This document shows, piece by piece, positions 1 through 64,000 of a DNA stretch of 64,000 nucleotides (position 1 is its first letter; every line of letters starts with the position of its first letter). The DNA is from Loxodes magnus (lineage: Eukaryota; Ciliophora; Karyorelictea; Loxodida; Loxodidae). Location of the stretch: NCBI GenBank assembly GCA_946699065.1, contig CAMPDV010000115.1, forward strand, positions 372,001 through 436,000, read 5' to 3'. The translations under genes were made by a program, and so were the position numbers. The notes beneath the pieces were generated by a model. It saw only the letters and a list, made by a program, of their open reading frames with translations, did not search any database and was not told the origin of the DNA.

Positions 1-45
1 TTAGGAAGAGGTAGTATAGAAGCCTGGCTTGAAACCTTCAACCAT
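1..45 (-). CDS. 5' end of a Gag-like element ORF (runs off window)
   Basis: On the minus strand an ATG at 45-43 opens a 15-codon frame reading MVEGFKPGFYTTSSQ, which continues beyond base 1. It is nearly identical to the N-termini of the Gag-like ORFs at 19945 (minus) and 56018 (plus). The stretch just upstream of the ATG (A-rich, ending TAAAAA) also matches the 5' ends of those copies. Only the start of the element lies in the window, so the rest cannot be judged. Confidence 0.7.
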   Translation of the reverse strand: MVEGFKPGFYTTSS

Positions 46-1065
46 TTTTTAGAAATTTATTTGATTATTTTATAGTTTATCAAGAAATAAATTGATATTA
101 TTTTTAAATTTTTTTCTTAGATTTAAGATGTTTATCAACAATAATACATAAAAATAAGGAAACATTAAAATTTAGAATAAAAAATAAGTTTATATGATTA
201 TTTTTAGAAATATTATTTGATTAAATAATTTCTTTATTCTATTAGATAAAAACATATAAAATAACTAAAATTATATCTAATAAAATAGCATCTGTCTAAA
301 ATGATAATATATCTTAAATCATCTATTTAAGAAAATTTAAAAGTTAAATTTAGAAATATGTTACGCATAAGTCTTAAATTATAGAAATTTTTAAAGTTTA
401 TTTTAAAAGATTCTGAATATTCATTTGATATATAAAATAATCATTAATTATAAAATATATCTATTTAATTTATGAAATAATTCATAGAAACAAAGCCACA
501 ATGTAGAATGATGTTTTGCTATTTTTAAATTAATTGGAATTGAATGAAGTTGTTTTGCAATAATTTTTGCTTGAACTTTGTAGAATTTTCTTAAAATAGA
601 GAGATAATTGTTAAGGTAAAAAATGTATATAGTATGTAATTATTTCTATTTCTTAAAATATTTCAAAGCTTTATTATAATCTTCGTTATTTCCTTCTTTT
701 GAGTGAATATTTTAAAATTATGGCTAAAAATAATTATCTTACAATTTCTTTATTATATTTTAGTTTTAGTATTTAAAGATTTAGAAAGGTTAAGCAATGA
801 ATTTATATAAACTTAATGTTCTTATTATTAATAGAATAGCTCTTAAAAATATAAACTAAAACAGAAAGTAAAAGAGATTTCAAAAATAATTGTGATTGTA
901 TTATAAACTAAAAGGTTTTAAGAATTATGATACTTTCCTAAAGAACAAAGAGAAACATAAATCTTATCTAGAAAGACATATCAATATTGGTAAATAAATA
1001 AACTAATAAAAGAATCATTTATTCTAGTTCGTTATTATAATTTATTTTTTATTATAATAAATAAA

Positions 1066-1378
1066 TAGGGAGGAACAATCCTCCAATTTAAACTGACTTA
1101 AACTCTGTTACCAGGAAGTACCCCATAGGCGAAGAATCAGCTAAGAGAAGAGAAGACAAGATCGAAGAAGCATCAAATAGCATTAATGATGAAAGATGCC
1201 AGAAACTAAGGTCTCTTAGGGTAGCATTCCGATCGCGGCCCTATAGAAGACAAATTCACAAGGGATTCTAGCACTGTGGAAGATTTCAGCAAGAATTTTT
1301 TTTTATTTTAAAAATCTTTATTAAAGAGCTGCGCACCATTGAGGTGCTACACACTATAATCTCATTTATTTATTATTT
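1066..1378 (+). mobile_element. Retroposon-like repeat with 3' hairpin and TTTA-rich tail, copy S1
   Basis: An island clearly richer in GC than its surroundings. Its last ~55 bases (about 1322-1378) contain AAAGAGCTGCGCACC, a short loop, GGTGCTAC and then an ATTTATTTATT tail. The same terminal module ends the copies at 4575 and 53942, and in inverted orientation the copy starting at 10858, although the bodies upstream differ. One plus-strand frame is open through the body in the Gln code, but no family is recognised. Different bodies sharing a 3' hairpin and a simple tail are typical of LINE/SINE pairs; that assignment is inference. Confidence 0.5.
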
Positions 1379-1899
1379 ATATATAAAAGATTATACTTTA
1401 TTCATATTATTAACTTTCTAAACTACTCTTTAAATTTTATAATAAATAGCTTATCTTATATCTTATTTATATTTTTCATTAATGAGCCTGTCTACTTTTT
1501 AAGGTTTTTTAAAAATTCTACTTTAAATTATTTTAAGGTAAAGATAGATTAAGAGTTTTGAAACTTGGCAAGTTAATTTCTGCCTAATATTAAACAATTT
1601 GTTAACCTTCTATTTTTTTTTATAAATTAAAGAAATTGTTTATTTTAAGCTTTAAAAAGGATATCATAATCCATTCGTTAAAACTAAAAAGAATAGTAAT
1701 ACTAAAGATAATTTACATATTTGATTTAAAGCTTTTATCTTAATTAACAAAGTTATTAACTTAAAACTTAGTCATTTAATTTATTTAAAAAATTTTATGC
1801 TTACTAAGTGATTTTCATTTATCTAATACAAAATTCTTAGCAATCACATATATAACTATTCAGCATCTGATTGAAATTATAAATTTTATTCTAGTTTAT

Positions 1900-4150
1900 A
1901 TATTTTAAAAGTTTATTGAAATTAATAAGCAATAATTTATCAAATTTTATTATAATAATTTTTTTAATTTTATTATCTTTCTAAGTTTTATTTTATCTTC
2001 AAGTAGGGTGATAAGCATTTTTACCTTATATTTTTACCTTCTTACATCCTAATATTTTCATAGAGCTTTTGAATTTTATTTTAATATATTAATCTAAGCA
2101 AATAATTCCAAGCGAATTCTTAAATTCAATTATAAATTTTAGCTTTACTAATTTTTATAATCTAACTCTTATAATGCTAATAATCTCTACACAACTCATT
2201 TTCTTTTTATTTAGTTTCGCTCCTTTGTATGATTCCTTTATTTTTGCTTTATATAACCTCAAAAAGGCAGAATTGTATGATTGATCAAAAATTATCTTAA
2301 TTAATCTATTATCAAGCTCTAAGGATTTATTGTTTATCATAATTTTCCTTATATTAATTAAAATTATTTTAAGCTACTATTAATAATTTAAATTACAAAT
2401 AACCTTACATTAAGATATTTCAACTTAGTTGAATATTTATCATATTTCATTTTGAAGACGATCTTTATGATTGTAGATTTAAAAAAATAAACTTACTAAA
2501 AATTTGCATAGCTTAAAATTGCATCTCTCAAAGTATTGCAACATTATATGCTCCTTATATTTTGTCTCTCAAGTATTATTTTAAAATCTATTATTATAGA
2601 TATATCACCAATTTATAGAATTACCTGATGATATTTTATTATAAATCTAAATTTAGATGCTTAACAATCTCTATTCATTTAAATTTATCATATTGTGTCT
2701 CGTCACCTTTAACTATTTAATAATTGTTCTTTTATACTATCAAATCTGATTATTTATTTAGCTTTGCTTATTAAAAACCAAAGTTTTTTTATAAGTTTAA
2801 AGAGATTGCTATATTTATTAAAATCTCATGCTAAATTAAATTATTTTTAATGGCTACATGATTATTTCATAGGTTAACTTCAATTTTATTAAATTAATTT
2901 TTATTCTTGAATAGCTTGACATTTTTTGAGTAAATTTGAATTTATTTGTGATGCTTATGAGGCTTAAAATGATTATATAAATTTTTAATTTATTTAGTAT
3001 CATTAACTATTGCTTTACTGAATCTAAATAAATCTTTTTTCAGAGTTAAAGTTACCAGCATCATCTTATTATTTAAAAAATATTCGGGACAATCACTAGA
3101 AAACTTCATATCTTAATAAGAAAACTTTATATACTTTAAAATTATTGTCTATCCAAATAAGGTATCTTTCTATTCTTTATCTTAAAGTGAAAATCCAAAA
3201 TCTAAAATATTTTTTACATTAAGACCTTTTAATTAGAGTACTTAGAATATATTCATTACTTTTCTCTTTTCAATAAGATTTAATTTAAGAGTTTGAACTA
3301 AATCAATTCTTTATAAATCAAAATTTAGTAAATTAAGCTTTATAATTATCGTCCAATATACCTTGATATTCCTCTTTCCTATATTAAATAGAAAAAATGT
3401 ATTATACAAGAACTTAATTATAAAAATAATAATTTACTAAAGAACTTCAATTTTATCTTCCTATAGTTTAACATACTATAAACAGAAAAAACATTTGAGA
3501 TATACCATTTTTAAGAGTATTAAATAAAATATTATAAACTGTTTTAAAAATTCTACTATAAGAATGTAAGATTGATTATTAAAAAGATTACTTAATTACT
3601 ATAAATATTTTTAGAAAAAATCATTCTAAAAGCTTATTAAATATAATGCTAAGTAGTTTAAATTATTTTGTAAAATTAACCTTATTAAATCTAAAATTAA
3701 TCATAATTAAATAAAATTTCAATCTTATATTAATCTATCTATTATTTTTTCATTTTTTATATACTTTAATTATTAAGAATATATGCATAATGCCAAATAA
3801 AATCATATTAAACAATCGAAAAAATAGATTTGCTATTAAAAAGAACAAAATAATAAACAATTTCAAATTATCAAAGAACATTCATTTAGTTTTAAAGAAT
3901 CTATAATTATAATAGAATCAAAAAATTAATATTTAATATTTGACTTTAATTTAAATAGTCCACACTTATTATAAATAATATTATAAAATATATATAAATT
4001 TTAAATCTGACTAATATTATAATAATATAATGAAATTAATAAATGAATGTATTAAGTCTTTAATTAATAGTAAAAAACGAAAAATTAAAATTAATTTTAC
4101 AATTTTGATAAATTAATAATTTAAAAATATATAAATATAAAACTATTGTA
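1900..4150. repeat. Direct duplicate D1, left copy (pairs with 23290-26255)
   Basis: Many collinear blocks recur near 23290-26255 in the same orientation. Examples are the stretch around GATAATGCTAATAATCTCT, the one around GCAGAATTGTATGATT, the one around CTATCAAATCTGATTATT, and the end around TTGTATTCATTGTTAT. Divergence with many small indels indicates an old duplication. On the minus strand both copies keep a short common peptide (SYNSAF) before indels separate the phases, so the segment may contain a decayed gene; no family is recognised. Homology stops at about 4155, where a GC-richer repeat begins. Confidence 0.6.
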
Positions 4151-4164
4151 TTCATTGTTATTAA

Positions 4165-4575
4165 AAATCACAAAATGAATATCTGCCACGGTCAGGAGAA
4201 ATAGTAGGTATTCTGATGCAGTTCATTCTTTATTGTGAGTAATCTCGCACTAGATACTATCAAGGGGAACATGGACAAGCTCGGAAGAGACAATCCTAAC
4301 TTGCTTGAGGGTACTCACTAGCAATATGAATGATGGACCTACTAATAACTTAACAACCTATTCTATTCTGAATCTTATTCAAGAAGACTGGAGCATTTGA
4401 TTCAAAATTCGAGAATTATCTTTAATAAGTAGATTTCCTCATTGGAGAAGCTATTGTGACTCGTTGGACTTCTAAAGTTTAAACAAGAAATATGAGAACG
4501 CTATTTCTTAATATGATTATTGAAAGAGCTGTGCGCTACAAAGTGCTATTTGCTCTAAAATAATATTTATTTATT
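4165..4575 (+). mobile_element. Retroposon-like repeat with 3' hairpin, copy S2
   Basis: A GC-richer island that starts abruptly where the D1 duplication ends, so it appears inserted next to it. It ends with AAAGAGCTGTGCGC, a short loop, AAGTGCTATTTGC and an ATTTATTTATTA tail, the same terminal module as at 1378 and 53942. One plus-strand frame from ATG 4174 reads through the body with several in-frame TGA codons, most in Trp-like contexts (for example the neighbouring TGA-TGG in QQYEWWTYQQLNN). This may be the 3' end of a longer 5'-truncated element ORF. No protein family is recognised. Confidence 0.45.
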
Positions 4576-4679
4576 ATGAACTAATTATAGATTAAATTTT
4601 CTATAAATATTTTCTACTAAGCAAACTATTTTATTCATGATATAAAAATTAATTTTATTTATTTGTGATTTAAAATATG

Positions 4680-4945
4680 GAGGCTCACAAAAGTTAGCTG
4701 GCTCAGCTTGCTTTGGTAAATGGATCCTCCAAATGAACTTAAGCCATCAATCATGTACAAAGTAAAGAATAGCTTCATCAGAGATTTGGGAATTAAGTAC
4801 CCGTAAAAAACTATGTCATCCATTGCTTTGATTCTTTTCTTGGAACATGGAACGAAAGACTATCGGCTGTGACAACTTTTTATTCAGGTTTGAACTGAGG
4901 CGAAACTGAGTACTGATTGAGATTTTTTATTTGAGCAAATAAATA
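4680..4945 (+). repeat. Fragment related to the 53.5-kb hairpin repeat, copy S3
   Basis: It contains a diverged version of a unit that occurs twice in each of the repeats at 10858-11362 and 53447-53942. The unit runs CTTCATCAGAG, then GGGAA followed by TTAAGTACCC, then a GTCATC...TGCTTTG segment. Orientation matches the 53.5-kb copy. The terminal hairpin is absent, so this is a fragment or a relative. It lies about 100 bp after S2. Confidence 0.45.
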
Positions 4946-6094
4946 ATTAATTAATGCATATCTTAAAAATATATAAATAAAAATTAAACTAAATCCAAAA
5001 AAATGAAAGTATTTGATATATAAGCTAATATATATTTAAATAAAATAATTATTTTTATTTTAATTTCTTTTTTATTTGCTTGCGGTGAATGATCTATTCT
5101 TTGTATGTAATAATTTAACTTTCTTTATTCCTTTTATATATATAATTTTTATAAAAGTATTTTCTAATTTTAATTAATGTTTATTTTAGTTATTATTTAC
5201 TTTTATTCAATTTTATTTTAATTGTAATATAAAGTATTTTTTGAATTATCTTTTTTAATGTTTATTATAAGTAATTGATTTTACTATCTGTTAAAGTTGT
5301 AAAGAAATGTTTGACTAAAATCAAAGAGTACCAAAAGTTATAAGTTGTTGTTGTGTTATATGTGCTAAATGTCTAAATTTTTTTTCTTAAATAGCTTATA
5401 CAATAAATTGACGGATTCACAATTATCTAGTTAGTATAGAAGAATAGAATCTGAAAAAATTAGATGTTTATAAAAAGTTAATAGGTTTTGGGGAAATTTT
5501 AAAATATACATATTACAATATATAAAGAGTTTCAAACCTTCTTTCTCAGAGATTTTAATTTTTCAAAATAGAAGAAAATGAAGTATAATGATATAATTCT
5601 ATTTTTTAAGAATAAATTTTAAATAATTAAAAAAATAAATTAAATAAATCTAAATAATTATATTAAGCTAAATAATTAAAATAGGCATAACAAGTTTCTC
5701 TTTAATGAAAAATTGTTAATTCTAATAAAAATAAAATAAAATGCCTATCTTATAAGCTTTTATTCATTTAAAAAAAATCATTACATTAGATAAGTGTAAA
5801 ATAGCAAAAACATGTTTAAAAATAAAATTTAATGAATATAATTGTTCAAAAAATAATCAAAATATATGAAAAAGTTTTTTCTACGTTGAATTTAAGTATA
5901 AAATAAAAATAGTTTATGAATTGATAAAAGTTAATATTTAAAATAAATAAAAAAAATAAGAAATTGAAACTGAGAGATCTGCTTATACCCAAGTTAGTCA
6001 ATTTTCTACTTCAGTCTTTACTAGTAAATTATATAGAACCTAAAAAAGAATGAAATATATGTAGAACAAAAGATGAAACTAAAAAAAATTTTAA

Positions 6095-6978
6095 TTTATA
6101 ATAATAACGAAATTAAAATGTTCAACAGTGCCAATCTGGACACCGTTTAAAATAAGTTGTTTTATCAGCAACACTTCTCATCATTCTTGACTTTCTAATG
6201 AAATTATCTTCACTAAAGTCTTCTCAGTTTCTTTGATTTCTTGTTCTTATTATTTCAAAATGTACTTTACATCATTTTCTTCTGTAAATATCTCCATGCT
6301 AGTTACAATAGAGCCTCTAGTATTTTTCTTATTCTTTATGCCAAAATTTTCTCTTGAAATTCTAAAATTTTTAGTAATTCTTGTACAAATGTCACTTACT
6401 CTTACAGTAGTAGCATTTCTTCCTTACTTATCTGATTGGTTTTCGATTTATAACCTCTTTTTATTCTATCTCCATCTAATTTGTCTAATTAGTTATGTTT
6501 TTGCTAATATTCTTTTGCTTAATAAACTCCAACTCTTGTTTTTATACGATATTTTCAAGCCTTGCTGTTTCTTATCTATGTTCAGTTTAAATGTTCCAAT
6601 ATGCTTGGAGTTCCCTTTTTTAATTAATAATTCTAATCTCTAAGTTATCTTATCCAAGCGATAATAAGTTTCTTAGTTCTTAATTTTCCTACTTAAGCAC
6701 TTTAATCTCTTCCTAGAGATTGGATATTTCAAATACAAACTGTTAAATATTGATTTCCTTTTTAATTATCTTTGATGAAAGTTCTTTTCCTATTATTATA
6801 TTAGATTCCTTTCTTTTTATTACTTTAGGAGGTCTTTATTATAGTTATTAGGTTCTTTATTAGTTTTGTAAGTGAGGAGAAGAAGACTCTTGATACTTTT
6901 TTATGCCTTCTTTTTTCTAGAGCTTTTCTTCTCTTCTTTGCTCAAGAAAAAGCCGGGAACAAGATTTTATGACTCCAT
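6095..6978 (-). mobile_element. Gag-like element, decayed copy with coiled coil and CCHC-type knuckle
   Basis: A minus-strand ATG at 6978-6976 begins an N-terminus resembling other Gag-like copies (basic, Lys/Ser-rich). Further in, a different phase gives a Gln/Glu-rich coiled coil (QEEIKVLKQENQELRNLL) and a conserved AYWNIQ stretch. A zinc knuckle with spacing CX2CX4HX4Y follows, so the last Cys is replaced by Tyr. An in-frame TGA lies directly before the knuckle His, at the same column as in the 56-kb copy. The 3' end runs into a TTATTATTAT-type tail. At least one frameshift separates the N-terminus from the coiled coil, so this copy is probably dead. The plus-strand open frame at 6233-6643 is the antisense shadow. 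Confidence 0.7.
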
Positions 6979-7695
6979 TTTTATATTTTTGAATCTATTA
7001 ATTAAAATATAATATGTTAAGGAAATTATTATAACTTATTTGCAAAGAATCTATGCTTATAATTAAATTAAAATCAGATAAATAAAAAATTAAATTTCAA
7101 AAAGGAAGAGTGATTAAAAATAATACAATTATTTAAAGAATTGAAAGATATTTATAAAAAATCGTATTTTTAGTTTGGTAAAATAAATAAATTAAAATAA
7201 ATTAATAATTTAATGAATAATAAATCATTTAAGTCTAACATCAAATAAAGATCTTATTACTGAATATATAAAAATAAAATTTGAAAAAAATTAAAATCAA
7301 ATATCTTAACAACTGCTCAATTCAATTTTTACCTGAATAGAAAATTTCTGAAATTAAAAAAAAATTATAAAATTTATTTGCTAACTTTGTTGAAGTTCAA
7401 TATTCAACGAAGAAAATAGCGAAATTATAATGTTAGAACGAATAAAAAATAAAAAAATGCATTAAAATAAATATTCAAATGAAATTAAAAAAATGTTGAG
7501 CAAAAAAATCTATAATAAACTAAAGAAAAAAAATATAAAAAAATAATAATTAAAACAAAAAATTAAATTTTTCGACTTAAAGTTTAGAAATACTTAGAAA
7601 AAATATTATTACCGAAAAGAGTAATAAAAAAAGTATGAGTTAAAAAAAACTAAATGAAAAAATTATATGATATTTTTAAAGTTTATAAATATAAA

Positions 7696-8340
7696 ATGGA
7701 AGGTCTCTAAAAGGGTTTTTTGCTTCCGAAGGAGAAAAAGACAAGAAGAAAGGTACTATTTCATTTGTTAGCCCGTCCTCGAAGCCAGAAAATACCAACA
7801 CTCTATTGGTTTGATAAAAGAAATAAATATTAATAAATAAAAAACAATATTAACCAAAAAATAAGATTATTTAAAGCTTAGAATGAAGATTATTACTAGA
7901 TTGAGCACAATGAAGATGAGATGTCCCATATGATATAGAAAAATTATGCAAGACGGTGGGTGTTCTAATATAAGAAAATGAGCTGTTAAAGAACGAGTGG
8001 ATTAAATTTCTTAAGAACCTAGTGAATTTTAAGATTCTCAGCATCAATGTATTAAATTAAAGAAGAATTGAAAAATTAAAAGGATCGAAAATTGAATTTT
8101 CAGGAGTAAAGTTATCTACTATTTCTCCTTACAGCGGCCTATATCCATATTTTCTATAAAGTTAAAGTTAAAAAGTTTGTTAAAGCCTTAGTAATCAGCC
8201 ATCCGACCTGTTCTATCAGCTTGTCTCCATTAGTTTGTAATGAATTCCTACTAGGCTTAGTTGGGTGGTATAGCACTTCATTAGTGCACCATCCTTTAAT
8301 ATTCTGAATAGTTTTAGTCTTGCATATAGCGTTCCTAACT
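7696..8340 (+). mobile_element. Gag-like element, 5' portion and decayed coiled coil
   Basis: An ATG at 7696 reads MEGLQKGFLLPKEKKTRRK, matching the MxxGFKxGF start of the other Gag-like copies. About 250 bp later another phase carries a coiled-coil stretch (LIQENELLKNEWIKFLKN) resembling the 6.4-kb copy, so at least one frameshift has occurred. The GC-richer tail at 8050-8340 contains a near-palindrome (GGTGCAC...GTGCTATACC on the minus strand) recalling the hairpin of the S family. It could belong to this element or be a separate insertion. No knuckle is visible. Confidence 0.5.
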
Positions 8341-8610
8341 ATTTCTCCAAGGATTAAGATTTTTCATAAAAAAAATTTTCTATAAATTTTTACGCTTTAT
8401 GTTGGATATATACTAAATAGTTTTTTAAAAATATCTTATTTATTCTTTCTTTAAATTTCGCTTAGTTAATAACAATATTTTCATTTGTGCTATTTATTAC
8501 ACACGTAACATTTTATTCTTCTTTTAAACTATTATTCCTCTAATACTTATTTAATTTAAATTTTCTAGTTATTTTAAATTAATGTTTACTGTTTATTTTA
8601 ATTTGAGGCT

Positions 8611-8928
8611 TCATTTTCTATTTCCATAGGATCTGATTAATTCTTTTAAAACGAAAATGGCATTACCTGAATTTATTTTTAAATTTAAAGATTCTTTGTT
8701 CCAGTTTTTTTCTATTTCTTATGGTGATTAATATTGTTTCTCAAGAAAAGATGTTATTAATTTTTCTAATTTTTCTACTTTATCAGTGAGATATCTATTT
8801 TTGAACATAAACTCTTTTAAAGACTTAGATAATATTTCTATTTGAGTTCGTGTCGGAAGTTTTTTTAATTCTGGATTTCCAAATGGTTAATGTTCGTCAT
8901 ATCAATCATATTTCTCACTTTCACTCAT
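8611..8928 (-). CDS. Small hypothetical protein, 105 aa, intact in ciliate code
   Basis: The minus-strand ATG at 8928-8926 begins a 106-codon frame ending with TGA at 8613-8611. TAA serves as Gln three times (as in YQSPQE). The N-terminus is acidic (MSESEKYD) and is followed by in-frame TGA at codon 9, read here as Trp, then a helical Lys/Glu/Leu-rich middle. A genuine TGG Trp occurs in EKNWNKES. No frameshift is needed. Low GC in the spacers and the sharp Lys/Glu composition favour coding, but no homologue or domain is recognised. If TGA is a stop in this organism, only a start further inside (MFKN) would remain. Confidence 0.55.
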
Positions 8929-9438
8929 TGTAATTATTTCGCTTTTTTATTTTTTAGATAATTATCCTGTTTAAATGTTTTGTTCAAAGTTCTGTTATTT
9001 CTTAGAAGCCATTTTATATTTTTTATATAATAGATTCTGATAAGATACCATTAATTTTATTTCATTGTAATAATTTATTTGTTTTATAAATAAGATTTTA
9101 ATTAAATATCTTTTTTGAAAAATCTAAGAAAATAGAGTAAAAAATAAAAAGATATTTTATTTCCTTCTGATAATAATATCCCTGAATTTACTGCCTAATA
9201 TTATAATTTAATTTTCTATATTATATCTGGCAACTATAATTTTAAACTTTATTTAATAATTTAGCTTTTAGCTTCTACTAATTGATAAGTATTTTAGATT
9301 TATTTTTCTTTGCTTTTTATTTAATTAATATTTTATTATTAAACTTCTTTATTAAATTTTTAAGCTTTTAATCAAATTAAGAAATAAATACTTAAATATA
9401 AAATTTTTTAGATAAAGTAACTTAAGATATTAAAATAA

Positions 9439-9935
9439 ATGCTAGGACTTAAAACCAAATTTTACGTGGACTCTAAAAAGCAGGAGCTAACAACGTCTTA
9501 GAAAGAAAAGGATCAGGATAGGTTCCAAAATGGTCACCAAATTGAGATTCTCAATTCTGAAGAAAAACCTATGAAGTAGTCTAAAAATTTAATTAATTCG
9601 GAAGTAGATCAGCAAATTAATTATGTTTAACTGATTAAAATGGTGCTGGACTTGCAGGAAGAAGTTAAAAAAAGGAAAAATATAATAAAAAACTAATAGA
9701 AAAATTTAAAATAGCAGAAAAAATAGAATTGAGACTCATAGTAATAAAGAGACTTAAACATCTTTGAAATATGTCTCAATATTATAGCAATCAAACTAAG
9801 ACCTAATAGGAAAATTAGAAGGATTTATAAAATAGAAAAAATGTTAGAATATTAAAAAATGCAAATCTAAATTGACTAAAAATTAAATAAGCACTCAAGG
9901 CAAAGGATTAGTTTTGCAGATTAAGCGTTTGAGAT
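9439..9935 (+). mobile_element. Gag-like element, decayed copy
   Basis: An ATG at 9439 reads MLGLKTKFYVDSKKQE, aligning with the MVEGFKxxFYTTSxQ start of other copies. About 60 codons later it carries QLIKMVLDLQEEVKKRK, nearly matching EQLIKVVLNLQEEVRKLR at 56.3 kb. A one-base shift later, the conserved Trp segment appears as KHL-TGA-NMSQ, where the 56-kb copy has AFWNIS with TGG. The knuckle is missing or unrecognisable. The copy sits just before the D2 duplication block. Confidence 0.65.
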
Positions 9936-9989
9936 AAAAATTTAATAATAAAAATTTTATTTTAAAAAATTATAAAACATTATATTTAT

Positions 9990-10857
9990 TAATTTTTTCA
10001 TCATTTTTAGATTAATAACTTGCTAGAAGGCATTCTATTTTATAAGATTTCATCTTGTTATTAATTTATCCTTGAAGATAACATTTTCTTAAAATAATGG
10101 TAATTTATTACTTATACTTTCTCTTTATTTAAAAAAATTACGAAATGTAAATTTGCAATAAAATCGGACATTATGGGAAAATGTAGGGAGAGAGAAAGAA
10201 TAGAGAAGAAACTAAAATACAATATCTAAAAGAAGATGACCTCCATTTGTTCAGCATCAAATGAGATTATCAATAAGAAATTAAGAATCTATGAACTGTT
10301 CGAGAAACCCTTAAAATATAAATCCTGGATAAGATATAGAGATATAAGGGAGCTAGTATCAAGCTAGAGTTGAAGAGCGAATTTTTATTTTTAAATATTA
10401 ACTATTAATTTATTTGTTATGAATTTAAGGTTGGCGGTGAATATTTTCATTTTTATACTTAAAGTACTCAATTCGGTTAATTTTTATAAATTATTATCAT
10501 TAAATTATTATCATTAAATATTCATATAAAATTCCAGAAGGATTTATGGTATTTATTATCCTCTAGTAATCTTATATTTATTAATAATTGCCTTTAATAA
10601 TTTTTTAAATATTAACTAAAAAATTTAAAATGAATTCCTTAATTTTTCAGTAAATTATTTGATGCTATTTAAGATAGAGATTAAGTACCCATTTAATATA
10701 CTAATAGGTATTTTTTTATTTAAAGTTTTTAAATAAATATTAATATTAGTCAATGATTTAGTGAAATAAGAATAAGAGATTATAACTATGTAAATACTTA
10801 AAATTTGAAAATATTAATAGATAATTTAATCTAAATTGAAATAATATCCTCCTAGAG
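9990..10857. repeat. Direct duplicate D2, left copy, first part (pairs with 28475-29010)
   Basis: Collinear with 28475-29010 in the same orientation: the blocks around GATTAATAACTT, ATTAATTTATC, ATTATCCTCTAG/A and AATTTATTAATA recur in order. The left copy carries about 300 extra bases (10130-10430) absent from the right copy, and at 10858 a further ~500-bp insertion (the S4 repeat), after which homology resumes at about 11376. The duplication therefore gives an empty site for both insertions. Confidence 0.65.
10130..10430 (+). other. Insertion relative to the duplicate; possible small ORF
   Basis: This segment has no counterpart in the duplicated block near 28620 and is richer in GC and purine than its surroundings. 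An ATG at 10173 opens about 66 codons in the Gln code (MGKCRERERIEKKLK...), ending at TGA near 10370, with a basic helical N-terminus and the stretch KYKSWIRYRD. No family is recognised. It could be a further fragment of one of the dispersed elements. Confidence 0.35.
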
Positions 10858-11362
10858 ATAAATAAATAAATTTGATTATGGAGCGCGTAGCACTCTCGTT
10901 GGTGCGCAGCTCTTTAAAAAAATGTTTCATACTGACAAGAATGTTTCTTACTGATAAAATTATCAGATACTGATAAACCTTGTTCAATATTGGTATAATT
11001 ATTCAGTACTGATAAAAATATTCAATACTGATATAATTTTAGAATACTCGTAATCTTTAATACTTGTTGGAGGTCCAAGGACATGGCAGGATTGTGTCTC
11101 ATTGCATCACCAAAGCAGAGGACGACATGTGTCAATTATGGGTACTTAAATTCCCCACCTCTGATGAAGCTCGCAATATTATTTCTTTTTCGTTCCAGAA
11201 ATAAGTCCAAATTAAGCTAGTACCGAAGATCTAAGAATCTTATGTCTCGAGGCCAACCAAAGCAGAAGAAGACATAAGGTCAATTTTGTGTACTTAACTT
11301 CCCCAACCTCTGATGAAGATGACGTTGTTGTTCACCTTCGAACAACTATGGCGATTTAATAT
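10858..11362 (-). mobile_element. Hairpin-ended repeat, copy S4 (inverted relative to 53447-53942)
   Basis: About 500 bp that match 53447-53942 almost throughout in the opposite orientation. Read on the minus strand it starts CGCCATAGTTGTTCGAAGG. It contains two ~75-bp related units (GGTTGGGGAAGTTAAGTAC and GGTGGGGAATTTAAGTACCC), then a run of degenerate ~20-bp repeats built on TACTGATA. It ends in the hairpin GAGCTGCGCACC...GTGCTACGCGC with an AT-rich TTTA tail. Flanking DNA on both sides is homologous to the uninterrupted block at 28600-29515, so this is a self-contained insertion. Confidence 0.75.
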
Positions 11363-11375
11363 ATAAAAATATAAA

Positions 11376-11875
11376 ATTATTTGAGTTCGTTATAAAAAGT
11401 TTTATTCTCCTTTTTTTTGTAAAAATATAAAAGTTTTCTATTATAAACAGTGATTAGATCTAAAAAGAAAGCACATTTTCTTTTTTTTTCTTTTTCGTTT
11501 TAAATTAAAATTATTTATTATTACTGTACATTTAGCTTTCTTTTCTAGCATGTCTATTTTTTAAAAACATAGCAACTATAACACAAGCTTTTTGTATAAG
11601 CTAGCTTATCACTATAGTCACAAATAGCTATCTTTATAGATTTTGTTCTTTCATAATAGCAAGTCATATATTATTCCTAATCATTTTATTTCCATTACTT
11701 ATGAGTGCATTGTATAGTTCTTGTTCTATTTTCAAGTTAAGGTTTGATATATGGAAGTGCTTATAGAGGGAAATATTAGGTTAAATTAGTTTTTGTGCTT
11801 TAGGTTTCGAGGAACTCAAAGTAGGAGGTAATTCTCTTTTTATCACCAGTTGCGTTTAAAGAAGAGTGATCAATG
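11376..11875 (-). pseudogene. Truncated copy of the small C-x-H/C-x2-C-Y zinc-binding gene
   Basis: Homologous to 29020-29515, which holds the intact gene at 29162-29569. On the minus strand it retains RTIQCTHKQWKQ, then a TCYYERT segment, then LAYTKSLCYSCY. The middle C-G-H of the second repeat is changed to C-D-Y, so metal binding there is probably lost. Homology ends at about 11875, removing the first ~20 codons, and the N-terminal half is out of phase with the intact gene. The conserved terminal TGA is also altered. Confidence 0.65.
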
Positions 11876-11879
11876 GTAC

Positions 11880-14800
11880 ATCAAATTAGAAACTTATTAG
11901 CACATTTTATATTTTGAACATTTAATAACTTAAAATTTGAGAGTATATCCTTATGGATGATTGCTAATAAATGTTTCCTAGTTATCTCATAAAATTAATT
12001 TTATTCTGCTGACTGTATTTTTTTAGAAAAAATTATGCTAAAAATTAAAAAAACTTCTAATTTTAATTTGCAAAGAAAAGGTTTATCATTAATAAAATTT
12101 TATTATATTTAAAACAATTTTTATACTTTATATAATCTAAAATCTATTATATTAAAAGACACTTAACTAAATAATTCAGAATTATTTAAAATAAAATAAA
12201 ATTTACTTAATAAAAGGTAATAAATATGAAATTTAAAATTAGAGAGATACAACAACTAAAAATAAAGATAATATTTATTGAATCAGATATTTTTGAAAGA
12301 TAACAATTGAAAATTCTATTTAACAAAATAAAAATATAAATCAAAGTAAAGATTTTCTAAAAGAAATGTATTTCCTGAAAAATAGAATATATTAAAAATG
12401 ATTAAAATTTATAATTTTTAACTTAAATATATGGGATATTAATAATTAACTTAAAAAACATAATTTTAGTTATTTTTAGTGTAAGCGATACTAATCCTAG
12501 TAAAATTTTTTAATTTCATTTCTTAAATTTTTTTAATAAATTTGATGAAGTATATTTCCCTATAGTTTTAAAATATAATCAATTTTATAGTCTCAAATTC
12601 TTAAACAATTAGTTAATCCTCACTTCATTTCTGCTAAAATTAGAGTTTATCCAATTAAATCATTTAAACATTTTATAATTATTTTTTAAGTAGAAATTCT
12701 TTAATTAATTTCAATTTTAATTAAGATATTTTGATGAATCTACCTTAAAAATTTAAATATAAAATCAAGTTTCTTAAATTAACGAAATTTAAAAGTTTAA
12801 AATTTCGCTAAATGAATATAATCCAAAATTAACTCTCGCTATAATCAAACAAAGAATCTTTAGTAACATCTATACTAAAATCTAAAAATATGAGTTGACC
12901 AAAACATTTTACTCAAACTCCTCCACAATCCTAAGATATTTAATTTACTTATAGTTAGAATTTATCAAGCAAACTGCTATCAAATTTAAAAAGTTCAAAT
13001 TGTTTTATCTTGCTTTTATTTTTTTAATTATTCGACTAAAATGTTTATTTAACTCAGATAGAATTCTAAAATTATTTATTTCGCTTATAAGAGTAATTTT
13101 AAAATGGTTTTAAGAAAATTCTTCTTCTAATAAACTTTTATCATAATAAATTTCTTAGAACAGCACAAGCTATTTAATTTATTGCAATTTTATTTCTTTC
13201 CTTTGTTCTTCTAAATTTTAAATAAGACAGTGCTATTAAGTGGCATATATTATGTAAATCCAATTAAAATTTGAAGGATTTGAAAAAATTAGACGATCAA
13301 AACCTATAAATATAAGAAAGAAAGTCTTTAAACAAAACTTTGCTTGATAAAATTAAATAAATTTCAGCCTCTTTTTTATCTAAAATTTCATCATAAAATC
13401 CTAAATTTAATTGATAACTCTAAAGAAATTTTTGAATTTAAGCTTATCTAAAAAGCAATATTTTTAATTGTACCTGCATTTTTTTATTTTACTCTAATCA
13501 AATATTACATTGCAAATCTAAAAAATATTTAATTTTGCTATACTAAAAAGGTTATAACTTGAAAAAATTGCCTAATATTTTTCTTCTTTTAGGTATAAAA
13601 ATATGAGAATTATAAATTTAGATAAAGCATACATCAATTATTTGAAAATACTCAAACAAGTAATATAAAAGTTTTATCAAGTATAAAGAGCTAAAATTTT
13701 TAGTATCTTAATTATTACAATAGACTAAATCCTTTTTTTTCTAATTTCTTAAAAATAAAAAAAATTAGAAATATATTTAAAATTTTAGCCAAAAATGTAA
13801 TGTAAACTTTCTATTATTTGATGTATGACTTTATATTTTTATTTTTAAATTTAAAATATTTTGAACTTCATTCGTAGTAATATATTTTTATAGTTTTGGT
13901 GTTGTTATGCTTGTAATTTATTTTATGGGTATTATATAAGAATTAGATAATTTATTTTTTTGCTTAAATCCTTGTAATTAAATCTTTATTAAATAACTTG
14001 AATCATTTCATGAGCTTTATTTATTTTATTAATGTAGAATTAATTCTATCATAATATGCTTAATTAATTTAAACCTAGTAAAATAAATGAATAGCAAATT
14101 TTAGTATGACTGTTTATTCTAAATAATAATAAACTAAATAGATAATCAAAACCTATTTTATTAAAAGATCAAATCATTAACTATTTTACATAAGAATATT
14201 CTTTGTTTAAACATAAAAAGGTATGCTTTTAATTTTGCTTGAACATATGTGTAAATGATTATTTTCATATCCAGTATTATTCTTACAATTTCAAAAATTT
14301 AAAACCTTTGATTAAATAAAATCTTTTTAATATTTGCCAATTTTATTTATTTTAGATTTACCTTTAAGATTCATTTCAATCCTAAAAATAATTATGCTTA
14401 AATGAATATCTCTATTACCAAAATTTTGATTAAGTTCAAGGAAATGTATTTTTTTTGTTTGCTGTTAAAGCAAAATAAACTTATTTTTTAAAAAAAATTA
14501 CTTCTTAAACTAATAAATTAAGATGCTTAAAGAAAATAACATGCCTAAAGAATTTTCCCATAAGTTGCTTGTCTAAAATTAATGTTCTATTTTAGTGATT
14601 TTTAAACATTTTATTTTATTTACTGTTTAAATTCTTTTAATAGAAATAGCCGCAGCAAGAAAAGGCGAAAGAAAGTGCTAACTTTGAGTGCTACTAAAAG
14701 ATTTATAAAATAATATTAAATCTTATATATCAAAGTAGTAATCAATTAATTATATAGCTTATGGTATATAATTAACCTCCTTCTTTAAATTATTTTTGAT

Positions 14801-16250
14801 ATATCCTTAAAAAAGTAAAGAGAAAAGAAAAATTTAAAAGGCAGAATCAAAAGTTGGAAATTAAAGATAATGAGAAACAATTTGAATGCCTTAAAAATTT
14901 AATATTTTCTATATATATTTTAATTATTAATAATTATAATAGACTCTTAATTTAAAATAAATAGAACCAAAATTTAAATTTTAACTTAAGTGATTAAGAT
15001 TATTTATTTTAAAAAACAATTAGATTAAATTTAAGAAAGTTTGATTTTAAAATTAAGGTGAAATATTAAAGAATCATAATTCAAAAATATGAATATTTAA
15101 AATTTCTTACTGAAAGATAAATAAATCGGCAATAGCATTTACAATAATTGGAAAATTAAAAGAGGATTTACCTAACTTATGGTTCTTCAAGTAATAATTA
15201 GAATAGCAACTAGAAATTTTTATGAGTAGAAAAATAGAGAATTTTAGATTAAAATCCATCAACATCAAATATTATATTAATGAAGAATAATAATTTCTTT
15301 AGGATATTTATTTAAGTTAGTAAACAATAGCTTTAATAATTTTTAATAAATAAGATGGTATATTAAAATATTAAGAATCTATTAAATCTTATATTTTAGT
15401 AAAGTTTTTAAATATTAAAAGGATTAAACTTTTACCAAGATAAATTTAAAATATTTAGATTTAAAATTAATAGGTCTCGTGCAACCTAATAAAAAATGAA
15501 TTCATTCTCATTTATAAGAAAATTTTAATAAGAAATTTTATAAAGAAGGATATTATTACTAAATAAATATGATAATTTGATTATAAAGTACGAAAAATGA
15601 ATCACAAAAGAATAATCTAAAATTCAAGCTAAAAAATTTAACTAATAAATATTCTAAAATTTAAGCTACTTAAAAAAGGTTAATTTTAAAAATTTATTAT
15701 AAAAATTATTTACAAGCTTATAAAAACTAAAATTACTTTTAACTTGCCTTTGTTTACTTTCATTTTTTTCTTTATCATATTTTAAAATAAAAATATAAGC
15801 AAAAGTAGCATAAAAGAAGTAACCAAAAGGAACCAATAACGATTAAAATTTAATTGTTAGATTCAACTATAACTTGGAATAGGAACTTATTTACTTTCTC
15901 GAATATTGGTATCTAATTAATTACTTGATATATCAATCATTAATAAATTATTCTGGATTTTGTTAACACTCCCTAAGTTCTAAATTTTGTTAATTTTTAA
16001 GAATGCTAAGTGGAATCAAAACTAAAATTACGCCTCGTTTTAGGAAGCTAGTTTAAATTAAAGAAAAGAGAAAAAAAGATCCTTAATTTTCAAAATAGCT
16101 ATATAGATGCTAATTTTTTTAATAGCATCTACAATTTTTTAGAATCACTATAGATCTACAGTCCAATATGACTTTATTTTTAAATTAAATACTTTGATAA
16201 AATAAATTTAGAATGTTCAAATTTAGTTGAAAATATTAAATATGAATTTT
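11880..16250. other. AT-rich stretch with no supportable gene
   Basis: Long, very AT-rich sequence without a recognised motif on either strand. A slightly GC-richer spot near 14640-14700 (around AGCCGCAGCAAGAAAAGGCG) carries no readable domain. Under a code with no dedicated stop other than TGA, open frames here are not informative. Confidence 0.4.
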
Positions 16251-16252
16251 TG

Positions 16253-16812
16253 TCATCTTTTTTCCACTAAAAGTCGACTCAAAGTGTTTAAGCAAGAATC
16301 AATAATTTTTTGCTTTTTTAATAGTAAAGGTTCTACTTATTATTCTTGAAGATTCTATGATTTATTTTCTTTTTAATTTTCTTAAGCTTCAGTCTTATTA
16401 GATCTTTTTTCCTTTAAATGATCTATCTTTATTAGTATTTGCTATTTATTAGTCCTTGAATTTATTTCTGGAAATATTCACAGAATTGCTTTTGATGATC
16501 TTTGTACTTCTCATATAGATTTTATAATTATTATTCTTATTTCTAGTTTTACTCCACCTTTTGTAAAGGAAGCAAAATTTATACCCATCTTTTCTTGCAC
16601 TGTCTTCCTATCCTTACTTCATTTCTATGAAAGTCAGAGTTTAGTTCTCTAGCAACTCTTGTCCACTTGATTTTTCTTTTACAAGAGGTAACTATTTTAC
16701 TAAGCCTTTAATCTTCTTCTTTTGTCCACTCAACTTTCACATATTTCCTTCATCCTTAAGTAGATTACTAACTAGTAAAATTGATTTGGCTATCTCTCTC
16801 TTTTATCTGCAT
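16253..16812 (-). CDS. Myb/SANT-like protein with one apparent frameshift
   Basis: Start ATG 16812-16810, terminal TGA 16255-16253. Residues ~26-90 form a Myb repeat: VEWTKEEDQRLSKIV, then IKWTRVARELN, then GRQCKKRWVQILLP, with three Trp as TGG. An in-frame TGA at 16752-16750 (codon 21) matches the same TGA in the paralogue at 48103. A second, weaker repeat follows, with Gln (TAA) replacing its first Trp. About two thirds through, the phase shifts by one base near a TA-rich run (16425-16440), after which the C-terminus (KKQKIIDSCLNTL) aligns with the paralogue's; total length is one base short of 187 codons. Probably a DNA-binding protein; either a recent pseudogene or a sequencing error. Confidence 0.75.
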
Positions 16813-16857
16813 TTTATAAAAAATGTCAAAGTTTCCTTTAAATAGCCTTAAGTAATT
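16813..16857. promoter_or_regulatory. 45-bp divergent intergenic spacer
   Basis: It separates the start codons of the minus-strand Myb gene (16812) and the plus-strand membrane protein gene (16858). On the Myb side TTTATAAA lies directly before the ATG; the 48-kb paralogue has ATTTTATAAA in the same place. A shared bidirectional promoter is inferred from position only. Confidence 0.4.
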
Positions 16858-17934
16858 ATGAAATTTTAAATCAAAGTTCGAATTAAAAAAATAAAACTTT
16901 TAAGCCTTAGACTATAAATTTTGTATTTGACTGGCAAATAATTTACGCAAAAGAATTAAAAATTTAAAGTGAATAGCAACAAAAATGAAAATTTAGTGCT
17001 TAATTATCCAGGAGAATATAGAGAAAAATTAGAATTTATTTAAGCTTATAGATAAAGCATGCTATTTATAAATGCTAGACTTTCTTTTTTACTAAATTAT
17101 AGAAATTAAATAATTAGTAGCAATGCAAAATGTCAGAAGGTTTAATCTTATGTTTTCTTTAATTTCCATTCATCTGTTTCTATGATTTTTAGAAAATATA
17201 TTTAAAAGCAAACTTAAGCAAAAAATATTAGCTAAAATTTTCCATAGCATTTATTTAAGTAAATTTTTCTATTAATTAGTTTATTTATAGGCATATAACA
17301 GCAAAGCAACTATTAGATTAAAATGATATCAACATTTCTAAAAGTTATGAAATTCTAAATATGTAAGAATAAGATGTATAATAATCTGATAAATAAAACT
17401 AAAGATATCAATTCAAAAATCATTTTAAAGATGCCTGGTTTTTCAGATTATATAATGCTTTCTAATTATGGAGAGATTACACTGAACAAGCGAAGAATTA
17501 ATAAGTATTTAGTTACATTCATATTTATCATCTTTTTAGCTTTTTATTTATTTAATTAAAGCCTTCTTATAGCTGGATATATATCATAAACAATTTTAAT
17601 AAGTCATCTATATAATTAAAAAATGGAATAGTTAAAGGTAAAAGACTGGAATTTTAACTATATCTTTAATTATTTTTGTATATCTATTATATATGTATTT
17701 AAATTACTATTATTTTAGTTTTAAAATTAAAGTAAAAAAGAATAGTTAAGATAGAAGAGTGATGTGTATAGTTCTCATTTTATAGTAGTATTAGAAGATA
17801 TTAAACATTCTCATTAAAAAAGTTGTTTTAAACCTCTAAATAAATTTATAAATATTTTCTTAAAATTAATGGAAATTATTTTAATTATTTATAATTAAAT
17901 TCTTCATATACCATATTAACTAAAATGGATATGA
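16858..17934 (+). CDS. Predicted multi-pass or anchored membrane protein, 358 aa, unknown
   Basis: The ATG at 16858 opens 358 codons with no TGA at all before the terminal TGA 17932-17934. That is unlikely by chance in sequence where TGA is frequent. The N-terminus is basic. Near residue 48 is the stretch NENLVLNYPGEYREKLEF. Hydrophobic runs suitable for membrane segments lie at about residues 138-146 (IFLLISLFIG), 217-232 (VTFIFIIFLAFYLF) and 270-285 (YFCISIIYVFKLLLF), with a hydrophilic stretch SDVYSSHFIVVLEDIKH after the last. TAA/TAG encode Gln throughout. It is divergent from the Myb gene with a 45-bp gap, an arrangement repeated at 47.2-48.7 kb. No family is recognised; sequence similarity to the mirrored ORF is not evident. 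Confidence 0.55.
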
Positions 17935-19029
17935 TTAAGATCTTAATATTGAAAATTTCATAAATTCGCAAAAAAAAGTAAAAAATATTCCTAAGTGTTT
18001 GAGAAAAATAATTTTTTAATCTGTTATATTTTTCCGAATAATTTATTTTAAAATTAACAAAAATTAAAAAAAATGTTTAGCTTTGCTTTCATTAATATAT
18101 CATACCTTTAATATGAATAATAAATATTAAATTAAATCAAACTTATTTAATTTAAGTTTTTTATTTAAAATTATTCGATAGTAATTAACTCAAATAATTT
18201 CATACTTTTCAAAACGATGCTTACATCTTTTTTTAAATTTGAAATTTTTAATCATTAAGTAATTTTTTTATTAGTGCTTTTATAAAAAATGACAGAAAGG
18301 ATAATTAAAAATTATCTTTGAACTTGTTTTCAATTAATAATATTAAGTTTTAAAATTTTAGATAGATAAATAAATAAAGATTCTTTCAATATATGTTTGA
18401 ACGTTTTATAAGTATATATAAACCTTTAAATTTTAAATAGGCAAAGAAATTTTAACTCATTTTTAGAAAAACCAAAGTTAAAAGTTAGAATTTAGGAATT
18501 TTAGAACCTTTCATCAACTCCTATTAAATTATTTAATCCAATTAAAAATTTGTATAGATTTTTTAATGTTAAGAATTTATTTACTCTAGTATTATTTTCT
18601 AAATATTTTACCTACTGCTGAAGGAACTAAATAAGATCCTTGAGATGAGGGTAAATAGTTTGAAAATCATATAAATATAAGGCTAACGAATTTAAAAAAT
18701 AGAAAATATATTTATATTTATTCCTTTTTCATTATGACTTTGATTTAAAAGGTTTTACTAAATATTTAATAAATCTATAAAATATTTACTCAAATATCAT
18801 AGAATTATATTTAAGTGATTTAATAATTTATGTCTGGTTATTTTTATTTTAAAAGGAAATCCCATTTTACTCAAAATTAGAAAACAATAAATCTCAGAAA
18901 TAGCCTAAAATTATCTTTCATTTTAATCTACAATCCATTGTAAAAATTATTATTTTTTATATTTGTACTAAAATAATAGCAAAAGTTATTTAATATAATA
19001 AATATTATTTACTAAATTAAATTAAAAAG

Positions 19030-19955
19030 TTTAAATTGGAGTTTAGTAAACTTGGAGGACTTTCAACCTCGTATTCACGGTACCAGTTTGATAACCTGGC
19101 TGGAACCAGCTCCTTTCAGAACTCTTTCTTCATTCGCCTTGGATTGTGTACCACTTCGGTTTGTAGATTTGACCTCCTGACGGATAAAATTAATTGCAGA
19201 ATTCTCGTCTAATCTTATCCTAATATTAGTACTATTATTTTTCTTATTATTTTCTATTCCAGTACTATTATTTAATTAATTTCAATTTCTAACATTGTCT
19301 ATATTTATGTCCAGTTTGTTTGCATACAAAGCATCTTGGTTTATTCCTAATTCATTTCTTGTCTGGACTCCTCGGTAACGTAGTAGCTCCTTCTATGTCC
19401 ATTGGATCTTGAATTGTCCTAACTTTGAATTCTTACTACTGTTGCTACTTGCTGTTCTCTTCAAGTACAGTTGTTCTCTGCTGCAGCAATCCCATTTCCC
19501 TGAAGAAAGTGTTTTGCTCTCGATCGTAGACTTCCCAGAAGCTTTCTTTCCATTCCTTGAGCTTAGTAACTTGATTTTTTAGAGCTCTTTTCTCTAATCG
19601 TAACTTCTTTACTTCCTCCTTCAGGTCAGAGAATGCGACTAAAATTTATGCCTGTTCTTCCTGGAACTATGGCATCGCAAACTCTCGCACGGCTACTGCT
19701 TCTTGCGTCTCCAGCACCTTTCTAGGTCCTTCCTCTTCAGTTGGTGTCATCGGGGTAGCCTTTTGGCGCTTTTGTCCCATCTTTTAGGTTGGTCTGGAAA
19801 TTCCTAGTTGAGTCTATTATTCTTGAAGGCTTTGAGAAGAAGATTATTTCTAGGAAGAAGATGTGTGAGTTAAAGATGAGGGTTCTTACTTTCTCTCCCC
19901 TTTTTAGGAGGTGGTATAAAAACCTTTCTTGAACCCTTCTACCATTTTTTTAATT
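19030..19955 (-). mobile_element. Best preserved Gag-like element
   Basis: A GC-rich island on the minus strand bounded by the family 5' end (GAAATTAAAAAAATGGTAG) and a 3' module GAGGTTGAAAGTCCTCCAAG, which has a small hairpin and an AT-rich tail. It contains one continuous reading frame in ciliate code (see the CDS entry). Its 5' end matches the window's first bases and the 56-kb insertion. No reverse transcriptase, endonuclease or LTR lies within or beside it, so it is either a non-autonomous retroposon or an element whose polymerase is encoded elsewhere. Confidence 0.75.
19130..19945 (-). CDS. Gag-like protein: coiled coil and CCHC zinc knuckle
   Basis: The ATG at 19945-19943 begins MVEGFKKGFYTTSQKGERK, followed by a Ser/Gln/Pro-rich region. 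A coiled coil comes next (LKEEVKKLRLEKRALKNQV, about residues 112-130), then a Trp-containing segment (KESFWEVYDREQ). The nucleic-acid-binding knuckle CFVCKQTGHKYRQC follows, with exact CX2CX4HX4C spacing, near residues 208-221. A basic Gln-rich tail ends the protein. In-frame TGA occurs at 19354-19352, just before the knuckle, and at 19132-19130. The first must be read through to reach the knuckle. The second may be the stop or another Trp, because the 56-kb copy has TGG at the corresponding place. No frameshift is needed over ~270 codons. Probably an RNA-binding structural protein of a retroelement. Confidence 0.75.
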
Positions 19956-20873
19956 TCATATAATAAATATTAAGATGAAATGATAAGGCATAAAATACAC
20001 ACAAAATCAATTAAATTTTAGAAAATTACATATTTTAATTTCTTATTTAAAATAGCCCTATAAACCTAGAATGCTTTATTATCATATATTAACTTCTACT
20101 TTAGCCAATGTCTCTATAAGAATAAAATCTAATATTCAATAAATAATTAAATTAAAGAATTTTTCACAGAATAAAGAATTATTAAATTTATGTTTATCCT
20201 TTTATTCGATAACGATATGGAAATTTAACTTGATAAGAATAATCTTTATTACTAGATTTTAAATTTCTTAAAGCAAATATTTAAAAAAATAAATTTTTAC
20301 TGTAAGCTTATTAAAAAAATTTAATATAATTAAAAATTATTTTACTTAATTGAAATATTAAGCAACACTTGTACTTTGCATTTTTTAAATTTAAATCAAA
20401 AATTATTAAGTTATATCAAATCTTTTACAATTTTATTTGAAATATTTTATTTTGTTATTTTTTGGTTAATCCTATCTTTTTTACCTTTTAAAAACCCATT
20501 TACTAAAATTATAATTTTTTTAATTATTTTTAATATCATTTTTCATTTAGAGAAAATAACCTTTTAATAATGCTATTTTAAAATAAATAAATTGAAAGAA
20601 AGTATTGCCTTTGCATTTTATTAGCAAAATTTGCAATTTTTGTAATCCTTAACTTTTCATTTGCTTTTATAATTTTGGAATTAGAATAATATAACTTTTT
20701 TTTATTTTTAATTTATTGACTTCACGAGTTTTATTTTATCTTTAAATAAAAATTTAGTTAATTAATAAAAAATTATTTCTTTACCTAAACAATTTTTTTA
20801 AATTTAAAATTATAGAATTTTTAGACTAATAAATGTTTAATTATACAATTAATTATGGGATCCTTATGCTTAG

Positions 20874-21057
20874 ATTTTTGCTATTTTTGCTATTTTTGCT
20901 ATTTTTGCTATTTTTGCTATTTTTGCTATTTTTGCTATTTTTGCTATTTTTGCTATTTTTGCTATTTTTGCTATTTTTGCTATTTTTGCTATTTTTGCTA
21001 TTTTTGCTATTTTTGCTATTTTTGCTATTTTTGCATTTTTGCTATTTTTGCTATTTT
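20874..21057. repeat. 9-bp microsatellite, about 20 units
   Basis: A tandem array of ATTTTTGCT, nearly perfect, with one unit shortened by two bases near 21035. Because nine is divisible by three, the open frames over it (about 20833-21178) give only repeated Cys-Tyr-Phe or Leu-Phe tripeptides and should not be taken as genes. Confidence 0.95.
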
Positions 21058-21221
21058 ATTTATTTTATCTTTTTTAACTCAAAATTTGGGATTATTAGCT
21101 ATTAAGATATTAAAATTATCTAAATTCACAAATATAATAATTATTATGCGGATTATCTCTCAGAGAATTAATTATTAATGTGTATTCTCTATTTAAGGCT
21201 TAGTCATGCATTTTTTTGTAA

Positions 21222-21297
21222 ATACTTCTAAGTTGGGAATCGAACTCAGTTTAAATTAGCCTTATTCACCTACAGCCTTTAATTAAACCACTTTAAA
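21222..21297 (-). pseudogene. tRNA-like remnant with a B-box
   Basis: On the minus strand GAGTTCGATTCCC resembles a tRNA T-arm/B-box. It is preceded by a D-arm-like GTGGTTTAATTAAAGG and flanked by segments able to form 6 of 7 acceptor pairs (TTTTAAA with CTTAGAA). The T stem has two mismatches and no convincing anticodon arm folds. It is therefore a decayed tRNA or a tRNA-derived repeat, not a functional gene. Confidence 0.35.
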
Positions 21298-21299
21298 AT

Positions 21300-23240
21300 A
21301 ACATCAAAAGTTATTAATTATGGTTTAATTCTAATTTGTTTTCCTCACTCTCTTTATAGTAATCTTTTTTATAATTTCATTTTTTTTAAACTTAGAAAAT
21401 GAGAAAAAATAAATAGAATTTATAAAGTGGAGTTTTGATTTATATCTAGCAATATTAAATTAAATAAATTTAATAAGTTATAAAAATTATAAAATTTAAC
21501 ACAAAAATTTAGGTAAACATTTGGTAATAGTTAGGTTTAAATTCAAAAAGCTCTTTGATTCATTTGGTGATAGTAAGATTTATTTTTTTTTTACAAAATG
21601 ATGAAGAATAGAACATGTAGGAACAGGTATTTTATATATTTAAAACTTGAATTTTACTGAAAGGCTTATAGTTATTCTAATTATTAATAATTAATGTAAT
21701 TCATGGAAAATAAGTTCATCAAAATCCAAAAATATATACAAAAGTTTAATTTAAAAAAGAGATTGGTGAAATTAATTTATTATTAATTTAAAAAATATAC
21801 ACTAAGTTATATAAACTATTTATCTAGAGCTATTATTTAATAGTTATTTTAATAACCAAAAATAGTTAAATAAATATTAAAAATAAATAAATAAATATTT
21901 TTTAATTTAAAATTAAACTACTTAATCTTAAATATTTAATAAAAAGATATGATATATTAATTATACTCAAATAAAATAAAAAAGCTATTTTAAAAAATTA
22001 AATTTCTAATTTTTAACTTAGAGATATTCTATTATGAATAAATATTATATATATATGATAATTTCAATCTTTCGTATTTTTATAGAAAATTAAAAATAAT
22101 TAAAAAAATAAATATCTATTTTAGTTTATATTTATTTATTAACTAAAAAATCAAACGAAGATATTTTAATAAAAATATTATAAAAAAGAATCCAAAAAGT
22201 AAACTAATTTTAATAATTTTTAATAAGAAAAAATATAATAAAGATAATATAAAAACTAAATAAGAAAATTATTACTAAAACAAACATATCTAGATCTGTT
22301 ATTTATTAATATTAAGTTAAACTTATATACATTAAAATTAATAAATAATAATAATTAAATAATTTATTTTAGAATAATCAATTTTTAAAAAATATAGTTA
22401 GAGATATATAATTTAAATATTTTATTCATATTTTAATATTATTTTTATACAATTCATATAATTATTCACTTATTTTAATTTAAATAATTGCCTCTAGATT
22501 AACAATCTTTCTCTTACTATAAAAAATTAAATAAATTTATTTTTAATAATTATAAAATTATAATATAAATTAAGCACATTTTAAATCATCCAATAATATC
22601 TAAAATTTTAAAAAATTAAAAACTTTTTAAAAAGAAGATTAATATTAAGATTTTTAAGTAATATGAAAAGCTAGAGCTCTAACTTGTTTTAAAGATAAAA
22701 TTTAATAAAACATAGCAGATTGAAAAAGATTCAAAGTTACTACAAAATTTTTTATTATATTAGTTAAAATAAAAATGATTAAATATTTTATTAACTAATT
22801 AATTATCTTTATTATCTAAAAAAATATTTTTTTAATTTTAATATAAAATATATTGCTGTATGTTTAAAAACTAAATTAAAAAATCCTTAAATTAAAAGAA
22901 AGTAAACTTTAATTTATTAGAATCGTTTAAATAAAATTAATTAAAAAATGTAAAGTTTAAAGAAAAAATAATAAAGCTAGCATTAAATCACTTAAATTAA
23001 AAAAATAATATAATTATATTTTCTATTTAATTAATTATTTATATCATTAATTTTTTATTTTGATTCAAGGAAAAAGTTATAAAGCAAAATTTAATTGAAA
23101 TTATAAAAATAAATTATATGAAGCTTTATAGATTTTATAAGTTTATTTATATAATGACTATAACAAATAAATTTTGTAATTTTAAATGTCTCCTAAAATA
23201 GTTTAATAATTAAATTTAATTCTAGTCTCTTTCTATAGCT
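21300..23240. other. AT-rich stretch with no supportable gene
   Basis: Very AT-rich sequence on both strands with no recognised motif, hairpin family or Gag-like fragment. Nothing in it can be supported. Confidence 0.4.
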
Positions 23241-23289
23241 TATGGTTTCTAACTATAAAGTACTTGTTTTATTTAACTTGTATTTGGAT

Positions 23290-26255
23290 AATTTATTAAA
23301 TAAAAAAATAGCCATCAGATTTTATTCTAAAATTTTTTTTAATTGGTTTTTTATAATTTTATTAACTTCTAATTTTTATTTATTCTTCATTCTCAATACT
23401 ATGCATTTTTATCCTAATATTTTATATCTTTTTACCTTCTTACATTCTAATATTCTTAGAGCTATTTTATTTTATTTTGAATCTTTTCTTTTACGTAACT
23501 TATTTCTAGTAAATTCTGAAATTCAATTAGTAATTTTAGCTTTACTACCTTTGCTAATCTAATTTTGATAATGCTAATAATCTCTGCACTACATTTTCTT
23601 TATAAAGTGTTTATACCTTTATGCAATTCATTTATTTTCGCTTAATATTACCTCAGAAAATGCAGAATTGTATGATTTTATAAAAAAAGCTACTATCTAA
23701 TCCATCAGCTAGCCTTAAGGACTTTTATTTTACATAATTTCCTTAACTATTAATTAAATGTCATTTTAAATTGCAACTCTTAATTTAAATTTCAAATACC
23801 ATTGTACTAGGTTATTTTAACCTTGTTGAGTAATTATCAAGATTATCTTATTAAAAATCTTCGTAGCTTATAAATAAATCTTTTGAAGTATAATTTCATT
23901 AAATTCGCTCCTTATATTCTAATTTCTCTCAAATATAATTTTATAATCTATTATTATAATTAGATCAACAACTTTATAGAGATGCTAGATGATTAATTTA
24001 TCATCAATCTAAATTAGATGCTTATCAATCTCTATTAACTTAATTTAATTTATTATATTTTATTTCGTCGTCTTCATTTATTTAATGCTTGTCCTTTTAT
24101 ACTATCAAATCTGATTATTTATTTTGCTTTGCTTGAAAAATCCAAGAATTATATTTCCTTTAATCCATAAAAGAAATTGTTATTTTCTAAATTCTCATGC
24201 TTTATAAATTAAATTAAATTAAATAATGTTCACTTTTCAGCTTAATAAAATAATTTTTATGATATCACTCTCATTCTGAAACTCTTAGGTCTTCATTATT
24301 GTTTTGATTTGATTTTTTTTTAGTTTAGTTCTCTTCTTCTTGTATCTTTGTTCATTCTAAAAATAATTAATTTAAGTCTTCTTTATTCAAATATTACTAA
24401 TGGATTTATTTTTCCCTCAATCATTCTTAAAATCAAGTTATTTGTTAATGTTTTTGTTTTATGCTAGACCATGTTTTTTTAATCTTAAGATCAATATCTT
24501 CTAGGATTTATTTATTCTTTTTTGTTTCTTAATTTATTAATATTTGATTCATACTTATAATAAATCTTTTTTATGGCTACTTGATTATATCTGGAGTTAA
24601 TTTCAAATTTATTAATTAATTTTGATTCTTAAATAGTTTGCCAATTTTTGAGTAAGTTGAAAACATTTTGTTATGTTTATAAGGCTTATATTAATTATAT
24701 AATTTTTAGTTTATCATTAGCTTCTATTTTACTAAATATAAATCAACCCTTTTTCGGAATTCAAGCTGTTAACTCCTTCTTATTATTATAAAATATTTAG
24801 AACATACTCTTAAATATTTCATATCTTTATAAGAAAACTTTATAAGAAAACTTTATATATTTAAACATTATTATCTATGTCAGCAAAAGGTATCTTTCTA
24901 GTTGGCACTACAAATGAAAAATCCCAAAATATAATATTAGACTTTTGATTATTTTTATGTTTTTTATTTAGTATTTTTAGGATACTCTAATAACTTGTCT
25001 CTTTTTGATAAGATTTAATTTGGAAATTTTATTTTAAATTTATTCTTAATAAACCAAAATTTAGTAAGATAGGTTCAGCTAGTAACCTATTATAATATCT
25101 TGCAATCATTTTTTCTATATTAAATATAAACAAATAGATTAGGCAAAATTTTATTATAAAACAATTATAATTTACTAAAGAAACTCAAGTTGTATTCCCA
25201 TTAATTTAAAATACTAGAAAAAGAAAATACATTTTATTGTATATAATTATTTAAGAATATTAAACTGGAAATTCCAAGCTATTTAAAATTAAATTATAAG
25301 AATGTAGGATTCATTAATTAAAATTATATTTAATTACTCTAGACATTTTTAGAAAGAATAATTTTAAAAGTTTATTAAATATAAAGCTAAATGGAATCAT
25401 TATTAATTAGTAAAATTAAGCTTATAAAATCTAAAAATAACAAATAATTAAATAAAATTTAAATCTTATATTTAAATCTATCTATTATCTTTTTTCATTC
25501 TAAATAATCTTTAATTATTAAGAATATATGCCTAGCTTTGTTTAACTATATAAAATTTTATTACAAATAATCAAAAAATAATAAGCTCTTTAAAATTATC
25601 AAAACAATGTTAATTTAATTTTTGTATTTAATTAAAATTTTTTAATTAAGATGTAGGTTTATTAATCTACAAATAATTTTAATAATCTTAACATTAAAAT
25701 AATAATAAATTAAAAATTTATTAAGCAAATTATTAATTATATTTAATAATAATTTTAAATATAAAGAAAATATAGATAATTAATAAATGCTTTTTATTTA
25801 ATATTTTTTTAATATCATTATAAATAAATTTAATAAAATGAACATTAATATAATTTTACATTTATGGAGAAGATAGTTTTTAGATATAAATTATTAAAAG
25901 CTTTAATTTTATAAAATATTAATAAAAATAGAAATAAAATTAAGAAATTTTTAAATTGCTATAATTTAAGATAATAATAATAGCATTTATTCATTTTTTT
26001 GATTCTGTAAAGATATTAAGAGAGAATCTTATAAGTTAGTATTTAATATTTAGCTTTAATTTAAATATTTCACATTTATTATAAATAAATTTATGCTATA
26101 ATAAAATATATATAAATTTTAAATCTGATTATTATTATAATAATATAATATAATTTATACATATTAATATAGTAAATTTTAAATTAATAGTAAAAAAAGA
26201 AAAATTAAAATATATAAACATAAAAATTTATTGTATTCATTATTATAAATTTTAT
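23290..26255. repeat. Direct duplicate D1, right copy
   Basis: Collinear, same-orientation, diverged copy of 1900-4150, ending around TTGTATTCATTATTAT at 26240. The plus-strand frame at 23242-23562 inside it is a hydrophobic, AT-driven frame not conserved in the left copy. The minus strand shares SYNSAF and nearby residues with the left copy. Unlike the left copy, it is not followed by the S2 repeat. Confidence 0.6.
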
Positions 26256-26259
26256 TTCA

Positions 26260-28470
26260 ATTATGTGCTTTATTTAGAAAATTATATTAAATTAAAAAAG
26301 TACTTTTAGATAAAGTTATGTGAATATTTGAAAAACTTTATAAAAAACTTATAATAAAAATTATTATTAAATTAATAAATTAAGATAAATAAGCTTATCA
26401 AATATTTAAAAATAATTTTCTACATTCTAACTTTTCTAATTTTTCAATTCTTTCAATTATTCAATTAATATAAATAATTATTAATATTAAAAAAATTTTG
26501 ATTCATTTATAATTAGATTTAATTAAGTGTTTTAAAGAATATGCTTTATTTTGTTTATATTTCAAATCTATTAAGTTTTTTAATATGCGAGAAATGATTT
26601 AGCAATTTCATCTGAAAATGGCTCATTATGTAACAATAAAATCTATTTTTACTTAAAATGATTTTAAATTATTTATTTATATTTACTTTTGGAAATAAAT
26701 CTTATAGTTATGAGCAATATTAAAGATAATTTGAAAATCAATAACTTCAATTGCTAAATTTTTTAAATTACAATATTTTCTTTTAAGAGTCATATTACTA
26801 AGAAAAAATTTGGTTATTATTCCAATGATGCTGATATAATTCAAGAAATGAAAGGTATAGAAATTTATAAAAAGCTTATAAATAGTTAAATTAATATATA
26901 AAAAAATCAAATAATTGCCAAATTTATTTTATCATTAAATTAAGATAAAAAATTCATTTCGGAAGAATATAAAAGCTTTATAAAAGAAGTTCAAAAAATC
27001 AACTAACTTAAATACTCAAGTAAAATTATCTGAATCATTTTATAAAGCGGCAAAGCTTTTAATATTTATTTTATTTTAATTTTTAAAGAATGAAACAAAT
27101 TTCCTTAGCCTTTATTTAAGAAGAAATATGAATTTATAAAATAGGAAATATGATATTAGAATGTAAAAGATTATATTTTATTAATTTAAAATATTAAATT
27201 AGAATAAGTTCATAAGTTCATTCATTTGCTAAATAAATAAATTAAAAAATGAAATAAGTTAAAATATAAAAATTAACAATACAATAATTATTTATCAAAA
27301 ATAAGATAATAAATATTTTCATAATATCAATAGACTAATAATTTTTTTAAAGCTTTAGTTTGTAATTAAAAAATTTATTAATTTAAAATTTAAAATCTAA
27401 AAATAATTTAAACTAAAATTTAATTTTTTTTAATTTTAAAGTAAGAAAAATATTTTCATTAAAAATTTTTTGATTAAAATATAAAAAATTAACCTACTAA
27501 TATTTGTTAAAAAATTAAATTTTTTTATTTATAATTAACTTTAATACTTATATTTTATATTCATCTTGAGGCAAGCAAAATTAATTTTTATACATTTTTT
27601 TAATTTTAAAATTTAAAAAAAGAAAAATATTTATTTTTAGTCTATAAAAAATTATTTTTAATTTTTTTCTAGTTTTTATTTTGCTTAAAATAGTAAAAAT
27701 AAACTTTTTAATTTTTTTCATCATTAAAATTGTTGATAATTTTATTATTTAAAAAATAAAAATGTTTGTCTCTATTTTTACAAATTTAAAATATTTTTTT
27801 ATTGGGCAAACTTAAGGTAAATATATTGATTTTTGTAAATTATTAAGTTTTTATTAAATCTTACAAAGTTTTAGTTAATAAAAATTTAATATGCATTAAG
27901 TAATTTTAGATTATTTTTATTGTGATTACGTTTTCTTATATCACACTTATGAATTATATCCTACAGATATAAACTCTTATTGATATATCAAATATTTATT
28001 TATCATTTTTAGCAGGCTATTAACTATTTTAATTTTTAACATCAAAAGCAAACATCTATTTAAATTGTGTAGTCAGCAATCTTTATTTATTATAAAATTA
28101 GCTTTCATGATTTGAACTATACTTATTATATCTGAATTTATAATGTAAAAAAGCTAAAATTAATAGAATGAAATTAAAAAAATAGCGACTTTAGTTTAAT
28201 TGATAATATTAATATTTTAATAAATTAAATTAAAAAGATTTAAAAGTGTTAAAGAAATTAAATTATCACTATAATTAATAATTTAATTTATTAAAATTTT
28301 AGATGTATTTTTATACTCTTTTTTATTTTAAATTTTAATTTTTAAATGATTAGTTAATGAATTAGCACGGATTAGCTTTGTAAATTATTATAGTTTGAAA
28401 CAGAATTTTAATAATAAGAATTTAATTTAAAAAATTATTAAACATAATATTTATTAATAGTTTCATTATT
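26260..28470. other. AT-rich stretch with no supportable gene
   Basis: Extremely AT-rich sequence between the two duplicated blocks of the right copy. The corresponding interval in the left copy (4150-9990) is longer because it holds several Gag-like and hairpin-repeat insertions. No coding motif was seen. Confidence 0.4.
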
Positions 28471-28474
28471 TTAG

Positions 28475-29515
28475 GATTAATAACTTTCTACCAGGCATCC
28501 TTTTTATAATATTTTGATTTAGTATTAATTTATCTTTGAAGAAAAAATTTCTCTGAAATAATGGCTAAATATTATTCCTATTTTCATTATATGATTTAAG
28601 GCTGATAAATTATTCTAATTACATAATTAAACAACTCAAATTTATTTATTTATATAGCTTATTATCTTTAATACTCAGATAAATTCCAGAAGAATCTAGT
28701 TAGGGTATATATTATCCTCTAACATTCATAAATTTATTAATAGTGCCTTTAATAATCTTTTAAACTAAAATATTAGCAAAAAAAATTAAAATGAATATTC
28801 CTGTTCTTTCTATTGAATTATTTGATGATATTTATATAGGTATTATATATTCATTTCATAGATTAATAGGCATTTTTAGATTTAAAATTTGTTAGTAAAT
28901 ATTAGTTAAAGATCTAGCGAAGTAAGTATAATAGATTATTACAACACAGTACTTAAAATTGAAAAAGGTTAATAGAGATTTTAAGTTAAATTGAAGTTTA
29001 ATCCTCTAAGAGATTCTTTAAGTGATTTAAGTTCATTAAAGAGTCTTATTTACGTATTTTTGTAAAAATGAAGATTTTCATTATAAACATTGAATAGATC
29101 TAAAAGAAAGCAAATTGTCTTTGCCGTTTTAAATTACAATTATAATTATTTATTATTAGCTTCAGTTTAGCTTTCTTTTCTTGCATAACTACTTTGTAAA
29201 AATGTAGCAACTATAGCACAAACTATTTGTATAAGCTAGCCTATCACTATGACCACATTTAGCTATCTTTATTTTTCTCGTTCTTTCATAATAACAAACC
29301 ATACATTATTCCTAATTATTTTATATCCATTACTTATGGATGCATTGTACAGTTCTTGTTCCATTTTCAGGTTAAGGCTTGATCTCAGGAAGTGTTTATA
29401 ATGGGAAATATAAGATTGAGGTAGAGTTTAAAGTTTAAGTTTATGAGGAACTATTAAGTAGAGGCAAATCTCTTTTCTACTACCAGTTGCGTTTAAAGCA
29501 GAGTGATTGAGTCTA
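28475..29515. repeat. Direct duplicate D2, right copy (uninterrupted)
   Basis: Collinear with 9990-10857 plus 11376-11875. It lacks the insertions at 10130-10430 and 10858-11362 and so preserves the empty sites. The junction matching the S4 insertion is at about 29000-29020, where the sequence reads TCCTCTAAGAGATTC then TTTAAGTTC without interruption. Its right part contains the intact zinc-binding gene at 29162-29569. Confidence 0.7.
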
Positions 29516-29569
29516 GCCAAGCAAAGAAGGCATACCTTCGAAAATATTAGCTTTATTCTCATACTTCAT
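29162..29569 (-). CDS. Small zinc-binding protein with two C-x-H / C-x2-C-Y repeats
   Basis: ATG 29569-29567 to TGA 29164-29162, 136 codons, no internal TGA. The N-terminus MKYENKANIFEGMPSLLG is shared with the gene at 37508 (MKQDKKSHIIEGLPTLLG). Two metal-binding repeats follow: QCIHKQW...QCMVCYY near residues 76-93 and KCGHSDRLAY...LCYSCY near 104-121, with pairs spaced C-x-H and C-x2-C. A basic C-terminus ends at a TGA that aligns with the other gene's TGA. Trp29 is TGG here and TGA at 37592. Ciliate genomes contain proteins with similar CxH...CxxCY repeats, but their function is not known to me. The truncated copy at 11376-11875 shows that the locus was duplicated. Confidence 0.75.
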
Positions 29570-30049
29570 ATTTCAGTGAATATAATTATAAAATTTTAGT
29601 TTAAATAACGATAATTAAATAAATATGCTTATGCTTATTAAATAAAAATTAAGATATATTTAAAGTTATTAGTTTAAATAAAAAGTAATAAATTAATACT
29701 GTGATTTAATTATCCTAGCTGTAAATTTTACACTCATTTCAACTACAAAAAATATATATAAATGATATAACCAAATAATAAGCTTTAGCTTTTATCTATC
29801 TATTTTAAACTTATTCATTCATTTATTAAACTTAAAAGTTAAAGAATAGTTAATAAATTTTAATAAAGCTTTAAGAAAAAAGGATTTAATGCAATTATTT
29901 TTTTAAATAATAGAGTTTCATTTAAGAGTAACTTAAATGAAACTATTAAAATATATAACTTGAATAAAAGTTTAATAAAAATAAATTAGCTAAATGGCTT
30001 ATTAAAACAAAACATATAGACCTAGGAAAAAAAGAATGTATAGATATTA

Positions 30050-30150
30050 TTATAAACTAATAATAGATAAAATTTTATATAAATGCTTTCTCTAAGCACG
30101 CTATTTTATTAATGATATGAAAGCAATTTTTATTTATTTGATTTATTAGT
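30050..30150. repeat. Short block matching 4580-4670
   Basis: Both places share the ordered blocks ATAGAT.AAATTTT.TATAAAT, TAAGCA...CTATTTTATT.ATGATAT and TTTATTTATTTG in the same orientation. In the left region this block precedes D2, but here it follows it, so the duplicated segments have been rearranged. Confidence 0.5.
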
Positions 30151-30889
30151 AAATTTCTATTATTTTGATGTCTTTTTGTATTATTAATATTTAAATCTAA
30201 AAAACATTCCCCCAAAAAGTTTTTCTCTTTATTATAATTAAAATTCTTTTAAATAAAATGAGATATAATATTAATTATTATAACTTTTTATTGATTAAAA
30301 GCTTTATCTTTTTATAAATAAGAAAAGATAAAATCATCTATGAATTTTAATGATTAGTCTTTTTAGTATTATATTAAGTCTATTTCCTTAAGCAAAAGTG
30401 ATAGTAAGATAAATTAATAAAACTATGATATTTAAGAATGGTAGATAGATTTATCTATTAAATTTAATCTCTTAAGAACACTAAAAATTAATATCATTCT
30501 GAATTCTGCTTGCTTTTTTACCCTTAAAAGTTTTAATTATTTTCAGATTATTGCTTTTATTCTTATTTTATTTGAAAACTATTATAATTTTTTTATCTTC
30601 GAAATTGTAATTCACAACATTTTAAATATCGATACGTTAACTGGAATCCGAAAAATTACTAAGTTATATATCATTAGTCTATTTATAGAAGTTGGAAAAA
30701 GTTTTACATAAGAAAATGCCCAAGCTTGGATTTATAAAAAAGATATTATTTAATTAATAAATATTCAATAAAATCTTTTTTCTATGTTGATATCAAATAA
30801 TTGAAAAGCCACTAATTGAATAATATTTTCTGGTAAAACAAATATCTTTCATAAATAAAGAATTTAAAATTTAAAAGCTTTCAAATGAA

Positions 30890-31400
30890 TCAAGTTTGAG
30901 TAATTAATTTATTATCTACTTTTTTAATTTCAATGCAAAGGAAAGCTAAAAAATTATATAATGAATGAAGGTTAAAATTTTTCATCTTTATAAATGCTTT
31001 ATTAAAAGTCTCCATTGTTCTTTCTATTTTAATCTGTTTGCTTATTTCTTTTATGTGATATAATTTATTTCAACAATAATCTTTAAATTGTTTCCATTGT
31101 CTTATTTCCTCCTTCAAGGTTTCTTAATTTCTATTTTTCTCTTTAGTAAAATTATATTAAAATTATCACTAATATAAAATGTTTATTATTTTCTTTTTAA
31201 GCATAATAGCAACCTAATTTTTTTGCTATGATTGAATTTTATCTTTTAAATCCAGAACTACTGTTAATAATTCCTAACAACATTTCTTTTGCATCATTCT
31301 TTTCTTAAAGGTTTGTACTTTTGTTTAAATTTTTAAATTTTCTTTTACTTTCAGACTCTTATTAGTAAAGTTTCATATAATTATTTTAGAAGATTTATTA
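30890..31400 (-). mobile_element. Decayed Gag-like element
   Basis: One minus-strand phase contains QELLTVVLDLKDKIQSQQK, matching the coiled-coil core LIKVVLNLQEEVRKL of other copies. A second phase continues with ETLKEEIRQWKQFKDYC and, after an in-frame TGA, NKLYHIKEISKQIK. At least one frameshift lies between them. Neither the 5' end nor a knuckle is clear. Confidence 0.5.
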
Positions 31401-31419
31401 AATAAAAAATCAATTATAA

Positions 31420-34035
31420 TACTTATTTAAGGCTACAAAAGATTTCATTAAAAATAAAATGAACTAGCAATCTAAAATGCTTTATATCTTGAAAATAAAA
31501 CATTTAAATTATATAAAATTATAAAAAGCTTCTAGTTTTTCAAATATATTTTCTTTTATTTTCATATTATGATCTTTTAGTTGATATATACAAGTACTCA
31601 GAAAGTAGAATAAGCTTACCTTTATATTTATAAATTTTTTATATAATTAATAAAAATACTAAAGAAAATAAGTAGCCAAATAAAATTTTGGTGATATATT
31701 TATAATATATGCTTTTTCCATTTTAACTATAGAGATTAAATTTGCAAGAATCTTAATCAATTTTTAATGTTCTTCTCTATGTTTAAAAACTTATATATCA
31801 TTAATCTTATAGCTAAATTAATAAAAATTAAAATTAAAAATTATTTTTTACTAATAAATGCTTTGTAAAGAATCAAATATAAAACAACTCTTGCTTTTCT
31901 CTTAAATTTAAACTAAACATTTTTATTTTCTCTTTTTCTACTTAAAGATTAATCTCATTTAAAAAATGATTACCAATTTATTTTATATTCACTCCTTTTT
32001 CAATAAAAAATTTTAGCTAATTCAATTAAAACTTTAATTAATTCCATAAAATTAATAAATTTTATTTTTAAGTCAGCCAATTTAATAAATTTAAAAATAT
32101 TTATTTCTAATCTTTTATTACTAGAAGATTAGCAAAAAATAAAAATTTAAAATACAAAGCTAGACAAATTTTCTTTTTTTGCTAAATAATATAATTAGCT
32201 AATTTTAAGATTGAGTAAAATAAGCTAAATAAATTTATAAAAATTTTAAATTTAACTTTTTTTAATATTAGGTTAAATAATTATTAAAATAAATTCTGTT
32301 TCATTTCTATTTAGTCTACTATACAACTATTAAAGATTATAACGATTTTAGATATTTATTAAGAAGAATATGAAATAATAGTTATTATTAGTTTTAGAAT
32401 ATTAAATAATTAAAAATTTTTTAGCTTTAATATATTATTAGGTTTAAAGTTTGCTGTTTAATACAAAGTTTGGAAATTAATTATTAACTTTTTATTAAGA
32501 AAATTTATAATTTTCTATTTATATAATAATGATTATCAAAACTAACTTTTTCATTGTTTCTTCTTAAATGTTTAATACAAAATAATTAATTAAAACTTGA
32601 TAAATCTAATAAAAAAAATGTTCATCTTAATAAATAGAAAATATTAAAGCATTTCATTTCTAAATTTTAATATTTTAGGTTATTAAAAAGTCTAAGTTAA
32701 AAATCCAGCCTTGCTTTTCAAAGAAAAAAAATCTAAATTTAAACATTTTAGTGAAGAACATTTTTAAATTTATTTAATATAGTAAAATAAATTTTTAAGT
32801 AAAAATATTTAAAATTTATTTGAATTTATTACTTTATGTATAAAACATACCAAATCTTCATAAATTTTTAACATTTTTTACTAATTAAGTTTAAATTATT
32901 TATAAAAGTTGATGCAAATAAGAACTTGATAGCTTTTTATATTCCATTTAAGAAATAATTTTTTATAATTGATACAAGTATTTAATTATTATTAGAGTTT
33001 CCTTATAATAATAAAAGTTATATTCTTAAATTTTTATGCTTAAATCTAGATATGTAAATGAAAAATATCGGAGAAAAATAATAATAATACTTAGGTAAAT
33101 TAAACCTTAAAAAATATGAACAGGAAGAAAAATTAAAAATGTGCTATAGCTATCTTAATTATTAAATTTTAATTGAAGAAGCAAAAATCTTAAGACTTTA
33201 AATTTGAATGCTTGTAGCAAAGAGTAAAATAAAAAAGGAAAATGATTTAAATTTATAAAAATAAAAAGTTTTTTACATTGTACGAAAGGTCCTAATTGAA
33301 ATGCTGTCCCAGCAAAAGAAAAAATTAACATAGATAATTTAATAAAGAATTTATAAAATCAAATATTTATTAGGTATTTTTAAATTGTATATAAATATTA
33401 ATAATCCTCAAAGATAAAGATCCAATCGTCTGTGTCTAAATAATAAAAAAATAATAGAAATAGAAAACACTTAAGTCTAACGAAACTTTAATATAAAGAT
33501 CTGCGTATCAACAAGATTCTACTCTCTTTAAAATCTAGATTATTTATTTATAAATTTTAAAAATTAATTTACTTTAAATTTTCTATCATCATTTTATTTA
33601 AAAAAAATTATAACTCAAATAAAGAAAATTAGTTGCCTCTTTTTTCAAAATATTTAATTTAAATTTTAAATGTATTTATAAAAATTTTAAAAGAATATCA
33701 ACAAAAAGTTCTTAGATTTTGCTGGGAATAAAATATTAAAAAATTAAATGTTAAAGAATAATTAATTCTGAGAATAAATCATAATAATTTTGACCTTTCA
33801 CTTAAAAAATAGTAATAGAATTTCATGTTTTGATTTAAGTTTTTAAAGTTAAAAATTATAAACATTTATTTTATAATTTTTTAATTAAAATGATGAAAAT
33901 ATATCTAAAACAACTTTTAAATATTTTTTAGACTTAAAGACATTCTTAAAAGAGAAAATACAATTAATATTTTTTAAATTAAAAATACAAAATGAATAAA
34001 AATTCTAAATTTTTAGCTCGATTTTTAATAAGGAA
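31420..34035. other. AT-rich stretch with no confident gene
   Basis: A plus-strand frame from ATG 33052 runs to beyond 33500 with a single TGA and reads like a Lys/Glu-rich protein. It is not long enough to exclude chance and has no recognisable motif. The rest is AT-rich sequence with nothing supportable. Confidence 0.3.
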
Positions 34036-34039
34036 GTTT

Positions 34040-34423
34040 ATGAAAGAGTACTAAGCAAAAATAATTTGGGAACAAATTTAGCAAACACTTAACTTCTTAA
34101 GTATAGCAAATTAAACTAAAGAGCTAGTAATAAATGTTAAATACTTAAATAAAATTTTCTAAGTAAATTAAGAAGAATCAGATTTATAGTTAAAAAGAAA
34201 AGGTTAATAATTTAGCTTAAATTAAAAATATATCTATCACAAAAAGAAAGAACAAATGATATTTAGCAAAACTAAATTTTTAATTTCTAGTAAATAAAAA
34301 TTGTAATTATTTATGATTTTATTTGATTTGCAAATTTATTTTTAAATGATTTATAAAGATTTTTCTTTATAAATATAAGATTATTTATTTTTATCTTTTT
34401 TCTTTATTTTTTAGAGTTAGTGA
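34040..34423 (+). CDS. Possible small hypothetical protein, 127 aa
   Basis: ATG 34040 to TGA 34421-34423, with no internal TGA. It has a Gln/Lys/Glu-rich first half (IIWEQIQQTLNFLSIANQT) and a hydrophobic C-terminus that could be one or two membrane segments. A 127-codon frame without TGA is not significant alone at this base composition. It is kept because its first half looks protein-like. No homologue is recognised in the window. Confidence 0.3.
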
Positions 34424-34429
34424 CACAAA

Positions 34430-37400
34430 TAAAATATTTTATAAAGCTTATCACTTTTTTCCAAAATTATCTTTTTTTATGTGAAATTCATCTTAATTTA
34501 AGAATTTTAAAAAACTAAATTCATTTTTTAAAGAAAATAAAAAGCTGGATTAATTATTTTGCCAAAGGATCATAAATTATAAGCTGATTAAAGAACTAAA
34601 TTTTACTTAGAAATTAGAGTAAAAAGTTATGTTTATAGATTAAAATTAAAAAACAAACTTCAAATATAAAGAAAAATTAAAATATTAGCTTATAGATCCC
34701 TAAAACTAAGTAGCAAAACTTTAAATTATAAAGATTCCTTCAAATAAAATTTATTTTATAAAATATTTAAAAATAAAGAGATTGTCAGAAATTCCATTCA
34801 TTTATTATTTATAAACTTTTTATTTTTGAAATTAGCAATTTAATTTCACCACAATGAAATATGAAAATTTTTAAATAGAATGATTATTTAGATTGAAGCA
34901 TTAATTTAAAAATAAAAGATATATAACTATGATTTTATTCTTTAGAGTAAGAAAAAAATATAAAATTTTTATAATTATAAAATATCTAGTCTTTATGTTT
35001 TAAATAAATAATACCTAAAAATAAATTGTAAGAGTAAGATTGAATATGAATTTTTAGGATAAGCTCTTCTTTAATAATTCTTCATAATCGGTTATTGAAA
35101 GGAAAACATTTTAATTAGATAAAAATGTAATAATAATAATAAAAATTGACAAGCATAAAGATAAATAAATTTAAGCATTTACAATATTTTTATGATCTAA
35201 ACAATTTTTATAAAGAAAAGATTTATTATAAATTATTAAAATCTAAATTTCATTATTGTATAGCTTTCCTATAGAAATTCAAATAATTTAATAGCATATT
35301 TTCAAAAATTGCATAAATAAAGAGATTAAACTTTTTTTTAAATAAAAAAGGAGTTATATGAAATATGGTTATTAAATAGAATTTATATAAGGCTAAAGAG
35401 TTCTTAATAATTTAATAAATTTAAATTTATTATGAGATTTGCTAGATAAATTTAGTGTTAGCTAAAATTTAAAGATAAAAGAGATTTTATAAATTACTTG
35501 GGAGCAGAATAAAATCTTTTTCTTCTAAATTCACTAAGGAAAAGTTTAAAATTATGAACTTTAAATAATTAAAAGCTGAAAAATAATGAAAACATTATTT
35601 TTCTATCAGCCTTCACGAAGAGTTTGACTGATGACTTCTTCATGTATTTTGAATCTTATTTAACTCATGACTTCAGAAATAATTAAAAAGTATGAACTAA
35701 AAAAAAATTTATTTGCTGAAACAAATGAAATTTATACAGAAGATATCATGAATATAAGCAAATATGAGTAACTATCAACCAAAAAAAATAAACGTTTTTT
35801 ATTTCGTAAATTCCTTACTATCTTAAAAACTTTAGATTAAATTATAAGAACTTCTAGAATTATTTAATGATTGCAATCAGATGTTTAATTAAAAACAATT
35901 AAAATTATCATCTGTAAATAATCTTAGAAAGATAATTATGCCTTTTTTAAAACTTGAAGTCTTTGTTGATAAAGAAAACATATGAAAAATAAAGAAGATG
36001 CGAAGGATAAATAAATGTTTTAATTCAAATCCCAATTTTTAACTCCTATCTTAAAAAAGTATTTTAATTTATAAAATAAAATTATTTAAATTATTGTTAA
36101 GTTTCTCAAGAATCTTTGATCAACTCAAAAGAAATAAATAAATAAATTATTTTTTATAAAAACTCCAAATTTTTCGTTCCTTGAATCTATATAATATTTT
36201 ATTATAAATACAATTGAATATCATTTTCACTTAAAAATAAAGTCGATTCTTAATTAATTTTATCTAATAAATAGTTTTTTAGATTTATAAAATAGATAAA
36301 TTGATTTAAAATAATTTTTTTTAAATAACGTTTAATTTATATTAAAGCAGCAAAATTACACATATCAAAGATAAATTTTAAAATTTTCTTATTTTATATT
36401 TTCCTCATATTTTTAAATTAAATTATATAACAATATATTATATAAATTCAGAGTTGATTTTATCTACTTGATTATGGCTAACTATATAGAAAATTCTATT
36501 TTTGATTTTTAATAATCTTTTAAATATGCAATAGATTATTAAATTAAATTTTTCTAAAATGAAATATTTTAACTTGAGTAGTCAAAAAATATCTATGAAA
36601 TTTATTGAGATAATTTAAATCTACATTGATCCTTTCTACATTTTTGAAATGGATTTTTACTATTTTATAATTGATTATATATATTTATTCTTTGATAATT
36701 ATTTTTAAGCTTGCTTATTAATTGAAATATTAATTTTTTCATTCAAGTTTGGTAAACATTAAGATAAAAGGTATATTTAAAAATTATAAATATATATGTA
36801 TGACATATTTTAGTTGATAAAATTAAATTTTCTTTTTATTCTGTTTAACTTTATTAAATAATTAAAATTTCTTTTTATTTAGAGAGATATTAATTTTTTC
36901 CTCTTTTTCTTTTTATTTAGCAATATTTAATATAAAAAAACTAAATTAAATAAATAATATATTAGATTCTGATTTAAGATAGATAAAATTTCACATTATT
37001 TATTTTTATATTTTATGAAGTCTTTTAATCTAAAATACTTGTTTATGGGCTTTTAAAATGTATTATAATTATTTATTTATTTCTTTTATTTTTATATCTT
37101 AAAAATTCAATCAATTATAAAAATCATGAATCTCAGTAAAATAATAAAAATTACATGCTAATTTTTTTAATTTGTATGTAATTTTTAAGTGCATATTTGA
37201 AAGCAAATTTTAATTGTTTTTAATTAAATTCCTTATAGATTTTAACATCTAAAAATATCTAAATTAATATAAAAAATTTTATTTTATAATATATTATATC
37301 TCACATAATATTTTCATACTATTAAATCATATATCTTTTATTTAAGCATTAGTTTATAGAGTATTTGATAAAAAAGTAAAAATACTGTTGCATTGAACTT

Positions 37401-37500
37401 TGATGTAATGTCCTATCTTTGTCATAATAAAGCCTCAAATTTTTTATGATTGAATGAAGTTTTAAAAGAATATTAATTTAATTTTTTTATTTATTATAAT
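34430..37500. other. AT-rich stretch with no confident gene
   Basis: Mostly AT-rich sequence. A GC-richer spot at 35590-35680 reads LTDDFFMYFESYLTHDF in one phase, bounded by phases equally plausible, so no gene is called. Confidence 0.3.
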
Positions 37501-37507
37501 TACTGAA

Positions 37508-37924
37508 ATGAAATAGGATAAAAAATCTCACATAATTGAAGGCTTGCCAACGCTGCTTGGAAAATTTCCTTTTCCTTAGTTCTAAACTAAATGAAATTAA
37601 ATTAGAGAGTTACCTCCTCTCAAAAGAAATTTTTTGGCATAGAAAAACAAACTTTTTGGTCTAGGGGATAAGCTTTAAGAAGTTGATAATGTTCAAGCTA
37701 CTTTTTTATTTGCAAGTTAACCAGAAGCAAAAATTCCAACTCAAGTTGAAGAAGAGGAATATAACCCTTAAGAGTAATTTTACCAATTATTTGAAGGAAC
37801 TAGAAAATAAAAAATTGCTAAATGTGGACACAGCGATAGACTAGTCTTCATAAAAAATATGTGCTATAGTTGCTATTAATTCGCAAGGAATTCAATTAGT
37901 AAAAGAAAATAGATATTAAAATGA
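37508..37924 (+). CDS. Small zinc-binding protein, paralogue of 29162-29569
   Basis: The ATG at 37508 opens 138 codons closing at TGA 37922-37924. The N-terminus MKQDKKSHIIEGLPTLLG and the segment RELPPL align with the 29-kb gene. In-frame TGA at 37592-37594 is codon 29, exactly where the 29-kb gene has TGG, so it reads as Trp. One metal-binding unit is intact: KCGHSDRLVF followed by MCYSCY. The first unit is replaced by an acidic stretch (QVEEEEYNPQEQ), so this paralogue keeps only one. The C-terminus ends SKRKQILK then TGA, aligned with its paralogue's stop. Sequence beyond the TGA is also open, so a longer protein is possible but not favoured. Confidence 0.75.
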
Positions 37925-37929
37925 AACAT

Positions 37930-40900
37930 TTATTATGATACTTTTATCTTAAAAACATAGATGCTTTTAAATATTGCCCATCAAAATCCTTCTTATTTAT
38001 AAAATTTTCTAAAATTTAACTCAAATGATTATTTTTTATTTCAAGCAGTTTATCAAATAAAACTTACCGAAAATACAAAAACTATCATATATTTCGATTT
38101 AGGTTTTTACCTTGATTATTACTACTAGATAGCTATTTAGAAATTTTTATGCTTAATTCATTAGAGATTATAAATAGCTACTATTATTCCATATTCCAGA
38201 TATTTTGCACAAATTTCACCATTAAAATATACTTGAGTTAAATCTATTTATGATCAATTTTTGTGAAAAATCTTAATTCATGCTTAAATATTAAATAATT
38301 CTAAAACATCATGATATATTTTAGTATTGTAAGGTAGAAGTAGAAACGACAATTAAATTTTTTTATATTTTAGATTACTTAAAAATTATTAAATTTTATG
38401 CTTTTTATTATTTATAACTAATAGATTTTTATGAATTCGATATATAAAGCGAGCAATCATACCCAACTTAATATATTTAATAATATTTATCTAGCTATGC
38501 TAGGAATTTAATTAAATATATTAAGTTTATTTAATATTAGTTTAATTATTAATTAAGCTATTATTATTTTTTGGTTTATGATATTAGATTTAAGTATTAT
38601 AAATTGTTGTAGAAGTATCGCATAATTTATAAGGACTTATATGAAATTTTGAAAAGAGCTATTATTTTCCTAATTTATTTGATTTAAAAGTTTAAATGAT
38701 TCTATTATAAAATTCCAATTTAAAATCATTATAATTTGCTTAAGAGCTTTTCTACTACTTTAATAATCAGTATATCTCTTATAAACATATACTAAACTAA
38801 TAATTGTATTGATGATCATTCTAGAACAAGACTCCTGAATTCTAAATTTAAATTTTATTTTCCTTCTATAAAAGGCAAAAGAAGGCTAAAAATATCTTTA
38901 AAATTGTCAAAACACAGAATAATTTCCACTTAGAATCATATTTTATTTATGATAAATGCTATTTTGAGAAATCTCACGATTATATTCTTAAAACTATTTT
39001 CATTTTATTTATTTATAAACTTTTTAGTCTAAAATAATTTTATTACTTCTTTTACACAACTTTCATTCTTTTTTACTACTAAAAAAGATTTAATTAAGAT
39101 ATTTCAAGAGACTTGATTCTTTAATTAAATTTTAATTAATATAAAATAATATCACACTGTGGAACTTTCGAAGAAGAAAGATAAAAAAGAATGATTAATC
39201 AATTTTGCATTTGCTTATAACAATTAACTACATAGTTTTGAAAAGATGAAGTACAGGTAAAATATAAAATCTTCAGAGTATCAAGCATTATATTTTTTAG
39301 AAGTACAATAAATAATAAAAAAAGATAAGAACAATCTTGCTTGCTGATAAATTGACACTATTTGATAAGTTTTGTTTTTATTTTAAAATAAATGAAATAA
39401 AAATTTGTTTTGATCTATTGAAAGATTAAGCTAATAAATTTTATATAAAGAAGGTGAAATATAAGATAATTACATTAAAAATTTTTTCTTGCAATTTGAA
39501 AAATAAAAAAGTTGAGATAACCTCTGATTATATTATCTAATTAATTGAGATTCAATTTACGAATTTTTATAATTACCTCGAAACATAATTTTTTCTTAAA
39601 AAAATAAATGTCCTTTATTCAAAATATTAAATTTAATTTAATGATAATTTATATGTGATATTTGATTTAATAAATTTTTTTATTAACAACTTCATAATCA
39701 TTTTGCAATATTTTCTTAAAGAGCTTAAAATTATGTTTCCTCAGAAAGATTTATAGAACATAAAGCAAAAAATTACTTATTTACTATTTTAACTTTACTT
39801 TCTAAGTTTATCACCTGAATTAAAAAGAAAAAATTTAAAAAAAAGATCTGATAACTCGAAATCCACCTAAGTATTGTTTTTTCCTAATTGTTAGCTAACA
39901 AAAAAATTTAATCTGAAATATTAGAATTAAAATTTTTTAATATGAGCAAAAATTATTATGTCAAAAATGATAAAAATAAATTTACCACATATCTAGAGTT
40001 TTTGAATATTAATATTAGAAATATATAAATACAAATGTTTTTTAACCAAAAATTTTTAAAATTTAAAATTCAGAACAAAAAACCAAAGTGATAATTAGGG
40101 TTATAACTAAAAAATGTTTTAGTTTGAAGAGACGCAAATATAACTGAGTTATTTTAATAGTAAAATACGAGTAAATAATAAAAATTATTTGAAGAATAGA
40201 ATTTAAATGATTATAAAATTTCTTTATTAAACTTAAAGGAAGAGAAAATAATTAAATTCCATAATCCTATAAAACTATACAAATAATTTAATTTAATTTA
40301 ATTTTTTAAGTCTTTTTTAGGTTTATACATCTAAGGTTTTTAAATTAAATTTTAAAAAAAATTTATTTAAATTTCTAACAAGTTCAAGTATTATAAATTT
40401 TAATAATTAGAGTAATAAACTTTGTTTGATAAAAAAAAAATACTAAATAAGCAATATATTTCATAAAATATAATAAATTTAAATAAATTCCTATTTCGCT
40501 CATTTTTTTTCTCAAAAATTTAATTGATAAATTTCATATAAGTTAATTTTAATATAAAAAATCTATATTTATTTTTAAATCAAAATTTATAATTTTATTT
40601 CTATTTATTTTGCAATTATTTTAGAAAATTAAAATATGGCTCAAAAAGAAAAAGGAAATTCTTAAATTTTATCGAAAATAATTATAAATTAAATAAAAGT
40701 CATGTTAAATTTAAATTTTTTAAATTTTTATATAATTTTTGTGAGTTATCTTATCTTAACTTATTTTTTATTTAGTTTAGATTTAAATATTATTAAAAAT
40801 ATCAGAATTATAGCCATTCTAACTGTTAAATTATATAATCCGACTATTTAAACTTTTTTATCCTTCAGTCTGAAAATAATTGAATTTCGTTCGCTTAAAA

Positions 40901-41865
40901 TATTTAATATTGATGCTGTACTTTATAATATTAATATTTATAAATTATTATTTTTTAATTTTAAAATGCTTCAAATAACTAAGCAAATCTTAATTTTTAA
41001 TAGTTTTACTACTTTAATATTTTTTTAATTTAAATTATATCTGATAATAATTAAATTTTATTAATTTAAATCTAAAATCTATAAGAATAATTATTTATTT
41101 TTAGTATTTTATAAAATTTAGCAGAGTTCTAATGATGTGATTATTTAATTAATACTTATTAATTATTTTAAATAAATTAAATAATAAAAATAGTTGAACT
41201 TAATATAACAGTAAGTTGGAAATATCCTTTTGTAAATTTTTATTTTTTTAATTTAAAGTGAACATAATAAAAAAGCTATTATTAAATCTTTTTATCTTCA
41301 TATTAAAATAAAATAAATTCTTTAAATTTATAAAAGTAAATTAAATTTAATAAATTATATAATTTTTAACTCTTTATTGAATATAATATATTTAAGAAAT
41401 TTATTAAATAAGAACTTTTAATTTAAAACCTAAAAAAAGTAAAAAATATTTAAAAAATATAATTAAAATAATTTCGAAAATAATTTTATAACCATTTATA
41501 AAAGTATTTCAATGCTACTTTACTATATTTTATTATTTTCGTTCTTCATTTACATTCATCCAAAATTAGCTTAATATTAAAAAGTAATTTAAATTAAAAT
41601 TATTTTAATTTAAATTTCATGAATTATTAATTTTTGCTTTTTTAATTTTAGATTTTTATTTAATTTTTTTTCCTAATATATTTAGATGATACATAGTATT
41701 AGAGAAGTAGATTAAATTTAAAGAAAAAATAAACAAATTTAGAATGATTTTATAGCAATATTAAATGTGTCTTGAAATATTAAAAATAATAATAAAAAGA
41801 GATTACTAAAATTCAAAATTCAAAAATTATAATGAGTATAATCTTATACTTAAATTATTATTTAT
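37930..41865. other. AT-rich stretch with no supportable gene
   Basis: After the zinc-binding gene the same phase stays largely open to about 38450, with hydrophobic, AT-driven composition. Nothing recognisable occurs in it or in the following 3.4 kb. Confidence 0.35.
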
Positions 41866-41869
41866 TAAA

Positions 41870-42160
41870 ACTTAACATCTAACTTGGACCAAAATTGTTA
41901 TGGTTTTCTTGTCTAAGTTGTTTCAATATTTTCTGGCGTTAAAGTGATTTATATCTGATTATTAAACTAATATAATATTTTTTTATTTCTTTGGCGGAAT
42001 TTAAGTGTCTCCTGTCTATGGTTATTTTCTCTTTTTAGATGGCGAATTAGAAGAATATTTTTTCTATGGAGATTTTTATAGCCTAGCCTCTTTACTTTAG
42101 TCCTTAACCTTCTTGTGTTCCTCCTTCCCCAAGTGAAATCCACTTTTAATAGCTTTCATT
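41870..42160 (-). mobile_element. Probable 5' part of a Gag-like element
   Basis: A GC-richer minus-strand frame starts at ATG near 42160 with MKAIKSGFHLGKEEHKKVK, resembling the MxxGFKxGF starts of the other copies. A Lys/Ser/Pro/Gln-rich region follows, then INHFNARKYWNNL, in which the Trp codon is TGA. The knuckle is not found. Confidence 0.4.
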
Positions 42161-43739
42161 TTAATTATAAACTAATTTTAATAAATAAAAATATTTATTA
42201 TATTTATAAAGGTAAATATAACTCAAATAATTAACTTAGTTTTTAATTTTTAACTAATATTAAAATAAAAATATTTGAATAGGAATTATTTATAAATTTT
42301 CGTATTCAATTTTAATTTAGCAAATCTATCATTCTATTTTCTTATATATTAAGAAATTAAATGAACGAATTTTGGTTATAAAATTTGTAAGCATTTATTT
42401 TTCTCTTTCAGATATAGACTAAATAATTTTCTTAATTTGTTTAAATATACCATTTTTTATTTAAAGGTCTATCTTAAAAAAATTAATATTTAATTAATTA
42501 ATTTTATATAAATTTTAATCTAAATTTATGATATAAATCTATATCTAATTTAATATTTTCATTGCATTAAACTTAAATTAATATTGATCAGATATTAAAT
42601 AATTAAATTAATACTTATATAGATTTATAATATTTACTATATTTTAAATTTTATATACTAAATGTAATTTTTATTTATAAACTATTTGATATAATTACTT
42701 ATAGTTTTCAAATATACTCTAACTATTTTTTAATTATTTATATTTATCCTATTAAATTTAATTTAATAGCAGGTCTATTATTTTGAATTATTATAATTAT
42801 AGATTACTTTAATTCCTTTTATTAAGCAATGAAAGCTCTAATAAATTTAATATTATTAGCTATAACTCAAATATATAGCAGGTAGAATACTAAATTAGGA
42901 TTTACTATATTAGTTATATTAATAAACTTTGGAAGAGTAATATTAAATGGGATTGGATAGATAGTCATTTAAGTTATTTATAATTAAAAAATTGAACATT
43001 TTATGTTTGTAAATAGTCTTCTATAATAAGCTATGCTTCTAAAGTAAGCCAAACATAATTTAAAAAATTTATTATAGTTTCTAAGCTTTTAATTCATAGA
43101 AATGCTTTATTATATAATAATGATAGTATAGGAGAATAACTATTTGGTGATAAATATAAATAAATTTTATTTTAAGTCTTTAGTTTGATTGTTAAGCTCT
43201 AAACTCTTTTCTAAATCATAATAAAAGCTTTATAATATATTTAAATGATTCATTAGATAAAAATAAATATATTAGAGTAAACTTATATAAAAGCAAGTCA
43301 AATTTTTTATTATTTAAAAATGTAAATTTTAGAAAAATGAATATGAATTGATGTAATAATAAAAAGAAAAAAGAATAATTCTAATTTATATTTATTTTAA
43401 TATAAATTTAATAATTTTTAATAAAAATATGCTATTAAAAAAATATTAACCTTTATAAGTAAAAAATTTAATAAACTTAAAAGTTCTTTAAGTTAGAAAT
43501 TTTTTGAATTAAATTAGATGCTTTATAGAATTATAATTAATCATTATTTTAAATTTTTAAGAAATTAAAAGATTTAGTGTTTAAACTTACTAAGAAATAG
43601 CTTGCATATAAATTTTTAGATTTTAATTATTATTATTTAAAGACATTAAGATAAGTAGAATTTAGAATTTTTGTTGAATAAGAGAACAAAATCACTTTAT
43701 TTTTATGGTAAAATAGAGTGTCTTTTACAATAAATTTTA

Positions 43740-44420
43740 TTCCTTTTCACACTACTAAACTGAGTACGGTTCTGATGGATTATTGAAAACGTTAGGAACA
43801 TCCAGTTTTTAGCATTTCATTTACTTGCGATTTCTTTAATTTTTTTTGCTTTCTTTTATACCATTTTACTTGATTAAAGTAAATTATTTTAATTTCTCTT
43901 CACAATAGATCAGTCTTTTTCTCTTTCAATATTTGCATTTCATGGTATTCCTGATAAAGTTTTGGAAAAATTTGCAGTAAAAGCAATGTTTACAAATTGG
44001 TATTATATCCATTATAAAAAGCTATGCTTCTTTCTTCTTTTCTTCCTCAAGCTCCATTTTAATCGCTTCGATTTCCTTATTTTTGGCTTCTTATTAGACT
44101 CTATTTTTTTGGAATAGTAAACAGGGTTAAATTATTATGATAGATATTCATTTTTTATTTCTTTCTAACTAGGAAATTCATTTTATATGCTAAATAAAAT
44201 TTTCATTTATCTTTGCTGATTCATAAATTTGACTTATTTGTTTATATTTTCTTCAAAAATCCTTTGCTCTACTTTTTAAATAATTTAGCCTCTTCCACGA
44301 TGTTATGCATAGCTTTAATAATTTGTTCTATAAACGTAAATCTTCCTTTTTCTGTTTTCCTAAGATTGCTTTAGCGAGATTTAATAAGTTAAAAAATTGA
44401 TATTATTTGATACTTTTTTC
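43740..44420 (-). pseudogene. Decayed coiled-coil ORF, unknown
   Basis: On the minus strand, successive phases read EQIIKAMHNIVEEAKLFK, then VEQRIFEENINKQVKFMNQQ, then EAKNKEIEAIKMELEEEKKK. This gives an acidic coiled coil broken by at least two frameshifts, followed by a Cys-containing stretch (CKHCFYCKF). The composition resembles the Gag-like family, but no diagnostic segment is present. It could equally be an unrelated coiled-coil gene. Confidence 0.4.
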
Positions 44421-44782
44421 AGATCCCTAATATTAAATTGTTTATTCCCTTTTTATATACAAAGTCTATTATTTTAAAGAAATTTTTATGTTTACTTCTT
44501 ATGATTTAGCTTTCCTATATTATCATATAAAATTATAATGAAACATTAATTTTAAACCAATTGTAAATCTAACTCTTAATTATCATATTTTTCATTTTAT
44601 TTTATTGAGAAAAGTAAAATACAATTTTAAGTTAATTAATCACAAATATAAAAATTGGAAATTGGTTTTTTCACAATTGTTTAATAAAGGCAAAATTAAT
44701 TTCAATTCTAAGTTTGCTACAAAAATTTTAATTTAATATTTTTTGTAATTAGCAGAATTAAAGCATAAAGAAGGTATAATAA

Positions 44783-45271
44783 ATGAAACCTGAAAATGAA
44801 AAATTTATTAAAAGATTAACGACTGAAAACAGGATTCTTTTGGAAAAAAGCAAATTGCCATCTGAATGATGCAACTTAATAAATTCTTGAAATATAAAAT
44901 CAAAATAGATCACTTTTTCTTTTTATTTTAGTAAGTTTTTACAAAATTAAATTAAATTAATCAAATAATACATTTAAGTTTATAATAAATAATAGATGAA
45001 ATTATCTTCTAATGTAAATAGGAAGCCAAGATATTTAGTGTGATTTCTCTAAAAAAGATTATAAAATACGTAAAAAAATATTTTATTTGATATGATATGT
45101 AAAGATTAGAACTGGCTCAAAAAAATTGGAGACAAACTGACTAAGATATAAAAATTTAAAATTGATACAACTCTAAAATATAACTATACTCTAAAATAAA
45201 ATTAATATAATGCAATTGATTCTTATTAATATTTTTGCTTAAAATCATTTTAGATTCTAAAAAGGTTTTGA
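44783..45271 (+). CDS. Possible hypothetical protein, 162 aa, with in-frame TGA
   Basis: The ATG at 44783 reads MKPENEKFIKRLTTENRILL and continues in one phase to TGA 45269-45271. Internal TGAs occur at 44867 (SEWCNL), 44888 (INSWNI) and 45044 (LVWFLQ), all in Trp-like contexts, plus one TGG (NWLKKIG). The low AT bias at the start and the mixed composition favour coding. No domain is recognised. Confidence 0.4.
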
Positions 45272-45279
45272 TTAAATGA

Positions 45280-47190
45280 TAAGTGATCTTTAAGTATATT
45301 TAGATTAAATTTTAAAATATTTACGAAATTATTTAAAATCTACATTTCTAAAATTTAAATTTAAAGCCTAAATGATAAAAGTTGCTTAAATTAAGAGATA
45401 TGATAAAAATAAGCAAATTTACATTTAATTTTTTAGTATACATAAACTATTAATTTATAAAAGGAATTTATATTTGAATATTCAATCTTGATTATCTTTT
45501 TAATGGATTTTTTTTATAGAAAAACTTTTTATTTAAACTAAAATTATAAACTCCTGTTCTAATAAAGGGTCACATCTTTTATAATTAATTAAATTTACTT
45601 AAGTTATATTAGAATCTTTTACATTTATTTTTCCTTTTAGCACCTATAAAAGATTAATATTTGACTTTTTATAAAGTTTTATTTTAAATTTGATGAAAAA
45701 GTCTTGTTTTCTTTTGAAAAAAATTAATAAACAAAAAAAATTTAGATTTATTTTTTGTTTTAATCTCAATTATAATTTAGATATTTTTCTCCAAAAGCAA
45801 CAAACTTTTTATAATTTCTATATTTATTATTTGAATCTATTATATTTGAATGTTGATTGATAATACAATTTTAGTTTAGCTTTTTTACTTTTAACTTTCG
45901 ATAAATCGAATTATTTTCAATGCCACATATTTAATTGTTTTTATAGTTATTTTATTTTTATTTTTTCTTTTATTTTTATGAAAAATTATATAGATATTAA
46001 AATAAATGAAATCGAATAAAAATAATTAATTTACATATGCAAAATTTTAATTAATAATACAATTTATAAAAAATAAACAAAATTAGACTGAAAAATTCTT
46101 TCCAAAGCAAAGCTAGTTATTTGTGATGCCTTCCTGAAAAATTTGTTTTTCTTAGTCTTCAAATCTTCTTATTAAAGAAATGGTAAAGTCTTTTTTAATC
46201 TTTATTTTATTTAAAATAGTAATTTTCATAAACTTTTTCCTCAACTTTCCTTTTATAAATTTAAAATTAAAAAATGTTAAAATTTTTTAGTTTTCAAGAC
46301 TGAAAATTAATTAATACATATTAGAAAGAACCAAATAATTCTATATTTGCAAATTATCTAATTTATCAATTACTAAATATTATCTTTCAATTTTTTAATT
46401 ATTTGTAGTAATACAATTCCTTGGCACTTTTATAATTTAAATGCATACCTTTTAAAATTTTCTTTCGAAATTGTTACCATATCACATGATTAAAGTCTTT
46501 TTAAAAAAGACATTGAATTCTAATTTTTTGAAAAAATAACTTTATTAATATAAATTTTTATTGCATTAATAAATGAAAAAAATTTACCTTCATCAGATTT
46601 TTGAATGAGCTTGAATCAGGTCACAATTAAAAATTTATTTCTTGGTAAAAGGATTATTAATAATCATTTATTTAAATTTGCTAATTTTTAAATCAAAATA
46701 CTTCAAAAAAACTTAATTCTAAAAATAAATTTTCACCGATTCTAAAAAATCAATTTCATTTAAGTGATATCTGAATAATGAAAATTTCTAACTTATTTTT
46801 TAGATTTCTAACAATTAAAAAAAATTAATTATACATTTTGACATCAAATATATAAATAAATACCTAAAAATTATGACCAAAGTACTAAAATATTGGAAAA
46901 AGAGGAATAGCTTTTATTTTAATAATAAATACAGACAAGAATAATTAAACAAAAACTGATATTATTATAAAAGAAGGATATAAAAAGTATTTTATTTTCA
47001 TCTTTTAACTTAATATATTATTTAATATCTAGTTCTTCACATTTTAGCTTAAAATATAAAATGAAAATAATTTTTAATTAAAAGTCTGCTTTTTTTATTT
47101 CTTCTAAATTAACCTACAATTTTCTAGATATAATAAAAATATTAAATAGTAGAATATTGATTCTAAATTAAATAGTAATCCTGCTTTTGT
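45280..47190. other. AT-rich stretch; one weak minus-strand ORF
   Basis: A minus-strand frame from ATG 46229 reads KIKKDFTISLIRRFEDQEKQ then an FQEG stretch, and runs toward 46090 before becoming AT-driven. This could be the start of a small gene but lacks independent support. Elsewhere nothing is seen. Confidence 0.25.
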
Positions 47191-47194
47191 AACT

Positions 47195-48055
47195 TCATAA
47201 AAATTATTTATTAGCCTTATTTTTATTCATCAGCTAAAATTTTGAAATAAGTTTGTATTAAAAATAAATTTAAAGACTAAAAAAAATTTATAAAAAATTG
47301 GATGACAAAACTTCTAGATAAGACTTTAAATAGCTTAATAATTATTCGGCTATTCCAATTTTTTTAGAAAAAACGATTATTTTATTAATAATTTCAAGGA
47401 ATAATTTAATAAGATAAAAAGGAAAATAGCGAAAATATTTTAAGAAATCCACACAAATTTAAATTTTTTTAAAATAATTAAATAACTTGGTCATTGAAAT
47501 CCTCATAATAGAGAAAAATATTCGCATGTTTTTTATTTTAGTTAGGTACTTGGATAATTTAGTTTGGCTTTTAAAACTTAGCAATTATAAAATATAATAA
47601 ATTGCAAGCTTAAAATGAGAAAAACTAAACTTTTCCACTAAATTAAATTTATTATTTAAAGTTATAAAAATGTTTCTACTTAATAAGGTTAGTTTGCTAA
47701 TATTTGAACAAGCATAATTTAATAATTTAGGAGATTAAGAAAATTTATTTAAGCGGAAATTGTTATTAATTGAAGCTAACTTATAGAAGATTTTTAAGAT
47801 TAAATAACAAAAGTCTACTATAAATCACTTAAGTATCTTATTATTTTTTCTCTTTTTTGGATAAATACAAAAGAAGATATGAAAAATGCTAAATTTATTT
47901 TACTTAAATCTACAAAATTTCTCCTTTTTTCAATCAAAGAGAGATTGTTTGATATAAGTATGTCTAGGTACTGTGCTTTTAATAAAAATTAAAAGGAAAC
48001 TAAAATAATGAAATTTAAATTAAAAAATGTGATTGAAATAGATATATGAAATCAT
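47195..48055 (-). CDS. Predicted membrane-associated protein, divergent from the 48-kb Myb gene
   Basis: The minus-strand ATG at 48055-48053 opens 287 codons to TGA 47197-47195, with only two internal TGAs, both in Trp-like settings (LFDWKKEKF, KILKWFIVDF). The composition is Phe/Ile/Leu/Lys-rich, with hydrophobic runs near the N-terminus (YFSFLLIFI) and in the middle. It starts 47 bp from the Myb start at 48103, mirroring the 45-bp arrangement of 16812/16858. Similarity to the 358-aa protein there is not obvious by eye. The positional equivalence is the main argument for this ORF. Confidence 0.45.
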
Positions 48056-48102
48056 ATTTATTATTAGCCTTTAATTAGTTAGCCTAATCACATTTTATAA
48101 AA
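48056..48102. promoter_or_regulatory. 47-bp divergent intergenic spacer
   Basis: It lies between the divergent starts at 48055 (minus) and 48103 (plus). ATTTTATAAA immediately precedes the Myb ATG, as TTTATAAA does at 16813. A shared bidirectional promoter is inferred only from this. Confidence 0.35.
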
Positions 48103-48666
48103 ATGGATGTAACTAGAGAGGATTCGTTAACTAATCCTAATTTTAAGTAATCTTCAATCGGATGAAGAAAATACGTAAAAGTAGATTGAACTAAAGAAGA
48201 GGATTAGTTACTTCATTAAATTGCTGCCTCAAGTTAAAAAAAGATTAAATGAGCAAGAGTAGCTAGCTAGCTAAATTCTGATTTCCATAAGCAAGAAGTG
48301 AGAACGAGTAAACAATGTAAGAAACGTTGGCTTTAAGTATTGCTACCACTGTAAAGCGTAGAATGAAACTTAGAAAAAGAATAAACTTTAGTTGAATTAT
48401 ACTAGAAGCATTGAAACCACTAGAAATTTTTTCTTTAAGAATGTTAGAAGTATTTTCAGGGTCTAAATAAATATTAAATATAAATACTTCTGGATAGATC
48501 AAAGGAAAAGCAAAATGAAGAGTATTAAAAGCAAGAAAATGCAGCATTATTAGGAAATAAGCATGCTAATGAAAGCAAGAATGAGGATAAACTCACTAAA
48601 AAGAAAAAGATATAGGATTTATGCTTGCATATTTTATGTAATTATCTACAAGGAAAATTTTTCTGA
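48103..48666 (+). CDS. Myb/SANT-like DNA-binding protein, 187 aa, five in-frame TGA as Trp
   Basis: ATG 48103 to TGA 48664-48666, no frameshift. Repeat 1 (about residues 29-75) reads D-[TGA]-TKEEDQLLHQIAASS, K-[TGA]-ARVASQLN, SKQCKKRWLQVLLP. That is the Myb pattern W...W...W, with the first two Trp as TGA and the third as TGG. Repeat 2 (about 88-135) reads E-[TGA]-NLEKEQTLVELYQKH-[TGA]-NHQKFF. TGAs lie at 48163, 48187, 48250, 48364 and 48412. The paralogue at 16253-16812 has TGG at the second and third of these columns and TGA at the first. The C-terminal region is Lys/Glu-rich, ending TKKKKIQDLCLHIL and then an aligned TGA. Likely a nuclear DNA-binding protein; its target is unknown. Confidence 0.8.
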
Positions 48667-48669
48667 GAG

Positions 48670-50820
48670 ATAATATCTTAAACTTTTATTAGTCGTTAGT
48701 TATCTAAATCTAATTTTAAAAAATAAAATTTAATTAAAGAGGTTTATGAAATATTTCTAATAAAATAAAATTAATTTTTATAAAATTCCTTAAATAAAAA
48801 CTTTTAGAACTTAAAAATAAGTATTTTTAAGCTTGAATGTACAAATCAAATTTTTTTCCTGTTTTACGCACGGCTTCATAATATTTAACTTAAATAATGA
48901 TAATTAGACAATTATATTTAATAATACTTTACGCAAATATTTATTTTTTATTAGAGATGCTTTAATATCTTAGTAATATTAAAAACTTTACAAAATGAAA
49001 TGTAAAATCTGTTTTAATTTTACAATTTTTTTAATTTATTTGGCCACCGAAATATTTTATATTTTATTAAACAAACCTGATTCTCTTAATGTAATTAAAC
49101 CTTATGAGAAACAAAAAATAGCAAATGTAAAAGGAATCTGATCTATTAACGTAAATCATTATCTCTTTTTTATTTAAAATTAGTTTTCAAGTCTAATTTT
49201 CTCTTATTTTTAATTTTACTTATAAGTAATTTTGCAATAAAATTGAACTTTATTAATTACTAATTATTTAGGACTTTAGAAGAAAATTGTACAAAAACAA
49301 CATCAAACTTTGAACATATCCTTAAAAATTTAGATATAAGCTTATTATACTAAGTTTATTCAGTTTTATGCCTTTCAAAAAGTATTTTTCATAAAATGAA
49401 TAAATTCTGCTATAATGAATCAAATTTAAGTTACCTTAATCTTTCATAATTTAAAAGTTGCTTAATCAAAAATGCTTCTATTTTATTTAAGAATATAATT
49501 ATGTTTTTAGTTAAAGATATTTATTTTAAAGATGAAACAATGATAAATTAATCTCCAAGCTATTAATTATAATCAAGTTCTTTAGATAAATCTATAAAAA
49601 GAATTTCTTTATTGTAGACTAAGATTTAAAAGAAAAAATTTATAAGAATCATTTAAAGAAAAGTAAATATCTAATTTTATTAAATGCTAAAAATCCTTTA
49701 TAGCCTTGAAATTTTATAGTAAACTAACTGATCTTTGAATATAATAATCTGATATTTATGAAGAAACGAAAACATTCATTTATTATTTAAATTTATGAAG
49801 AAACAAAAATTAATTATAAGAGTTCATTTTTAGTTTTTGCTTGATAGTTCGATTTTTAAAAATTTGAAATTAAGTCTCATTTATTTATCTGCTTTTAGGC
49901 AAAAATCTAATATATATTATAGGTAGGTATAAAGAGTAAATAATTATTTATTAGAATAAATAAAGCAGAACTCCTACAATATTCTAATTTAAATAAATCC
50001 AACCTATTTATTTTTTATTTTTACATTTTTCTCCTATTGAAGTAAAATTGCTTTGCATTATAAGAATAATTGTGCTTTATTTTAGTTTAATATGAACATT
50101 AAATTAGAAAGACTTAAGATTTAGAATTTTTTAATTAAAAACCTAGTTAGAAGTTTATTTAAGCGTTTACTTTGAAGTAAGAAATATAAAGATAATTAAA
50201 TTCTTAAAGTATAAATCCATTTAATTATAGTAGATGTATTTTTTCCTTTATATTCAATTACTTATTACAACTTTTAAATTTAACAAAGTATTATAAAATA
50301 GCTAATTCTAGTTATCGATTTGTAGTAGCATAAATAAATTTAATCTTAGAAAGTTTATAAAATAAATAAAAAAATATAATATATGCACTGTTGCAGATTT
50401 AACTTAGAACTATCAAATTTTTTTAAAATGTATTAAAGTTTGAAAAAAACATTTTAGCATTATAAAATAGATATAATTTTTAAGATAACTGGCTATAACC
50501 TAAACATTTCCAGTTTCTCTTTCGAAGATCATTCATGAACTGAAAAGTTTAGATTATTTATTAATAACTATAAATAAAATTTCCAGACTTTAGTGCAGAA
50601 GTAAAAGAATCGCTAAAATTTCTTGCTTAAAGCTTTTATCCATGTCTACGAATTTTTATGAATTTAAGTAAAATACATAAGATTTTTTAATCCTAATCTA
50701 AGCAAATCTAAACAAAGCAAGAAATTTTGCTAATTAAATTATTTAGTACTTAGAATTAGTTGGCAAAGTGTGTGATATATTTCTCATTCAAAATTATTAA
50801 ATAAAGAGATTAAATATTAT
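48670..50820. other. AT-rich stretch with no supportable gene
   Basis: AT-rich sequence on both strands; no motif, repeat family member or long TGA-poor phase was recognised. Confidence 0.35.
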
Positions 50821-50823
50821 TTA

Positions 50824-51263
50824 TCATTTTAATAGCTTTTGGTAATCCTTCAAATAAGTAAATTTATTCTCTTATAAATCATTATCCATACTAATAAACT
50901 TCTTCTTTGATATTTGGAAATTATCAAAACATTTAATTTCTTTAATCAAAAATTCACAAATTTTTTATGATTGATTTGAAATTAATATATCTTTCCAACA
51001 GCAGAATTAGTTTTGGGATTTTTTTACTTCGAATCAAAAATTTTACCATTTTAAGTTTTGTAAAGCTTCTTACCTAAAATAATCAGTTCAGAATTTTTTT
51101 CCTCATTAATTTCGGCATAAGTGTAGTTTTACTCAGTTATAGGAAATTCCTTTTGTACTACTAAATTTTATTCTTTTTTAAATTATATCATCAGGAAATA
51201 AAATGGAAGATGTAATAATTTAATATCTGGATATCCTAAACTATAATTTTGGATAAATTTCAT
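50824..51263 (-). CDS. Hypothetical protein, about 146 aa, with one apparent frameshift
   Basis: The minus-strand ATG at 51263-51261 reads MKFIQNYSLGYPDIKLLHLP and continues through QKEFPITEQNYTYAEINEEK, then ELIILGKKLYKTQNGKIFD. After HKKFVNF, in a T-run near 50945, a missing base shifts the phase, and the frame resumes as LIKEIKCFDNFQISKKKF and TYLKDYQKLLK before TGA 50826-50824. Codon composition is clearly protein-like, with TAA as Gln. A second plausible phase lies upstream (NLQKEKLQQIIWCII, 51280-51335), so the gene may be longer and broken twice. No family is recognised. The single-base loss in a homopolymer could be real decay or a read error. Confidence 0.45.
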
Positions 51264-51399
51264 ATTTATTATCAAATAAAAGAATCTTTTATTATGCACC
51301 AGATAATTTGCTGTAATTTTTCTTTTTGAAGATTTTTATCAAATAAAGTAATCTAACGATATGAGTATACCTTAGACTTTTTGAATTCAAAATATTAAA

Positions 51400-53440
51400 A
51401 AAAATCAAAACATAGATTAAATCCAAGCCAAATAAATATATATAGTAATTATAATAATAATCTTATAACAGAGAATATTATTTTATGCCCTATTTTATTT
51501 ATCTAAACTATTCTAGATAATTAATTATAAAAATTAAATAATTTTTACTTAAAAATTAATGTAATGTTTGAATGTTAATATTTTAGTTAGAATCATTTAA
51601 ATATAATATATTTTCTTTAAATAAAAAAACTAAATTATAATAATCAGATATAGCTTCTAATATTCTTTTTAGATATACTTAAGTTTAATTATAACTTTAC
51701 TATTTAAATAATCTATTTTTTAAATAAGCCATCAAATATAAATTTTGTAAAAAGAAATTGGTAGTTAAAGTTTATTTATTCTAAAATGATTATTTAAAAT
51801 ATTAGTTTTTATAATCTTAAATCTTGCTATTTATTTGAAAAAACTTAAGTGAATATTAACATTCTATAATATTTAAATTATGAACTTTAAGAAAACATTA
51901 TATCGTTGAAAATTTGACTGATGAACCGTCAATTATTAATGACTTATTTTAATAATTTCATAGAATTTAAATATTTTATACTAATAAAAATGTTTAATGA
52001 GGATTAAAAATTAGCTGAGAATAAATTTCAGAAAGTATTTATAAATTTAATTATATAGAATCATTTTAATGTCTATAAAAATTTAAAAATTAGCTTATAT
52101 TTTGATTTAATATAAAATTTAGAAATAAAGTTTATTATTAAGCTTATTTATCTTTAATAATGAATCCGAAATAAATATAAAAATAAGTAGATTGTAAATT
52201 AAAAATGAGCATTTAACATATTCTTAATAAGTATAAATAATAAAATAATTATAGTTTTCCTTAATTATTTTTTTATATATTATACTTTTATAAAATATAA
52301 TAGAGATTTTAATATGATTTATTAATATTAATTATAATAGTTTGTAATTAATTTAAGATAATTAAATCTTTTATATTTATAAATTAATTTATAAATATAC
52401 CATTAGCATAAAATTATTTCTACTGGCCTAAGATTTATTTTTATCTGGAAAAGCTTAAGTTTATATTATTTATTTCATTTTTATTTAAATAGCTTTATAA
52501 GCAAGTTATTAATATAACATATCTATAATTTGATAATTTCAGATTGAAACTATTATATTATATTATTTTAGTCCTAAATGCTTTATTAGTTAACTTTTTA
52601 TTTAATTTATTATTTTATTAGTATTTAATAATTAAAAATAACTATTATATTGCTGAGAAAGTACAAAGATACTTAACTTCGAAATCATAATTTTAAGATG
52701 ATTATTGTAAGAAAATTATTCAAAATAAAGATGGAATAACTCTGCGAATCACATTACTTTAAATTTTTCTGGCTAATTGTGATTGATGTTAAAATCTATG
52801 ATATAACTAAAGTTGTTTATATAAACCAAACCAAATTAGAAATTTTTATAAAAGAAAAACTAAAGCCTAAAGAAAATTGAAAGAAAACAAAAATAAATAC
52901 TTAAAATATCTTTAATTATATAAAAATAATAATAATAATTGCTATTTAATTTTAGTTTTTATTGTAAATATCTTAGATATTATTCTGATATTTAAGTTTA
53001 CCTTTATAGCATGAAAAGTAGAAGAGTAATTAATATTGCTAAAAAGAACTTACATGATTTAATATTTTGGTTGTGATTGTTGCTAGATTTTTAATAGAAA
53101 TTATTAATATTTATCATATGTTCGTTTTAGTTTTCAAGTATTTTAGCAAAGCTAAAGACTTATAAAAATTTTAAAATAATGTAATATTAGAGAATTATAG
53201 TGGATAATTTTATAAATTAAAAGTATTAGACTTTCCTTTAATTAAATTAATTTAAAATAAATTATGTAAGTTATAGGAAATTTCCTTACTTGTTGAATGA
53301 TTTTCTTATATTTTTTTAGATTTAAAATGTTTTAGATATAAATTTAAAAATGCTTTTATATCATTTTATTTACAGCTAAAAGAAATAGAGAAAAAGGAAC
53401 AAACTTCGTATTAAATAATACCACTAAAACTAAATTTATT
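51400..53440. other. AT-rich stretch with no supportable gene
   Basis: AT-rich sequence up to the hairpin repeat; nothing recognisable. Confidence 0.35.
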
Positions 53441-53446
53441 ATTATA

Positions 53447-53942
53447 TATTTTTAAAACCGCCATAGTTGTTCGAAGGTGAACAACAAGGTCATCTTCGTC
53501 AGAGGTTGGGGAAGTTAAGTACCCATAATCGACTTTATGTCTTCCTCTGCTTTGGTTTGACCTCGAGACATAAGATTCTTAGACCTTCGATACTGGCTTG
53601 GCTTGGCTTGGCTTGGCTTCGTTATTTTTAATTCTGGAACAAAAAAGAAATAATATTGCGAGCTTCATCAGAGGTGGGGAATTTAAGTACCCATAATTGA
53701 CACATGTCGTCATCTGCTTTGGTGATGTAATGAGACACAATCCTGCTATGTCCTTGGACCTCCAACAAGTATTAAAGATTACGAGTATTCTAAAATTATA
53801 TCAGTATTGAACAAGGTTTATCAGTATCTGATAATTTTATCAGTAACAAACATTCTTGTCAGTATGAAACATTTTTTTTAAAGAGCTGCGCACCAAAGAG
53901 AGTGCTACGCGCTTTATAATCAAATTTATTTATTTATATGAT
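53447..53942 (+). mobile_element. Hairpin-ended repeat, copy S5 (inverted partner of 10858-11362)
   Basis: Begins CGCCATAGTTGTTCGAAGG. It contains two related units around GGGGAAGTTAAGTACCC and GGGGAATTTAAGTACCC, about 175 bp apart, then TATCAGTA-type ~20-bp degenerate repeats. It ends GAGCTGCGCACC...GTGCTACGCGC, TTTATAATCAAATTTATTTATTTAT. It differs from the 10.9-kb copy by an expansion of GGCTT to five units at 53595-53619 and by fewer TACTGATA repeats. A conceptual frame exists but is no better than other phases, so it is treated as noncoding. Confidence 0.75.
53595..53619 (+). repeat. GGCTT pentamer x5
   Basis: Five perfect GGCTT units inside the S5 repeat. The inverted S4 copy has only a degenerate single unit at the corresponding place, so this is a copy-specific expansion. 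Confidence 0.9.
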
Positions 53943-54484
53943 AATTGAATATAGGAATTATCATTAATTAATAGTATCTTTTAATAGTTAAAATTAAATT
54001 AATTTTAAAGGTTTTATGAGAGCAATCTTATGCTAAAATTATAATAATTATTTATTTTTTATCTAAAAATTAATATTTAAATGAAAAATTTAATATTAAT
54101 GAGAATAATTAATTAGCATGAGTGTTTATTGTTTGCTTTGTTCTATTTCTATAAATTTTCTTTTATAGTAATAAAATAAAAATAAGAAATAAAATTTTAT
54201 AAAATAAATAAAAATAATAGATTATACAACTGCTAGTTTATATAAAAGATAAATAATAATTATATAAATAAACAGCTATTATTAAAAAATTAAAAATTAT
54301 AACTAAAATTAAATAATTTAGTTGATTTAGTAGATAATAAACCATAATAGTAGCTATTTAACTTTAGTAGCTTATTATTTTAAATTATTATAAATTTATG
54401 AAATATTATACTCTTTAAAAGGCTGTTTCTAGAAATGGTCATTTATAAATTTATACAAATGCAAATAAAAAATTAATGTTTGGC

Positions 54485-55245
54485 GTTCTTGGAGGTATTT
54501 CAACCTCTTTCCCGCCAATCTCTAGATTGCTCTAGAGGTTAAATATAAAAGTCTAAATGTCTCTGCAACTCTTCTCCTTGCTATGCATACTGTCACTGAT
54601 TTATCTATTCACCTAGTTAATTATTGGAATTTTTGATCTTGTATATTTTTCCAAATTTGTTGCAATAAAATTTTTCTTTTTCTCTTTTTAGTTTTAGTTG
54701 CTGTTGTATCTTCTTTCTATTGTCCAACTTCTTCTAGTATTTTCAGTATTTTTATTTAAAATTTTAAAATTTCTAGTATCATTTCAATAAATACGTTAGA
54801 GAGCTACAATAATAGCATCTTTTAGATGCTCTTTTAGTTTTAAGTTTTGAGGTCTTTTATCCTTCGATTAACATTGAGACGTTTCCTTATTTTTTTTGAT
54901 TTATTTAGCGCTGCAATTATTGCTGCTTTTCTTCTATTTTGTTGACCTGTTCTTTCTGCTTCTATTGTTAGTGTTGTGACTAATTCTTCTGATATTGTGA
55001 TATATTCAAAATACGTTAAAGTCATTTTCTTAGGTCATGAATCTCGATTCTATTTCCTCTGCGAGTTCAAGTTTTTCATTAATTTTTATTTTCTTTCTTT
55101 AATTATTTTGGTCCTGTCCTGGAGAGCACCACTTTAATCAGTTAATCGTAGCTTATTTACTATTATGTGGTTAGATTGGAGACTTGCGAGATTATTATTT
55201 TTTTAGGCTATTTTGTAGCGAAGAATCCTGAATTATTTTTCTTAA
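54485..55245 (-). mobile_element. Gag-like element, decayed copy
   Basis: The 5' end on the minus strand reads NSGFFATKQPKK, matching the family's xxGFYTTSxQ start but without a Met. DQLIKVVLS follows, then after a frameshift EKLELAEEIESRF, MTQENDFNVF-[TGA]-IYHN. The last matches FQERDLNAFWNIS at 56.4 kb, with TGA in place of TGG. The 3' end carries GAGGTTGAAATACCTCCAAG, as in the 19-kb copy. Another phase is open from ATG 55025 for over 130 codons in the Gln code and overlaps it; which phase, if any, is translated is unclear. No intact knuckle is seen. Confidence 0.65.
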
Positions 55246-55993
55246 TAGATATATCAAAGATATTTAAAAACATTTCTAAATTAAAGCTTTTTTATAAGAG
55301 TCAAATTAAAATTGAAGGAATTTAAGCAAATTAAGATTATTAAAATAAGTAATCTTAAGTCTAATAAGGCCAGTATATTGATGATCTCTATTAAGGAAAA
55401 AAGCATGAATACGGAATTTTGATATATAAGAATGGAGTTAAATATAAGGTTAATGAGTAGAAGATTAATGAAAAGGAAAAGGAATTATATAAACTCCTGA
55501 TGGAAAAGTGTATGAAAAGGTGATTGATATAAGGATTAGATTCATGATTATGGAGTTTTGAAATGTAAAAATGGAGCTAGATATGAAGGCTAATGAATTG
55601 AAAATTTAAACTGAGGGAAAGGTATTTTATATTACTCTAAAGGAGATAAGTATAATGGAGATTAATATAGGGAAAAAGACATGGATACGGAGTTTATTCA
55701 TATAAAAATGGAAATAAATACGAGGGCAATGAATAGGAGGTTAAAGCTAAGGTAAAGGAACACTTTACTATACAAATGGAGATATCTATAAAGGAGAATG
55801 GCTTTAAAATTAAAAACATGGTTAAGGATTTTTCAAATAATTCGATGGAGATTAATATGAAGGATAGTATTTTTAAAATAAAAAATAGGGAAAAGCAATC
55901 TTTCGTTATGCAAATGGAGAATTTTATGAAGGAGAGTGAAGCAAAAATTAACAAAAATGGAAAATTTTTTTTATTTATTAAAATGGTACCAAA

Positions 55994-56007
55994 TACGAAG
56001 GATAATG
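55994..56007 (+). repeat. Target-site duplication, left copy
   Basis: TACGAAGGATAATG immediately precedes the Gag-like insertion. The same 14 bases recur at 56977-56990 immediately after it. In the MORN frame it encodes Y-E-G-Q plus the first two bases of the Trp codon. Because the MORN motif is itself repetitive, chance similarity is possible, but the exact match at both element ends makes duplication more likely. Confidence 0.7.
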
Positions 56008-56976
56008 GAAATAAAAAATGGTTGAAGGTTTCAAGTCAGTCTTCTATACAACCTCTTCCTAAGCCAAAAAGGAAGGGAGGAAGCAAGAAACCAAGTCTTA
56101 ATAATCTTAACAATCTTCTCTATCACAACCTTAACTAACACTGAACTAACAGCTAGGAATCTAACAAAACGAACGAAAGCCAACCTTGAAAATATACACA
56201 CGGAAACTCCAACCTCAAGTGAGAAACCGAGGAAATAGATTAGTCTGTTCTCCACCAGGAGGTATCAGAGTTCAATCCTTCTGGCCAGATGAGCATGGAG
56301 TAGCTCATCAAAGTGGTACTGAACCTCCAGGAAGAGGTAAGGAAACTGAGAAAGGATGATGAGAAGCTGATAGAACAACTCAACCTAGTAGAAGGAATAA
56401 AATACAGACTTATGTTCTAGGAAAGAGATCTTAACGCCTTTTGGAATATCTCACAAAGTTAGACTAAAGAATCCTAAAATTAGCTTTAGAAACAGACTGA
56501 ACTGGATAACAGACTCGGAAAAGTAGAAGAGAAATTGCAAACTTTTAAGAAAGAGTAAAGCGAAACTGGAGCTATACAAATGGAAATTGAAGTCTAGAAA
56601 GAGCAAACAAATCAAGGAAAATAATTCTAAATAAAAAAGAAATGTTTCTGCTGTGGAAGCGTATGACATCTTTATCGGAAATGTTAGAAATTCTAATAGA
56701 AATAAAGAAACTATTGGATAAAAGAACAACAAAAGAAGAAAAAAGAAGAAGCAAGAATGAAAAGAATGCATTGCAACCCGGAAGGTTCAATATACAAGAT
56801 TAAGATGAAATCAAGGCAAGTTAAAGAAGGGAAAACCTGGAAAAATCCGAGTTCCCAATCTCGTTAAAATTGGGCGACCCGAATTTTAAATTTAACAGCA
56901 GGGAGCATGAACTGCTGTATTCCTAATGGGGTTGGAAATCCCTAAAACGGAAAACTTAAAATTAATATTATTATTA
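56008..56976 (+). mobile_element. Gag-like element inserted in the MORN gene, 969 bp
   Basis: Starts GAAATAAAAAATGGTTGAAGG, like the 19-kb copy, and ends with AACTTAAAATTAATATTATTATTA, a short TTA-type tail. ATG 56018 gives MVEGFKSVFYTTSSQ and a Gln/Ser/Pro-rich region. A frameshift then leads to MEQLIKVVLNLQEEVRKLR (coiled coil), DLNAFWNIS, and the knuckle CFCCGSV-[TGA]-HLYRKC with CX2CX4HX4C spacing, followed by a basic tail. It is noticeably richer in GC than the flanks, suggesting a young or foreign sequence. It is complete at both ends, with a target duplication, yet carries no polymerase. It therefore appears to be a non-autonomous retroposon copied in trans. Confidence 0.8.
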
Positions 56977-56990
56977 TACGAAGGATAATG
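56977..56990 (+). repeat. Target-site duplication, right copy
   Basis: TACGAAGGATAATG, identical to 55994-56007. The following base makes the Trp-position codon TGA, so the interrupted MORN repeat used TGA there before the insertion. Confidence 0.7.
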
Positions 56991-58029
56991 AGTAGAAGGT
57001 AAAGAATAAGGAAAAATAATTAAAAAATATTCTAATGGAGATGTTTGTGAAGGAGATTTTTATTAAGATTTACGTCATGGAAATGGAATTTAGAAATGTT
57101 TTAAGGGAATTCAATATGAAGGACAATGGGTTGAAGACAAAGAATAAGGAAAAGGAGTTTGTTTTACTTAAAAATGAGATACTTATGAAGGAGAATGATT
57201 TAAGGGATAAAAGCATGGGTATGGAATAATGAATTTGGCAATGGATCTAAATATGATGGATTTTGGGTAGAAGGAAAAGAACAAGGTAAAAGAATCTGTC
57301 AATCTCTAAACAGAGATATTTATGATGGAGAATGATTTAAAGGGCAAAGACATGGATTTGGAGTATGAAAGTATACTAATGGAAATAAATATGAAGGTTA
57401 AAATGTAGAGAACTAAAAATAAGGTAAGGGAACTTAGTATTATGCTAATTGCGATGCATATGAAGTAGAATGGCATAAAGGATAGAAGCATGGTTATGGA
57501 ATTTGCAAATATAAAAATCGAGACAAATATGAAGGATACTTTGAGGAAAATCAAAAATAAGGGAAAGGCATTCTCATATACTAAAATGGAGATTAATATG
57601 AAGGAGAATCGTTCAAAGGATAAAGACATGGATTTGGTATTTACAAACATAGTGATGGAAGTAAATATGAAGGTATATGGATTGAAAATAAGGAACAAGG
57701 AAAAGGAATATTTTATTACGAAAACGGAAATAAGTACGATGATAATTTTTTCTTTGGCTAAATAATGGATACAGAATTATTTTCTATATAAATGGATCTA
57801 GGTTTGAAGGATAGTGAGAAAAGAGTCAAAGTTAGGGTAAAGGAACTTTATATAACTCTAATGGAGATTCATACGAAGGAGAATGGTTTTAATGTTAAAA
57901 ACATGGACAAGGAGTTAAGAAATGCAGAAATGGAGATAAATATGAAGGCATCTGGGTTAATAATAAACTTCAGGGGAAAGTAATCTTTACTGATAAAAAC
58001 GGAAAAGTAGAAGAACAATTCTGAGAAAA

Positions 58030-59490
58030 TGACATTCAGAAATAATGAAATAACAACTATAGATTCAAATTAATTAATAAATTTTATTTTTTATTCCTCA
58101 TATTTCAAGCTACAAGATTTTATTTTTTGGTTTTCTCTAAAAAAATTGTTATCATCTTTTTAAAATTTAAAGGCCTTCAAAGAATTAACGTCATTTGTCT
58201 AAATAAGCTTTCATCTTTCCTTAGTTTTAAAAAAGTATTTTTGCCAATAAACTTTGTAATTTAAACTTTTGGTATTATATGCAAATGAGAAATAAAAAAT
58301 TAGATTAAATAGTAGTTTATAAAAGAGTATTTATTAATAGATTCAATGTTCAAGAGTTTAATTACATACTTTTACTAAAGCAAAAATAGTTTGAAAACTT
58401 AAGTCCAAGATTTATATAATTATAATTAAATGAATAAAAGCTTTTAATATTTTCGCTGAAGTATAGAGCTATGTAATTAGTCTCTTCATATAATTATTTG
58501 CAATCGAACCACAAAAGATAAATAAATTATCCTATTAATTAAGTATTTATGTACTTAAGTATTTAAAAGAGGCTGCAATGAATTTTTATATGTTTTTCAA
58601 AGATAAATTATTGTTTAAATAAAGTTTTTCTAGAAAAATAATTGCAAAAGTCCTTTATCTTCAATTCGTAAATTTATTCTTTTCTTCGAAAGAAATATTC
58701 TATTAAGTTTACTAATTAAATAAACACCTATAATTAATAAATATTTTAAAATCTTTTTAAAAAGCAGCAAAAATAATCTTCAAAGTTAAATTTTAATTTC
58801 CTTTATTAGTTAAGTTAAGCTGCTATAATAATAAATGTAGGAGTTAAATAAACAGAAATATAATAAATAAAAATTATAATTGTTGATGATTATTCAACCT
58901 AACAAATAATAAAAATAAAATATTTTAATATATTTCTTAATAGCTATTTAAGCAGTAGTCTTAGGCATTTCATTTAGTTTTAATTAAATAAAATATATTA
59001 AGATTTTATTAATAAATAAATCTCTTTTATCTTTAATTTTAACTAATTACAATCAGCTATATATCTAATTATACAAATTTAGATATAAAGTTACTTTAAG
59101 CTTGTGAAATAATTTAAATATATTTACAGCTAGTTGTAGTAGATTTTAAATAATTTATTTTAGAAAGTTAAAAAAAGTTTCTAAATTGTTCTTTCTAACT
59201 AATTTTATAAAAACGAAAGTTTTATATTTATGATAATTAGAGCAATTTTAGTACAAAGCTTAATTAATTTATAGAGATATGTTTAACAATCTTTAAGAAG
59301 GATTTCGTTAATCTAAATTCTAAGAATTAAACTAAAGTTCTTTAATTATTTTCTTTTTTTCTAAGGCTATTTAATTATAAAAGTCTCAATTATACTTTAA
59401 TCTAATTGAAAATACTTAAATAGTAGCAAACTCCTAGGCTTCTAATTAAATTAATTCTTTTTTATTTTACTAATTTAAATTGTAACTAAT
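58030..59490. other. AT-rich interval after the MORN pseudogene
   Basis: The plus phase that continues into 59497-61023 is largely open here as well (TGA at 58579 and 59407 only), but the composition is AT-driven and no domain is seen. No gene is called. Confidence 0.3.
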
Positions 59491-59496
59491 GAAAGG

Positions 59497-61023
59497 ATGA
59501 TATATCTTTTCTTAACTTTAATTTAAAATTTCTTAGTTGCTAAAATTATTTGAAGTGAAAGATTTGAAAAAGAAAAACCTTGGCTTCTTTGTCTTATTTC
59601 TGAGAAATACTTTTAGCTTTTTGAAAAATATAAAGTTTCTGCTTATTTATGCTTTATTCATTTACATATAAGACTGCCAAATCTTAAACTCATTTAGAAG
59701 TTGCATTTATTTAAAATCTTATAGATACTTTAGTAAAACAGATATAAAAGAACCATTTAACTATATTAATATAGCCAAGAACAACAATCTAGTCTTAATG
59801 TTTAAGAGAGGTAGCTTATATTATATATTTCTGAAATTACGCTAAAGTTTCAGGTATAATCAAAGCAAGTATACGGAAATAAATGTTCTAACTCTGAAAT
59901 ATTTTTAATCTTATACCTATTTATAAAAAGCCTATAATTAATTAATCAAAAATAAAAGATAAATATATTTTTTGATATCATCATAGCCATATATGAGTAA
60001 AGATTAAAACTTGTAAGAATTATATTTTTGTTTGAGAATTTGGTTTTAAGCCGGAGCAGACGTATATAATTCAATCTTTCTGCTGAAAAATCAAAAAATG
60101 AATATTTCGTCTAATAATTCATCAAATAAATCTTAATGTCAAATTATTTAGCATTCAAATCCCTTATTCGCTATATTTAATTTGCTTAACTTAGAATAAA
60201 CTTTATATATTTAATTTAAGCTAAAAATCCATAAATAATTTAATAGAAAATTAAGAAAAAGGATGTAATAACCTATTATTTCTATAATAATAGTAGGTAA
60301 AATATTAATAGCTAGCAGTGAATAAGCTAGATATAGTTATTTATCTATTATTACAATACACTAAGATAAAATCAACTAAAGTGATAATATTATCTTTAAT
60401 TAGATTAAATGGTCTATTTACTTTTATTTATAAATCCTAATTACCTTAAACCAAATACACTTATCAATAAATTAATTATTTAATAGAGCATTTTAAAATC
60501 TTAAAAGAGAATACTCTAGAAGCTACAAATTAGTATAATTATATCTATAATGAATCACTAAGTCAACTCAGTGCTTCTATCAATTTATTTTAGAAATATT
60601 TATTTTATAAATCCTAAAAGCAGTATCCAAGCTAATAAATTATGTATGAAATAAAAATATATAATATTTACATAGAGTAGAAGACATCAAGCTGTACAAA
60701 TAGAATATACCCATATTCAAATAATTATTTATTTACAATCTAACTTTGCCAGCTATCGAAGATAATTCCTTTTAAAAAAGCAAAATAGTTTAATAGAAAT
60801 TTCTTTAAAGAATGTAATTCTTAATAACTCATAGCTTTTAGTAAATTTATACTTGAGTGTAATTTCTAAAGTAAAAGAGATTACACTTAATTAATTTACA
60901 ATATAAAGATATTTATTAACACAAAGCTTAATTACTCAATACTTATAAAATAAAAGAATAAACAATTATAAAAAAGCTAAAAAGCAACATATATATGGTA
61001 ATAACTTAAAAGGAAATAAGTGA
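59497..61023 (+). CDS. Possible long ORF, 508 aa, unknown
   Basis: From ATG 59497 one phase runs to TGA 61021-61023 with only three internal TGAs (59551, 60319, 60382), fewer than base composition predicts. Most other TGAs in the first half fall across codon boundaries as NNT-GAN, as expected if Asp/Glu codons lie in this phase. Peptides such as SERFEKEKPWLLC and LSRSRRIQFNLSAEKSKNEYF look protein-like, with hydrophobic segments at the N-terminus. However, another phase near 59582-59850 also reads well, so the call is weak. The ORF ends 134 bp before the next gene on the same strand. Confidence 0.3.
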
Positions 61024-61157
61024 TAAAGGTATAATAAATAGTAATATATCTTGCTATAAAAGAAATAAAGTTTAAAGATTATAAAATAATAAATAATTAC
61101 AGTGTAATTTTAAGTTTATGTTGATATTATTTAAGCAAGGCAGTAGACTAAATAATA

Positions 61158-64000
61158 ATGGATTAATTTATGTGTGCTGAATGCACTTAATAATTTAATT
61201 CTTAAGATATTATTAAACTCTAGTGTAAATGTCCTATATGCATCAAATGTCTTGCTAATTGGTATTTCAAACAGCTGAAAAAATTTAACAAATAGCAAAA
61301 GCAATAAAATTTATAGCTAGTGAATTAACTTGAGAAGCTAAGTTGTCCTTTTGAAAGTAGTCATACACCTTTATAACTGAATAACTCCCTTCTTTAAACG
61401 ATCTAATCGCAGGAAAATTAACCAGCAAGCTCTTCTTTCTAAATGTTGGAATTTGCTGATGATCAGTGCTAATAATGCTCTTAATTATCCAGCTTATAAA
61501 TTGAAACAAAAAATATACAAAACGAAAATGCAAATTTAAAATAGTAAGTTGCTTATCTATTAAGCTAGTAGTAGCAACTAAATATAGCTCTATAAAATAG
61601 CTAAAATGCTTTAAACTAAGAGAAATAAAATAACTTAGCATTGCAATAATAAAGTTAAAGCTTACAAATCTAAAACTAATAACTATAAAAAAAGATTCAA
61701 TAGCAGGAACTAAATTTATAGAATGCTGAAAGCAATTTAAAATAAACACAAGAGTTTAACTAGCAACTTTTATAGTTCTAACAACAAAATATTAACAATA
61801 TCTAAGCTTAAGAATTAATCAAGAAGAAGGAAGAAACTTTTAGAAATATTTAAAATAAGAGTTTTGAGCTTTAAATTAATTTTAAGAGAATAGAATTAAA
61901 TGATTAAGCTTTAAAATAATAACTGGAGAGCTAAGAGTAAGAGTATAAAAGAAAGCTTCAGCATAAATAGAAAGAGTTTGAAACTTTTAATATAGATCTT
62001 CAAGATAAAAATGATTAGATCAAAAAATTGCAAGAAAAGCTAAATTAAATCACTAGAGAACTTTAAAATTAAAGCAATTACTAATAGTCAGCAAATATAA
62101 AATTAGAAACTTAATTGAAACTAACAGCAAGCGAGTTAGAGCAACAAAAGCAAATAAACTTAGAACTGTAAAAATAATTTTAGAGTTTTTAAGAATTCAA
62201 AGCGATGCTTTAGTAAAAGCAAAATTAATTCCAAGTTTATTGGTTATAAAATAATTTAAATCCTTAAATCATCTAGAATTTAAACCAGTAAAGTACATAG
62301 AATTTGTAATAAAACTAGTTACAAGCTCCTTGATAAAGCCAATAAAATATAGTTAAAAACAGTAACGAGATTTATCCCAATTAAGTTTAGAACTAAAACT
62401 TATCTTAGTAAAGCTATGAATAAGCTGCTCAACTTTAAAAAAGTTAACTAGATTAAAAGTAATCACAAGAGAGATCCATCTAAGAATAAAAATAAAATTA
62501 AGCAATAGATTAATAAGTAAATTTAAGTCAAAATCCAATTAAAAAATAAGAGTTAAATCAATAAGTAAAATTAAGCCAAGATATGTAAATAAATTAATAG
62601 AATCAGTAGTAAGTTATTAGAAGTTAAAACTAAATCTAACCTGAAAATCTACCTCCTTAACAAGTTGAAGCACCTTAACAACCTGTTCTTCATTTAAATA
62701 AAAGAGAACCTTTATAAAGGCTTATCTAAACAAATGTCTAAAATGATTAATTCTAGTAAACGATTTAGAATCTGATGTAGGAATATGATTGCTTAAGAAA
62801 ACTCAGAAACGATTAAAATTCCTATTATAGAGCACTTGGCTTCTCTTTCCTTGAGCATTTATGTAGAGCATCAACTCCAATCCAAGAATTATAAAATTTG
62901 ATTAGTTTACTATAAAGCAACTTTGGATACTTTAAAGTAAGACCATTTAATGAAGAACACCAGTCACTTAGAAATAATTTGATTAATTTATTGGGCTGAC
63001 TTCTTCAATAAAGGTAATAGCAAAATAAATTTATACTTCAAGCGTTAGAATAAACTTACCAACAGCAAGAATTAATAGATGAAATGATAGTATGGGAAAT
63101 GCGATAAATGACAGCTAACTATCTAGAGTTACATCAAGAAGTATTTAAACCATTTTGTGATAATAACTATCCCTTAGAATAAATAATCGAAGATACTTTA
63201 ACAATGGGAAAGAGAGCTGATTTTATCTAGATAGGTCCTTTGCAAGTAGTATTGGGATTTAAAGTAAATTGGATAGTCTTAAAGTAAAACAACTTTTAAA
63301 ACTTAAATTAATTCGAAGTATCAGGATAAGTTCCTATTTTACATTTTTTACTAAGAAGAAATTATGTAGAATTATTATACACGAAAGCTTAAACTCTTAT
63401 AGATGGTTTCAACATGAATTCTTTAAGCTTTGATGGAAACTTATAGCAGTTAAGCTAAGTAAATAGCAACATGTAGTTACTTTATTGGAACATCTAGCAA
63501 AATGAATAAGTAATAAAAGACTTCAATAGAGATTTAGAACCAATTTGTAAAAAGATTTATGTAAAGACTGAGTTATCTATATAGTAAATAGCCCAAGAAG
63601 CTTAGCTCAAGAGATAAAGCATATCTACTAAGTCTAAGGAATAACAAAGTAATTAGCAAGGTAATTAATAAAGGGAATTTTAATGCTTTTAATGCAATTA
63701 GAAATTTCACAAGGAAGAGATAGTGAAATTATAATGCTAATATCAATTTTGTAAAGGATGTCTTACTTTATAGATTTAGCTCTATACAAACAATTTTTAA
63801 TAATTTGAAGAAAATATCTGAAGAAAATGCTTAATCGAAAATTGTACTCATCTACTTAGCAGTAAAGAATTGGAAAGCATTTTGAGTCAGGAGCAATACT
63901 AAATAGTAAAACCATTCATTATCTCAAAAGATTAAAGTTAATAAGAAAATACTTCAAATTAAAAAATGCAAGGAGAAAGCATTCAAAAATTAGACTCAGA
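61158..64000 (+). CDS. Otubain-like protein with RING-like clusters and coiled coil (partial, catalytic residues altered)
   Basis: The ATG at 61158 opens one phase to the window end (948 codons) with no frameshift and three in-frame TGAs (62331, 62997, 63819). An upstream in-phase TGA lies at 61122. Residues 6-31 form a Cys cluster, CAEC...LQCKCPICIKC, like the first half of a RING finger. Gln-rich coiled coil covers about 100-390. Residues ~545-740 resemble an otubain (peptidase C65) domain: RNDQNSYYRALGFSFLEHL near 550, ANYLELHQEVFKPF, and RRNYVELLY near 733. The catalytic motif DGNC is replaced by DQNS (Ser555 for Cys) and the His of HYDILY by Asn735, so deubiquitinase activity is unlikely. 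A second Cys cluster (CFQC...LQCQYQFCKGC, from residue 843) follows. It may bind ubiquitin or act as a RING-type ligase; this is inferred. The minus-strand frame 61285-61749 is its antisense shadow. Confidence 0.8.

Follow-up and report, generated by a model that had tools for sequence, protein, structure and literature searches.

Internal UGA read as tryptophan in a Myb-like gene and in divergent tubulins of the karyorelict ciliate Loxodes magnus

Karyorelict ciliates, including Loxodes, use the genetic code of NCBI table 27, in which UGA is the sole stop codon and also encodes Trp when it lies far from the poly(A) tail (PMC11441545). According to the literature, the proximity of the poly(A) tail decides on termination at UGA in ciliate codes of this type (PMC11441545, PMC4967479). 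Parduczia sp. shares table 27 with Loxodes magnus, and its use of sense UGA is low, at 0.120% of codons (Swart 2016, PMC4967479). In the code of Condylostoma magnum, UGA is likewise Trp according to context, and no tRNA-Trp(UCA) is reported to have been found there (Swart 2016, PMC4967479). In this species any of the three stop codons can also close a gene (PMC12153298). Blastocrithidia has in common with Loxodes a tRNA-Trp(CCA) with an anticodon stem of 4 bp and a substitution at Ser70 of the release factor eRF1, but differs in that UAR encodes Glu and UAA serves as stop (PMC12153298). The tRNA-Trp(CCA) with a 4-bp stem is known from Loxodes itself, and in Blastocrithidia and Condylostoma it has been tied to the decoding of UGA (PMC13092985, PMC12005148). 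Decoding of UGA by the tRNAs of the latter two was shown in reporter systems (PMC13092985).

The DNA analysed here is a stretch of 64,000 nucleotides (contig C115, positions 372001-436000), hereafter the window. The taxonomy of its source is Karyorelictea, Loxodida, and the window is karyorelict ciliate DNA, almost certainly from Loxodes magnus. Contig searches were run on an assembly of 705,730,643 bases in 7,843 contigs; the published assembly of the somatic (MAC) genome of this species is of 706 Mbp (PMC11441545). We are highly confident in one joint explanation of the data, namely nuclear DNA of L. magnus under table 27, with UAA and UAG as Gln, UGA as Trp inside genes and as stop at their ends, and a decoding system that would combine a tRNA-Trp with a 4-bp stem, a weak eRF1 and the proximity of the poly(A) tail. 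The reason why internal UGA is Trp lies in the source, a karyorelict ciliate with a known unusual code, and since UGA is also a stop codon this code is context-dependent. A preliminary description of the window had proposed UGA as Trp together with UAA and UAG as Gln, and had pointed to karyorelicts as the source. The reading of UGA is borne out by Trp columns in tubulin, Myb, MORN and zinc-type genes, that of UAA and UAG by Gln columns in tubulins, and the pointer was correct. Codon meaning, the dual role of UGA, the tRNA genes and the residues of eRF1-like proteins were all observed in the present data. The code itself was already described and our data are a confirmation of it; no difference from the code of Parduczia sp. 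was found, UAA and UAG being Gln and UGA being Trp inside genes and terminal stop in both. The value for the field is thus modest, that of an independent reading which confirms a published code. What the analysis adds are gene-level counts for tRNA-Trp arrays and for eRF1-like residues.

The Myb-like gene that carries the argument in the window is a single open frame of 187 codons under table 27 (48103..48663, forward strand). Five TGAs lie inside this frame and a sixth (48664..48666) ends it, so that the five in-frame TGAs without frameshift noted in the preliminary description stand. The table-27 translation matches Pfam Myb_DNA-bind_6 at 3.9e-11, Pfam Myb families scoring above their cut-offs, and it aligns with c-Myb in the PDB at 7.9e-05. 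In the c-Myb alignment, the Trp residues are matched by codons 29, 50, 76 and 88. Codons 29 (TGA, 48187..48189) and 50 (TGA, 48250..48252) are the first and second Trp of repeat 1, codon 76 (TGG, 48328..48330) is the third, and codon 88 (TGA, 48364..48366) is the first Trp of repeat 2. The remaining TGAs are codon 21 (48163..48165), located upstream of the Myb repeat, and codon 104 (48412..48414), which is at no invariant Trp column and corresponds to Gly in c-Myb. TGA thus occupies three of four invariant Trp columns, and not four of five as had been claimed, and it makes up five of the six Trp codons of the gene. Repeat 1 has all three Trp columns, while repeat 2 keeps only the first. Myb repeats usually carry further Trp residues later, which are missing from repeat 2 here. 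The window Myb gene is a real gene and its internal UGAs are Trp; it is presumably expressed. No homologue of the protein was found at E <= 0.001 among 5.8 billion proteins. A near-identical second copy of the gene (C115:699199-699759) lies on this contig too, some 279 kb further downstream, and has all five internal TGAs in common with it. Within the window, a paralogue at 16253..16812 (minus strand; the match passes into another frame near 16450) carries TGG at both column 29 and column 50, as had been noted for two of these columns, TGA at column 21 and TAA at column 88.

The Myb family search of the assembly scored at least 150 places out of 569 candidates. The alignment was made from 30 fetched loci and the 16-kb copy (31 rows, 188 columns), with TGA written as X and therefore unable to favour Trp. 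In this alignment, the invariant Trp columns 29 and 50 are filled by TGG and TGA alone across all 31 members (27 TGG and 4 TGA at column 29, 28 TGG and 3 TGA at column 50), and column 76 is TGG in 31/31. Column 21 has 16 TGA, 1 TGG and 14 other codons (n=31), and column 88 has 16 TGA, 7 TGG, 3 TAA, 3 Leu and 2 Met. In total, 39 of 41 sense TGAs fall in the six of 188 columns in which TGG also occurs; the maximum in 20,000 random placements was 8, which is not a true p-value because the rows are related. The other two sense TGAs are codon 104 of two near-identical copies, at a column that has Lys, Ser or Asn in 29 of the 31 rows. Over 28 loci the family is intermediate in its usage, with 44 TGA and 95 TGG. 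Three members (L041, L049 and the 16.8-kb copy of the window) have TAA, a Gln codon, at column 88, against TGA or TGG for Trp in others; with table 27, a single G-to-A step in TGA is enough to replace Trp by Gln.

The ends of the Myb genes show the second role of UGA. All 30 fetched loci have TGA at the aligned C-terminal end, 28 of them at columns 194/195 and two (L039 and L058) at column 196, whereas genes of Condylostoma magnum also end at the other two stop codons. After column 88, codon 104 excepted, no coding column has TGA or TGG, and in the last 60 codons of 28 loci sense TGA is absent, TGG likewise. L039 and L058 were excluded from this 28-locus table of gene ends because their stop sits one column on. 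The last 20 codons contain 7 of 329 TAA, 5 of 106 TAG, 23 of 152 CAA and 0 of 52 CAG; a scarcity of TAA just ahead of the stop may be a trait in common with the table-27 code as known from Parduczia sp. and L. magnus.

How UGA may be read as Trp was approached through the tRNA genes. The tRNA and Rfam scans of the 64-kb window gave no matches. A generic tRNA search of the assembly with RF00005 gave 63 places, and the 30 loci obtained from these were all tRNA-Lys, with tRNA-Ala beside some; this route was abandoned and a tRNA-Trp pattern, made of the D-arm and the anticodon loop with CCA or UCA allowed, was therefore used instead. The tRNA-Lys and tRNA-Ala genes likewise occur in repeated units. 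The pattern had 145 matches in the assembly, versus 2 for a reversed control. Among 100 of the 145, the matches lie mainly in two tandem arrays, on contigs C67 (spacing of about 187 bases) and C148 (about 241). ARAGORN predicted 48 tRNA-Trp(CCA) genes in the first (C67:482200-491500) and at least 41 in the second (10 kb, C148:157200-167199). In all 89 intact array genes position 27.43 is mismatched (A.C or T.C) and four other positions are paired, which gives an anticodon stem of 4 bp. On C67, a single gene of the 48 has a deviating D-arm, and the truncated last unit of the array, which forms no full tRNA, has A.T at 27.43. On C110, three copies show a stem of 5 bp and imperfect T-arms. As such a tRNA-Trp was already reported in Loxodes, the array result is a confirmation. 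The simplest way to read UGA would be with a cognate tRNA-Trp(UCA) like that of mitochondria and mollicutes, and a search for its gene had been suggested in the preliminary description. However, only two UCA-like sequences occur among 100 of the 145 matches of a pattern that a divergent D-arm would escape, and ARAGORN found no tRNA at either, which makes this route very unlikely. Most likely, the abundant tRNA-Trp with its ordinary CCA anticodon and its 4-bp stem, unpaired at 27.43, would read UGA as a near-cognate codon, a mode of decoding taken from the literature.

Termination was approached through the release factor. The eRF1 family search gave three places, and a further, intron-broken eRF1 gene may exist beside the two eRF1-like copies on C196 (L102 and L103). 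The match on C2 resembles Pelota/Dom34 and was set aside. Among solved structures, L102 could be aligned with an eRF1 chain, presumably that of yeast, across 123 residues (8.3e-34). Both copies (L103 as read by eye) keep NIKS, and the T-A-S that precedes it is replaced by Arg-Ala-Gln, this Gln being encoded by TAA. Both also have Phe for the first Tyr of YxCxxxF. Six residues after the S of NIKS, a position which we take to be human Ser70 in the TASNIKS numbering, both copies have Ala where Ser70 aligns. In Blastocrithidia the residue is Gly, and the change from Ser70 to Gly accompanies UGA readthrough (PMC12153298). An eRF1 with Ala at this place may bind UGA weakly, and termination at UGA would then prevail only close to the poly(A) tail, as the literature proposes.

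The preliminary description had advised a check of in-frame TGA in conserved proteins, and we ran it on tubulins. The sample is 28 of 150 tubulin places, eight taken directly from the search and 20 chosen by hand; copies are related within groups, so that the counts below are not independent. Of 36 TGAs in the aligned core, 28 are at a reference Trp, and the other eight stand at non-Trp columns in five divergent copies. The beta-tubulin L016, aligned with X at TGA to PDB 6u0h_B over 435 residues, has its three TGAs at Trp (101, 344 and 397). The 112 reference-Trp cells of the 28 loci hold 64 TGG, 28 TGA, 2 TAA, no TAG and 18 other codons. When TAA, TAG and TGA were all masked, 93 of 93 TAA/TAG codons were at Gln in the eight beta loci of at least 94% identity. 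The figure for all 28 loci is 211 of 383, because many columns of the divergent copies no longer agree with the reference. Among the 25 loci whose ends were displayed, 21 have TGA right behind the acidic tail. A TGA also stands close to the end of L023 and L024, which lack a typical acidic tail, and L021 shows no TGA after its tail. In L019 (C525), a divergent beta-tubulin, the codon at the end of the acidic tail is TAA or TAG, as against TGA in L018 and L020; it is either a rare other stop or part of a longer tail.

These data also bear on the possibility that the TGAs are ordinary stops in decaying gene copies, produced from TGG by G-to-A changes in AT-rich DNA. The window is indeed very AT-rich, fast-evolving tubulin copies are enriched in TGA, the Myb genes form a multicopy family, and the window gene differs from its nearest copy (pair L029/L030) by 11 non-synonymous and 5 synonymous changes (0.025 and 0.048 per site), counts by which selection on the window copy is weakly shown. 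At TGG columns, however, decay should give rise to TAG and TGA with about equal ease. Of the two codons that a single G-to-A step makes from TGG, Myb columns 29 and 50 have 7 TGA and 0 TAG, and the tubulin Trp columns have 28 TGA and likewise no TAG. Selection therefore separates the two codons, which fits TGA as Trp and TAG as Gln. Moreover, L015 and L016 are 94% identical to a solved beta-tubulin over 435 codons in spite of three TGAs each, and dN is lower than dS in all seven computable Myb pairs (of 11 pairs, dS being saturated in four), e.g. dN 0.139 and dS 0.729 for the 16-kb copy versus L032. Decay is thus extremely improbable as a source of these TGAs, and UGA as Trp is the reading retained.

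Further exchanges of TGA and TGG occur in the window. The zinc-type gene (AKCGHSDR...CYSCY; its frame has no Pfam family) has TGA at 37592..37594 (forward strand), aligned to TGG at 29483..29485 (minus strand) in its paralogue. This exchange, noticed in the preliminary description, holds for one column of an alignment that is free of gaps and was made with TGA masked. Near 11.8 kb (minus strand) lies a third, frame-broken copy, which keeps TGG; read by eye, its following column has TGA where the 29-kb copy has a Gln codon. In the MORN-repeat stretch (55000..58300, forward strand), where an exchange had also been seen, the Trp column of 11 matched repeats has 3 TGA (57196, 57333, 57815), 4 TGG (55799, 57127, 57678, 57884) and 4 other codons, and each of the other offsets (28 tabulated) holds at most one TGA. 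These repeats are spread over all three forward frames, presumably by short introns or by frameshifts. The exchange described at the FW-NIS column of Gag-like copies did not reappear: the pattern gave three matches, all TGG. That UGA is a stop, passed by programmed readthrough or selenocysteine in a few genes only, would agree with terminal UGA in 30/30 Myb loci and with canonical tubulins lacking internal UGA in their aligned core, but it is hardly credible against the UGA/TGG exchange at Trp columns of four kinds of gene (tubulin, Myb, MORN and zinc-type), the lack of Cys as an alternative at any TGA-bearing tubulin or Myb column, and the arrays of 4-bp-stem tRNA-Trp that point to general decoding.

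With UGA read as Trp, its distribution between genes can be considered. The 15 canonical tubulins (9 alpha and 6 beta, at least 96% identical to the reference) have 51 TGG and no TGA at reference Trp, and the 13 remaining loci have 28 TGA and 13 TGG. The preliminary description held that housekeeping genes with TGG only would speak against UGA as Trp. This usage is what canonical alpha and beta tubulins have, and not what the other tubulins have; such a test is therefore misleading if run on the canonical genes alone. The A-fraction at AAR and GAR codons is 0.79 in canonical alpha, 0.79 in canonical beta, 0.83 in the two 94%-identical TGA-type betas and 0.78 in divergent copies. These values are similar, and A/G pressure at these codons therefore fails to account for the TGG/TGA split, although overall GC3 is lower in the TGA-using groups (0.19) than in the canonical ones (0.26-0.28). 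Gln codons go the same way, the share of TAR among them being 0.40 in canonical alpha, 0.50 in canonical beta, 0.73 in TGA-type beta and 0.77 in divergent tubulins. In contrast to the low sense-UGA use of Parduczia, UGA is here the majority Trp codon in divergent tubulins (28/41) and in the window Myb gene, and is absent from canonical tubulins.

Highly expressed genes are known to avoid reassigned codons in Blastocrithidia (PMC12153298), and UAA/UAG in another ciliate (PMC10553269). For Loxodes, no statement of this kind was found in the passages of PMC11441545 consulted. Sense UGA is excluded from the canonical tubulins and preferred in the faster-evolving copies, an observation which may be new; the data suggest exclusion from the most conserved tubulins. 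One could go further and propose that sense UGA divides the genes of this genome in two, with presumably highly expressed canonical tubulins devoid of UGA on one side, and on the other faster-evolving paralogues and the window Myb gene as a UGA-rich, translationally throttled set governed by the balance of 4-bp-stem tRNA-Trp and eRF1. We consider this wider proposal unlikely. If true, the tRNA-Trp/eRF1 balance could co-regulate UGA-rich genes, for example while new macronuclei form.

Some other features of the window can be mentioned. An otubain-like gene at 62583-63500 (forward strand) is real (Peptidase_C65 at 3.6e-19, OTUB1 at 4.7e-13). It was considered as evidence on the code and set aside as uninformative, its single TGA being in a poorly aligned stretch. 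The protein has Ser at the catalytic Cys position and Asn at the aligned His (RRNYVELLY versus RPGHYDILY), and from these residues it is probably a dead enzyme. The OTUB1 chains compared also have Ser at the catalytic position, the native residue there being presumably Cys. Pfam gave no family in the stretches 1900-3900 (read on the minus strand) and 9500-12500. Repeats about 71-83% identical link 1942-3854 with 23330-25608, and 10505-11870 with 28659-29507 and 53423-53937; the frame-broken zinc-type copy near 11.8 kb belongs to this repeated DNA. Finally, a 9-base tandem repeat (ATTTTTGCT) occupies 20874-21057, with 20.6 copies and 98% matches.
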